This document shows, piece after piece, positions 1 through 64,000 of a stretch of 64,000 bases of DNA; within the stretch, counting starts at the first letter, position 1, and the number at the start of each line of letters is the position of its first letter. The notes beneath the pieces were generated by a model. The model made no database searches and was not told the origin of the DNA. It was given only the letters and a program-made list of their open reading frames with translations. Source of the stretch: Pratylenchus scribneri (Eukaryota > Nematoda > Chromadorea > Rhabditida > Pratylenchidae); the NCBI GenBank assembly GCA_030063045.1, contig JAQSEB010000082.1, positions 682,001 to 746,000 of the forward strand, in the 5' to 3' direction. Made by a program: the position numbers and the translations under genes.

Positions 1-1
1 T

Positions 2-3000
2 ATTCTAGTAGCAAAAGGGGATCCCGCTACATTGAGGTACAATTTTGAATTAAATACGTTTAAAAATATTTCAATAATAAGGTGCGAAACTTCCGGTGAA
101 AATGTTGAAGTTGCATGGTACAAGGATTCGGAAATAGTGAAAGTTGGAAATGGGCACAGATTATTATTGCCAAATGGATCACTTTTTCTACTCAAAATTA
201 ATAATGGTTTACATATAATTAATTCACAAAACATTAAAATGATTTAATTAAGGTGGTACTGATTCCGATGCTGGAACTTATTATTGTATTGCAAAGAATG
301 AATTTGGCGAAGTTCGATCACAGGAGGCAAATGTTCGCGTCGCAATGCTTAGAGAAGATTTTCGACAAAATCCACAATCAATACAAGTAAATTACTGAAT
401 AAAAATCAATCAATCTTTTAATTTTCAAGGCACTAATTGGGAACCGCGTTGTTCTGGAATGCTCACCACCCAAAGGTTTTCCAGAGCCAGTTGTGACTTG
501 GAAGAAAGATGAAAAAGAGCTAAATTTACATGAAAATGCTAAATATCAAAATTTGGATGGCAATCTCGTAATTGAAAATGCTCAAAGATCCGATTCTGGT
601 TTTTATCAATGCGTTGCCACAAATATGGTCGGAGAGCGAATATCAAAACCGGCGAGGCTTTCGGTCTACGAGAAACCAAAATTTATGGTATTTATTCAAT
701 GAAAAAATCAATAATAATAAAATTATTAAGGTTGAACCAAAAAATGTTATTGTCGAAATTAATTCATCCGTCCTTTTTGAATGCAGAGTTGCTGGAGAGG
801 TTACTGAAAATATTTTAAAAGTAATTATAAATTAATTGGATTTTTAGCCAATGCCAAGTATATCCTGGAAGAAAATTGACGGTCAAATGCCGGTTGGGAG
901 AGCATATGTTGCAAGGGACAGGGGTGGACTTCGAATAGACAGGTAATTTATTTATTTAATTTTAAAAATAAAATAAATGATTTAATTTAAGAGTACAATC
1001 GGATGATGCTGGTGAATATGTTTGCTATGCAAAAAATCCAGTTGGAAGTGTTGAATCCAGTGCTCGGCTGATTGTAAATTCACCACCAATTTTCACAAAA
1101 TTTCCACAAAATTTGCGCTTAAACACCGGAAAAACAGCAGTTTTTGAATGTGAGGCCATTGGTCAACCAACGCCGGGAATATTTTGGAGTAAAGAAGGAG
1201 ATCAGGTGAATAAAAATGTGCAAAATATTTTTAATCTTTTTTTTTAGTTATTTACATTCTTCTCTGGTTTGGTTTCGTCGGATGGTCGAATACAAGTGAG
1301 CAAAGAAGGTCGACTAATCATTGACAATGTTCAACAATATGACAAAGGGAATTACGTGTGTGCGGCTGTCAACTCTGCTGGTTCAACTTTGGCCAAGGCC
1401 TCACTTGGAATTATAAATGATGGTGGGTGAATTTTTTTCACTTTAAAATTAACTTTATATTATAATCGTAAATCGTTCATCATCTCAACACATCATCCAT
1501 ATTCCATTTATTGTGCATTCAATCTTGCCATAATTTCCTTCCTCCTTATTCCCCAGGGATTTCCAAATAAATTCGCTTTCAATGGACATTATTGGGGTCT
1601 TTTCCCTTCGCCTCATTTATTTCAAATCCCCCACATCGATTCCATCTGTTTCCATTTTCGACTAATCCAATCTTGCCAAATAAACTAAATTTGCAGCCAC
1701 AAAAAATTCCAAAAAGTAATTTCGGCCAAAAAAGCTTCCATTCTATTGTTTGGGTATTGACTTAATTCCTTGCCATTTGAGAATCACTTAGCACGCAATC
1801 CAAAAAAAAGTCCCAATTATTAGGGAGAAACTCTCCTAAAATATTTGTTTTTTTAATGAATTTTACTAGTTATTCAAAAATACTTTTTCCTTACAATCCT
1901 CGAACTAATTTTTCGTTCATTTTTCAAAATAACCTGCTCTGAATGGTCGGTCATTTTGCTCGGTCAATCCCTTAATTATGCTTTTTGGTCAATTTCTTTT
2001 GTGTTACCTCAATCCTCAACCTCTATTGTTCTTCCATTCCCCTAAATATGAAATTCGAGCCCAACCACCCACCCCCAATTCCCCTCCCTGTTCACAATTT
2101 AGACAGAATCGGCCCTTTGTCGCATTATCCTGTCGGGTCACTCCGCCCCCAGCCTCCACTCCATTCACCGCCTGTTGCCATTTTGTGCAGATTTTTTATT
2201 ATTTTTACAGTCTCCAATCTCCATATTCCCCCTTTATTTTTTCCATTCCTCCTCGCCATCATTTCCCATAATTTCTGAAAGCTTTTATTTGCTTTCCATT
2301 TCCGGCAGAAATTCCCTCAAAGCTCAAACCAAATTCTAATCTCCCTCGTAAACATTGTCCTATTTCCTATCTTAAACATTTAAACAAACACAATTACTTT
2401 GGCACCTTAAAAATATTTTGATTTCCACAAATAATTGACTTCTTACCCATTTTATTTTGTGTCCATTTTCGTCCATAAGTTGCCCTATCCACTCAAAACG
2501 AATAAGAAAAGATATCCTCTTCACTTTTGAAGAGATGATGATGGTCATTGTTCCGAACACCCCCACAACCACAACAATCCTTTCCCTCCTTCTTTTGGTG
2601 CGCGTTCCCCTCTACCGCACACACAACAGCAGAGTGTTGGTGTCAATTGCCTTTTTGTGCTGCTTATAACCACCGCCCTCCTCAACCCACAAACGCGCAT
2701 CAATCAAACCGGCCGGCTTCTAGGAATATATAGCTAAAAATGGAAGAAGATTGAGCTGCTGACCATAAACTTCTTCTTTTTAGGGGCTCGCTAATCCCTC
2801 CTTTTTGATGGTCACAACTCACAACCCACCTACGACCACCACACACGGTTGTTGGCGGCAATAGTTAAGAAGGCGAATACATGCTCTGATGCTAGCTAGG
2901 GCGATTGGGGATTTTCGGGGGGAATGGATTGCATTTTTGTAAGAGGGGATTGGGCATGGTCGGCAGATCGAAATAGACAAGAGGGGAGGGGAGGCCACCT

Positions 3001-6000
3001 TTCCTATTACCCATCATTCATTAACAACCTGCGCAGCCCCCAAAAATGACCCTTCCATGTCCATAAATGTTCACCTGCCGGTGCGGGGATTATTTTTGCC
3101 AGGTCCAACCTCCAATATATATTGCTGCTTTGTGCTTATTATTTACCCGCTAATAATAAGCAACATCCACGAATCGATCATTCAATTCAATTCCCCTCCC
3201 ACTTTCCTTTCGGCCTTTCGCCCAATTTTACTTATGGTCCCAATCGTCGCGAATTTCCCACCCACTTGTCGCTCTCATCAATCATAGTACTTTTAATTTT
3301 CCACATTTCATGTCCACTCTTATTACTTTTAAGCCATAAAATTCCTTGAAATTCTAAAAAATTGAGTAAACAAAAAGGAAAAAACCCATATGGTCCATCA
3401 TTATTTGACCACTTAAAATTAATGGTATTCGGTTCTTTGTTAAATTTGGCAACAACTTTATCACTTTCATGCGTTCATCATCCAGAAAAATGCGGAAATG
3501 GAAGTAAAAATTAATTTAAAAATCTCTTATTCTTAAATAATTAAAATAAAATTATTATTTTTTCTTAAATAATTTTTAAAATTTTCAGCAACTTCTTCAT
3601 ATCCTCCTCCCATCATCCAATATGGACATCAAAATCAAACGCTAATGCTCAATGATATTGCAATTATGCCATGCCAAACAACGGGACGAGTTGCTGTGAA
3701 AATTAATTGGCTTAAAAATGGACTGGAAATGGATTTTAATGCCAGCGATTACAAAGGGAGATATAGGCAATTGCCGGTTGGAACATTGCAAATTGCTGAT
3801 TTAAAGTTAAATCCAAATGAATATTTTTTGATAATTTTTTGAATTTTTAGAAAAGAAGACACTGGCATTTACACATGCCGAGCCAGGAATGAAGATGGCG
3901 AAGCAACTTGGACAGCTTCTTTGGTCGTTGAGGAACACACCAATCAGGATATCATTTTCCAACGAATGCCAGACGCCGCTGCACTTCCATCACCGCCCGG
4001 TCAGCCAAAAGTGTTGAATGTTTCGGAGGAAAGCATTGAGCTGGAATGGACTGCCCCAGAGAGACAGGGAGCTTCCCCAATAATTGGCTATATTATCCAG
4101 TATTGGAGTCCACAAATGGGAGAGGTAATTTTTATTGAGCGGATTTTTTGGGCACAAAAATTAGCAAAATAGGTAGCTTTGTCTATGAAATTTTCTTAAA
4201 TAATTTTTGGGAACTTTAAAATAGGTAAATTTAAGGTTTTTATTGCACTTTTCTAATTAAAATTTCTATGAAAAGTCCAAAATCCATTCTCAATTTATTA
4301 TAAACAATATATTAAAAAATAATTTTATTTTAGACATGGCAAAACATACTCGATGTCATCACAAAAACTCGATTCCGCATCAGGCACCTTCGTCCCGGCC
4401 ATTCATATGTTTTTCTGATCAGAGCCGAAAACTCCAAAGGCATTGGTCTACCATCGACTCCGAGTGAAATGGTCAGCACAAAAGGATCCAACAATGCAGA
4501 AATGGAAGAGCGGGAGCATCGGATGAGCCGAATGCTCGATGTTGAGACGGCCAGACAAAGACTCGCTTCAGAACAATTAATTAAATTATTGGAAGTTAGG
4601 CCATTGAATGCCACTGCAATGCTTTTGACCTGGAAACAACAGAGAAAGGTTCAAACTTTAAAATATTATTTAATGTATTTAATATTTAGGAACCATTGGT
4701 TGAAGGCTATTACATCAAATGGAGAGGACCCCCGCTGGCCCATGACCACAGTTGGGTGAACATTACCGATCCAGGCATTGACCATATAATCATCAATGGG
4801 CTGAGACCATTTAACAATTATGAATTTTTTGTGATTCCATACCATCAACAAATACAAGGAATGCCCAGTAATTCGCTGGATGGAACGACGGCGGAAACTC
4901 GTAAATTTTCTAATATTTTTGAAAATTAATTTTAAATTAATTAATAATATTAATTTTTAGCTCCCACAATGCCACCATCGGAAGTGCGGCTGAGAATGTT
5001 GAACATCAGTTCATTGAGGGTTTCATGGCGTCCACCGCCCCAAGATCACATCAACGGAATTCTCAAAGGATTTCTCATAAATATTCGAAGCAATCATTCA
5101 TCGGTGGAGGACAGGAACATCACAACCAATGAACGTGCCACCAGTGTTACACTTTATCGACTCATCCCAAATGCAAGCTATGCTATAAAAATTGCTGCCA
5201 GGTTCATTTGAAAATTTAATTAAATATTTTTTAAAAATTAATTATTTAAGGACAAATGCAGGAGTGGGCGTCTTCTACATTGGCGAGCCAATTGTTATGA
5301 GTAAGATAATTTTTTTAATCTAGTAAAATTCAATTTGTATTTAGCCACTTTTTGAAAACATTAATTTTTTACATCCATTTTTGGTTTTCGAGATCGTATA
5401 ATTTGAAACCGACATTGGTTTAACTCTAAATTCCTACAAATTATTCAAAAAATGGTTTAAAAAATTTATTTTTCCACAAAATTCCTAGTTTTAGATTAGT
5501 ATTTAGACTAGGGCTTATTAGGTTTCGAAAAAAATAGAAGTTAGCGCCAATATTAAATTTAGGTATTTTTCGGCATCAAAAACGAAAGCAAAAAAAAAAA
5601 AACAAATTCATTTTTTTACCTTAAGCGGTACTATGAACTAAAATATTTTATCTTTAATTCTATTATTTTTATAACACCCAAAAAAATTTTCAGATGAAGA
5701 AACATTGCACAATCATGTTCGTCTTTTTGAGCGTTCAAACAGCGAATGGTATCGGCAACCATGGGCAGTACTTGGCTCCGGAATTGCAATTTGGTGTCTA
5801 CTCCTCACAATTATTGTCATTATTTGGTATCGATGTTGCAATTGTGCCAAAACCAGCAATGATGAGAAGAAAGAAAGGGAATTTATAAAAATTCGAGATG
5901 GAAGTGTGCCCAACACAACCGTATTGGGTGAGGCACGGAATGCATTTTGGAATGCACATGAACAATTTAATGGAGGCACAGTGGAAACATTCAGTGGAAC

Positions 6001-7924
6001 ATTGGCCAACAGGACGAATGCTCACCAAAATTTGGGACATCATCAACCCAGCAATTATTCAACGGAATGTGGCAGCAGCTGCTGTAATGGTGGAAATGTG
6101 CTGGTGAATTCAATGGGAATGATGGAGCTGAAACAACATCAACAACATGGAATTCATTGTTCTGCAACATTGCAAAGATTGAATGGAGATTGCGGCAATT
6201 CTGTGGAGCATGCACATTCACCAACTCATCATTATCATTATGCTCAATTGCCACCGGAACATTTTGGCAATACAACAGATCCGGCATCATTGAGCACATT
6301 TTTGCCACAATCACATAATCCGCATTATTATGATGGTAAATTTTATTCAAAAACACATTTTAGTCGAGAAAAAATAGAATTTAATTAATCAAAAATTTTA
6401 TTTTAATTATATTTTAATTTTAGACCCTTCGCCCTATGCAACGACAACATTGGTGAATCCTGGTGCAACATTGCGTACCAGCAGAAATCATCATCAAGGC
6501 GGACCTGCACTTCCTTTACAACCGGCACCAAAAAATCCTCCAAGCCATTTTTTATCCTCACGGGCGGTGATACGTAATTCGGGCATTGCTGCTGAATATC
6601 CTGCTGACCACATGAACAGCAACAGTTGCAGTGCACTCCTCGAACTTGATGAACAACAACAACAACGACGTGTCACCGCCTCAACACTCCAACAACGAAA
6701 GAATAATCGGAATAGAGGAGGAAATCGGCAGCAACAACAGCAATTTGGCACTGCTGGACGAATAAAATGTGGAACATCGTCAAAAAAGAATGGTGGTGGA
6801 CGAAGCAGCAGTGTTTCGGCTGCACAAACAAATCGGCAACAACATTATCAACAACAATTCCGCAATTATAAAGGATGCCAACAAGAAGAAAGCAGTCCTC
6901 AAACGGACATTTCCTACATTCATTCATCGGATGGAGGCGGAGGAGGATCAATGAATTTGCAGCATAATCCATCAAACATTTCCACCACATTCATGGTTGA
7001 GGCACCGGAATATGATCCGGTGATGACTGAATCAATGAATCAACGGCTGCAGGAAAATATTCGAAAAACGAAAGGTCTGTCTAATTAATTATTATTTTTC
7101 CTAAACATTAGCAAATTTCTTGTATTATTTTTCGGTTTAATGTCAGTATTATTAATCCTGAAAAATAGAATGAATTTATAAAAATTCAGCGATAATAAAA
7201 AACGAAAAAAAATAACTTACCCTGAGAGGGTTCGAACCCGGGACTTAAATTTTGTAAAAGGATGGGTAACCCACTCGGTTAAAAATTTTCGAGAAGGAAT
7301 TTTTGGAAGAATCTTTAAAACCAGTCTTAAACTATATCTAAGGTCCTAAGCTAAACCCTATACTAAGATCCATAACCCAGGCTGCAGCTAAAAGTATGAA
7401 ATTAAAAATGGCCGTAAATATAGACCGAAAAAAACTTCAAAAAAGAAGGCTAGTCTAGCCATTAAATTTTCCCAATTCTCATAAAAAAAATACAAATATT
7501 TTTAAGGAAGAGAACGAGCAAATTGGAAAAATACTGCTCGAAATCGAGTGAGCATGATCGAAGATGAGGACCAAACGGAGCAAGATCCATTAATGGATGA
7601 TAATGATGATGGAAATGGGAAGGAGGAAGATGAATCAGAAGCCGACGCCGAAATGAGTGATGAATACGTTTCATCCAGTGGAAGTGGTGGAAAAAGGAGA
7701 GGAAAACATCAGCAGCAGCAGAGGATTGAAAAAGAACATTATTATGCATTTACGCCTCCAATAACATCAACGATGAATAAACCGAGCCGACAGCCAATGA
7801 TGGGAGTGAACATTAGCACACTTTCAGGTGAGCATTTTTAATTTATTTTCTTCATAATTGATATTTTACAGTCGGCGACGCCTTTCATGGACCGGCGGCT
7901 GGATTTGCTGAACACACAAATTGA
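2..7924 (+). CDS. sax-3: SAX-3/Roundabout axon-guidance receptor (5' truncated)
   Basis: Slit receptor of the Robo family, a plasma-membrane guidance receptor. The window starts inside Ig domain 1. Five Ig domains follow in many exons (conserved segments such as ECSPPKGFPEPVVTWKKD, NMVGERISKPARLSV and GEYVCYAKNPVG), then three fibronectin III domains (about 3970-5300). A single membrane span (core IWCLLLTIIVIIWY) lies near 5790-5830. The cytoplasmic tail contains PYATTTL at about 6430, the Robo CC1-like tyrosine motif, then Gln/His-rich and acidic stretches and a YAFTPP segment. I splice the final exon at about 7872 with a TGA stop at 7922-7924. Signal peptide and promoter lie outside the window. 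The largest intron is 1424-3589, and the intron 7074-7508 carries a tRNA-like repeat. The family call is very secure. The last two exon joins are inferred from phase only. Confidence 0.95.
1424..3589 (+). other. Large sax-3 intron without recognisable gene
   Basis: This 2.2 kb intron lies between the Ig4 and Ig5 coding exons. It is pyrimidine-rich on the + strand and contains several short open frames, but none resembles a known protein or has believable splice neighbours. I see no tRNA-like or MITE copy in it. Large introns of guidance-receptor genes often carry enhancers, but no specific site can be recognised here. Confidence 0.6.
7213..7290 (-). repeat. tRNA-like SINE copy in sax-3 intron
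   Basis: On the minus strand the stretch reads like a tRNA-derived unit. It has an AACCGAGTGGGTTACCC A-box region followed about 30 bases later by the B-box-like GGTTCGAACCC. It matches copies at about 60121, 61562 and 62881. It lacks a clean acceptor-stem partner, so a working tRNA gene is unlikely. Confidence 0.65.
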
Positions 7925-8736
7925 AAAAAACATCATAAATGCTGATTTTGCCTATTCTTTTTCAACACAATCTCATCCCACCAAGCACCAACCCCCAGTT
8001 TTCTTTATTGATCTCAAAGGTTCTTTTTTTTTTTGTCTTCAAAAAAATCAATTCCACCCATCCAAACCAGCCTCCACCAAACACAAAAATATATCCGATT
8101 TTACGAGGCCTAACTCTTCCCTTCTCTTTCGCCAATTTGTTGTCTATTTCCCTCATTGCCTCATCCATCTCACAACAAATCCATTCCTCACTCCCTACAT
8201 TCTTCCATTTTTACGCTCCACTGCCAAAATGCGCTGATGTTTGCTTATGTGTGCAGAGATGACTCAATCTTCAGGTCTTTGAACCCCCTTCCCTCCTCAT
8301 TCACTTCTTTTTTTCTTTCCTCATCCATTGATGTTTTTCGCAACATTTTTTCTATTAAATTATTTTTAATTCATTGCTTTATTTTTTTATTATAAAGAAT
8401 CGAATTTCCATTTTTTGCTTTATTTCATTCTGAATGATTTTATATTATAAACCTGCCCAAAGCCCCCAAATTTACTTATTTTGTACTTATAGTCAATGGA
8501 AGAATGGACCAAAAAAAAGATAACACCCAATTCTCACCTTTTCATTTTTTTATTGCTTACCTTTATGATAACGTTTTTGATAAAGAATTTATAATTGATA
8601 AATACAAATGCAAAATGTAATTAAATAATTTAAATACAATTTATAATTTAATATTTTATTTTGAGTGGTTTTATATGTTTTATTTATTTTTTACAATTTA
8701 ATATTTTTTGGATTAATCCATAATTTTAAGAACACA
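7925..8736. other. Intergenic region after sax-3
   Basis: This is the 3' flank of sax-3 and presumed 5' flank of the next gene. It is C/T-rich at first and then very AT-rich. No coding exon, tRNA or repeat family is recognised. The sequence TTTTAAG just before the next ATG (about 8725-8731) could be a splice or trans-splice acceptor. Confidence 0.5.
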
Positions 8737-9763
8737 ATGAGTCCCAAAAATAGCCACCATAATCAAACGCAGCCTTTTGCCAATCATAAAAATGCAATAA
8801 ATCATCAAAATAACAACCAAATGCAAAATTCTCATCAACCTCAATCAAATAATGCCGTTCATCCAATTGTGGTTGAGAATGAACAAATTTATGATGAACA
8901 ATCAAGCAGTGAAATTCATATTCAAGAACAAACCAATGGGCCTGGCAGCATTGACCAAAATGAAAATATTCATGAAATTATGGATGCGGGCGAAAGTCGT
9001 GGAATCAGGGTTTTCATTTTTAATAATAATTAAAAATATTTATAAAATTAAAGCCGGAAGATGTCCTCTGGTGGATTTGTTTTTTCTTCACGGCTCGATG
9101 TTTTGACCTGCCTGCCGTATTAATATTCAGTCGAAAAGTTAATCGGTAATTTTTAATTAAATTATTAATACTCAAAAATAGAATTATTTAATATTTCAAT
9201 AAAAAATGAATAATTTTTAGTGGATGAATTTCTAAATTTCGATATATTAACTTTATTTTTTGCCCTACTTTCCTATTTTGCCAGGAAAATTTCATTAGAA
9301 TACAATTTAAAAATTTCCTTAATTTTAGTTTTCCCAAATCTATTTTGACTAATTTCAAAGAAAATACTCAAATAGCATTTTATCACCCAATTAAAATCTA
9401 CCCCATAGTCCATAATTATTACATAAAATGAATACCTAATATTTTAATTTTTCAGTCAATTTCTACATATTGCCTTTTGCATATGCCCTCTCATTTTGGC
9501 CTTGTTCACCGTGTTCTTTGCCCTTTTCAAATCAATATTTGGTAATGCTGCATCCAGATGGCTTCCCAAAATCCAATTAATTGCCATTCTTTGCTTTCTT
9601 GGCACTCCATTATTGTTCGTTTCTATTTTTTCAATTAATTAATTAAACACACAATTTTTATAGTTTTTGCCTTGCCACCTGGGACATATTTGGCATTTGG
9701 TCCATTTTTATCGCCTATGTCGCTGTTCAATCTACACTCGCATTCATTGCAATTTTTAAATGA
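8737..9763 (+). CDS. Small four-span membrane protein, unknown function
   Basis: I do not recognise the family. Four exons (8737-9009, 9054-9145, 9456-9614, 9664-9763) add to 624 nt, an uninterrupted frame of 207 residues. The first 85 or so residues are Asn/Gln/His-rich and probably disordered. They are followed by four hydrophobic segments: around VLWWICFFFTARCF, around CICPLILALFTVFFALF, around LIAILCFLGTP, and at the C-terminus around SIFIAYVAVQSTLAFIAIF. A hydrophilic loop with a basic patch (SRWLPKIQ) lies between spans 2 and 3. The start is the ATG after an AG acceptor-like TTTTAAG. The third donor (GTTCGT) is weak. The gene lies about 810 bp downstream of sax-3 on the same strand, with no sign of shared function. 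Confidence 0.6.
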
Positions 9764-10751
9764 GAATAAGGTTTGTTCTTATGCATTTTCTAAAAACTTG
9801 ACTAAAATATTTACAATCGAAAGATTCAAGACTCATTAAGTTTTGGTTTGGGTTTTAGCTAAAGGGCTATGTAGCTCAGTAGGTTAACTAGCCCATTAGT
9901 TTCTCCTCGGGTCGACGGTTCAATACCCGGTGAAGGCAAAAGATTTTTTTTTGTTTTTTTTAATATTTTAATTAGTTTTGAATCAATAAACCAAAATTGG
10001 TTTAAACGGTTTAATACTCTTTAATTGTTGACCAAACCATAACAAATTATATACAATGCGTCTTGACCAGCTATATCCAATTTTGGGTATATTTGGTTTG
10101 TGAATGTAGGACAAACTATTAAACCATTATATTTTGGGCTCTATGTACCTCCTTCCTTTTTTAAGCAATTTCGGTTTTTTTTTAAAAAGAGTATCCGTTT
10201 TTTATTCATGAAAATTTCTACGTAAATTGTTCCTCATTTTAAACATGTTTTTCCCACATCCACTCTTTTATCCCCCCCCCCCCCCCCCCAGCCCCCATCC
10301 ATTCTTTTCCCACAATTCCATTTGGCCACTTCATTCCATTTTCCAAGGAAGAAAAATCCAATCCATTTCATACGACGGTTTCTTTCACTCCTCACAAGGG
10401 GCTAATTCTCAAATCCAATCCAAGTGACAAGAGAGGGGAAGGAGGCGGCTTCTTTTCCGCATTCCCGGCCACCAAACGACTTCCTTTCCTCCTCCTCATT
10501 TTATTTCCTTCCCTCGAGGGGATTTGTTCCTAGGCAAAACCACATTTCATTTCCCGCAGCCTCCTGTGGATTAGTAATCCGTAATCCCCTCTTTCCAACC
10601 AAAACCTAAGACCAAATGTTTTAGAGGCCATTGGCCAAAAAGTAATTAATCAAAAAGGGATAGAGATTGCCAATATTCTTACCTTCCCAACCAACCACAT
10701 TCATTTCTCAATTCCAATTTCACAGATGATCCAAAATAATTTGCCTGGATA
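9764..10751. other. Intergenic region with dispersed repeat and C tract
   Basis: The region contains the tRNA-like sequence listed separately and a diverged dispersed repeat at about 9980-10145. A related, inverted copy of that repeat lies inside the Maverick at about 37975-38215. There is also a run of about 17 C at 10272-10290. The remainder is unremarkable pyrimidine-rich DNA. No coding exon is recognised. Confidence 0.5.
9864..9942 (+). repeat. tRNA-like sequence (tRNA pseudogene or SINE head)
   Basis: A consensus A box (TAGCTCAGTAGG) is followed about 40 bases later by a consensus B box (GGTTCAATACC), so both internal RNA polymerase III promoter elements are present. The 5' GGGCTAT has no ATAGCCC partner at the 3' end, and the anticodon arm does not fold cleanly. 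It is therefore better read as a tRNA pseudogene or SINE head than a working tRNA. It is of a different type from the other tRNA-like copies in the window. Confidence 0.55.
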
Positions 10752-12759
10752 ATGTCAAAAATTTGGACAAATTTGTTGTCAATTTTTTTATTGCTTTTTA
10801 TTGGCCCTTCGGATTGCACATTCCAATTGGATTCATTCAAGGTTTTCCATTTATTTTTTAAAAAATTATTTATCATTTTTTAGTCCCATAAATTAATCCA
10901 ATTATTCCTCAACCGGACTTTGACCATCCAATTGGATATTGGCCAACAGAATCAAACGAATGCAAATTTATTTACCATCAATCAAGGAGGCAATCGATTT
11001 TTTCAATTTTCGTCATCGACCATCGAAAATAATGTAAAAAAATTAGAAAATTATTAAATAATTAATTTAAAATTATATTTCAGATTTTGATTGAATTTCG
11101 ACTCAAGGATGGTCGATGGAAGCGAATTAAAATTCCGTGCCCATTTTTTAATACAAATGACCAATTTCATAAAATTATTTTCGCATTGGATAACCATAAA
11201 ATGACGGTCGCTGAGAATTGTCGTCAATTATTCCAACGGGTGGACAATGAATTGCATTTCGGGTAAAAATTGGGATCGAAAACACAATTTAATTAAACGA
11301 AAACCAAATTTAATTAATCGAAAACACAGTTTAATTAATCGAAAACACATTTTAATTAATCGAAAACACATTTTAATTCATCGAAAACACAATTTAATTA
11401 ATTGTATACACAATTTAATCGGGCAAAAACAATTTAATCGGGCAAAACACATTTTAATTAAATGAAAACAAAGTTTTAAAATATTTTGATGTTCTATTTA
11501 TTTATTTTTCATTTTAGGCAATTTCCAGCCAATCAATTCAACATCCATTTGGGCCCAATCAAGGGACGGCATAAACATGAACTCCAAATACGCGAATTTT
11601 CCGTCTTCCAACACCAAATTGAACAAATTTGCCCTCAAATGGAAATGTTAATCGATAATCGCTTTCAAACGGAATATTTGCCAAATGAAGTTAGGCACCG
11701 TCAAAAATCATCAATAAACCCAAATGAATTGGATCGAAACGAAGTGGCAGTTGAAAACAATGAAGGCGAGAAGGAAATGACAAAGAGGATAGACTTTTTG
11801 GAGGATCAAATCACTCATTGGAGCCAAATATTCAACAAATTTGAAGGAAGAATGAAAAGAATAGAATTACACCAACGAGGATGTATTGATTTGAGCGGAA
11901 AGCAGATGTGGCCAGGCCAACGGATTCAAAACCATTCGATGTGCACGGAATGCCAATGTGGGCTGGATTCAGAACTGCACTGTAAACCAATTGGATGCCC
12001 CCATCTAACTGAATGCGCCCATCCCGTTTATGAGGAGGGAAAATGTTGTCCAAGATGTGGCAAAAAGGTGGCTTATTCATACATTATTTTATATTTAATT
12101 TTTTTTTATTATTTTAGTGTTTTCACAATGGAAAATATTACGAAAGTGGGGAAGAGTCTTGGCCAAAACAATGCACTTATTGCCGCTGCAATGATGGCCG
12201 AATGGAATGCGGATTTCGGTGAAATTTATTTAAATTCGACTTTTCATATTTTGATTTCAGATTTTCCAACACTTGCCCGTTGCTGGACTGCCCCCAGCAC
12301 CAGCAAGAAACGTTGCCCAATCAATGTTGCCCAGTTTGCGTGAATTTGGACCATTGTGCGCCACAAAGGAATCCATGTTCTCCGAATGCCACATGTCATT
12401 CGGCAAGGCATTCGGCAATTTGTCGATGCAAGGAGGTGAAAATACTCATTTAATCAAAAATATATTTAATCAAAGTTTAATCATAAATACATTTAATATT
12501 TTATTATTTAGTAAAAAAAAAACACAATCTTAGTTTATTGTTTATTTTCTAAATCTAATTTTTCCAGGGCTTCTTCGGCAATGGAACAATCTGTGCTGAC
12601 ATTGATGAGTGCCTTTGGGATAGTGATGCCCGCAAGCAATTGGGTGGATGTGGCGATGGAACCGTTTGCATCAATTTGCCTGGGTCATTCAAATGCGAAT
12701 GTTTGCCTGGCTATCAGAAACTTGATGATCGAAATTGTTTGGATGTTATTCGCATTTAA
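10752..12759 (+). CDS. NELL-like secreted VWC/EGF protein, short form
   Basis: Predicted extracellular glycoprotein. The first exon encodes a signal peptide (core [15 protein letters not shown]). Two exons then build a thrombospondin-N/laminin-G-like domain ([22 protein letters not shown]). A linker contains a short coiled-coil-like stretch. Two VWC modules follow ([14 protein letters not shown] to CCPRCG, and [13 protein letters not shown] to CCPVC), then an EGF-like module and a calcium-binding EGF module (DIDECLWD to [17 protein letters not shown]). The domain order matches vertebrate NELL1/2, which bind Robo receptors and PKC in vertebrates, but this protein is much shorter, with only two VWC and two EGF modules and no trailing VWC repeats. 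The stop is TAA at 12757-12759. The intron at 11265-11517 contains a short tandem repeat. Family call good, exact orthology unsure. Confidence 0.8.
11275..11460 (+). repeat. Short tandem repeat in NELL-like intron
   Basis: About eight or nine diverging copies of a 21-23 bp unit built on CGAAAACACATTTTAATTAAT. The array lies wholly within an intron and explains the repetitive open frame in this stretch. Confidence 0.8.
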
Positions 12760-13073
12760 TTTTTAAATATTATTAATACATTTTCATTTTTTTTATTATT
12801 CACATTGTTCATATTCCCTCGAATGGCTAATAAAATAATATAATTCTTTGTATTAAAATTTTTATTTGCCCACGAAACTTCAATATTTAATTAAATAAAT
12901 GTAATGTATAATGTTCCCCGCATCATCAACAGTCCATTATTAATATGTTAAGTCCTCCCCGTCATAAAATGCCTCCATAAAATTGAGGCCTTTTTCAATG
13001 GCATTTTTATAGTATTTTTCATTCAATTCCACTCCCCTCTTCATTCCTGTTTGGTTTTCACAGAATTAATGTT

Positions 13074-13520
13074 TTGGGGCAATTGTAAAACAGTCGGAAT
13101 TATTTGGGGCAATTGTAAAACAGGCGGAATTATTTGGGGCAATTGTAAAACAGGCGGAATTATTTGGGGCAATTGTAAAACAGGCGGAATTATTTGGGGC
13201 AATTGTAAAACAGGCGGAATTATTCGGGGCAATTGTAAAACAGGCGGAATTATTTGGGGCAATTGTAAAACAGGCGGAATTATGTTTGGGGCAATTGTAA
13301 AACAGGCGGAATTATTTGGGGCAATTGTAAAACAGGCGGAATTATGTTTGGGGCAATTGTAAAACAGGCGGAATTATTTTTTTGGGGCAATTGTAAAATA
13401 GGCGGAATTATGTTTTGGGCAATTGTAAAACAGACGGAATTATTTTTTTGGGGCAATTGTAAAATAGGCGGAATTATGTTTGGGGCAGATAAAACAGGCG
13501 GAATTATATTTGGGGCAAAA
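13074..13520 (+). repeat. 30-bp minisatellite, array 1
   Basis: About 15 tandem copies of a 30-bp unit beginning GGGGCAATTGTAAAACAGG and ending CGGAATTATTT. Length variants carry extra T or GT before GGGG. Because the unit length is a multiple of three, it reads open on both strands without being coding. A second, longer array of the same unit lies at 47505-48440. Confidence 0.95.
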
Positions 13521-14769
13521 ATTAATTTTTAAATTCAATAAATTCTCTTTTCTATTAAATAAATGCAAAATTGGACTAAATTTTTTATAAATGTTTCCCT
13601 CAGCCCCAGTCTATATTTAAGATTTGTAATCCGTCTTAAAAAGCCACGATGTAAAATTGAGACCTTTTCAATGGCATTTTTGTAGTTTTCCAAAGACTAA
13701 AAAAGGAAAATTCATCCAGTTATTTTTGGTTGCCCCCAATGTGCGCATCATTTTGAGGGAAATTCATCATCGAATTTTTGTAGTTGACATTGTATACAGG
13801 GGCACCACCAGCTGCAACACAGATAATTGGCACTTTTCGGCTGGCAGCACACAAAGCAAAATCATCCTCCGTGCTCCTTCCGTTCCCCACCATTCACACA
13901 CAAATTCCTCCGCCCAACTTAAATCCCCCAACCAATCCCCCTATCATCATCATTGCTTCCTCCCTTTTATAAAGCAGAGGCCTAATCCGCTCACCATCAT
14001 CACCCACATAGAGCAATTTAAATATTCGCCTCATTTGCTTTACATGCGCAGTGGGGCAGCTATTTTATAGCGTGGGGCTTCCGTCAACCACCGATATAAA
14101 CAAAAATAAGCAGCACAGAAGTTTTCACCTTTTCCATTTGCCATTTTTCCGTTCATTTTCCCAAGGTGGTTTGCGGTTTGGTCAAACTGCCCTTCCCCTT
14201 CTCCTTTTCTACGTGAAATCCAAAGAATGTGGGTGAATGGGTGAACTTTGAACAAAGGGAGAATCTGGAAAAGATTCGTCTTCTTCCCATACCAATTTCA
14301 CAAAACTGTATTTTTGTAATTCTTCTACCCAGACAAAGGCAACTTCCTTTTCCTTTTCGCTTCATTCCAGCCGATGTGATTTTTACTGTTGGGCGAATAT
14401 AGAGTGGGTCCCTTCACAAAACATTCTTTTCCCCTCCGCATTCCAGATTCCTCTCCATTCGTATCTTCCTTTACGTTGACAATTGTTAGAGGAGAGGAAA
14501 GGTAATTTCAAATGCAAACCACCCCTACCCCTTTCCCCACACATTCTTTTGTTCTTCATTTGGGCCAAAGTCATCAAAATCCTTTATGGGTCGGTGGTTG
14601 CAGAGATCCCTTTCTTCCGCCCTTTTTTATTGTCATGGAGAAGGGGATGTAGTGGCCAAGAAAAGTGATGTATAGAGGATGACCATCTTCATTTACATCA
14701 TCAATCCACGGTTAAAAATTTGGCCAAAAAAAAACAAAATTAATCCCACCCAAATCTATTGGCAGAACA

Positions 14770-15118
14770 TGGGACGTTTCAGTAGCTGGGCCATTCTTTT
14801 GGTCATAGCTCAACAAGGAAGCAACCAATTTTGGGAGGCGATATGCCATTCAAAAGCACTAAATGTGCTCAAAAGTGGCTTAATTAAATTTTTTGAGAAA
14901 TATTTTATAAAATGAGCGATTTTTTCTCGTATCAATGAGATAATTTGGGCTTATTGCTCTCAAGGGCATATAACTTTCTTTAAGGTTGGAAATAATTAAC
15001 TATAATAAGGCCACTTTTTAAAGGAGACTTTTGGCTTTAAAATGGTATATCGCCTTCCCAAATTGACAATTTCCTCGTTGAGTTAAAACTGAAAAGGCAA
15101 AACTGAACATCTCCTACC
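14770..15118. mobile_element. Foldback MITE copy 1
   Basis: The left arm (about 14775-14885, with GGCCATTCTTTTGGTCATAG and GGCGATATGCCATT) is matched by an inverted right arm (about 15020-15118, AGGCCACTTTTTAAAGGAG and GGTATATCGCCTTCCC). It belongs to a dispersed family of at least eight copies in this window. There is no coding capacity. Confidence 0.75.
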
Positions 15119-16380
15119 AATCTATAAGATATGAATGGCCAATTCAAATTTCTTTTGATCATTTTCAATTTGCATTTTCATTTTTCTCTTTATAATTTCA
15201 TTCAATAGTCAATAATGCCTGCCTTCCATCTATTCATTTGCTGCCAGCCGATCAATGCCTCTCCCACCCCCCCCCCCCCTTCAATCTGGGCTTTATGGCC
15301 AACTCATCATCCATTCCATCGGCGACGGCGGCGGCTCAATAGTCGGCTGGTGGCAAAAAGGGCGCACCTTTTCTTTGACGATTTTCTGGCTCATTTCACA
15401 TTTTCCCCGTCCTTTTTGTTCACCTTCCTCATATTTTGCATTTTTGCCCCTCCTTTGCCTCCTCCCAATTTTCACCTTCACAATTCCCATTATTTCTTCG
15501 GTGGTGTATTTTTGGCCAAGGAAGCGGCTCACCTTTCTTCTCCCCCAATTTTCTCGAATTCGCTTTTTCTCGATGCCTTTTTCCGCTTCCGAAAAAAATT
15601 CCCGAACCTCTTCGCCCCTGCCAATTTTCCCCGCACAATTGTTTGATGTGAGTACGCGAGTCGGGACGGGTGGCTGGTGCCAATTTTGGAAGGGCGGAAA
15701 ACACATACGGGGAAAAGGGCACAAAATGAAATGGGAGGCGATATGCCCTCTTCACCGGTAGGTGGTTCACTTACCCCCCCCCCCCCCCCCACCCCTCTTG
15801 GATGGATCCGTTTTCGGCTGCGGTGCGCGCACCTTTTCCCAGCCAACCACCCACTAAACTGGCCTCCTTGGAACTCAAAACCACCTTCTCCCTTCAAGTG
15901 TTCATTCAGCCCCTTGCGGTGCTTGTAAAAAACCCTTCTTCTCATCGAAAGCAACGGGTTATTCCACCCCCTTCGCGCGATGACAACAAAAAAAGTGAAA
16001 GTTTTGCTCGCCGATCATTGCCCCCACCCCCACCACCTTCGCCTCTTCAATTCTCACGCTGTGTGCGCAGTTTGGAGGACTGATTGAAAAACGGCGGGGG
16101 AGGACAGCGATGAGTCCAGGTCCAGCTGACTGCGATGGGGGGGGGGGGATTGAGAATGAAATGAGTAGCGCAAAAATTCGGTCGCGCTCAAATTTGTTTT
16201 TGTGGGTGCATTGCTCTTTTTTGCCCAGTGCGAGAATTCTACCCCCAAATCAATTCGTCCAATTTTCAAATAATTTTTCCAATTTTCATTTAATTTTTTG
16301 CCATTTTTCTTTCCTCTCTCAAAAATGTTCCAACCATTTTCGGGATTTTAGGATATGAGATAATTGAGTATCGCCGACTG

Positions 16381-16587
16381 AGTATTTGCATCGGTTTTTG
16401 ATCGGTTTATGGGCCATATTTCAGCGAGGCATAAGCCAATAAGGGAAGGCGATATGCCAATAGAAAGCCCAAAATGTCCTCTTAAAAGTGGCCATAAATT
16501 TATTATGAAATCCACCTTTACAAAAAGTTACATGTCTTTGAGTATAATAGAGAATAGACCCACATTTTATAACTGATTGGAGAGGAA
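16381..16587. mobile_element. Foldback MITE copy 2, left part (split by Maverick)
   Basis: The left arm and part of the centre of a MITE copy (GGAAGGCGATATGCC and TCCTCTTAAAAGTGG) end at the GAGGAA target site. The remainder resumes at 42362 with GAGGAAGCC and the right arm. Intact copies (for example 51072-51415) show the continuous arrangement, so the Maverick inserted into this element. Confidence 0.85.
16582..16587. repeat. Maverick target-site duplication, left
   Basis: GAGGAA immediately outside the left terminal repeat. The same six bases lie immediately outside the right terminal repeat at 42362-42367. Six-base duplications are typical of Maverick/Polinton integration. Confidence 0.9.
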
Positions 16588-16736
16588 AGTAGTATAAGCG
16601 AAGCGGAATCACCCCCCCCCCTCCCGCTGATCAGACTCCTTGATCACCCTGATCTAATGTAATATATAATGTTAATTTAATAATCCAAAAATAGAAAATA
16701 ATTTAAAAATAAATTTTTATTCCAAGTAAAAATCAT
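16588..16736. repeat. Maverick left terminal inverted repeat
   Basis: 149 bp. It matches the reverse complement of 42202-42361 with about two substitutions. The only sizeable difference is a C run of 10 here against 21 at the other end. Termini are 5'-AG and CT-3', as known for Polintons. The stop codon of the Skp1 gene lies only eight bases inside. Confidence 0.95.
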
Positions 16737-16743
16737 TTACAAT

Positions 16744-17494
16744 TTATGTGCATTCAAGACAATGACAATCAGGAGATGAATGAAAAAAATTAATTACAAA
16801 TTCATTTTGCACGGCAGTCTTTTCTTCTTCAGTCAGGTCCTAAGATATTTTTAAATATAAATTGAAAATTATTCACTTATTCTTACATCGGGAAGGGATA
16901 ATATTTGACGGATTTCTTCCGGTGATTTATTCATGATTTGCTTTGCAAATACCTGGGCACCTAAAATGAAAGTTAATAATCATTTTCAAAATTTAAAAAC
17001 AATAAAGATAGAGAGATGTAATTTCAAGGAAATCTGCACCCATGAATAATTCTTTGAGCATTTCAAAATTAAAAGCATTAAAAAAGTCACATTCCCAATC
17101 GGTTAGTTTAAACCAAACACGCTGAAAAATTTTATTTAAAAATAGCTAAACAAAATATTTAATATATGCCTCTTCTGTAATTGGGTCCACTTTGACCACG
17201 GGTTCAGGTTGCCCTTTATGCTCATCCAACCATTCGATGATTTTTTCAAAGCAAATTTTGGATATTTTATTCAAAGGAAAAATGAATGTGTCAGTATTAT
17301 CCCCTTGATCAAATGCCACTTCCAAACCCAAATTATCACACATATTCTTGAATATTTTGGATTGCATCATTAATTCCCAAGGTACCTAAATTAAAAATAG
17401 AAATTATATTTTTTGAAAAATTTACTTCAACAATTTCGCCTTCAGATGTACGGCATTTGATTTTGCCTTCAAATTGTTTATCAATATTTGCCAT
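16744..17494 (-). CDS. Skp1 homologue carried by the Maverick
   Basis: Skp1 bridges F-box proteins to Cul1 in SCF ubiquitin ligases. Five exons (17426-17494, 17152-17385, 17001-17121, 16887-16960, 16744-16839) total 594 nt, giving 197 residues in one phase-consistent frame. The N-terminal part has the BTB/POZ-like Skp1 fold signature (FEGKIKCRTSEGEIVEVPWE, then an FPLNKISKICFEKIIEWLDEH helix). The C-terminal part has the F-box-binding half (LKELFMGADFLEITSLYL, IMNKSPEEIRQILSLPDDLT, EEEK). The usual WCEEK end is replaced by a Cys/His-containing tail (SSPDCHCLEC). It lies next to three F-box-like genes on the same strand, which suggests a functional set. Host-like introns point to capture of a host gene. 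Confidence 0.85.
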
Positions 17495-17608
17495 TGCAGT
17501 AACTTAAGGATAAATTTTAATTATCAAAATTTTGAAATATTTAAAAATGTAATTATTCAATAGTATAAGTATGAAAAATAAAATAAAATTTTATACTATT
17601 TTTACAAA

Positions 17609-18097
17609 TTAATGTTGATCATAAAGTGGGCTACAGATTAAACAAGTATTAAAAGATTTAAAACATTCTTTATGAACAGTATGTGCTTTATATTTATAGC
17701 ATATCATGAATTCATCTGGATCATAAAAACCCCAATTGAAGCAAATACTGCAGAGTGTCATTTCATTTTTCTTAGGCATATCCCAAAACCATCCTAATTC
17801 ACTTAATAAATAATATCGATGTCTTGTCTTGTCAAATTCCTCACGAAATTCCATTTTTTTATTCAGCAATTTTCTCATATCTTCTGCTAATTCAATACAT
17901 CTATTGTGTCGCTTTACTTTCACTTTGCGTAATAAAGTTGCATTTGGAATGGATAAAGCTTTGGATGACAATAATGGCCCTTCTTTTGGATGGTCTAGAT
18001 AATCATAGTACTCTTCCCCATCTTCTACTATTTCGGATTTGTAAGGAATAAATTTCGCTATCTCAGCGATTAATTCATTTGGTAATTTAAGGGTCAT
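17609..18097 (-). CDS. F-box-like/RING-H2 protein 1
   Basis: 162 residues, one exon. The N-terminus is F-box-like (LPNELIAEIAKFIPYK), followed by a conserved GPLLSSKALS segment, a basic helical region and LLSELGWFWDMP. The C-terminus has eight ordered ligands C-x2-C-x13-C-x5-H-x2-H-x2-C-x6-C-x2-C, the C3H2C3 order of a RING-H2 finger. F-box proteins choose substrates for SCF, and RING fingers recruit E2 enzymes. Having both in one short chain is unusual. TTTTAGAT directly precedes the ATG on this strand, a plausible splice or trans-splice acceptor. The RING-like finger is the firmer call; the second half of the F-box is not clear. Confidence 0.75.
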   Translation of the reverse strand: MTLKLPNELIAEIAKFIPYKSEIVEDGEEYYDYLDHPKEGPLLSSKALSIPNATLLRKVKVKRHNRCIELAEDMRKLLNKKMEFREEFDKTRHRYYLLSELGWFWDMPKKNEMTLCSICFNWGFYDPDEFMICYKYKAHTVHKECFKSFNTCLICSPLYDQH

Positions 18098-18188
18098 ATC
18101 TAAAATTTATATAAAATTTTAATTTGTAATAAATATATTAAAGAATAGACTTTTGAAATTATTTTTAGTTTTTAAAATTTATACATAT

Positions 18189-18783
18189 TTAATATCCAAA
18201 AGGTTCACCAAATAGAGGATGACATAACAAACAAACATAATGTTGAGAATAGAATACATGATTATATGTAACATGATCACAATAATTATCATTAAATAAT
18301 CTCTTGAGTATACAACTCATTAAACAATGTTTATGGATTGTATGATGATTGTTCTGGCACATCGTAAATTCATTAGAATTCTTTTCATCCCATTCAAAGC
18401 AATTAGTGCAAAATAACAAATCAGAATTTTTGAATACTGGTCTATCCCAAAACCATCTAAGTTCGCTCAATAAATATATTTGATCGCTCCTTTTCTTAAA
18501 TGAGTTAACTCTCCCTATTTCTTTCAAGGATTTGACCTTTTCCGCGAATATCTTTTTCCTTTTCTCTTTCACTTTGTTCCAATTATTTCTTAAATAGTAA
18601 TGTAGTGTAGATGAGCTCAATATCGGTCCTCGTTTAATATGTGCTTCTTCATACTGATTGTCACTTTCTATATATTCTTTTACTCTTTTATATGGAAGGA
18701 ATTTTGCGATTTCATATAATAATTCATTTGGAAGTTTTGACTAAATTTAAAAATTTTATTAATAAAAAATAATAATTTACCAT
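18189..18783 (-). CDS. F-box-like/RING-H2 protein 2
   Basis: Paralogue of the neighbouring genes. An exon holding only the ATG (18781-18783) is joined across a 40-bp intron to 18189-18740, giving 184 residues. The F-box-like start is KLPNELLYEIAKFLPYK, then GPILSSSTLHYYL, a lysine-rich helix, LLSELRWFWDRP and a zinc-binding region (CTNC, HTIHKHC, CLLC). The finger has a longer loop before its last Cys pair than its neighbours, so it may be less regular. Without the intron the F-box part would be missed, since the main open frame starts after it. Confidence 0.7.
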
Positions 18784-18916
18784 TATTCTCGCTGCAAAAG
18801 TGAAAAATTATTTACTACTTTTTGTTCCTTAATTAATTTTAAATTAAATAAATTTTTAAAATAAAATATATTGTTGTAAACAATTTTAAATACTTGTTCA
18901 AGAAAGAAAAATTTTA

Positions 18917-19345
18917 TTAATCCCAATATGGATTGATACATATCTTACAAGCTATGTGTTTTTCAAAACATTTCTTATGCATCGTATGGCCATTGTCACA
19001 TAAAAAGAATTTCCCTTGTTCGTAAACGCCCAAATTAAAACACAGACTGCAGATTGTTTCTTCGTTTATTTTAGGAATAACCCAACACAATTCCATCTGG
19101 CCTAATATGCTGCATATGGTTCGTTCACTATTCCATTCACACCATTGCTGAAAGCCATCAAGTTTTTTGAATTTTTTTGCCAATTTGACAATATTGTTCT
19201 GTCGTTTCTTCTTTATTTTGCACAATGATTTTGTTGTCAATATTGATAAGGCACGTGACGATAGCAAAGATCCTTTCTTCGTATCTTTATATGGCAAAAA
19301 ACTAGTAATCTCGGCCAACAATTCATTTGGAAGTCTCTTTGGCAT
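18917..19345 (-). CDS. F-box-like/RING-H2 protein 3
   Basis: 142 residues, one exon. It starts with RLPNELLAEITSFLPYK, then KGSLLSSRALSIL, a basic helix and a C-terminal C-x2-C-x13-C-x3-H-x2-H-x2-C-x6-C-x2-C module. These spacings fit the RING-H2 consensus most closely of the three. It lacks the LLSEL-WFWD form but has an equivalent ILGQMELCWVIP. Three tandem diverged copies next to Skp1 imply local duplication inside the element. Confidence 0.75.
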   Translation of the reverse strand: MPKRLPNELLAEITSFLPYKDTKKGSLLSSRALSILTTKSLCKIKKKRQNNIVKLAKKFKKLDGFQQWCEWNSERTICSILGQMELCWVIPKINEETICSLCFNLGVYEQGKFFLCDNGHTMHKKCFEKHIACKICINPYWD

Positions 19346-19457
19346 AACTAAAATCTAATTAAAATCAATTTTTAAATTGATTAAATATATTTAAGAAATA
19401 ACTTTAAAAGATAAATTTAAAAAAGATAAAAAATTTATTCAATATTAAACATTTAAA

Positions 19458-19700
19458 TTAATTGTTCATATTTTTTGTTTTGAGGACACGAGGGCAATTG
19501 CAAATGGATGGTGGAACACATGAACATGGAGGTTGTCGATAAATGTTTAGAACAATTTCTCTATTTTCGTTATTGATCGCCTGAAGGCCAACCGGAGTGA
19601 TTAAATAGCGACCGTTTTCTGTAGTATCTATCCTAAATCCTTGAGACGGTTGAGGATTATTTGGATTTTGATTTGAAGAATTTTGTCCATTGTTACTCAT
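19458..19700 (-). CDS. Small Asn/Pro-rich hypothetical protein
   Basis: 80 residues from the ATG at 19698-19700. I prefer this over an upstream in-frame start because a pyrimidine-rich TTTTTAG acceptor-like sequence lies just before it. The N-terminus is Asn/Gln/Ser/Pro-rich. The middle (RYLITPVGLQAINNENREIV) looks structured, and the end has a Cys cluster (PPCSCVPPSICNCP). Family not recognised. It lies between the F-box genes and another unknown spliced gene on the same strand. Confidence 0.5.
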   Translation of the reverse strand: MSNNGQNSSNQNPNNPQPSQGFRIDTTENGRYLITPVGLQAINNENREIVLNIYRQPPCSCVPPSICNCPRVLKTKNMNN

Positions 19701-19805
19701 TGTAACTAAAAAGAAAAAGAAAAAATTTTTAAATATTAATAAGATATAATTTGATAAAGACAAATATGAAAATTTAAAAGAAAAAATTTAATTTTATTAA
19801 AAAAT

Positions 19806-20395
19806 TTAATTTAGATTTAATATGTGTTTTTCTTTCCCATCCAAAATAAAGACTTGGTCTTCCATGAATTTATGTGCTTGTTTTGTAACATAAAGTTGAT
19901 CAGGAGTTTGGCCGGTTAATTTATCAATTGCTTCTTTTGGTAGATTAAATAACTATAAATTGATTATTCAAATTAATAAATCTAACGGAAGTTTTGTTTT
20001 GGGCATTCCAATCTATCGCCTTACTCCGCTTTTCAAATTCATCAAAATCATTTAATATTTTTTCCGCAGCACTTGAAATTGAATTAGCAGGCGACATACT
20101 TTTTCGATCATAATAATTGTTCGAAAGGCTATTTGGAGAATTGCTCAAATTACCCCAATTGTAATTTGGAGAATTGCCAATTTGACTAGTGCTGCTTTCT
20201 CCGACGGTTGATGAATTTATGTATCTTTGGAAGGAATTTGGATCATCTCCTCTGAATTTTACTACTGAAATAGAAATTAAAATTTAAATAACAAATTTTT
20301 ATACTTGTATATCCTTCAAAATTTTTATCATCAAATGATGAAGATTTACTATTATCTTTCAGATAAAATGACTTGTTCTGACCAGGATTGAACAT
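19806..20395 (-). CDS. Spliced hypothetical Maverick protein, 171 residues
   Basis: Three exons (20305-20395, 19987-20264, 19806-19952) sum to 516 nt in one frame. The first two-thirds is Asn/Ser-rich and probably disordered (NSPNSLSNNYYDRKSMSP). Then come a short acidic helix (AAEKILNDFDEFEKRSKAIDW) and a compact C-terminus (LPKEAIDKLTGQTPDQLYV). TTTTTAG directly precedes the ATG. I do not recognise a family. It is the last minus-strand gene before the divergent + strand block. Confidence 0.55.
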
Positions 20396-20411
20396 CTAAA
20401 AATTTTTTTGC

Positions 20412-20422
20412 TATATAAATAG
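20412..20422 (+). promoter_or_regulatory. TATA box ahead of + strand block
   Basis: TATATAAATAG, 74 bases before the ATG at 20496. The same 11-mer recurs at 21496-21506. Confidence 0.6.
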
Positions 20423-20495
20423 TACTTCATAAAATATTATTATGAAAAATAATCAATAATATTTGTGACAATAAAAAATTATAATTTTATTCTAT

Positions 20496-20690
20496 ATGTG
20501 CGAATTTAAATGCTGTAATTTTTGTCTCTGCCATTACCTAAATTGCAAATATTGCAATAAAAAAGAATTAATGTATTTCATTTACGAAAAAAATGAAGTC
20601 AAGTGTCCAAAATGTGGTGGGCCAATGCGCTCAGATTTAGGTAGCCGGAATAAGGGCTATATAAAGGAAAATTATATTCATGAATCATGA
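20496..20690 (+). CDS. Small Cys-rich protein A
   Basis: 64 residues with paired cysteines: CKCCNFCLCHY-like N-terminus, CKYC, and KCPKCGG near the C-terminus. This suggests a small zinc-ribbon or double zinc-binding protein. It is paralogous to the next gene, sharing KCCNFC-CHY and KCPKC. Function unknown. Intronless, with its own TATA box. Confidence 0.6.
   Translation: MCEFKCCNFCLCHYLNCKYCNKKELMYFIYEKNEVKCPKCGGPMRSDLGSRNKGYIKENYIHES
20658..20667 (+). promoter_or_regulatory. TATA box before Cys-rich protein B
   Basis: TATATAAAGG, 38 bases before the ATG at 20706, lying inside the end of the previous frame. Confidence 0.55.
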
Positions 20691-20705
20691 TTAAATTAAT
20701 TTACA

Positions 20706-20888
20706 ATGGAGAAGTGCGATCATTCGATTAAGTGCTGTAATTTTTGTCCTTGCCATTATCATTACTGTTCAAAATGTAAGAAAATGCTTCAACATTTTAC
20801 AATTTTATCGCCATTTGAAAATCTGGAAGACTATATAAAATGCCCAAAATGCTCTGATTATATATTAATTAAAAACAAAAATGTTTAA
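20706..20888 (+). CDS. Small Cys-rich protein B
   Basis: 60 residues with IKCCNFCPCHYHYCSKC and KCPKCSDY, so several CxxC/CxxxH pairs. It is a tandem paralogue of the preceding gene. Its stop codon overlaps the start of the ATPase gene by eight bases, a virus-like packing. Likely zinc-binding; role unknown. Confidence 0.6.
   Translation: MEKCDHSIKCCNFCPCHYHYCSKCKKMLQHFTILSPFENLEDYIKCPKCSDYILIKNKNV
20832..20840 (+). promoter_or_regulatory. TATA box before packaging ATPase
   Basis: TATATAAAA, 40 bases before the ATG at 20881, within the preceding coding frame. Confidence 0.5.
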
Positions 20889-21495
20889 CGCTCCTTTTAC
20901 TTTAATTTTATGTGGCGCCACGGGTAGTGGTAAAACAAAATGGCTTTTAAAATTTTTAAATTATACAGAAGAATTGATAAATCCTCCCCCTGTAAAAATT
21001 TTATATTGTTATGGAGAAATGAATGAATCTATTATCGCTTTAAAAAGTAAAGGTATCGAAACCTACAATGGGTTGCCTGATACTGAACTTATTAAAAGTC
21101 AAGAAAAGCCCTTACTTTTAATATTAGATGATTTAATGCTTAACATGAAAAATGATTTTATTGATTTACTCTTTACAAGGGGATCACATAACTGGAATAC
21201 TTCTATTATATTTGTCACACAAAGTCTTTATGGTCGGGATATTAAGACTGCTCGTGCAAACTCTCATTATCTTGTTTTGATGAGAAATCCCTCTGCCCAA
21301 TTGCATGTGAGAACTTTAGGAAGTCAACTTTTCCCTCGTCGTCTAAACTATTTTATGGAGGCATATAACGATGCTACCAAAGAACCATTCACATATTTGC
21401 TTATAAATATGCACCCTAATGCTCCAGAAAACTTAAGATTATCTACAAATATTTTTCCTAATGAAAAAATTACAATCTACTTACCAGCTGATTAG
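20881..21495 (+). CDS. FtsK/HerA-type genome packaging ATPase
   Basis: 204 residues. Walker A GATGSGKT at residues 12-19 and Walker B LLLILDD ending at Asp83-Asp84. A following TRGSHNWNTSIIFVTQS stretch fits the sensor region of A32-like viral packaging ATPases. In Mavericks and related viruses this enzyme pumps DNA into the capsid. The length is normal for the Polinton version. Intronless. ATG overlaps the end of the Cys-rich gene. Confidence 0.92.
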   Translation: MFNAPFTLILCGATGSGKTKWLLKFLNYTEELINPPPVKILYCYGEMNESIIALKSKGIETYNGLPDTELIKSQEKPLLLILDDLMLNMKNDFIDLLFTRGSHNWNTSIIFVTQSLYGRDIKTARANSHYLVLMRNPSAQLHVRTLGSQLFPRRLNYFMEAYNDATKEPFTYLLINMHPNAPENLRLSTNIFPNEKITIYLPAD

Positions 21496-21506
21496 TATAT
21501 AAATAG
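21496..21506 (+). promoter_or_regulatory. TATA box before 116-residue gene
   Basis: TATATAAATAG, 25 bases before the ATG at 21531, identical to the box at 20412. It sits in the only real gap between genes in this part of the block. Confidence 0.6.
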
Positions 21507-21530
21507 AATAGAAAAAATTTTAAAAATAAA

Positions 21531-21881
21531 ATGTATGAATTTAGTCCATATATAAGAGAAAACGTTGAATTTCTAAAGAAGCTTGCTTCTACAAAATCTG
21601 ATAAAAAGAAAAACGCTATACTTTTGAACGCTAGTGCAGAACAAATATTAGCTATCGTAGAGATTTGTGCAAATATTCTAAAATTCAATTTCACTTTAAC
21701 TAAACCACAAAAAACGAAATTAGCCAGATACGCTGATTTTTACAGATCAATTGCACGTTCTAAAACTGAAAAAAGTGCGAGAAATAGAATCCAACAAGGT
21801 AGTGGCATTGCATTAGGAGCTATATTAGTCCCGGTATTAGCAGAACTTGCGGCGCATTTAGTTCAAAAAATTGTAAATTAA
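21531..21881 (+). CDS. Small basic Maverick protein with hydrophobic C-terminus
   Basis: 116 residues. The N-terminal half is helical and rich in Lys, with a conserved-looking NAILLNASAEQILAIVEIC. The C-terminal 30 residues are hydrophobic (GIALGAILVPVLAELAAHL) and could be a membrane-active or capsid-internal helix. Proteins of this kind recur beside the ATPase and integrase in Mavericks and adinto-like viruses, and a virion core role has been suggested for some. I cannot assign a function. Confidence 0.6.
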   Translation: MYEFSPYIRENVEFLKKLASTKSDKKKNAILLNASAEQILAIVEICANILKFNFTLTKPQKTKLARYADFYRSIARSKTEKSARNRIQQGSGIALGAILVPVLAELAAHLVQKIVN

Positions 21882-21882
21882 A

Positions 21883-22779
21883 ATGAAGCATGCAAAGAAA
21901 ATGATTATGATTCCTGAAGTGGAATATTTGGCTTTACTTTCTATGATGAAGAGTGATGATCCTCTAAAAACAGAGAAGGCTTTAATAGACGCTAAAATAC
22001 ATCAAAATTTATCAAATAAAAAAATTTCTGAAGATATTAAAGCCAAGAAATATGACTGGCTTTTAAAACAAAAAAGAAAGTTAAGAGAGATGATTGAAGG
22101 AAAACCTCAAAAAGTCGTCATTGAAAATTTACCTCCGCCCATAAATATACCTCCATATATGGGAATTAATCAAGAACAGAAAAATAAAATCGAAATTCCC
22201 GAAAGAACACCGGTAAGAAATGGTAGGCAACGTCGGAATTTAACTGAGAGTGTAAGCACAATTCAAAGTGTAACCCCTGAGAGTGCAACCACATCTGGAC
22301 GAGATAGATCACAATCTGAAATTTATTCATCTGATTATGACACACCAAAACAAATAGCTAAAAGTCAATCAAAAACTCCTTCACAGGCAGCAACTGCATC
22401 TACATATACAAAATCTCCCTCGCCCATAACGCCTAAATCTTTCACAAAATTAATGAATTATGTTGGGAAAAATAAAGAAAAATTGGGAATAAATAGCGAT
22501 GGTAGTATTTTAACAAATTTTAAAAAACCTGTGGGTGGAAGCAATTATGTCGATGTTTTAAAATATTTGTCAGGCCAATTGTCAACCCCACCAAAAGGTC
22601 ATAGTTTCCTGAAAGCAAAGCTATCAAAAGATCCAGAATTTATAAGAATTTTTGGTCAAATAGGAAAAGGGAAGAAAAATAAAAAATTAGTAGTAGTTAA
22701 ATTAAACCCTATAAAAACTCCTGGACTTAAACGAAATAAAATTATTTCATTTAAACCAAAATTATGGGCAAGACTCTAA
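21883..22779 (+). CDS. Basic Maverick protein, 298 residues, unknown role
   Basis: It begins one base after the previous stop. Strongly basic N-terminal helix region (residues 1-75, ending LLKQKRKLREMIEGKP), a Pro-rich link, a Ser/Thr/Gln-rich disordered centre (about 100-185), and a compact C-terminal domain with GSNYVDVLKYLSGQ and a lysine-rich tail. Similar basic proteins recur at this position in Polintons, perhaps as DNA-binding virion proteins. No catalytic motif is seen. Its end overlaps the integrase start by 16 bases. Confidence 0.6.
   Translation: MKHAKKMIMIPEVEYLALLSMMKSDDPLKTEKALIDAKIHQNLSNKKISEDIKAKKYDWLLKQKRKLREMIEGKPQKVVIENLPPPINIPPYMGINQEQKNKIEIPERTPVRNGRQRRNLTESVSTIQSVTPESATTSGRDRSQSEIYSSDYDTPKQIAKSQSKTPSQAATASTYTKSPSPITPKSFTKLMNYVGKNKEKLGINSDGSILTNFKKPVGGSNYVDVLKYLSGQLSTPPKGHSFLKAKLSKDPEFIRIFGQIGKGKKNKKLVVVKLNPIKTPGLKRNKIISFKPKLWARL
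22710..22717 (+). promoter_or_regulatory. TATA-like box before integrase
   Basis: TATAAAAA, 46 bases before the integrase ATG at 22764, inside the previous gene. Confidence 0.4.
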
Positions 22780-23846
22780 AGGAAAATATTCTCCAAGATA
22801 TTTATTATAATTTAAATTCTCCTGCAAGCTATGCTGGAATAAATAAAATTCTTATTGAAGCCAAAAAGAAAAATAAAAACATTTCAATAAAAGATGTAAA
22901 AGATTTTCTCTCGAAAGAAAGAACATATACATTATTTAAGCCACGAAGAATTAGATTCAAAAGACTTAGAACTATTCCAACAGGATTGAATACCGACTGG
23001 CAATGTGATTTATGTATATTTGATAGTATTAAAAAAGAAAATGATAATAATGCTTATTTACTAGTTTGCATTGATGTTTTAAGTCGGAAAATTCATGTTG
23101 CCCCTGCTAGAACGAAAAAAAGTGAAGACATGATTAATGCTTTTAATATAATATTTGATAAATCAAATATATTACCGAATAAACTTTACAGTGATGCTGG
23201 TGTCGAGTTTCAAGCAAAAAAAATGTTAGATTATTTTAGGGAAAAAGATATTATAAAGCATGTTATGTACACACCAAATTTACATGCTGGAGTAGTGGAG
23301 AGGGCAAATAGGACGATTAAAGGGAGATTATACAAATATTTTAGTGAGAAGAATACGACAAGATGGATTGAAATAATTGACAAAATTGTGAATGGAATAA
23401 ACAATAGCATAAACCGGACTATAGGGATGAAGCCGAATTCTGTAAATTATAAAAATGCGCATGAGCTATTAGAGAGAGTATATAAATCAAACAAGGATGA
23501 AAATGCAAATCCAAAATTTAAAATTGGTGATATTGTAAGAATATCAAAAGAAAAAACTAAATTTGAGAAAGGCTATTTGCCAAATTTTACCGACGAATTA
23601 TTTAAAATCATAAAAGTAAGTCTAACCGATCCTCCGTCCTATAGAATTGCTGATCTAGAAGATAATAAAATTGAAAGTGTATTTTATGAACAGGAATTAG
23701 TATTGACAACAAAAGATACAACCTATAGAATTGCAGAAGTCATAAAAACACGTAAAAGAAAGGGTATAAAAGAACTATTTGTTAGGTGGGTAGGCTACTC
23801 AGAAAAGCATAATTCTTGGATAAAAGAATCCGATTTAGTAAATTAA
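22764..23846 (+). CDS. Retroviral-like integrase with C-terminal chromodomain
   Basis: 360 residues. It inserts the element into host DNA. The N-terminal Polinton/Ginger-type region (YYNLNSPASYAGINKILIEA, TYTLFKPRRI) replaces a retroviral HHCC finger. The catalytic core has Asp82 (DWQCD), Asp144 (YSDAGVEF) and Glu179 (GVVERANR), with 34 residues between the last two. After an SH3-like region, residues from about 323 (YRIAEVIKTRK, LFVRWVGYSEKHNSWIKE) form a chromodomain, which in related elements can direct integration to marked chromatin. All three acidic residues are present, so it looks active. Confidence 0.95.
   Translation: MGKTLKENILQDIYYNLNSPASYAGINKILIEAKKKNKNISIKDVKDFLSKERTYTLFKPRRIRFKRLRTIPTGLNTDWQCDLCIFDSIKKENDNNAYLLVCIDVLSRKIHVAPARTKKSEDMINAFNIIFDKSNILPNKLYSDAGVEFQAKKMLDYFREKDIIKHVMYTPNLHAGVVERANRTIKGRLYKYFSEKNTTRWIEIIDKIVNGINNSINRTIGMKPNSVNYKNAHELLERVYKSNKDENANPKFKIGDIVRISKEKTKFEKGYLPNFTDELFKIIKVSLTDPPSYRIADLEDNKIESVFYEQELVLTTKDTTYRIAEVIKTRKRKGIKELFVRWVGYSEKHNSWIKESDLVN
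23765..23772 (+). promoter_or_regulatory. TATA-like box before minor capsid gene
   Basis: TATAAAAG, 75 bases before the ATG at 23848, within the integrase chromodomain coding region. Confidence 0.4.
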
Positions 23847-23847
23847 T

Positions 23848-26166
23848 ATGGACAATTTTTATACAGTATTACCCTCAAATACTGCTATAGAAGGTAATAA
23901 AACTTCGAATTATACAATTAGGTTACCTGAACCATTAAATTTAGATTCAAATTGGTCTGTCGCTCTCTCTTCGATAATTTATCCTATATCATTTACATCG
24001 CTAGGAACTCAAGAAGACCAATTTATTACAATAAATAATGAGGTAGGAGATGATGAAAAAATTCCAATTCCTGCGATGAATTTTCTTTCTATTTCAAATT
24101 TGGAAAAGGGGATAAATGATGCAATATTGGCATATGAAAAAGATTCTAAACCTAGATTTACCAGATCAATTTTAGAAAATGAGGGTCAATTAAAAACACC
24201 AGAAAGAATACAAGAAACGCCTGAAATAATTGCAGCTGTTCAAGAATTTCAAAGAAAGAAAGCGGCAGAAGGAAATGTTAGGCAAGAGAATACTAACCAA
24301 TCTAATGATTTAGCTCAAGCTGCTATTAATATAGAAGATCAAAAGAAATTATTAGCGGCACAGAGGGCAATAGAAAAGGCATTTAATCAATGCGTAGCTC
24401 TAGCATCGCAAGTCGAAACTTGGGCCCAATTAGCAAGAGCAAAAAGACAAAAAAGTGAGCGGCTCAGAAGGAAATTTCCAGATGTTGGACAAGAATTGTA
24501 CAATGATCTCTTGTCAATAGCTAATACCATTCAAGACAAGGCGGTCCTAATAGCAGAAGAAACCAAAATTGCCGCCAATGCTAAAAATAAAGTTATAGAA
24601 TTCAAAGAAAGCCGGGATGTCAGAGAAGCAAGAAAAGTTGCGGACATTGCCAAAAAAGCTGAACAAAATGCAAGAAAATTAGCAAATGAAGCAGGTAGTT
24701 TATTTGCCGGAAACCCGGAAAGAAATTATCAAGACGGGGTTGAACAAATTACTAATAAAATTGAATTTCTTATCAATTCTGTTACGGAGCCGTCGAAAAA
24801 AGATGAAGGTGAATCAACAGTAATAGAACAACCTATGCCTGTTCCTCAATATCCTCCGGATCATCCAAAATTGCAAAATCAAGGAACAACTGAAGCAAAA
24901 GCTGAGGTTTCTACAAACAAAGAAAGTGAAGGAGTGATAAAGAATACTAATAATGAAAGAGAAGGAGAAATACAGACTGAAAAGGAAGGCGAATTGAAAA
25001 CTCTAACGAGAATAGAGGAAAGTCCCGAAATTATTGCAGCAGTCGAAGAATTTAAGAAAAGAAAGGAAGAAGAAAGAAAAAGGAAAGAAGGGATCACCGA
25101 ATCTTCTCAGCCTCAAGCTACCGTCACATCTCAGCAACCTGCTACCATTTTATCTCAAGATGAATCTGGTTCTGCGAATGCTCTTCAAAAAATTGAAGAG
25201 CCTAAAGAAATAATTGACGCAGTTAATAAATTAGAAAGTAAAGAACAAGAGAAAAGTAAAATTCATTCGCCAGCTACTCCTTTGTTTCCTCTTAAACCCA
25301 AGGTTGATATACCAAAACCACAATTGCCCGTTATTGAATCAAGTGATGAAGAATATGAATGGCTGAAGCCAAAAACAACGGCGATTAAAGAAGAAAAGAA
25401 AATAGAAAAAAGTAGCCAAAATAATTGGATTATAAGCCAAAGTGCAGAAGAAATCGAATTACTTCCACAAAAAAAGATTACTGAATATGTCAATAAAAAG
25501 CCTGAGCCAATAAGAATAAAAGGCTTTTTCATACCAGATGAGACTGAGAATGAAGAAGATTTATCATCATTACCAGAATTACCAAAGCCACAAGCCTTGG
25601 TAAGTAGTACCAGTCATTTAGATGAATCGGGAAGAGAATTAAATATACCCGAACAAGTCCATCGCAGCTTGATGAATAGGCTTAAAAAGATTGGAAAAAT
25701 GGCTAAAATTCCATCTGATTCTACACAAAGGGTCCAATTCAGATATGATAATGTCTATCAAAAATTTACTGTTTTGATGCAAAAAAATATTAAATCAATA
25801 CAGATTTCTAAACAACTTGCATATATCCTGGGTTTCCGAACGAATGTAAATATAATAGGTGGAGATATAGCAGAATATATGCCAGACCTGTCTGGAGGGG
25901 TAAAACAATTATATATATATGCACCAAAACTCATTGAAAATACAATGGTCGGAGATGAATTAGTCCCTTTATTGCGAGTAGTTAATGTACAGGGAAAACC
26001 GGGTGAGATTGTAGAGTCTATATATAGCTCAGAATTTCATCATAGATTACAATCCAAAAGAATTACTGAAATCAGTATTGAAATCAGAACATCTTCAGGC
26101 GAATTAGTCAATTTTCACTGGGGAAATATAATTTTAACATTACACTGGAAGCGTTCATTTTTCTAA
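23848..26166 (+). CDS. Penton-like minor capsid protein with large internal insertion
   Basis: 772 residues. The N-terminus (FYTVLPSNTAIEG, YTIRLPEPLNLDSNWSVAL) and the C-terminus (residues about 625-772, with VYQKFTVLMQ, LAYILGF, LYIYAPKL, LVPLLRVVNV, GNIILTLHW) are the two conserved parts of the Polinton penton protein. Between them, about residues 105-620, lies a long charged Glu/Lys/Gln-rich region. It contains three diverged copies of an RIxExPEIIAAVxEF motif (around 120, 388 and 447) and helical coiled-coil-like segments. Typical family members lack such an insert. It starts one base after the integrase stop. Confidence 0.85.
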   Translation: MDNFYTVLPSNTAIEGNKTSNYTIRLPEPLNLDSNWSVALSSIIYPISFTSLGTQEDQFITINNEVGDDEKIPIPAMNFLSISNLEKGINDAILAYEKDSKPRFTRSILENEGQLKTPERIQETPEIIAAVQEFQRKKAAEGNVRQENTNQSNDLAQAAINIEDQKKLLAAQRAIEKAFNQCVALASQVETWAQLARAKRQKSERLRRKFPDVGQELYNDLLSIANTIQDKAVLIAEETKIAANAKNKVIEFKESRDVREARKVADIAKKAEQNARKLANEAGSLFAGNPERNYQDGVEQITNKIEFLINSVTEPSKKDEGESTVIEQPMPVPQYPPDHPKLQNQGTTEAKAEVSTNKESEGVIKNTNNEREGEIQTEKEGELKTLTRIEESPEIIAAVEEFKKRKEEERKRKEGITESSQPQATVTSQQPATILSQDESGSANALQKIEEPKEIIDAVNKLESKEQEKSKIHSPATPLFPLKPKVDIPKPQLPVIESSDEEYEWLKPKTTAIKEEKKIEKSSQNNWIISQSAEEIELLPQKKITEYVNKKPEPIRIKGFFIPDETENEEDLSSLPELPKPQALVSSTSHLDESGRELNIPEQVHRSLMNRLKKIGKMAKIPSDSTQRVQFRYDNVYQKFTVLMQKNIKSIQISKQLAYILGFRTNVNIIGGDIAEYMPDLSGGVKQLYIYAPKLIENTMVGDELVPLLRVVNVQGKPGEIVESIYSSEFHHRLQSKRITEISIEIRTSSGELVNFHWGNIILTLHWKRSFF

Positions 26167-26571
26167 ATGACTCACATATACATTGATCCTGATAAACTAG
26201 ATTGGAGCGGTTTCCTCTCATCCCAAGAGGGAACTGGCAAATATTTTGTAGGTACTAAATATCAAAGAGGCTTTGGAGTATTTACGAATACGATTTTACC
26301 TGGTATTGCTAGATTTTTGATGCCAGTGGCCAAAAATATTGCTAGTACAGCCGGTCAAGAAGGGATAGCCGCGGGATCAAAAATTTTAGGTGATATTTCT
26401 CAAGGAAGGGATATAAAAGAATCATTAGCTGAACATTCTAAACAGAGCCTACAAAATATAGCAACTAAATTACAGCAGTGTGGCAAAGGTAAAAGCAAAA
26501 AACGCCGGACTATAAAAAGCCTTCCAGATAAGAAAAAACGAAAATATATTGATCAGTTAACCTTTCCATGA
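26167..26571 (+). CDS. Maverick core/pVI-like small basic protein
   Basis: 134 residues, directly abutting the previous stop. The N-terminal segment (GKYFVGTKYQRGFGVFTN) and amphipathic centre (LPGIARFLMPVAKNIAST, then GSKILGDISQGRDIKESL) match small Polinton proteins of adenovirus pVI/pX character, which lie inside the capsid. The C-terminus is a lysine/arginine cluster (GKSKKRRTIKSLPDKKKRK) suited to DNA binding or nuclear targeting. Confidence 0.7.
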   Translation: MTHIYIDPDKLDWSGFLSSQEGTGKYFVGTKYQRGFGVFTNTILPGIARFLMPVAKNIASTAGQEGIAAGSKILGDISQGRDIKESLAEHSKQSLQNIATKLQQCGKGKSKKRRTIKSLPDKKKRKYIDQLTFP

Positions 26572-26578
26572 AAATTAG

Positions 26579-26587
26579 TATAAATAG
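26579..26587 (+). promoter_or_regulatory. TATA box before major capsid gene
   Basis: TATAAATAG, 31 bases before the ATG at 26618, in one of the few spaces between genes of this block. Confidence 0.6.
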
Positions 26588-26617
26588 TTGTAAAATAAAT
26601 AAATTCTTACAGTAAAA

Positions 26618-28048
26618 ATGACGACTCTTAAAAAAATTGATAGATTAAGCGCTGAAGGAATTGAAAATTCCTTAGCTATATTCGAATTACCTCCTACAAA
26701 TGTGGCAATAAACAAAACAACGACCAGAGAGTTGCTTCCGCTTGCAGCATTAAATGACTCCGGCCCTTATACTTTTAGGCTTTTTGCAGATAATCAATTT
26801 CCTGACCTTTCTCGTACCTGGCTCTATCTGGCAACAAGAATTGAGAAAAAGGTTGGAGATGAGTGGGTCCCGATAAAAGTAACACCTGAGATTCCTGCGG
26901 TACCTGCTCAGGGCGATAATCCTGCAATTCCTGCTGTTCCTGCTAACGAGGATGATAAGCATGTTGGAGTAATTCAAAACTTTGGACAATCATTTATTCG
27001 GCAAATGACTATGAACATATCAAATGTCGAAGTGTTCAACAGCGGTATTCACTACGCCTATCGTTCGTATATTTTACACGAACTCGGACTATCTCATGAA
27101 ACAAGGAGGGCATTACACGAAGCCAGTTGCTATTATCCCGATGATTTGGACCAAAATAAGGAAACAAATAAAGGTTTTGTGGCACGGGCAGCAAGATTTG
27201 CCAATGGCCAAACTTGTGAGACACTAGTTAGGTTGAATTTCGACCTAGGAAATCAAGAGCTATTGATGCTTTCAAATAGTGACATAATATTTACAATTCA
27301 TAGGAATAGTGATGATTTCTTACTTTTATGTCCATATTATGAGAGAGAAGTTGCAGGTGGTAGACAGGAAGTATCGGCAGCAAACCATGCGACTTATCGT
27401 CTAAAAGTTCTGGACATGAGATTATATGTTAAAACTGTGGATATTACGCAATCATTAAACAATGCCATAAGTCGACATTTAGAGACAAATGTGGCCAAAT
27501 ATCCGATTCGACGAATAGAAATGAGGAGTCTGTTCGTGGGCAAAGGTCGTACTGACCTAGCATGGAATTGCTTCACAAGTATTGTACCTAGACGTTTAAT
27601 AATCGGGTTCGTCTCAAATGATGCTTACAGTGGTAGGAAAACATTGTCTCCTTTCAAATTCGAACATGCAAATGTTAGAAGTATCTGCGCGGAAGCCAAT
27701 GGGAATACATATCCAAATGTTGCTTATAATTTAGATTTTAGTGAGAATAAATTTATTCGAGCTTTCACCGATTTGTATTCAGGATTAGGGATGGATAATA
27801 TCGATCGAACCATCTCTATCGGGATGCCAAAATTTATGCTGAGTCACTGCTTTTTTGTAATCCCTTTAACTTCCACTTTAGAGGATTCTCCTGGCTTTGA
27901 AACAATAAGAAATTCAACGACCACAGTTAAAGTTCAATTTAACGAACCTATTAAAGATGATGGATATGAAATGATAGTTATGGGAGAATTTGACGGTATT
28001 ATTTCGATCGACAAAGATCGGATCATCACATCTGATGGCCAAGTATAA
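26618..28048 (+). CDS. Double jelly-roll major capsid protein
   Basis: 476 residues. Opening motif (LAIFELPPTNVAINKTTTRE) and the segments SWLYLATR-like, QSFIRQMTMNISNVEVFNSG, YRSYILHELG, DIIFTIHRNSDDFLL and TRHLETN-like fit the Polinton major capsid family often annotated as F54H12.2-like. It is homologous in fold to adenovirus hexon. An Ala/Pro-rich repeat (EIPAVPAQGDNPAIPAVP) near residue 90 probably forms an exposed loop. Length is usual. Intronless, with its own TATA box. Confidence 0.93.
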   Translation: MTTLKKIDRLSAEGIENSLAIFELPPTNVAINKTTTRELLPLAALNDSGPYTFRLFADNQFPDLSRTWLYLATRIEKKVGDEWVPIKVTPEIPAVPAQGDNPAIPAVPANEDDKHVGVIQNFGQSFIRQMTMNISNVEVFNSGIHYAYRSYILHELGLSHETRRALHEASCYYPDDLDQNKETNKGFVARAARFANGQTCETLVRLNFDLGNQELLMLSNSDIIFTIHRNSDDFLLLCPYYEREVAGGRQEVSAANHATYRLKVLDMRLYVKTVDITQSLNNAISRHLETNVAKYPIRRIEMRSLFVGKGRTDLAWNCFTSIVPRRLIIGFVSNDAYSGRKTLSPFKFEHANVRSICAEANGNTYPNVAYNLDFSENKFIRAFTDLYSGLGMDNIDRTISIGMPKFMLSHCFFVIPLTSTLEDSPGFETIRNSTTTVKVQFNEPIKDDGYEMIVMGEFDGIISIDKDRIITSDGQV

Positions 28049-28051
28049 AAG
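28044..28051 (+). promoter_or_regulatory. TATA box before protease gene
   Basis: TATAAAAG, 30 bases before the ATG at 28082, overlapping the stop of the capsid gene. Confidence 0.55.
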
Positions 28052-28081
28052 AATTTTATTATTTTATTTAACCTTAAAAAT

Positions 28082-28525
28082 ATGAATTCGCTTCAAATCA
28101 ATTCAATTCTTAAAAATAATTGTCATACCAAAAAAATTTTTAAAGGGGTTTATTCCTCAAATAACATACCTTTATTTAAGAATTATCCCCACTGCTTTAT
28201 TGCCAACACAGATAGGAAAGGAACCAAAGGTGAACATTGGGTCGGGTTTTTCGTGAATAATCGAAAAAATATTGAATATTTTGATTCGTATGCCGACAAG
28301 CCAAATGAAGACATATCTAAATATTTATCAAATTTTTTAGAAATAAAAATCAATAGTCATACAATACAATCGCCTTTTTCTGATAGCTGTGGACATTTTT
28401 GTGTATATTTTATCTTTAATAGATGTATAGGAATAAGTTTTAAAGAAATAATTAAAAATTTATTAAATTCAAAAAATACCATAGATTTATTAGTAAAATT
28501 TTTTGTTAGTTTATTGATAAAATAA
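28082..28525 (+). CDS. Adenain-like cysteine protease
   Basis: 147 residues. Virion maturation protease of the Ulp1/adenain clan. Catalytic set His52 (GEHWVGF), Asp68 (EYFDSY), Gln96 (TIQSPFS) and Cys103 (DSCGHFCVYF) are all visible in order. Length is slightly short but normal for Mavericks. Last gene of the + strand virion block; the next gene runs convergently, two bases away. Confidence 0.93.
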   Translation: MNSLQINSILKNNCHTKKIFKGVYSSNNIPLFKNYPHCFIANTDRKGTKGEHWVGFFVNNRKNIEYFDSYADKPNEDISKYLSNFLEIKINSHTIQSPFSDSCGHFCVYFIFNRCIGISFKEIIKNLLNSKNTIDLLVKFFVSLLIK

Positions 28526-28527
28526 TA

Positions 28528-28863
28528 TTATTCAGTATTTTCAATTAATACAATTTCATCCTGCAATTCTTTTATCTTCTTATCTATAATTCTCTTCTCT
28601 GATTCTAAATCACGAATTTCACTCTTCATTTTTGTTGCATCTTTGATATCTGATAGTTCAAATTCGCTAAATTCTATGACAAATTGTTTGCCATCCTCTT
28701 TATAAAATATAATTTCCACTGCCTCTATTTTTGTTAAAGTTGAAGATTGATTGAAATCCAATTTTCGCATTATGTCAAAAAGCGGAAATTGGAGTTGTCT
28801 AAATGAATTGAATATTTGCAAAAATTTTTCACGAATGGTTCCAGAAAAATATTCTCTCGACAT
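28528..28863 (-). CDS. Small coiled-coil Maverick protein
   Basis: 111 residues. The C-terminal third has a heptad-like helix (KMKSEIRDLESEKRIIDKKI). The N-terminal two-thirds looks like a small alpha/beta domain. Family not recognised. GGATTTAG directly precedes the ATG on this strand, which could be a trans-splice acceptor. First of five minus-strand genes ending at the polymerase. Confidence 0.55.
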   Translation of the reverse strand: MSREYFSGTIREKFLQIFNSFRQLQFPLFDIMRKLDFNQSSTLTKIEAVEIIFYKEDGKQFVIEFSEFELSDIKDATKMKSEIRDLESEKRIIDKKIKELQDEIVLIENTE

Positions 28864-28948
28864 CTAAATCCATATTTTTAAATTTAAATGAATTAAAAAT
28901 ATTTTTTGACATAAACATATAATTAGAAATTTTTTAGAAATTTATTTA

Positions 28949-29407
28949 TCAAATATGACGGCCACAAAAAATTATAGTAAAATTAAAATCTTCATCATTC
29001 TTTCCAAATCGTAAAGCCGAATTGCTTTCTAGCGTACGGTATAGACATCTCTCACAATATATTTGTCTATCATGTATATTTTCAATATTGGCATTGGCAG
29101 ATGAAATTTCAAATGACTCTATTGGACGGTCTTCCCAAACTTTTTCCCAATCAAATTGTTTAATTAGAAAAATTATAAAATTTTTTGTATCAAATTCCTT
29201 GCCCTTTTTTGTAAGTTTTAGAGCCAATTTTATTATCGGATGCTTAAGGCAAACACAGCAATGTTGTCTGACGCAACTTTTTTGTAATATTCTTTTTCTA
29301 GAGACAGTCATTCCATGTAATAAAATGCAGTGGCAATATTTAGGTATTGGATTTTTTTCCGTCACACGTTTCAATCCGCAATCACACATTCCTTCTTTTT
29401 GAGCCAT
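28949..29407 (-). CDS. Cys/His-rich hypothetical Maverick protein
   Basis: 152 residues. Cysteine pairs at MCDCG, KYCHC, RQHCCVC and YCERC, plus a final FCGRH, suggest one or two zinc sites. Between them lies a helical segment (FIIFLIKQFDWEKVWEDRP). I know no family with this pattern. TTCTTTAGG precedes the ATG. It lies next to the PAZ gene on the same strand. Confidence 0.6.
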   Translation of the reverse strand: MAQKEGMCDCGLKRVTEKNPIPKYCHCILLHGMTVSRKRILQKSCVRQHCCVCLKHPIIKLALKLTKKGKEFDTKNFIIFLIKQFDWEKVWEDRPIESFEISSANANIENIHDRQIYCERCLYRTLESNSALRFGKNDEDFNFTIIFCGRHI

Positions 29408-29511
29408 CCTAAAGAAATTTAAAATTGTAAAAAAAACAAATAGAGTTATTTGTTTCTTGTAACATATAAAAGAATAAAAATAAAAGTCAAAAAAATTTTA
29501 TACAAATTTGT

Positions 29512-29892
29512 TTAATTAATTTTTAATGCATCAATGTCAAAAAATTCGATCACTTCAAGCGGAAAGTAATTCTTATGAGTGCCGCCCCCCTTAACAGCGA
29601 TGCAAGGAAGGAAAGGGTAACGCAAATCCCAATTGTGTTTTATGAAATAATATTGATCGACAGTGATTTTTTTGAATCCTCGGTGTGAAAACAGAGCACA
29701 AGCTTTACGATTTGTAATGAAATCCGGACATATTGTGATATTGAATTTCAAATGTTTTGTTTGTAGCGCACCACTTTTAATAAAATTAAAATTAGCAACA
29801 TAATTTCGATGAATGGCCTCAGCAAGATTTATCGGTTCACATTTGTTAAATTCGCACAAAGCAGTAACCAAATTTTTATTTGTTTTCTCCAT
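29512..29892 (-). CDS. Stand-alone PAZ-domain protein (Argonaute-like)
   Basis: 126 residues. Residues about 8-118 follow the end of the Argonaute L1 linker and the whole PAZ domain: an L1-like helix start (NLVTALCEF), TVDQYYFIKHN at 78-88, RYPFLPC at 91-97 and YFPLEV at 109-114. In Argonautes these correspond to the T/V-x-x-Y-F, Y-P-x-L-P-C and YLPLEVC positions of the pocket that holds the 3' end of a small RNA. No N, MID or PIWI part is present here or nearby, and the frame is complete from ATG to stop. A single domain of this kind could sequester small RNAs or compete with host Argonautes; that role is inference. TTATTTAG precedes the ATG. Confidence 0.8.
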   Translation of the reverse strand: MEKTNKNLVTALCEFNKCEPINLAEAIHRNYVANFNFIKSGALQTKHLKFNITICPDFITNRKACALFSHRGFKKITVDQYYFIKHNWDLRYPFLPCIAVKGGGTHKNYFPLEVIEFFDIDALKIN

Positions 29893-29993
29893 CTAAATAA
29901 TCTAAAGTGGATTATTTGTTAAAATAAGAAATTTAATGGAAAATTTCCATAAATTTGAAAATAAAAATCAAATCCAAATATTTATTCAAAAAA

Positions 29994-30878
29994 TTATTTA
30001 TGTAAATTTTTATGTTTCTCATCCAGCACTTCCAATAAAACAGGAAAATGATCATTTTTCCTTCTCTTCTTTATTATTCCGGAATAATTTAATACGAATA
30101 ATCCTATGAATATAATTAAAAGTTCCATGCCATAAAGTATGAGGAGATATACATTAGTAGAATTGCCCAAGTTATAATCGGAATTTGGCTTATAGAATAT
30201 GTAATTAAAATGTAGTGAATTGGTCGTTGTTACGAAATTATAGTCCTTTTCTTCAATTTTCTTTTTAAAAATTTTGTTGTCTTTAATTATATAAATGGCA
30301 TCCTCAATTATTAAAAAATCCGAAATTGTCTTTTCTATTGTTGTAATTAAATTAATCTTCAAATATCCATCGGATGCTTTATTAGTTGATTTCCATATAT
30401 TTTCAAAATCATTCATTTCGATGTCATATATCATTGAATTATTTATTAGATATAATTTTTTTGACAAATAATCATATTTTATGTCGTCAAATGATATTTC
30501 CAAGGTTTTGCCATTATTCTTTCCTTTAATCATTACAATTTCGTTATTGTCTTTATATTTATAAATAATATAGCTATAGCGATTGAATTTGAAGCAATTT
30601 ATTATTTTAATTTGATTTGGATGCCTAGAAATTTCAAAGAGGGAATCGGAAGTTCTTTCAAATGTTTGCCAGTTCTGCGTATAGGCTATAATATTCCTGT
30701 TTGTGACTTGAACGAAGCAGATATTATTCTCATCATAACCAAAAATTTTTTCATTAGCCGAATTTTTTGATATTGTAGAATATATGGAGTCGAAGTAATT
30801 TGATGGATTTATATTGATTTTATATTCGATAACTTCGCCACTAGTGATTACGGTTAATGTCAATAAAATTATAAACAT
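29994..30878 (-). CDS. Predicted type I membrane glycoprotein of the Maverick
   Basis: 294 residues. An N-terminal signal peptide (MFIILLTLTVITSG), an ectodomain of about 225 residues, a membrane span (VYLLILYGMELLIIFIGLFV) near residue 250 and a basic cytoplasmic tail (KKRRKN). The ectodomain has few cysteines, many beta-strand-like repeats (KKLYLINNSMIYDIE, DAIYIIKDNKIFKKKI) suggesting a propeller-like fold, and possible N-glycosylation sites. An envelope or attachment role is possible but unproven. It does not look like the herpes gB-type fusogen of other worm Mavericks, which is far larger. Confidence 0.65.
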   Translation of the reverse strand: MFIILLTLTVITSGEVIEYKININPSNYFDSIYSTISKNSANEKIFGYDENNICFVQVTNRNIIAYTQNWQTFERTSDSLFEISRHPNQIKIINCFKFNRYSYIIYKYKDNNEIVMIKGKNNGKTLEISFDDIKYDYLSKKLYLINNSMIYDIEMNDFENIWKSTNKASDGYLKINLITTIEKTISDFLIIEDAIYIIKDNKIFKKKIEEKDYNFVTTTNSLHFNYIFYKPNSDYNLGNSTNVYLLILYGMELLIIFIGLFVLNYSGIIKKRRKNDHFPVLLEVLDEKHKNLHK

Positions 30879-30961
30879 CCTAAAATAAAATTAATCTGGG
30901 CAAAATAATTTTTAAATATTGAGATAAAACTTTCAAATATTATAAAATATAAAATTAAAAT

Positions 30962-33900
30962 TTATTCATAGCCAAAAGGCTGCACATCATAATTATCTTT
31001 AATAATCCCTTTTTGACACTTTGTTATATATTTCTTTTCAACCCTTTTACTGTAAATTCTGGAATCTCTCTGTGGATTGATTTTGACATATTCAAATTTA
31101 ACAGACTCTTGATCTAAACCAAAATTTAAAACCATATTTTTGAATTCATCATATTGAAATTTTTGGCAACTCTGGTAATCAAGAGTAATTCCTAAATTTG
31201 CATTACACTATTTATTTAAAAAATTATTAACCTCTCAATTTTAAAATACTCTTTATTTCACCGGTACTTTTATTTTTTAATTGTAATGCAAGTTGTTTGG
31301 CCTATAATAAAATTAATCCTTTTATTATTCTTTATTACTTACTCCCCCACTACAAAATTCCAAAATTTCAAAATCTTTATATTCTTTCATCATTTCGCCA
31401 AGGAAACTACCATTTTTTATTGGTTCTACATCTTTTGGATGTGAAAATATAATCGAGTCAGTATCTTAAATTAAATATTATATAATATAAAATAAAAAAA
31501 ATACCTGTATATAAAATTTTACACCCTGGCGTATTATTTACATCCTCCATATATTTATACAAAACCAAACGAGCTGCACTAGTTGTCCACAAAGACATTA
31601 TCTAAATGTTTATAAATTTAAAAAGTCGATTAAGTGCTATCATCATGAACATACTATATTGCTCGAATTATGTTCTTCGCAATATTCTTTCTTATCTTTG
31701 TAGACTAGTCTCATAGTTGTTTCTGACATTGGCAGTATCATATTAACCTCTTTTGTGTGATCAAATATTAATTTAAAATATTCAGATGGATCAATAATGA
31801 TTTCGCTTTTCGCCAAAGTATTGCGCATTGAAAATTTCCCCCATAATGAATTTAAGCATAATTTGGCAATATGACGTAATCCTGGATTAAATTTGACATT
31901 TTCCAGATCAATTTCTATGCCATATTTTTCTTTATATTCGTTTTTGAAATTTATTTTATCGTCATCCGTTTTCACATTTTCGGGAAAACCACTGGCTTCA
32001 ATTTTTATTTTCAAAAAAAGCCTAAAATTTCATTAAATTATGCATTAGAATTTAACCTTACCTGACATATTCTTTAAACAAGTTACTAGAAAATTTGTTA
32101 TAGTGCCATGCCCGATAAAATTTTTTCACCATATATTTTTTTCTCAATGCTTCTTCTAATTCCATACTGGTAATGGTTGTTGTAAATTCTCGTTCCTTAT
32201 CAGTGTGCGGACATTTGTGTTCTGTTTTTGTATTCTTAAATTCAAAATCTTTGGCACAACGATGACAGAGCGAGAAAAGCATCCTCTGGTCACAACGTAT
32301 GGGTATTACTGGCACCATAAGATTTTTTGGAGGTAAAATTCTGACTTTTAGCAGACCCTTATAGGGAATATCTTCGGGGCAAGTCCATAAAACATCTTCA
32401 TTTTTTGGTATTATAATTTCTGGAATTCCAATAGGGTAACTTAAAATATAATTTTGTTTAAATTATTAATATTTAATACCTTGTATTGTAATTTATAAAA
32501 GGATATAAACTAATTATATCAAACATTGAAAGTTTTTCATTTTCATTAGCTTTTTTATAAAGACATAGAGGTCTAAATTTTAATTCAAGTTTATAACATT
32601 GAAAAAAATTTCTTACCCTGTCCTTCCACCAAAATATGCATCTCTAGGATCTATAGGTCCCATGTCATTTCCAATATCATCAATAAATTCTTTCATTTCC
32701 TTATCTTTTTTCTTTTCTTCATGGACTTCACACTCCCATTTTACATCGACTTTAACCATTTTAGAAATTTCATTAATCCGTATCCAAGTATTTTCATTAT
32801 TTTCTTTCATAGTTTTTCCGTTTATACTTTTATCCCCTGGCTGATAGCATTTTAAACATCCGTGAAAGTTACATCTAAAATAATATAAATAAAAATAACA
32901 TAAATCTTACCCCAAAAATTCTATAGCTCGGTTATCTTTTTCGATATATCCGTCTAATTTATATTTACCAATCCGCATTTCACCACCATTTGCTGCAGTC
33001 TTTATATCTAATTGATGTTTCTTTGAAATCCATTCAAAATATTTCAAAGATGCGGCACTGGCCCGATCATTTCTCTCATATCCACCTAATTTATTTAGTA
33101 CTTATTATTTTAAATGAAAAAACCTTCGGGGACAATGGCTATCGTATTATTAAGTAAGAATTTGGATTTAAATATATTCATTGAAATTCCGGCGATTGTA
33201 GCACTTTTTTCGAATACATCGAATCCGCCTGTTATTTGAAGTAATATTTTTCTCATCTCAATAATTGCTTCAAGCAATATTTCTGTATCATTTGACCCAT
33301 ATTCATATAATTTTTCCGGTAGATAAAATGGCGTGTTTTGATTCTTAAAATACCATTCAATAAATTCCTTTCTATCAGCCAAATTCATTCCATCTGGTAG
33401 ATAATCATCCATTGGGGGTAAACGATCAAGTTTGTTATTATAATTTTCTCGTTTATTAAATAAATAAGGAAAATATAATTTATTTTCAGCCTTTAAATTA
33501 AATGTCTGCTTCAAGTCCTTTAATTTGACATTCATAAGCAAATATGAATCTCGGAAAGTCAGCGAAGAAAAATTCCTTCCAGCCTTGACAGTGAATTCAT
33601 ATATTTTTGAACCAGACATTAGCAAACGAGATGGAGCAATTTTTAATTTGTAAAGGCGTTGAAGAACAAAATGATGATCAAATTTTCCTCCGTAATGCGC
33701 ATATATTAAAGTTTTAAATTCCTGTGAATATCCTTTCAGCACCCATTGTACAAATTCTTCCAAAGGGTCAAGATTCTCCATATCGTCCCATGTTTTGTGT
33801 CTCTCGCTACCACATATTTTACAATTTTCATTAAAAATATCAATACATTGGGTACAAATTATTCTAGCTGAACAGAAATTTACACTATGTTCGAAAATTC

Positions 33901-35462
33901 CCGAATAAGTTTCAACATTTTGAGTAGTTTCAAAGTCATACGCTATTATTCTATATGGTTCCGATGGAGATTGTTTTAAAGGCATTACAAAACAGGAATT
34001 TTTAGGATTATGGATCACACGACATTTTCGGCAATATTTTTCGCCGCAAATATGAGGTTTATTTTTAGTAATTTGATAAACTTTTTCACATTCTTCACAT
34101 TTTTTATATGTAAGACATATTTGGCTTAAATGATGTTCATAGCATTGCTTATTATAATATGTTCTTTTGCATTGTTCACATTTTATTTCAAAGCCTGGCT
34201 CTTTATCACATATTGAAAAATTACTCATATTTGAACACATATAACATCTTGATACACAATTTTTCCGGTGAAGAGCATTACTAAAGGGATTTATAATTTT
34301 AATATAATATTTTTAATTTACGTTGAATAGGTAATTTCACATTCAAAACAATATTTTTTCGTTATTTTGAAAAATTTTGTTACACTTTTTATTACATCGT
34401 AGTGATTTTCAGATAAATATAAAATTATATTATGTTTGCGTGAACGTGGCCCTTTCCATATTGGTTTCAAATACACATTTTCAGATGAAAATATTATTAT
34501 GCGAAATTTTTCGGGATATTCATTATCAAGTAATTGTTGAATTTGAATAATCTCATCTATTCCCGAACTTTTTCCTGGTTTAATATCCATTTTTAATATT
34601 AATTGGTTGACTAGTTCGTTTTGCTTGGCGAGATTTTTATAGAATTTTGCAAATTTTCGGTATTTTGTCTTTGGGTTCAATTCAGAGCATTCTGCATGAA
34701 ACTGTGCCAAGATAATCGCATAATAAAGGCAATTTTCCTCATTTTTTATTTTAATAAGGGCCTTTTCATTGTTGTCCATAAATTTTACTGGCAGTTTTTT
34801 TAAACCGCTGCCTTTTGGAGAGCTAATCGTAGTTATGATTATCCTCATGGGATTAGAAAGCAATGTTACTCTCTTGTCGCTTATATTCAATTTGTCAATT
34901 TCTTCCATAATAACTTCTACGTTGTTATGCTTTCTATCCCTAGTAGGGATGGCTATGGGCGTTTCAAGACCCTTTCCCATTATTAGCATGGAAAAAACGG
35001 AAACCTGAAAAATTATTTCTGAATAAAATTTTTTCTTACTTCTTTTCCAAAAGAATTTGATTTGGAATAAGCTGTATCAATTAAATTTTCGAATATTTCT
35101 TTCAATTTTTCTTCGGGGAATGATATAGCATTTTCCAAAACGAATTCGGTTACGAAATAGCCGGTCGAAAATCGTTTAAAGCGTCCTTCGTGATGGCTTA
35201 TTTCGCGATATGATTCGTTGTTTAATTTTTGAAGATCAGAATCCGATTTACTTCTTTTCAATTTATTATTGGAAGAAGAAAGTTGTTCATTTTTAAAGGT
35301 CAAAAGATCGGAATCGGAATAGAATCTTTTTAATTTACTTAAGGGTATTTTTATAGTTGGAATAGAAAGTTGTTCTTTTGGAAGATGTGGATCCGAATAA
35401 GATTTTTTAATTTTTTTTGATGGTATTTCATTTGATGGAGAATGTTTCCTTTTTGTAGTCAT
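30962..35462 (-). CDS. Protein-primed family B DNA polymerase, 12 exons
   Basis: Replicates the element. Exons 35040-35462, 34322-35004, 33124-34280, 32911-33085, 32617-32874, 32480-32572, 32062-32439, 31655-32021, 31505-31601, 31343-31464, 31232-31301 and 30962-31191 sum to 4053 nt, about 1350 residues, with every phase consistent. In order: a Ser/Lys-rich N-terminus; the conserved Polinton N-terminal region (ENCLYYAIILAQFH, NIILYLSENHYDVI); Cys-rich zinc region (33950-34240); exonuclease motif Exo I (YDFETT) and later exonuclease motifs; EFLGCNFHGC; palm motif A (DIISLYP); motif B region (LCLNSLWGKF); motif C (YTDTDSI), whose codons span an intron. It appears intact. The number of introns is unusual beside the intronless virion genes. 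Confidence 0.93.
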
Positions 35463-35639
35463 TAAATAATCAATTAATTAAATATTAATATAAAAATAAA
35501 ATAATAATAATAAAATTAATATAATAATAATAAAATTAATATAATGATAATAAAATAATAATAATAAAATTTAATTTTAATAATTTTTATAATGATTTTG
35601 AGCCTCGATTTGGAGCTCCTTTTATAGGCCGCTAGAAAA

Positions 35640-36115
35640 CCGGTTTTAATATAAAATCAGCGAAGCGTATCAAATAAAACCATTGAAGCGGAAAATTTAA
35701 TTAAATTTGCTTGGAAAACCAGTTTTAAGGAGGAAAATCATCGAAGCGTATCCAAATAAAACCATTGAAGCGTAAAATTTAATTAAATTTGGATTGGAAA
35801 ACTCGTTATGAAATCAATGAAGCGTGACCAATTAGGCAAAACTGGTTGTAAAATCAGTGAAGCGTGACCAAAACCCAATTAGACAAAACCGGTTGTAAAA
35901 TCAGTGAAGCGTGACCAAAAACCAATTAGACAAAACCGGTTGTAAAATCAGTGAAGCGTGACCAAAAACCAATTAGGCAAAACCGGTTGTAAAATCAGTG
36001 AAGCGTGACCAAAATTCCATTTTATAAACCGGTTTTTAATGGAAATCGGTGAAGCATATCCTAAATCCAATTAAATAAACCGGTTTTTAATGGAAAATCA
36101 ATGAAGCGTATCCGA
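35640..36115. repeat. GAAGCG-bearing tandem repeats between divergent genes
   Basis: Tandem units centred on AATCAGTGAAGCGTGACC, with a 47-bp period for the best copies (35861, 35908, 35955, 36002) and looser copies on both sides (TCGAAGCGTATCC, TGAAGCGGAAAA). About a dozen GAAGC(G/A) cores occur. Each unit also has AAACCGGTT, a short palindrome. The terminal repeats of the element contain the related AGCGAAGCGGAATC. The array lies between the polymerase start (minus) and a + strand gene, so it could be a replication or promoter control region. Confidence 0.85.
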
Positions 36116-36144
36116 AAACCGGATTTTATAGGGGATGAATGGGG

Positions 36145-36153
36145 TATATAAAG
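36145..36153 (+). promoter_or_regulatory. TATA box before 71-residue gene
   Basis: TATATAAAG, 82 bases before the ATG at 36236 and directly beyond the tandem repeat array. Confidence 0.55.
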
Positions 36154-36235
36154 AGATTAAAATTGCTGTAATTTTATATTATTTAAAATAAATAATTTAT
36201 ACAATTTAAATTAATTTTTAATTTTATTATTTTAA

Positions 36236-36582
36236 ATGGCTTCTCAAGAAACAACTGAAATAAAGGAGAATCCAAAATTTAATAACAATGTCAACACCGA
36301 TTGGCTCCTCTTAATGCCTAGAAGCCTGTAATATATTAGCAAAATTTAATTAATTTTTATTAAATTTATATTAGTTATATTTTTTTTCTCTGCAATACTT
36401 GCAGGCAAATCATTTATCAGAATAAAAATTTAATAGAGGATACCGGCGATGGTTGTAGAGTAAAAAATAAAAATAAATTTAAAATAAAATTTAAAAATAA
36501 AAATTTAAAATAGGTAACAATCACGATGTGCAATTTTTGCCGTACAAAAAACAAAGGAGTGGCAAACCTTATGAAAAAATAA
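36236..36582 (+). CDS. Small spliced CxxC protein, unknown
   Basis: Three exons (36236-36327, 36405-36459, 36514-36582) add to 216 nt, giving 71 residues. Contains TDWLLLMPRSLQIIYQNK and a C-terminal TMCNFCRTKNKG with one CxxC. All introns are GT-AG and the frame is consistent. No family recognised. Being small, the model rests on splice signals and the upstream TATA box. Confidence 0.45.
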
Positions 36583-37671
36583 AATATATATTTGTAAATT
36601 TTTCAAAATTTTATTTCTAAAATTATGATAAATTTTTAAATCGAAAAATCTCTATTTATTAGAAAACTAGCTCAGGGTCGCCTCTTTGGGGCACAGAGAA
36701 TTTGTTTGAGAAAATAAAAAAGTTGAAAAAATATTAGGTATTAGCTGCCTTTGCTTTATATCTAAAGCCGCAATTAACTCTTCTATAACTACATAAAAAA
36801 GAAAAAAGCCATTTACAAAACTGCATATTTCATGGCCAAACTTAAATTTAATCAATTAATATCACCTTCATCATTAGTACTACCCAATATTTGATATTTC
36901 CATAATCAAAATCTTATATCACCAAAGCAGCCATAATTTATTATTGACCAAGCTGCGCATCACTTCCCCTCAATCAAAGAAGCCACCATCACTCCCCCTC
37001 AATCAAAAACCTATTTAGTATTTAGCCTGTCATGATCATCATTCATCACCCTCGAAAAAACTCTAGTAAACATAACCAGCTAATCCATCTTCAAAAATAT
37101 AAAGAAAATTAGGTAATATTCAAAATTTACTGCCACACAAAAATATATACTAAAATTACATATTGGATAGTTCACGAAATCTGTCCCGCGTCCGCGTCCC
37201 AATCATTTATTTTTCCCTTTTAAAGGTTATTAATAACATATTTATTTTAAGCCTAGATTGCAATTAAATATTGATTAAAATTAAAATTAATTTTCAAAAT
37301 CCTCTACTTTAATAGCTCGGTGTTGCTCGACTTGTTGCGCGATCACAATTCACAAATTGGCAATTGGTGCGAAATTGTCAATGAAAATCAGGTTTTATAT
37401 ACCATAAATAACAAAATGAAAAATATTTTATTATCAAAAATATGCCAATGGCCACATTCGAATCATTCAAAAGTCAATACATAATTGACGAGAACGGCCC
37501 ATTCTACATCTCAAATTGAATTTAAACTTTCGCATTCAAGAATAAGCCAACTCCAAATTCATTAGGTTAGTTGGAAAGGTAAAAACTGGCTCATCGGCCA
37601 CCAAAACCGGAAGTTTTTTTGTTGCAATTATTTAATAATATACATCAATATTTATTATTTTATTAATAAGA
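36583..37671. other. Maverick right arm, no gene recognised
   Basis: AT-rich DNA with a few short open frames lacking ATG starts, domains or splice support. It lies between the small CxxC gene and the TRAPPC4-like remnant. Base composition is slightly less AT-rich than the virion block. Confidence 0.5.
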
Positions 37672-38393
37672 ATGACCATTTATCATGTTTTGGTGATTAA
37701 TCGAGCAGGGCTGCTGATTTATGATTGGGAAAATCGCCGATCATTGACCCCCAAATCATCCCTTAGACTGCCAATGAGAAAATAATTCCTGCCAATATTT
37801 TCCATTCACTCTACACAATTGCATCACAACTTAGTCCGGTTCAAAAAAGTTCGGGTGTTGAAGTGTTGGAAACAATTCAATTCAGGTTAAATATTTAATT
37901 TCAATTAATATTTAATTGAGAATTTTATTTAAATTTGATGAAAAAATAGATTTTAACAGTAGTAGTTCGGCCTAGTCCCCCCCAAAACTATACACAATCG
38001 ATAAATTTGGTCAAGACGCATCGAATTGTATATATTTCGGCATGGATTGATCAAAAATTAAGATTCACCTTTTAAACCTTTTTGATTTCTTGGTTCAAAA
38101 TAAGTCAAAATTTGTTAAATCTATGCAAAATCATAATAAGAAGAAGCATCTTGACGAGATCTATCGGTTTGGTATAGTGTTTGAGGATCTAGGACAAAGC
38201 ATTAAACCGAAATCTTTGCAATTTTATTTCCTTTAATTAATAAATAAAATTAAGGCTGCAATGTTTTCAATCAATCAATGGCATAAAATTTGTTATGCTT
38301 AGTGCAAATTTAAATAAGCAAAATGTCGAATCATTATTGAGGAAAATATACGAACTTTATGCCGATTTTGCACTCAAATATATTAATTAAATC
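37672..38393 (+). pseudogene. TRAPPC4 (Trs23)-like gene remnant
   Basis: TRAPPC4 is a subunit of the TRAPP tethering complex of the secretory pathway. Three pieces match it in order: the N-terminus at 37672 (MTIYHVLVINRAGLLIYDW), the central longin segment at 37767-37885 (TANEKIIPANIFHSLYTIAS, then SSGVEVLET), and after a 369-bp intron 38255-38384 ([30 protein letters not shown]). The middle PDZ-like part of the protein (about 80 residues) is absent, no donor site is seen after the first piece, and the last piece reaches a stop without the usual C-terminus. An in-phase open stretch after an acceptor at 38515 does not resemble the family. So this looks like a decayed captured host gene. Confidence 0.65.
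37975..38215 (-). repeat. Dispersed repeat within TRAPPC4-like intron
   Basis: GGTCAAGACGCATCGAATTG and following sequence align, inverted, with 9980-10145 in host intergenic DNA (TACAATGCGTCTTGACC). Both also contain AGGACAAA-CATTAAACC-like sequence. A host repeat inside the element supports host origin of this arm or a later insertion. Confidence 0.5.
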
Positions 38394-38914
38394 ATATTTG
38401 CCCTTCATTCTTATATTTTCAATTTACCAAAATTAAGAGTCAAAATTTCTGAAGGAAAATTATATATTTATATTCCCAATTAAATTGCAATTGATTCCAT
38501 TCTTTTTTGTCAGGTACACAAATTTTGGCGAATGTTGGAAAATGTCAATAAAAAATCAAGGCGAAGTGCATACGAATTGCCGGAGAGAATTTACTGGCCA
38601 AACATGAATAAATAAAAAATAAATCAACACATAAAAATTGACAAATTTTTCCCTCATTTTTTATCTTTTTTTAGAATAATGTATGTACAAAATTTACAAT
38701 ATTTTTTTTGAGGGAATTTTTTTGAATTTTTTTGTTTTAATGTTTTTAGCCAAAAATTTTTGTTTTTTTTTAGTTTTTTTGTAAATATTTTAATAATTTT
38801 ATTATTTTTTTAATAAAATTATTAATTTTTATTATTTTTAGCTAAAATTTTTTTATTTTAAAATTTTTTTAGAATTTTTATTTTTTGATTAAATGTAAAA
38901 ATTCAAAAATTCCC

Positions 38915-39909
38915 TCATTTCATATGAATATTCAAATTTATTGGAGGGAGAATGGTGCGTATAAATTGTGGTGGTGGTGGTGGAGGGAAAAAGACTGGTG
39001 GAGGAAAAAATCCGGGAGCTGGATAAAAGTTTGGCTGGTTGAATGGTGGTGGGCCAAATGCCGGTGGAGGCAAAAGGGGAGGAATATTGTGCCGGAAGAA
39101 CGGAGGTGGCGGCCGCCGACAAGGCCATGGCCTACGCACATTCAAAAATGATGGCCGAGGCCGAGGCTGATATGGAGGAGGCGGGGATGGAGGAGGTGGA
39201 CGCCGTGCAGGCGGCACTTGTCCCACAGGCCTTTCAGGATCCGGAGGCGGTTGAACCCCAGGAACTTCCCCTTGATGGCGAGGGTTAGGCTTTAAGAATT
39301 AAGAAAGAATTTAATTCTAGGATTAAATTTCTATCTTTAATTCTTACTTCAGCCTCGCCAAGGGATGGTGCCGGGGCTGCCTCCTGGGCCTGGGGGGCCG
39401 GGGCTGCCTCCTGGGCCTGGGGGGCCGGGGATGCCTGAGGGGGTGGGAGTGCCTGGGGGGCCGGGATTGCCAGGGGGGCCTGTGGTGGAGCCTCGATTGC
39501 CACCTTTAAGCAATAAATCTATTAAATGCCTCGAGCTTTAATAAATTTATCACTTATGTTTTCAACAGGCGCCACCAAAAATGGAGGAGGATTTGGAGGA
39601 GGCGGAAGTCGGAACTAAAAATTTTAATTTTTTACTCATTATTCCAACCATCTCCTGCTGATCCGGTGGTGGCCCATCCTCCTCCATTTGCTCCTGTTCC
39701 TCACCCTCGTCGGCCTCATCTGTGGATTCCCCGGCCTCCGGAATTCCGTTGAGCCTCTTCCAAATACGGAGTTGTCGGGGGTCAGTTGGGGCCTTTCGGG
39801 GGTGGGGGGACATTGGCCTAGGCTTCAATTTTATTCTGAGGGGTGGACAAATCCCCGGAGGGGACATGGGTTCGGGACAATTTGTTGGGGAAGTTTTGAT
39901 GGATTCCAT
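38915..39909 (-). CDS. Proline-rich protein with acidic segment
   Basis: Four exons (39649-39909, 39567-39614, 39348-39503, 38915-39289) sum to 840 nt, giving 279 residues, all introns in phase 0. The N-terminal exon is Pro/Arg-rich and then acidic (GESTDEADEGEEQEQMEEDG). The second and third are Pro/Ala/Gln-rich with a duplicated PAPQAQEAA. The last is very Pro-rich (PPPPSPPPPYQPRPRP, FFPPPVFFPPPPPP) with hydrophobic spacing. No domain recognised; it looks disordered, possibly a partner for SH3/WW-type modules. One exon read in another frame resembles a collagen Gly-X-Y repeat, but the splice phases do not support that frame. A TATA box lies upstream. Confidence 0.6.
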
Positions 39910-40001
39910 GGAATTGGAGAAGAATTGGGAGGGGGAGTTTGGGGGGATGGAAAGGGGCTTTTTGGAATGAATGAGTGAATTGGGGTGAGTGAGCAAATGG
40001 G

Positions 40002-40008
40002 TTTTATA
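40002..40008 (-). promoter_or_regulatory. TATA box for proline-rich gene
   Basis: TATAAAA on the minus strand, 92 bases before the ATG at 39909, next to a GGGGGG run. Confidence 0.45.
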
Positions 40009-40019
40009 CCCCCCAAATT

Positions 40020-40500
40020 TTGGCCATATGATCCAGTTTTTACTTGGCCTAGATTGGCCTTCCCGTTTTTGTTTGCCATTTTGCCCATCCAATCCGATTT
40101 TGCCCAACCAATCCGGAATTTTTGGCCCAGATTAATTTTGGTCATTTTCCATCCAATTTTTTACGTTCCCCTTTCCAAATTAATTTTGTTACATGGCCTA
40201 GATTGGCCCAGATATGATTTGGGCCATTTATTCCTTTTTTGTTTGCCATTTTGCCCAACCAATCCGATTTTGCCCAACCAATCCGGAATTTTTGGCCCAG
40301 ATTAATTTTGGTCATTTTCCATCCAATTTTTTACGTTCCCCTTTCCAAATTAATTTTGTTACATGGCCTAGATTGGCCCAGATATGATTTGGGCCATTTA
40401 TTCCTTTTTTGTTTGCCATTTTGCCCAACCAATCCGATTTTGCCCAACCAATCCGGAATTTTTCGCCCAGATTAATTTTGATCATTTTCCAAATCCCACA
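40020..40500. repeat. 180-bp tandem repeat in Maverick right arm
   Basis: About 2.7 copies with a 180-bp period. The segment starting ACATGGCCTAGATTGGCCC occurs at 40190 and again at 40370. Within each unit, TTGCCCAACCAATCCG is itself repeated. It accounts for the similar open frames found here on both strands. Confidence 0.85.
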
Positions 40501-40879
40501 ATGCCCAAAACGGGACATTTAATTAATTTTTATTCTTTATTCAATCCAGCAAATTGCCCAAAACAAACAGATTTGCACAATTCGTACAAATAATCCCGTT
40601 TGGCATTGGGAATCGTCCACTGGGCTTGAAAACAAATAGAAAAATTCTAATGCCCAAAATTATCCGTATATATTATAGGGCAAAAGAATAATTAGTATTC
40701 ATTCCTTAAATTTTATTTCTATCCATAATATATTAAATTGAATTATAGTCGACTTTTTATCATATTTTTAATCCTGAATTTACAGAAAGGAATTATTCTT
40801 CCAAATATTTAGCATTTTTATTCGTCCAAGCATTTTGTGTTTTTATTCTTCAAAACATTTTGTTTTTTGTCTTCGACAA

Positions 40880-42154
40880 ATGTTCCGTTCTATTGAAAGT
40901 CTTGTAGGAGTTGGAAATGACAATAGCAATGGCGAAATCAATGTTCAAAATATGGCACCTACTCCTCCAATGTTTCAACCACAAATTTGCGCCCAAAATA
41001 GTTCAAATCCAATTCAAAATCAATCGCCAATTCCTGCGATTGATTGGCAACAAATAACAGCATTTTCTCGTGATTTTTGACAAATTTTCATTCATTTTTG
41101 TTATTTTATAGAAAATTTGAGCAAAGAAATTCGTCGACCTCGAACCAAATTCACCCCTCATCAATTGGCCGAGTTGGAAAAATCATTTCAGAATAATCAA
41201 TATTTGTCCAAAGAAATTTGCAAGGAATTGGCCAAGAATTTGCAAATTCCAGAAAATGTGAAATTTGATTAAAATTTTAAATAATTTTTATTCATTTAGT
41301 TGGTGAAATCGTGGTTTAACAGAAAGCGCTATCGAATAAGGAAAAAATTGAAAAAGGAAGGTGGGCAATAAAAAAGAAAAATTGAGAAAAACCAAAATTC
41401 TGATTTTATTGCTTTTTTTTATTTGAGCCCATACATAAATAAAATTAATTCATTAAACATTGATTAAATTTTTTTAATTAGTGAGGCGTCGATTCCAAAA
41501 TGAATATATTTATGAAATTATTCAATTTTTGCCCTTGAATTATCTTATTGTATTCTGTCTAACAAACTCTGTACTGTATACTTTGGCCAAAAAAAGGGCT
41601 CAAAAAGTGCATGAAAAGTTGAATTCTCTATATTTTGACGCCATTTCCAATCTGGCCAGTTGGTTGGGGCAATGGGCTATGCAAATGGAGGAACTCCGTG
41701 CTAGTATTAACCCAAATTTATCGAATGTTTTTGGACAATTAATGGATTTTTTTCCATTAATTGAAGATTTTACAGACAGAATGACTAAAGTATTTGGGAT
41801 TTGTAATTGTTCTTTTCGATAATAATTAAATCCCAGGTTATTGAGACGGATCGTGTCGACAACATTCTCAATCGTTTTAATTTCCCCCTGGCTTTCCAAA
41901 ATAAATTATGCCAAATTCGTTCAACACGCGTTGAGCAAGCATTGGCACCTGCCAAATTTGAAATAAGCCAGTGGCGTTGGGAAATTAATTCAAATTGGCA
42001 GCGAATAGCCGGGCTTTTTGGTAGATTTTTAAGCAGAAAATTAATAATTTGATAAATTGAATCTAATTTAGCACATTATGTCTACGATCGTGATATAACA
42101 ATATGTGAGAATTTGCTCGAACAGGTGGCAAATCACTTGAATCCTCAAGCATAA
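40880..42154 (+). CDS. Homeodomain protein joined to F-box-like region
   Basis: Six exons (40880-41069, 41112-41257, 41300-41360, 41482-41789, 41837-42020, 42072-42154) total 972 nt, 323 residues, in one frame. Residues about 68-130 are a divergent engrailed/Hox-type homeodomain (RRPRTKFTPHQLAELEKSFQ, then SWFNRKRYRIRKK). The recognition helix has WFNRKR in place of WFQNRR, so one residue is missing near position 50. Exon 4 continues with an F-box-like stretch (NEYIYEIIQFLPLNYLIVF) and a helical region. Exon 4 has no ATG ahead of the F-box-like part and an in-frame stop just upstream, so it must be reached by splicing; the homeodomain exon fits in phase. The stop lies 48 bases from the right terminal repeat. 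If the join is wrong there are two genes. Confidence 0.6.
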
Positions 42155-42201
42155 AAGACAAATTGAAAGAAAAAGCTTTTTGAATAATTTCTTTTTTAAT
42201 C

Positions 42202-42361
42202 ATGATTTTAACTTGGAATAAAAATTTATTTTTAAATTATTTTCTATTTTTGGATTATTAAATTAACATTATATATTATATTAGATCAGGGTGATCAAGG
42301 AGTCTGATCAGCGGGAGGGGGGGGGGGGGGGGGGGGGTGATTCCGCTTCGCTTATACTACT
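42202..42361. repeat. Maverick right terminal inverted repeat
   Basis: 160 bp; reverse complement of the left repeat with about two substitutions and a G run of 21 instead of 10. Ends CTTATACTACT next to the GAGGAA duplication. Confidence 0.95.
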
Positions 42362-42367
42362 GAGGAA
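42362..42367. repeat. Maverick target-site duplication, right
   Basis: GAGGAA, matching 16582-16587. Confidence 0.9.
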
Positions 42368-42498
42368 GCCAATTATTCTACAATTTTTTTTTACTTTTCG
42401 AGAAATTAATTAAGCCACTTTTTAGAGGACACTTTTGACCTTAAAATGGCATTTGAGTTATGGCCAAATAACGGCCCGTCAATCGGCGGTACTCCTCA
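42362..42498. mobile_element. Foldback MITE copy 2, right part
   Basis: Continues the element broken at 16587: GCCAATTATTCTAC, then AAGCCACTTTTTAGAGGACA and the right arm. The centre fits intact copies when the Maverick and one GAGGAA are removed. Confidence 0.85.
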
Positions 42499-44063
42499 AA
42501 TGTTCCAATCATTTTCGTGGATTTTGGCCCCTCTAAAATTGGCCTTCTTCCCAATTCTTCCAAAAATTTTTATTTGCTCCCAAAACTCCAACAAAAAAAC
42601 TGTACAAAATAATTTGGCCTTTTCCCCTCAATCAGTCAGTCAGTCAATCATTTGGCCAATTCCCCCCTCAACTTTTGCCCTCACCAACAATTCCCCCTCT
42701 TCCATTGCTGTCAGTTATATTCCCCATTTTTTTTTTTTTATTTGTTCATAAAATACCACTTCCCTCCTCCTTTTCCATCCATCCAATTCCTGCCAGTCCT
42801 CCAATCCTCGCCTCCTTTGCCTCATCGACGTGATTTTTGTGTGTCCCATTCCAATTCATCCCCAACAAACAATTCCCGCAATATTTCCCCCCCCCCCCCC
42901 CCCCCCTCCTTCCATTATATTTAATATTTATCCACCTTTTTGTGTCCTCATCCATACAATCCTTTTTTGACTTTATACTCGGCCCCTTGGCCAAAATTGC
43001 ATGGATAATAGGGATTGAATGGAGGATGGTCGAGAATGATGATGATGACGAAGAATAGATGAATGAATGGAATGAATGAGAAGATTTTGGGATGGACCCA
43101 AAAGGAAAGGAGGAGATTTGGCCTAGGGCCCTGTCCGGACCATGCTCGTTTTGCTCCTCCATTTTCCCCTCATATTTGCCCCCATTTTTTAGTTTGGACC
43201 GCCGCTCACAACAAAATTGGCAGCAATTTCCCATTTCGTCATCCCCGTAAAAATCAGCCCATATTTGCTTAAATTTTTATGGCCAAGGCTAATAATTCTC
43301 TCTTTGGATTTGGATTGATCAATTTGGCGCGAACGAATTCAAATCAATTAGATCCCAATAAGGAAAGAAGGAGATTTGGCCAAAGCCTGTCCATTTCCAA
43401 GCTTTATCCCTTTATTTATTTGCCCCCGTTTTTACTTGGGGCGCCCCTCACCAAAATTGGCAGCAATTTTCTCTTTTTCCCCGAAAATCTACCCATTTTT
43501 ATGGCCAATTCCTCTCACTTTTGTTTGATCGAAATTAAATCAATTTTTGGGGGTCTGATGGTCGATTAATTCCCATTCATTTCCAATCCATTGATTATCC
43601 CTTTTCCTTTTTCGTCATCTGCACCCCGTAATCCATAAATTTACATACATTTTTTTATGGCCTAATGTGGCCATTTCTCCAATTTGGATTTATCGATTTG
43701 GCGGCGATCAAATTAAATCAATTTCATTTCATTCATTCATTCATTCATTTCCATGGATCCACCCATTCAATTGGACACGTAATCATCGTCCCCAGCAGAG
43801 CGCACATTTCCCCCTTCCCCCCTTTTTTTCCCTATATTGCCAATGACAGCGAAACCATCATTCAGCCAGCCACCGCCCCACCCATTCCCCCTTCCTTGGC
43901 CTCCTCCCATTATTTCTTGTCTTTTTACCACCGACCAATTTCAATTTGCCCCACATTTTTTTGTTGTTATCTTCACGGACTTTGTTTTCACCGTTATTAA
44001 CAAAATGGACTCCCAAAAACATATTATTTCCTTACGAGGATGTTTCAATCACCGATTCGGTAT

Positions 44064-44175
44064 ATTCAGTACCTAGGCCTTTCTTTTGGCCATAGCTCAA
44101 CGAGGCAAAAGCCAATCTGAAAAGGCAATATACCATTTTAAAGCCCGAAGTGCCCTCTAAAAAGTGGCTGAATTT
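44064..44175. mobile_element. Foldback MITE, solitary left arm
   Basis: CAGTACCTAGGCC, TTTTGGCCATAGCTCAACGA and CCTCTAAAAAGTGGC match the left arm of the family; no matching right arm follows before another full copy begins. Confidence 0.65.
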
Positions 44176-44244
44176 TATGAAAATCCCCGAGGCAATAATC
44201 CTTCAAATTACACACAATAATATGGTAGGCGATGTTTCTTTGGC

Positions 44245-44595
44245 ATTTCACTACCTGGCCAATTCTTTTGCTCATATCTCAACGAGGCTATATCCAATTT
44301 TGGGAGGCGGTATGCCATTTTAAAGCCCTAAATTCCCTCTAAAAAGTGGCTTAACAAAATTTTTGAAAACTGAAATATTTTGTAAAATAAGCGGCTTTAC
44401 TTCCAATCAATCAGAAAATTCGAGTTTATTGCAATCAAAGATATATAACTTTTTGTAAAGTTGAATTTCATAAAATTAAAATAGGCCACTTTGTAGAGCA
44501 CACTTTTGGCTTTCCAACGGTATATCGCCTTCCGAAATTGGCTTTAGCCTCGCTGAGCTATGGCTAAAAGAATGGTCTAGGTATTGAAACGTCCC
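44245..44595. mobile_element. Foldback MITE copy 3
   Basis: Complete copy: left arm from CACTACCTGGCC to CTCTAAAAAGTGGC, centre with AAATAAGCGGCTTT, right arm GGCCACTTTGTAGAGCACA to AGAATGGTCTAGGTATTG. Confidence 0.75.
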
Positions 44596-45639
44596 CTACC
44601 GCTTTTCGAAGAGAGTTATTCCACCCTTTCGTCTTCTTTTTTGTTCCACTTTAATCCCGAATATGGGCCAATGTCCTTCCAAAATGGGGGACTCCATTTC
44701 CCCTTTACCCCCCACATTTGGCTCGCTTCACCAAGTAATCCAATTATGGCCAATACCCAATGGAAGAACAAAAACAAAATGGAGGAATTTTTGGGGAGAG
44801 TGGATTGCAGAATTGCCCCCAAAATGCCCAAAAATGGTTGAAGGGGACGAAGGGTATTTAGCAGCGTCAATTCCTTTCAATTTCGTCCGTAATTTCACCT
44901 TAATTTTTCGCCAGTTTTCCACCGATCACTAATCCAAAGAAGAGGCCGATTTCGCCAGGATTTTCTTCCGCAATTTTACTCCAAAAGGAAGGAAGGCTAA
45001 TCGCCTTCGCCATTTTCCGCCAATTTTCTCCTCCACATTTTTTTCTCGATTTAATAAAAACCGTCCGCCGCCGTTCCGTTCATTTCCTTTTTGCTTGATT
45101 TGTCCTTTTCCTTCGTTCACAATTTTAAATGCCATTTTATGCCATTTTGTTGCTGATTTCATTCCGCTGATAATGCAAAGCAGCGACCGCCGGCCGGCTG
45201 GCCCACTTAAATTGAATGAAACGTGTCTTCCTCCCTCCCTCTTTTGGGTGGTTTTGTCAATCGCAATTTGAAGGAAGGGGTCTCGTTTTTCAGCCAGCCG
45301 ATCGATTGATGTGCCCCTAAACTAAAATAAGGGGGGAAGCCAAAAGGTGCAAATCGAGATGGGGGGGGGGGGGGGCAGAAGGAGGACAACCCAACAATCC
45401 CCCGGGCAGCAGCCGAGACTTTGCCCCTCCCGGCGCTGTTCTCCCCTTCCCTTTCCATCCCCCGCCCCTCTCTCGGCTGTCAATCTCGACCAACGGGGCT
45501 GCTGGCGCAGAATGGGTTGGGGCTTCTCCTTGCCTTAAACTCCTTCAAAATTCCTTCATTTACCCTTTTTTCTCCAATCGGTCAGTCCACACATTTTTTA
45601 CGGGTTTTAATGTGTTTTTTTGGGGTATGGGACAATTCA

Positions 45640-45985
45640 ATACTGCCATTCAAATGCTTGGGCCATATTTTGGCCATATCTCAGCGAGGCGAAAACCAAT
45701 CTGAGAAGGCGATATACCATTTGAAAGCCTAAAGTGTCCTATAAAAAGTGGCCTATATTAAATTATATGAAATTAAATTTTTCAAAAAATTTGTACGCCT
45801 TTTAATGCAATGAACGCCAATTTTCTGATTGATCATAGGAAAAACAGTTCATTTTACAAATTTTTTTAAATTACCAAAAAAATTAGTTTGGCCACCTTTT
45901 AGAGGTCATTCTAGGCTTTCGAATGACATACCGCCTTCCAAAATTAGATGCTTCCTTGTTGGAGCTATGGCCAAAAAACCATTTT
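45640..45985. mobile_element. Foldback MITE copy 4
   Basis: Arms GGCCATATCTCAGCGAGGC...AAAAGTGGCC and GGCCACCTTTTAGAGGTCA...GGAGCTATGGCC are inverted matches about 100 bases each. Confidence 0.7.
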
Positions 45986-46385
45986 AAATGATCTTTATTA
46001 ATCGATTAGAGAATTTTCAATGATTTTTGCTCCTAATTCCATCCATTCTGAACCAATTTAAATAAAATGAATGTTATTTAATAGCCAAAAGTCTGCTCTT
46101 TAATTTGAAACCCAAAGTCATCAAAATTGATTCAATCCTTGATGAGTTATTATAAATGGCGACAAATTGCTCCGATGCAAATTCCCTTCAATTAATTCCC
46201 AAATTTTTAGCTTATAAATATATTATTTCCTCATATTCTTTTCAATTCATCGTCGCCTTTTTTGCATTTCCGTCCAATTTCTTCTAATTAAAATATTTTC
46301 CATCCAACCCCAATAAAATGTTGCCAAATGCCAAAATTGTTGCCGCCTCCAATAGAAAAACACCAAAAAAATCCAAAAAATTTGC

Positions 46386-49300
46386 ATGAGCCCGATATGC
46401 GCCCGAGGGGAGAAGAGCATGCAAACCCTTCGATTCTATACTAAACGCGTTTTCTCGGTGGTTTGCCTCCTCTTCATTGCCTCCCTGATTTTTATGGCCT
46501 CTCGTCAATCTGCGGAAAGGCAGCACCAATTTGCCGATGTTGGCCCAGCCGTTTTGGAGGAGTACAAAGCAAGACAAGGTCCAATCAAAAGATGCCCTTT
46601 TTATTTTAATTACTGTATTTCAAATAGAAATTTACTGTAGATATTATAAGCCAAAAAAATTTTTCTTGATCGAACCCTAAATTTTGCAGAAGTGAAACCC
46701 TCCTCCCCATTTGGGTTGAAAATTTATTTTCCTGCTTACCAGATTCGAACTCGACCTAAATTCTTAATAAGTGAAGTGCCTTCTCCTTTTAGGTCGAAAA
46801 ATTTTCAAAAGTGAAGGGTCTCCTCCTTTTGGATTGAAAATCTCAAAAATTTTTGGGAAAATATCTTTATAAAAGCATCACTAATTGGCACATCATTTTT
46901 AGATTGGCGCAAATTTCGGCCTCCTTCCGTCGGCATTGCTGGGCAAGGCAAAAGGCCGGATGAGCAGCTTCCATTCCAGCCACAGCCTCCACCACTATTG
47001 AATTCCCCAGCGGTGAAGTACGCCGATTTGAGTGAGTTTTTGTGATGATTTTGAGCTTTGAGCCTTGGAGGGATCGGATTTCCAACAAAAAAGATATTTT
47101 TGGAAAGTGAAGTTGAATTTACTTTAAGATATTGCCCGAAAGATTGACAGGGAATTGGTGGAAAGGATACGAAACCATTTGAGGGAATTGCCAATGGCAT
47201 CAGATGATGGAAATGAATGCAAACGGAATGTGACATTGGCCGAATATTGGATGGAAACACAGGGGTAAAGAGAAAAACAGGGACATTTCAGTACCTTGAT
47301 TCGTTTTTTATCCCATAAGCTCAACAAAGGAAGCAACAAATTAAGAATGGAGATATACCATCTGAAAGCCATAGATGCTCTCTAAAAGTGGCCATTTTAA
47401 TTTGATGAAACATTTAGATAATTTGTAGAATAAATGGCTTTTCTTCTATAGAAAATTCGGGTGGAATTAATTTATTTGGAAACAGGCGGAATAAAAACAA
47501 TGTTTGGGGCAATTGTAAAACAGGCGGAATTATTTGGGGCAATTGCAAAACAGGCGGAATTATTTGGGGCAATTGTAAAACAGACGGAATTATTTGGGGC
47601 AATTGTAAAACAGGCGGAATTATTTGGGGCAATTGTAAAACAGGCGGAATTATGTTTGGGGCAATTGTAAAACAGGCGGAATTATTTGGGGCAATTGTAA
47701 AACAGGCGGAATTATTTGGGGCAATTGTAAAACAGGCGGAATTATTTGGGGCAATTGTAAAACAGGCGGAATTATGTTTGGGGCAATTGTAAAACAGGCG
47801 GAATTATTTGGGGCAATTGTAAAACAGGCGGAATTATTTGGGGCAATTGTAAAACAGGCGGAATTATGTTTGGGGCAATTGTAAAACAGGCGGAATTATT
47901 TGGGGCAATTGTAAAACAGGCGGAATTATTTGGGGCAATTGTAAAACAGACGGAATTATTTGGGGCAATTGTAAAACAGGCGGAATTATTTGGGGCAATT
48001 GTAAAACAGACGGAATTATTTGGGGCAATTGTAAAACAGGCGGAATTATTTGGGGCAATTGTAAAACAGGCGGAATTATGTTTGGGGCAATTGTAAAACA
48101 GGCGGAATTATTTGGGGCAATTGTAAAACAGGCGGAATTATGTTTGGGGCAATTGTAAAACAGGCGGAATTATTTGGGGCAATTGTAAAACAGGCGGAAT
48201 TATTTGGGCAATTGTAAAACAGGCGGAATTATTTGGGGCAATTGTAAAACAGGCGGAATTATTTGGGGCAATTGTAAAATAGGCGGAATTATTTGGGGCA
48301 ATTGTAAAACAGGCGGAATTATTTGGGGCAATTGTAAAACAGGCGGAATTATTTGGGCAATTGTAAAACAGGCGGAATTATTTGGGGCAATTGTAAAATA
48401 GGCGGAATTATTTGAGGCAATTGTAAAATAGGCGGAATCTAGCATTGTGCTAAAAACTAGTAAAGGTATTCAATCGGCGGTACTGAAATGTCTCCAATCT
48501 AGAAAGGAGGAATTCCTTGAAAATAATCCAAAAATTTAGACGAGTTGTGCCCACCCAAGACACTTGGGAACAATTTTATGCTCAAATTGGCAGTTGCGAT
48601 TTGTACCATGATCAAAAGGTGATTGATGCGTTGCTGGAGGATATGGCCAAATTGCCAGTGAAACATGTGGCCATAATGGAAGGTGGCACCCAAGTGAAAT
48701 TGGTTTTAACCTTCGAAAATGACAAACAAGCAGTGTTCAAACCGATGAGGTCAAAACACAAAAAAATGTTCGGATATGTTCCAACCTGTCGCCTAGCTAA
48801 TCTGGCGCTGTTTATATTATAAGGAAATGATTTTGATGATTTTTGTAGAGCAAACTTTTGGCTATCAAAAATTTTATTTATTGGTTCAGAATTAATTGAA
48901 TTGTGTACAAAAAATAAACATTTTTTACTATGGATTAGCAAAATTTTTGGTGATTTTATTGGCCATAATTTCATCATTTTTGAACCATTTTTAGATAAAA
49001 TTAATATCATTAGATAGTTTTCTCTTTAATTTTGTACTAAAATCATCAAAATGGCTTAATTCTTGATGAGTTTATTAGGAATAGCGATAAATTGATCAGG
49101 CAAAAAGTTGGGGCATATCCCAACAAAAAGTGGCACAATGGCAATATATAATTTTTTTTTGTTTCCTACAGATTTGGACGCGACTATGAAACGGATCCAA
49201 ACCATTTCTATTTTGGTGACTTCGAAAGGCACAATGCTGAAATTGCCACATTCCATTTGGACAAGTAAAAAACAAATTGCTTTTTTGAATATTTTCTCCC

Positions 49301-52137
49301 TCTTCTCTGCAGAATTCTTGGCTATCGTCGTGCGGTGCCCACCGTTGGCCGGGTGATGAATATGACCAGTGAGCTGTTGGAGAATGCGGAGAAGCGATTG
49401 CGAAAAACATTCTTCGTTTCGCCCGCAAAAAATCGTTGTTTTGTCAGCAAATGTGATTATTATTGCGACACAACGCATGCAATTTGTGGGTCGCCTGATC
49501 TCAAAGAAGGATCGGTAAATTGAATGAGTGAAAATTTTGGGACAAAATTCAATCCATCCACAGGTTCAAGTGTTCCTTCCGGATGATACCAGTGTGCCAA
49601 GGAAACACAACAAATCGCCCTATAGAAGGTACGAATTACGAAAGAAAGGGTGATCAAGGCCTATTCAGTATTGGTTTCAATTTTTGGCTCATAGTTCAAC
49701 GAGGCAATAGCCAATTTCGGAAGGCGATACATCATTTTACAGCCTAAAGTATCCTCTCAAAAGTGGCTTAATTTTTTTTTTGGAAAATTAAATTACTTAT
49801 AAAAAAAGCGGCTTTTCCTCTATCAATTAGAAAATACGAGTTTATTGGACACAAAGACATGAAGCTTTTTCTAATTTTGGATTTCCTAAAATTTAATAAG
49901 GCTACTTTATAGAGGACACTTTGGGCTTTCCAATGGTATATTTCCTTCTAAAATTGGTTAATACTTCACCAAGTTATGTGCCGAAAACTAATTCAGCATT
50001 CAATAGGCGGTACTCTCTTGTAAACTGACAATGAGGGAATATGAATTTTCCCTCTTTCTAAATGATACGAAGAGAGATTACGGTATCGGTATCCCTTTCT
50101 TTGAAAAACGAGGGAACTCAACATTTCCCTTCTTCTTTTCCTTTGATTTCGATTGACGCATCCCTCAGGGCATATAGTATTCATTCCAAATTGATATAGG
50201 CCATTTTTATAAATCCAAATAACTCATCCCAAACAAAACCATTCACGACAATTTTGGTATCATTTTAAAGTGCAAAGAATCCTCTATTCAATCATATAAA
50301 AAAGATTTAGATTAATTTCCCATTTTTGCCAACTAATTTGGAATTATATTTTCTGTCTATCCATTTCAATATATCATATTTTTTTTGTCTATAACTCAAT
50401 GAGGCAATTTCCAATCTTGGAAGGCGATATATCATTTTAAAGCTCAAAGATTTCTTTACAATTTTAGCCTTCTTAAATTTTATTATACAACCTTTACAAA
50501 AAAGTACATGTCTTTGAATTTAGTCAACCTCGAATTTTCTAATCGAATGAGGAAAAGTTGCTTACTTTTTACAAAATTTTTCAATATTTCAAAAAATCAC
50601 AAAAGCCACTTTTTAGAAGACATTAAGGGTCTTCTAATGGCATATCGCCTTCCTAAATTGGTTTCTTCCTTCTCGAACTATGGCCAAAAGAAATGGCCAG
50701 ATACTGAATCATTCTCTCTTTCGCAAAGAGGCGAGGGGGAATGGACTTTATAATTAATTTTCTTTAATTTATTTTTAGAACATATTCCAAGAAAACACAA
50801 TTGGCCAATTGGCAACAGGATATGCGATATTGTGAATGGAAAGTGAAGGGCATGAAACAGTACGGGCATGGTCGCCGATTGTTGGATTTGATTGATTTAC
50901 ATTTGATGGATTATTTGATTGGGAATCAGGACAGGCACCATTATGAGACATTCTCCGTTTTTGGCGACATTCCCTCCTATGCCATCCATTTGGACAATGG
51001 ACGATCGTAATAATGAATAATAATAATTAAAATTAGGAGAAAGGGATGGCTGGGGGCTAAATTGGAATTTTCAATACTTAGCCATCCTTTTTGGCCATTA
51101 TTCAACAAGGCAGCAGCCAATTTGGGAAGGCGATATATCATTTTAAAGCAAAAAGTGTCCTCTAAAAAGTCGCCTTTTTAAATTTTGTAAATCCAGCCTT
51201 TTAGAATAGTTTCATGTCTTTGAATGGAATAAATCCAAATTTTCTAATTAATTAGAGGAAAAGCCGCTTATTCGGCAAATTGTTTTAATTTTCAAAAAAT
51301 TAATTAAGCCACTTTTTAGAGGACATTTAGGGCTTTCGATTGGCATATCGCCTCCCAAAATTTGTTGATTCCTTATTGAGCAATGACCAAAATAATAGGC
51401 CAAGCACTGGGTGAGTTTCTAAAAACCAAAGAAAAATATAGTTTTTTACTCCAATAATAAATTGCCTAAAAGATTGGCAAAAATCACATAAAATTTGCAG
51501 ATTTGGCAAGACGGACTTTGACGACGACGACATTCTGATGCCATTGAGGCAATGTTGCCTGATTAGGCCGTCCACACTTCGCACCCTTTTTGGCTATTAT
51601 TCCGCAGAGAAGGGTGGCCTTTCCGAAACACTTCACAAGTAAATTATCCACTGTCCATTTTAATCCGTAAATTTCCCTTTTCAGTTCCCTATCCAAAGAC
51701 CCCGTATTTCCGGTGCTCGCTTTCAAACATTATCCGGCAATTGAAAGGCGTCTGCACAAAATAATGGAATATTTGCTGGAATGTATGGACAAACACAAAG
51801 GCGAAATTGCCACAATGGTCAGTTGCCTTTTTGGCAAAAATGTATTTTAATTTAATATTTTCTAAAGGTTGTCCCCGAATTCCACAATCCATTGGTGCCA
51901 GAACCGTTGCCGGGCGAGGAATTGGAGACGGAGGAGGACGAAACAAATCAACAACAAGAAGCAGCCCCAGTACCCGGTGAGCAGCAGGCAGCCGGACAAC
52001 CACCGGCTGCAGCCCCGGAAATCGGCGGGAATAATGCCCAAAATGTGCTGAAAGCGCCGCCAATGACCCAGCAGGGGGCAGGAGCCGCATTCCCTCCGCC
52101 TCCACCAATGCCACAAATGGCACCAGCAGGAGCATAA
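46386..52137 (+). CDS. famk-1: FAM20-family secretory pathway kinase
   Basis: Golgi/secreted Ser-Thr or glycan kinase of the FAM20 family (C. elegans FAMK-1). A short cytoplasmic start and a signal-anchor ([14 protein letters not shown]) make it type II. Later exons give the conserved core: [15 protein letters not shown] and AVFKPMR (nucleotide-binding), [21 protein letters not shown], the Cys-containing [36 protein letters not shown] with the catalytic DRHHYE, and [11 protein letters not shown] with the metal-binding Asp. The stop is at 52135-52137. The last exon adds a long Pro/Gln/Ala-rich tail (from about 51880) not typical of the family. Introns hold the second minisatellite array and several MITE copies. 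The exon before 48538 uses an acceptor at AAATTTAG. Confidence 0.92.
46735..46835 (-). repeat. Degenerate tRNA-like repeat in famk-1 intron
   Basis: CCAGATTCGAACTCGACCTAA and two weaker echoes resemble the T-arm part of the tRNA-like family on the minus strand. Confidence 0.4.
47280..47450. mobile_element. Foldback MITE arm in famk-1 intron, host of minisatellite
   Basis: A left arm (TCAGTACCTTGATTCG, AAGCTCAACAAAGGAAGC, CTCTCTAAAAGTGGCC) followed by centre sequence AGAATAAATGGCTTTTC. The 30-bp minisatellite then starts, and a right-end scrap GGCGGTACTGAAATGT occurs at about 48475 beyond it. Confidence 0.6.
47505..48440 (+). repeat. 30-bp minisatellite, array 2 (famk-1 intron)
   Basis: About 31 copies of the same 30-bp unit as at 13074-13520, with GT insertion variants (ATTATGTTTGGGGC) every few units and occasional C-to-T or G-to-A changes. 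It lies in an intron of famk-1. Confidence 0.95.
49660..50015. mobile_element. Foldback MITE copy 5 (famk-1 intron)
   Basis: Arms TTCAGTATTGGTTTC...TCCTCTCAAAAGTGGC and AGGCTACTTTATAGAGGACA...TTCACCAAGTTATG, with centre AAAAAAGCGGCTTTTCCTC. Confidence 0.7.
50375..50712. mobile_element. Foldback MITE copy 6 (famk-1 intron)
   Basis: Arms TCTATAACTCAATGAGGC...GGCGATATATCATT and AGCCACTTTTTAGAAGACA...TATGGCCAAAAGAAATGGCC. Confidence 0.7.
51072..51415. mobile_element. Foldback MITE copy 7 (famk-1 intron)
   Basis: Complete copy whose uninterrupted centre (AATTAATTAGAGGAAAAGCC) shows the site equivalent to the Maverick insertion point. Confidence 0.75.
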
Positions 52138-53480
52138 AAGTGTGGTCCGGGCCAAAACATTTACTGTGATGTCAATTAAAAAAAGCAGTGCAGGCCAAAA
52201 TTTGTTCACAATGCTCTAAATAAGGTCCCAACAACAACCAAAACATGGGTATTTGCCTCCTTCCAATCCACTTCAACTCCAATTCATTATTATTAATTTC
52301 GTTGGCCAATTCCACTAAATTTATTTGTTCCATTCATCCCTCAATGGCAATTTTCCATTGCTCATTTTCATCTATTTTACAATTCCGTTCCAATAAAATT
52401 GAAGTCAAATTCCAGTCAAATTCTCCATTTTTTCAATCATTTTCATCCTTTAATTAATTTAACGATTAATCCATTCTCTGATGATTTTGTGTGCCTTTAC
52501 TCCTTCCAAACTTTTGTGTTCCCCAAATCAACAATTTTGTTTATATTCATTTAGCCGATTAATTTGATTTTTATAGTTTTGTTGAGCTCTTTCATAAATT
52601 ATGTGAGCAATATATACCGGTGCTCTGATTCCCCCTTTTTATGTCATTTCTAAACCTAAATTTCATTTTTTTGTTTATATTTTTGTTATTAAAAAAAGAT
52701 AAACGAATAAAAGTGCATTTTGTTTAAAGCTTTAAGCTAATATTTGATGTGGAAGAATGGAAGAATTACGGTATTTGTAGTTTGAAATTTGAATTAAACG
52801 AAATAATAATTCCTCCTGGCAATATGCAATTTTTGGGATAAGATGTCTTAAAAAAAATAAAAAAAATTTCATTCAATTTTCTGATCCATTTTCAATCGGG
52901 TTTTTGCAAATTTGCTTTTGTTTTTCCAGTTTATTTCCCCCGAAAGAGTGAACCAATTAATACTTTTGTTAGCGATTAAAATTAAAATAAAAAATGCTTA
53001 AATTCTCAATGAAATTTACAATTCGTTAAACCATTTTTTGTGGGGAAAATGGACGCGCCAAAAAATTTATTTGAGAACCAACCCGCAGCCATCCATTTAA
53101 AAATGAAGTAAAGAAGGACGATTACGGGGATAGGGGACATCCTATTTTAGTCTTGCGGCAACCAACCCGTACCAGACTCGGACTCGGTCGGCTATAGTTT
53201 GGCGGGAGAAAATAAAAAATCGATGTTCGTTCATTCCCAAATTCCATCCTAGGCTAAAAACACTTTTCATCTTTCTCAAAATTCCATTTCTCTTCTACCG
53301 GACGACCGCATCCGAATGAAAATGACCTCTGAATTGCCATAGTCTTTTATTGTGAAATACATTTAAAACATCCATACCTAGCACATTTAATTAATATTTT
53401 TTACAGCTTAAACAACAAGCTAATCAAATCCAAAGTTATTATTTATTCTCGAGGCATTCACTTCTTCAAATAAAATAATC
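52138..53480. other. famk-1 3' region and tubulin promoter region
   Basis: AT-rich DNA with AATAAA-like signals near 52390 and 52706. No coding exon. The last 300 bases before 53481 should hold the alpha-tubulin promoter, but I see no clear TATA box. Confidence 0.5.
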
Positions 53481-55422
<1,942 letters not shown>

Positions 55423-56164
55423 ATGAAGAAATATTAATGAATGGACCAAAATAGAAGAAGAATGGAATGCTTGAAATATTGATGCTTATTTTATTTATAA
55501 TAAAAATGGATAATCTTTGCTTTTGTGACGCCCATATTTGAATGTTTTGTATGACATGAATGAATGACTTGAATAAATTTGTTTAAAATATTTTCAATTT
55601 ACGTAATTGTAGGAATTAGGATGGGAGTGGGAGGCGATGATTTATTTAATAAGATTTGGGGATGAAATGGAAAGTGAGTATGGATTATGGAATTGGATTT
55701 CAAGCAGGAGTAAATTAATAAGCATCACTCATAGGAAAATCGAGATTATTTTTGTTATTATAATTATATGACGAGAGCCGAACCCAGTTCGGCTTCTGTT
55801 ATACTAATCTTTCGATGTATTTTATGTTCGCAAAATGACCTCTAGGAGAAACCAGCTCATACTTTGAATTGTTCAAACCAAAGCCGATAATTACTAACTC
55901 ACTAATTCTTAGCCCAAATCTAAGCCTTTTAACTAAACTATAACTAGGCTGAAGAACTAAAGTTTATCTCTTGACCTTTGCTAATTGTGAACTTAAACTG
56001 TATAAGTTCCAGTCCCATATTATCCTATCTTTTAATAAATAAGAAATAGGTTTAACAATCATTTTATAACATTTATCAGAAAAGAAACTTCAACAATATT
56101 TATCCAATGACATAACATAACAATTTAATTGTGTCATTTGTATGTCAAAATGTTGGGTGCGCAT
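55423..56164. other. Convergent 3' intergenic region
   Basis: Between the ends of alpha-tubulin (+) and rps-23 (-). Contains AATAAA-like signals (about 55500 and 55573) and a short perfect hairpin at 55774-55792 (AGCCGAACCCAGTTCGGCT). No coding exon. Confidence 0.5.
55774..55792. terminator. Short hairpin in convergent region
   Basis: AGCCGAAC, loop CCA, GTTCGGCT: eight base pairs, about 350 bases past tubulin and 370 past rps-23. It could form in either transcript; a role in 3' end formation or insulation is a guess. Confidence 0.25.
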
Positions 56165-56687
<523 letters not shown>

Positions 56688-57340
56688 TTCTTGACAGATT
56701 ATTAACGAAAAAAAGCTTGTGATAATGATAATCTTAAAATGCTAAGATTAATTAATAATATGGATTAGATAAAATGATCAAAAATGGCTGACGAAAAAAA
56801 ATCAAATCCAGATCCAAAAGTGTCTGGGAAGTGGGAATCGGGATCGGGACCGAAAAGAAAAATGAGAAAAATAAAAAATTATTTTCTTTTAATTTATTTG
56901 GGATAAATTGTCAAAAATTTATTTCTTTTTATCCTCATTTCATTATATCTCTTTTTTCTTCATTTCTTAACCTCATTTTTAACATTCCATTTAGCGAAAG
57001 ATAAAGCAAAAATGGGAGAGTAGAATTAATCCAGGTCCAACTCCAAATCCAAAGTTCAAGTTCAATTTTCAATCCCGAGATCCCCGATGAGATCACAGAA
57101 AAACTAAATTAAATGAAAAATATTAGGCGGAACGAGACAAATCAATATTTTCACCAACTGATTGGTTAATGAAAGGTTTAATGTAACTTAAAAAGAATTA
57201 TTGCCGTTCGGATTTCGCTTGTTTATCCGATCAAAACTCAACGAAATCCTTCCATAATCGCCGTTCCTTTATAAAAAATTATTTATGGTTTAAATTTTTA
57301 GATAAATAATTCAATCCAAAATATAATTCTAATTAAATAA
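56688..57340. other. Divergent upstream region of rps-23 and fzo-1
   Basis: AT-rich. Contains a 40-codon open frame from an ATG near 56784 (MADEKKSNPDPK) without domain or splice support. No TATA box seen near either start. Confidence 0.45.
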
Positions 57341-60300
57341 ATGGCAGCATCGATAAATCACTTGGCAGCCAGCACTGGTGATAAGCCTGGGAAAGGTGCA
57401 TTGCATAATCTCATTTAAATTAATTAATATTTAAATAATTTTTTAAGGAAAGCATTTGAACAATATCAATGAGCCACTTCAGCGTTTTAAGGAAGCAAAA
57501 GCATGCATGGGCGAAATTTACAAAGATTTATATGGATTTGTCAATGAATTATCAACATTCTATTCAGGTTTTAAATATCATTTATTAGAAAATGCTAATA
57601 TAAAAACTCTAGGACTCGATGAAAGCTCACAAAAGTTCGTCCCAAGTCAACAAAAAACCGAAGTCACACGTTTCAAGGAGTCAATTCGGGCAATCAAAGA
57701 GATGGTTGGACGAGACAAAATGAAGGTGGTCTTCTTTGGCAGGTCAGTGAGAAAAGTAAATTTCATTTTTAAATTTTCCAATTTTTCTAGAACAAGCAAT
57801 GGAAAAAGCAGTGTAGTCAATGCAATGTTGGGCTCCAAAATTCTGCCTCAAGGAATGGGCCATACAACTTGTTGTTTTCTCCAAGTGGAAGGCGGTCAAG
57901 AAAATGAGAAGTATTTTACAATGGAAGATGATGAGACAAAATATCCGCTAGAAAAATTGGTTCAAATTTGATTAAATTTTTCGTTTAAAGCAACAAATTT
58001 ATAGCAATCCGTGGGCGATGCACTCGTCTTTGAGGGGGGCGCCCTAGGAAAAGATTCGTTGATTCGCATTTCCTACCCAAAATCTGGTTCCAAATTACTC
58101 CAAAATGATGTGGTAATTGTTGACAGGTTTTAAATGAATTATAATTTTTTTAATAAATGTTTTCAGCCCCGGGATTGATTTGAGTCCGGAATTTGACAGT
58201 TGGATTGACAAACATTGTCTGGATGCAGATGTTTTCGTGCTGGTTTGCAATTCGGAAGCAACATTGACCCAAGCAGTAATTTCGATCAAAAAATCACTAA
58301 AGTTACCAAAAAATGATTATGAATTTTTAGGAGAAGAATTTTTTCATCCGGGTCAGCAAGAAACTCTCTCGACCAAATATTTTCATTTTGTGCAATCGAT
58401 GGGATGCCAGTGCCACCGAAAGTGATGAAGTCCAAAAACAGGTCATCGAATAATTCAAAAATAAAAGTTTAAGAATATTCTTTTTAGATTCGCGGCCAAC
58501 ACGAAAAACGTTTTGTCAATTTTTTGTCGGCCGAGTTGAAAGTTTGCACCATCCAAGAGGCCAATAATCGTTTCTTCTTCATCTCGGCCCGTGAAATGAT
58601 GGATATGCGCCTGAAGGAACGAGGTCAATTGATGACTAGCGGTAAAATTTAGAAAAGGTTGAATAATTTAAATCCTTCATTTAAGGCTACCAAATGGATG
58701 GATTTCAGCGTCGGGCATTGGAATTCAAAAATTTTGAGGAACAATTCGAAAAATGCATTTCCAAATCGGCAATACGCACAAAATTTGAGGCACATAATCG
58801 AAGTGGACGCGAAATGGTTTCAGCCATCCAAGACAATTTGGACACAACAATGAACGCCGCAACACAAGAAAAGTAAATCTAATTAAATTAAAAATTAATT
58901 AATTAATATTTAGGAAAAAACTTGCATTGGACTATAAATTGAAAGTCAATCATTTGACCGCGGGAAAAGAGAATTTCAAACTATTTGAGCGAACCTACAA
59001 TGAACAGCAGAGAAAGTTGCGAGCCAGAGTCCATATGAAAGTTTCGGCTGATTTTATTGAGGAAATCGCCCGGCTGGAGGCAATAATCGATCGATTCAAG
59101 CATCCATTCGGCGATGACCAGGCAACAATTGAGGAATATAAAATGGTAAGCAAAACATTTTTGGGATTAATTGGCAATAACATTTATAGGAATTGGCCAA
59201 TTATGTGAACAATTTGGTCACTGAAGAGCTACAAAATCAATGCACCGCTGGCCTAATGTCCGACATTTGGGCCCTGGAGAATTCAATGCATTGTAAATTT
59301 TCAAATTAAAAAGATGAAACTTTTGCAAAATTTGGGGGTATTAGGTTCGAATCCTCACAGGGAACAATAATTTTTTCGGGCTTTTATAAATTCTATAACA
59401 CAACATATTTCTAGACCTAATATAATATTTTGAACGCATAATAACTAATTAATTAATTAATTTATTTTTAAGCTTATGTGAAACAAATTTTGGACGAGCC
59501 GCATGCAGTGGAATTGGACAAAATTTGGCGCTATCGGCAACCATTCAAATTTGTGGTCACCGTTAATTGCCCTCAACTGGTCGCCGATTTTCACGAGGAT
59601 TTGGAATTTCGATTTAGTCTCGGCCCTGAGAACATTGCCCGATGGATTTTGTCCGTGACCAAAGGCCAGCCAATCACATCCATCGATCGGAATATTTTGG
59701 TTTTTATTTAAAAAATATTTCACTAATAATTTTATTTACATTTAAGCGACTTTCTCCGACTTCAAATCCACCTGGCGCTGGCCGAATTGCAGGTCAACCG
59801 AATAAGCAGGAAGTGGATGTGTTCCTTTCGAATGTGGTCGTTCAATCGGCTAGTTATTTGGTCAATGGATCCGTTGGATTGACCATTGCTGGATTAGTGG
59901 TAAAATTTAATTTATTTGGAAAAAAATTTTAAAAATATTTAAAAGATTTATAAAAACTTGGGATGGAAATGGATTATGTTAGCGACTGGTGGATTGGCCG
60001 CCCTTTATGGCTTTGAACGTCTTCGATGGGACAGTGGAGCAAAAGAGGAACGACTGAAAAATCAATTTAGACAGCATCTTGAACAAAGGTACAAAACAAA
60101 AATTTTATGGAATTTTTCCTAGGAATCTTTTAACCGAGTTGGTAACCCTTTAGGTTTGCAAAAATTAGGTCTCGGGTTCGAATCCGTTCAGAGGAAAGTA
60201 ATTATTTTCGACCTTGGTTTTCATTTTTATACATTCTGCAGTACATCTATAGCCAAAATAAAATTACTACAAAAAATTCTTACCATTAATATTCTAGTTT

Positions 60301-60656
60301 AACCGGAATACAAAAATGACTTAATTTAATTTTTTCTATTCCAAAGATTGCATCAATGCGAAAGCATTCACACAAGTCAGTGTGAACAGCAATTAATCCG
60401 CGAATTGAACCAAGTTTACGAGGGATTGTGCACGGTGGTCAGCGGTTATCATCAAGAAATGAAAGAGGACGTGGATAAAACCAAAAAGAATATGGACAAA
60501 TTGGAATCGACTGTTTCAAGCATTTCAACCATAAAGTGAGTTCGAATTAAATTATTTAATAATTTATTGAAAATTTTCAGGAACAAAATTACATTCATGA
60601 GCAACGCATTAGAGTCATTTGCATCCAGATTTTTGAATGGAGGAAATTCTCCTTGA
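57341..60656 (+). CDS. fzo-1: Mitofusin, outer mitochondrial membrane fusion GTPase
   Basis: Dynamin-family GTPase that fuses mitochondrial outer membranes. GTPase motifs in order: G1 [16 protein letters not shown]2 GHTTCCF, G3 VDSPGID (split by an intron), G4 CNRWD. Then a helical HR1 region (from about 58690), a further core ([14 protein letters not shown]), two membrane-spanning segments near 59850-60030 ([27 protein letters not shown]) and the C-terminal HR2 coil ([19 protein letters not shown], ending FASRFLNGG). Start ATG at 57341 with a short first exon; stop TGA at 60654. Introns carry tRNA-like copies at 59312 and 60121. All key motifs are present. Confidence 0.95.
59312..59375 (+). 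repeat. tRNA-like SINE fragment in fzo-1 intron
   Basis: TTAGGTTCGAATCCTCACAG contains the B-box half; the 5' half is degenerate. Confidence 0.55.
60121..60200 (+). repeat. tRNA-like SINE copy in fzo-1 intron (best copy)
   Basis: AATCTTTTAACCGAGTTGGT (A-box region), a variable middle, and CTCGGGTTCGAATCCG (B box) followed by TTCAGAGGAA. Reverse copies at 61562 and 62881 align along the whole 80 bases. Confidence 0.7.
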
Positions 60657-60854
60657 TGAAATATTTTTTTTGTTAGGATTTTTATTGAATTTATTAACAA
60701 TTAAGGATACCCAATGATATTTTTCAATTCGCTCAATTGAATAAAAAATAATACAAATTAATTATTTATATTTTTAATATGTTTTTATCAAACATTTATT
60801 TTATTTTGAATCAATGAACATTAATTTATTATTGAGCGTCGCTTTATAAGCAAA

Positions 60855-63800
60855 ATGATGAATGAAAAAGAAATCTCGAACAAAATTAGAAAAAGAAAAC
60901 ATGAAAAGGCGGCAAAAAAGAAAAATGTGACTGTGAATGGGCCCAAAAAGAACCACCAACTTTTGGATAAATTCGATCCGGTGGGTTTTAAAATAACAAA
61001 TCAATCAAATTTAATCATTTTTTAAGGAAGAATTGGCCTCCGTTTCTTCATTCAACGATTATCCAATTTCTCCTGCAACTGCCAAAGGTTTACGAGAAGC
61101 AGATTTTACACAGCCAACGGATATACAACGCCTTTCTCTGGGTCATTCCATTCTTGGCCGGGACATTGTTGGAGCGGCCAAAACGGGAAGTGGCAAAACT
61201 TTGGCACTACTTATTCCGGTATTAATTGAAAATTTATAAAAATTATTGAATGATTTGATTTATAGCTTTTGGAATGTTTATGGAGAAATAATTGGAGTAA
61301 ATTTGATGGATTGGGCGCGCTGATTATTACGCCGACAAGGGAATTGGCATTTCAAATATTCCAAGTGATCAATCAAATTGGCAAATATCATGAATTTTCG
61401 GTGGCACTTTTAATTGGAGGTAAAAAACAAGCAAAATATTGCAAATTGAACTTGGTGGGCGACCTTTTTTGTTCAAATTAGTGTATTTTAATTAGAAATA
61501 TACTGCAGAATGTCTAATAATCAATAAAAAAATGAGAACCAACAACCAAATCAGAAAAAATTATTGTCCTCGGAGTGGATTCGAACCCGGGACCTAAATT
61601 TTTCAAAACTGAAGTGTCGCCCATTCGGCTAGAAGATTTATAATTAAAATTTTTATAAATCCAAGCCATCCTCCCTCTTCCAATATTCCATTTTCGACAT
61701 AAATATTTAAAATGGATTAAATTATGTTGAAGTGGTCACTTAAAATTGGATAAATTATATAAAAAAGAGCACTTGGGCGAAATCATGCATATTTTTTCAA
61801 TTATTAAAAATGCATGTTTTTAAGAGTGCAACAAATTCGCAAATTTAAAATAAGTATTAAATATTTTAATTTTACTTTTAGGGACTGATGTTGAATTTGA
61901 GAAGAGCCGAATGGCCACCGTGAACATTGTAATTTGCACTCCGGGCCGCCTTCTTCAACACATGGACGAAAATGAACATTTCACTTGCGATCAATTGCAA
62001 ATTTTGGTCATCGATGAGGCCGATCGAATTTTGGACATGGGATTCAAACAACAAGTATTAATAAATATTTTAATTAATTAATTTACATAAATTCCAAAGA
62101 TGGATGCAATTATTGGGAATTTGCCAGCCGAAAGGCAAACATTGTTATTTTCAGCGACTCAAACAAAGAAGGTTGATGATTTGGCCCGAGTTTCGCTGAA
62201 AAATCCAATAATTGTTTCGGCTCATGAGAACGCGGACAAAGCCACCCCTGACCAACTTACCCAGGTCAGATAAATTATTAAATTATTTTAAATATATTTT
62301 TAAGTCATATTTTGTTTGCGAAGAGGAGGAGAAAATAAATATGCTTTGGTCATTCCTGAAGAATCATCTTCGCAAGAAAACATTGATTTTCGTGACTTGC
62401 TGCAAACAGGTTTTATTAATTTCACATTAAATTTATATTTTTAACATTTTTAGGCTCGTTTTTTGACCGAAGCTTTGGCACATCTTCGCCCAGGATTATA
62501 TTTTACCGGTCTTTGGGGCGATATGAAGCAGACAAAACGAATGGAACATTTCCAACGATTCGATGAGAACACAAAAGGGGCGGCGATGATTTGTACGGAT
62601 GTGGCCAGCAGAGGATTGGATTTCCAGGGCCTGGATTGGGTTTTACAATTCGATTGTCCACAATCCGTCGACGATTACATTCACAGGTTTTTTTTAAAAA
62701 TATTTCTTACTCAATTAAATAAATTGGGATATGTCATCATGAACCTTTTCTTCATCCTTTATTCAATATTTGGGTTGAATCGAATTATTTTAAGTGATAT
62801 TATTGATCATTTCGTATTTCATTTTTTAGGATTACTTTATTTGGACTAGAAATGTACTGAAAAAAAAAATAAATAAAAATATTGTCCTCGGAGCGGGTTC
62901 GAACCCGCGACCTAAATTTTTAAAAAGTGGAAGGTCAACCATTCGGCTAAAAGATTTTTTATAACAAAATTTTTCGTAAAATTTTAAAAAACCACTTAAA
63001 CCAGTACCCAGCTTAATGTTCATATAATAACATCAACGTCAATATTTTTAATTTTAATAAATTTCACTTTATTCCAGGGTTGGTCGAACAGCACGAATGA
63101 ACAACAAAGGGGAGGCAATGTTGATGCTTACGCCCAGTCAAGAAAATCATTTTGTTGAAATGTTGCACTCCAGAAATGTTCCAATTGTCAAAGTTCAGTA
63201 AGTTAAAACACAAATAATTTACATTTTTGATAATTTCCTCCCATTTAGAGTTGACACAGAAAAAGTTTGGGATATTCGGAAGAAATTGGCCAGTCTAATG
63301 GTTCCATTCCCTGAATTGAAATTATTCGCTCAAAGTGTATGGAATTTATTTTATAATTTAATAAAAATAAGTCAATTTTAGAGTTTCGTCGCCTATGCCC
63401 GCGCAATATATTTTATGAAAGAGAAGAGCGTGTTCGATGTGAACGCAATTAATTTTGAGGAATTGGCAAAGTAAATTAAATAAATGAATTAATTTATTTA
63501 ATTAATTTAAATTATAAATAGATCTTATGGCCTACCAATGACCCCTCGTATTCGATTCCTTAAAAAGCAAGGAATTGACATAAGGGCTGGGAAAAAGAAA
63601 AAGACGACGACAGTTGCAGAGGAAATTGTGCTTAACAATGATGGAACTGGAACGGTGAATGAATTTAATGCAATTGACGAGGATGGAGAAGATGAAGATT
63701 TTTTGAAAATAACACGCAAAAATGTGTTCAATGAAATCAGCGAAACGGATGTGAAGGTAAAGAAAACAATGGAAAAAATAAAATTAATAAATCAATTTTT

Positions 63801-63946
63801 ATTAGGAGGAAATTATTGCAAGAATGTCAACCAAAAAGCCCATCACCAAAACGGATATGGCAAAGAAAATGATCAAGCGAATTGGCCACACTGGGATTGG
63901 CAAAAAGAAGAAGTTTTCAAATGAAGAAGAGGAGGAAGAAGATTAA
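60855..63946 (+). CDS. ddx-10: DEAD-box RNA helicase, DDX10/Dbp4 type
   Basis: ATP-dependent RNA helicase of small-subunit ribosome biogenesis in the nucleolus. Basic N-terminus, Q motif ([19 protein letters not shown]), motif I AKTGSGKT, Ia TPTREL, Ib [58 protein letters not shown]. After the helicase core come the Dbp4-specific segments ([34 protein letters not shown]) and a Lys- and acid-rich tail ending EEEEEED. About a dozen exons; the last is 63808-63946 with TAA. Starts 198 bases after fzo-1 on the same strand, which would suit a nematode operon. Introns contain two tRNA-like copies. Confidence 0.94.
61562..61645 (-). repeat. tRNA-like SINE copy in ddx-10 intron (1)
   Basis: Minus-strand copy: TTCTAGCCGAATGGGCG, then GTCCCGGGTTCGAATCC and CCGAGGACAAT. 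Aligns with 60121 and 62881. Confidence 0.7.
62881..62960 (-). repeat. tRNA-like SINE copy in ddx-10 intron (2)
   Basis: Minus-strand copy: TCTTTTAGCCGAATGGTTGA, then GTCGCGGGTTCGAACCCG and CTCCGAGGACAAT. Confidence 0.7.
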
Positions 63947-64000
63947 TTGAATTTTTGTTGTGTTTTTCACCCTTTTTAATAATAAATTTTATTTAATTTT

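Follow-up and report, generated by a model that had tools for sequence, protein, structure and literature searches.

The window, a 64-kb stretch of DNA (G000:C82:682001-746000) from a 227-Mb nematode genome, contains a 25.8-kb mobile element that carries a short gene for a PAZ domain (Table 1). Because the element has terminal inverted repeats (TIRs) and a 6-bp target-site duplication, with genes for a packaging ATPase, an integrase, a protease, and a family B DNA polymerase inside, it was identified as a Maverick, in agreement with the preliminary description of this DNA. Polymerase B, the rve integrase, the packaging ATPase, and the adenovirus-type protease each scored above their own Pfam cut-off. 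The TIRs were found by blastn of the two element ends and were not listed by a repeat search with 14-base seeds. The PAZ gene lies between the protease and polymerase genes, and the gene directly upstream on the same strand encodes a putative membrane protein with, as judged by eye, a hydrophobic N-terminus and a C-terminal span.

Table 1. Features of the Maverick in the window (positions are those of the window)
Feature	Position	Strand	Evidence
Target-site duplication GAGGAA, left	16582..16587		Same 6 bp at right flank
Maverick/Polinton containing the PAZ gene, 25.8 kb	16588..42361		TIRs, 6-bp target-site duplication, integrase, ATPase, protease, DNA polymerase B
Left terminal inverted repeat	16588..16736	+	Two pieces, 98.4% and 100% to right copy; poly-C run length differs
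Packaging ATPase, Pox_A32-like	20881..21495	+	PF04665, 31.6 bits
Integrase with C-terminal chromodomain	22767..23846	+	PF00665 (rve), 36.3 bits; PF00385, 27.9 bits
Putative major capsid protein	26618..28048	+	Position and length only; no Pfam match
Adenovirus-type cysteine protease	28079..28525	+	PF00770, 25.9 bits
Conserved small ORF adjoining protease, coiled-coil-like by eye	28528..28863	-	Matched in 13/13 loci L001-L013
Cys-rich ORF (by eye) adjoining PAZ	28949..29410	-	Matched in 4/13 loci L001-L013; no Pfam match
Stand-alone PAZ domain protein, 126 aa	29512..29892	-	ORF, Pfam, family profile, structure model
Putative membrane protein, possible fusogen, directly upstream of PAZ	29994..30878	-	No Pfam match; matched in 12/13 loci L001-L013
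Family B DNA polymerase, several open frames	31643..34312	-	DNA_pol_B_2, 73.9 bits for 33110-34309
Right terminal inverted repeat	42202..42361	-	blastn of element ends
Target-site duplication GAGGAA, right	42362..42367		Same 6 bp at left flank

The TIRs, the 6-bp target-site duplication, and the polymerase B, integrase, ATPase, and protease genes are shared with nematode Mavericks that carry cargo, for which the excerpt of a meeting report (PMC10680173) lists wosp proteases, krma kinases, and a fusogen. In contrast to the element in the window, no PAZ or RNAi-related gene is named in that excerpt.

Three related ORFs with an F-box-like start lie at 17609-19354, after the left TIR and before the ATPase gene. 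One of the three matched the F-box model of Pfam, below the cut-off, and it is possible that these ORFs are Maverick cargo. Short-unit tandem arrays flank the element on both sides (12952-13362 and 47414-48107), and their frames consist of ~11-residue repeats.

The preliminary description had read a complete 126-residue frame with the motifs TVDQYYFIKHN, RYPFLPC, and YFPLEV as a PAZ domain. The frame was present exactly at that place on the minus strand, its ATG ending at 29892 and its stop codon at 29514-29512, with all three motifs in it. The profile search and the structure prediction that the preliminary description had proposed as checks both upheld the assignment. The Pfam PAZ model (PF02170) matched residues 63-117 of the ORF with 35.5 bits against a cut-off of 28.8 (E 1.1e-8), and the family profile matched human AGO2 PAZ with an E value of 1.8e-17, positions 6-123 being aligned to residues 3-122 of 8thq, an AGO2 PAZ chain. 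The predicted structure of the 126-aa protein was confident (pLDDT 90.4), and its best solved matches were RNA-bound AGO2 PAZ domains, with model residues 1-123 aligned to AGO2 215-345; the overall fold was kept at 22% identity to 6ra4. The profile, the fold, and several pocket residues (below) thus confirm that the ORF is a genuine PAZ domain.

The first ~60 residues had been taken for the end of an Argonaute L1 linker. This reading was ruled out, as the alignments of the profile to 8thq and of the model to AGO2 both placed these residues in the N-terminal half of the PAZ fold. The view of the protein as stand-alone held: the Pfam scan of the ORF found PAZ and no second domain, and the PIWI matches listed included none on the contig of the window. 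The protein resembles the PAZ domains of Argonautes (human AGO2 and AGO1, Drosophila Ago; PF02170) in its fold, in its alignment over the whole length, and in the [KR]-H and aromatic pocket positions. However, an Argonaute has PAZ, MID, and PIWI in one gene, whereas here PAZ is alone in a mobile-element protein of 126 aa that has no N, L1, MID, or PIWI part.

PAZ copies in the genome and selection on them

A genome search found, among the matches listed, 13 full-length, uninterrupted PAZ copies with 82-100% identity (L001-L013, the window's copy included), and a protease was matched at all 13 loci. In a second PAZ family (16 loci, L014-L029), the proteins are 150-171 aa long from the first Met and 37-44% identical; a protease match was found within 5 kb of all 16 and a membrane-protein match at 10 of them. 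The remaining PAZ matches had 27-59% identity over shorter stretches, and some were host Argonaute exons. Of 140 matched stretches, a set that also takes in host Argonaute exons, 133 were free of internal stops.

At one further locus (L030, 922-1809), the N-terminus of the membrane protein is in frame with a PAZ of the second family; the two have apparently been fused by a rearrangement. At L031, L032, and L038, the PAZ frames are diverged and have a long acidic tail at the N-terminus, and those of L031 and L032 also have His/Cys-rich ends; by coordinates, L032 and L038 are near a Maverick protease match and L031 is near none.

In order to read the following counts correctly, it should be noted that they are lower bounds, as the PAZ, protease, and ATPase searches scored up to 150 candidates each, and that the 215 PAZ loci come from two joined searches, include host exons, and are not independent copies. 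Among the matches listed, 138 of the 215 PAZ loci had a Maverick protease or ATPase match no more than 15 kb away. The regions this close to such a match make up at most 2.9% of the genome, and the 138 loci fall into 137 places separated by more than 15 kb. A PIWI match was found within 10 kb of 30 of the 215 loci listed, which are probably host Argonautes. Host Argonaute genes near Mavericks were considered as the cause of the linkage and ruled out, since only 2 of the 138 Maverick-linked loci had a PIWI match within 10 kb. Of the loci listed, 49 were close to neither kind of match, Maverick marker or PIWI; 12 of these were looked at (L031, L037, L039, L042, L043, L044, L047, L048, L053, L063, and pieces upstream of C46:1066878 and C110:695585). 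Counted from the markers, a PAZ locus lay within 15 kb of 110 of the 150 proteases and 96 of the 150 ATPases among the matches listed, in contrast to what would be expected of rare cargo. PAZ is a conserved Maverick gene in this nematode genome, found beside Maverick markers at many places.

No PAZ locus was found within 15 kb of the other 40 of the 150 protease matches listed. Nineteen of these (C14:1250452, C19:1943592, C25:473145, and 16 others) are sisters of the window's group, with proteases 82-86% identical and, in 16 of the 19, an ATPase match within 10 kb. PAZ is therefore not required for a copy to exist. The three PAZ-less sisters that were sampled look reduced: little or no polymerase was left within the 4.5 kb read at L067 and L068, and at L069 the protease is close to the polymerase, and neither PAZ nor the membrane gene was matched.

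Rates of substitution were compared for a set of eight from the 13 close copies; the five remaining copies encode an identical or almost identical PAZ protein. Five of the 28 PAZ pairs were saturated; dN/dS was 0.033-0.103 in 21 of the 23 computable pairs and 0.26-0.27 in two very close pairs. The corresponding ranges were 0.045-0.224 for the protease (28 pairs), 0.083-0.345 for the membrane protein (21 pairs), and 0.14-0.32 for pairs of second-family PAZ. The values for PAZ are comparable to those of the protease and thus indicate that PAZ is held like a core gene; together with the 13 uninterrupted full-length copies, they show that the ORF is no chance frame. A functionless Argonaute fragment that hitch-hikes with the element might be suspected from the sisters in which PAZ was not detected and from the rearrangement at L030. 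However, dN/dS in 21 of the 23 pairs and the intact state of all 13 close copies and of 133 of the 140 stretches nearly refute this explanation, which we regard as hardly credible.

Pocket residues, relatives, and PAZ in retroelement-like frames

Residues of the 3'-end pocket were examined in two alignments, one of 24 rows picked from the loci and a further search (A1) and one of 72 aligned relatives (A2). In A1, 23 of 24 rows had the pair [KR]85-H86, 23 had His or Tyr at residue 47, and all 24 had aromatic residues at both 109 and 110; in A2, the corresponding counts were 70, 69, and 69 of 72. We take all of these positions to have a role in 3'-end binding. In the window's copy, K85-H86 is aligned with AGO2 315-316, the positions altered in the AGO2 R315V/H316A chains. 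The R-K-Y motif of Argonaute PAZ domains, presumably the phosphate contact, had no clear counterpart in the window's copy, and residue 81, a Tyr in Argonautes, was His in 58 of the 72 A2 rows. As far as the alignments tell, the pocket is thus kept in part. A missing profile match, a fold unlike PAZ, or loss of the aromatic pocket residues in all copies had been named in the preliminary description as grounds for giving up its reading; none of these was found in the rows examined.

A protein decoy, mimicking the surface of Argonaute or Dicer so as to block partners or loading complexes with no need for RNA binding, would be consistent with a stand-alone copy of one Argonaute module whose overall fold is kept at 22% identity to 6ra4. 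However, the [KR]-H and aromatic pairs are among the best-kept positions, which points to nucleic-acid binding and makes a decoy quite improbable.

In a protein search, 72 of 2803 candidates were found at an E value of 0.001 or better. The named relatives are from Meloidogyne enterolobii, M. hapla, M. incognita, and M. graminicola and from Globodera rostochiensis, which suggests a Meloidogyne-like nematode as the host. These 'PAZ domain-containing protein' records, and unnamed records beside them, belong to the same profile family; the named ones are 168-189 aa long, have PF02170 only or no Pfam domain, and carry no functional description. A search of IMG/VR viral contigs with the A2 profile gave one pattern match and no confirmed relative.

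A tree was built from 49 rows, namely host rows from 12 of 16 fetched loci (L050, L051, L061, and L062 were left out), the A1 rows, and 13 further proteins from the protein search. The tree placed all 37 stand-alone PAZ rows together (94/84); closest to them among the host rows were seven divergent Argonaute-type PAZ exons (94/88). These exons (L053, L056, L058, L059, L060, L063, and L064) are here called 'WAGO-like', a tentative label in an alignment that contains no C. elegans reference; a PIWI match was found within 10 kb at five of the seven and none at L053 and L063. When seven long or doubtful rows were removed, the split was recovered with 92/80 and the group of stand-alone and 'WAGO-like' rows with 83/89. 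Alternatives in which the stand-alone rows joined an AGO-type row or other host rows were not rejected (p-AU, 0.24 and 0.11, respectively), and the program warned of long branches meeting. The PAZ module probably derives from a nematode Argonaute PAZ; a WAGO-like lineage as the donor is favoured by the tree but not proved.

Some PAZ matches lay in open frames of ~1500-3700 aa. All four such frames that were sampled (C223:247484, C46:1066878, C1:2695092, and C110:695585; L042, L047, L065, L066, and L070-L073) contained integrase and/or Env domains. Integrase was found in C223, C46, and C1, with H2C2 in all three and DUF5641 in C223 and C1; Env was found as a phlebovirus-type G2 domain in C223 and C46 and as the G2 C-terminal domain (G2_C) in C110. 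H2C2, DUF5641, and Phlebovirus_G2 or G2_C were above the cut-off wherever found, whereas rve in C223, C46, and C1 remained below it (27.3-31.0 bits versus 32.6). By coordinates and frame length, PAZ and the retroelement domains are in one open frame in C223 and C1. In C46 and C110 the domains are in the same phase as PAZ, with 878 and 84 unread bases, respectively, between the piece and the PAZ match. PAZ follows Env in all three Env-bearing frames. The Pfam PAZ model was above its cut-off at L042 (29.9 bits) and L043 (30.7 bits) and below it for the C1 piece L047 (22-23 bits). We take this domain set to resemble that of Env-bearing BEL/Pao retroelements, and the label BEL/Pao-like used here refers to the integrase and Env domains alone. 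The [KR]-H pair is missing from a single A1 row, the retroelement copy in C223 (L042), which weakens the case for one pocket serving both classes of element; the pair is retained in L047, the second retroelement row.

Candidate functions of the Maverick PAZ protein

The preferred reading of the PAZ protein, in line with the small-RNA sponge or RNAi suppressor suggested in the preliminary description, is the capture of small-RNA 3' ends as a form of counter-silencing, and we give it about an even chance of being right. As a soluble PAZ domain with its pocket kept in part, the protein would take up host small RNAs by their 3' ends. Its most likely targets would be the secondary siRNAs of WAGO type by which nematodes without piRNAs silence repeats. 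These small RNAs would be kept out of Argonautes, or their hand-over would be blocked, and the element would be silenced less. The excerpt of a study of root-knot nematodes (PMC5934874) reports many WAGOs and no PRG-1 orthologue found. In piRNA-less Ascaris, according to the excerpt of another study (PMC8837657), repeats and mobile elements are targeted by WAGO small RNAs. Neither study bears on the present host unless it is a root-knot nematode or a relative of one. Counting against counter-silencing is the slow evolution of PAZ within the close group, as genes in arms races often evolve fast. The lack of a clear R-K-Y counterpart in the window's copy, the His at residue 81 in most A2 rows, the missing [KR]-H pair of L042, and the sister elements with no PAZ locus nearby also speak against it. 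An isolated PAZ domain is usually a weak 3'-end binder.

The strongest competing explanation is that PAZ works on DNA 3' ends as a replication or packaging factor, capping or recruiting those of the element's linear DNA or of an intermediate in its replication. Constraint similar to that on the protease and the position of the gene between protease and polymerase are consistent with such a factor, and PAZ can hold deoxynucleotide overhangs, as indicated by entry 1si2, whose title names a PAZ together with a duplex that has a deoxynucleotide overhang. However, PAZ was undetected in some sister elements, and it is also carried by retroelement-like frames. Retroelements do not replicate as linear protein-primed DNA. 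The presence of PAZ in two element classes that differ in replication favours a host target over a replication role, with the caveat that the argument is weakened by the C223 copy, which lacks the [KR]-H pair. We consider replication or packaging unlikely.

It has also been considered that the element might turn host small RNAs to its own benefit, as cargo of its particles or in order to aim at competing elements. Mavericks encode particle genes, a fusogen is reported for nematode Mavericks in the excerpt of PMC10680173, and the neighbour of PAZ in the window is a putative membrane protein. However, there is no MID or PIWI to hold 5' ends or act on targets, and this use of small RNAs appears very improbable.

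Capture of small-RNA 3' ends by the PAZ protein would resemble, by analogy, the action of p19 and B2, viral silencing suppressors that sequester small RNAs and that are duplex-binding proteins with folds unrelated to PAZ. The proposed removal of small RNAs from Argonautes would be common to all three, whereas the Maverick protein would differ in being a host-derived PAZ that putatively acts on 3' ends. The more inclusive proposal, that Mavericks and Env-bearing BEL/Pao-like retroelements of a piRNA-less lineage, two unrelated element classes, both carry a host-derived, probably WAGO-type PAZ as a shared 3'-end-capturing device for counter-silencing, is tentative, and we regard it as possible rather than probable. 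Such a device would represent a new class of silencing suppressor, built from the RNA-end-binding domain of the host itself.

To our knowledge, no function has been described for any stand-alone PAZ protein. As judged by titles and abstract openings, no stand-alone or mobile-element PAZ protein was found among the papers listed in searches of the open-access literature, and the Maverick PAZ family is likely, but not proved, to be novel. If capture of small RNAs is its function, the protein would directly oppose WAGO silencing, which is believed to keep transposons in check in piRNA-less nematodes, and would help to explain the persistence of Mavericks in this genome, in which there are at least 150 protease matches. 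It would also offer a small, testable handle on the conflict between mobile elements and small-RNA defence in animals, and a further case in which a domain of the defence is turned against it.

PAZ matches, and with them ATPase or protease matches, are evenly spaced on two contigs, ~20.1 kb apart in C63 (11769, 31914, and 52058) and ~38.4 kb apart in C138 (42318, 80727, and 119136), as if Mavericks stood there in tandem arrays.
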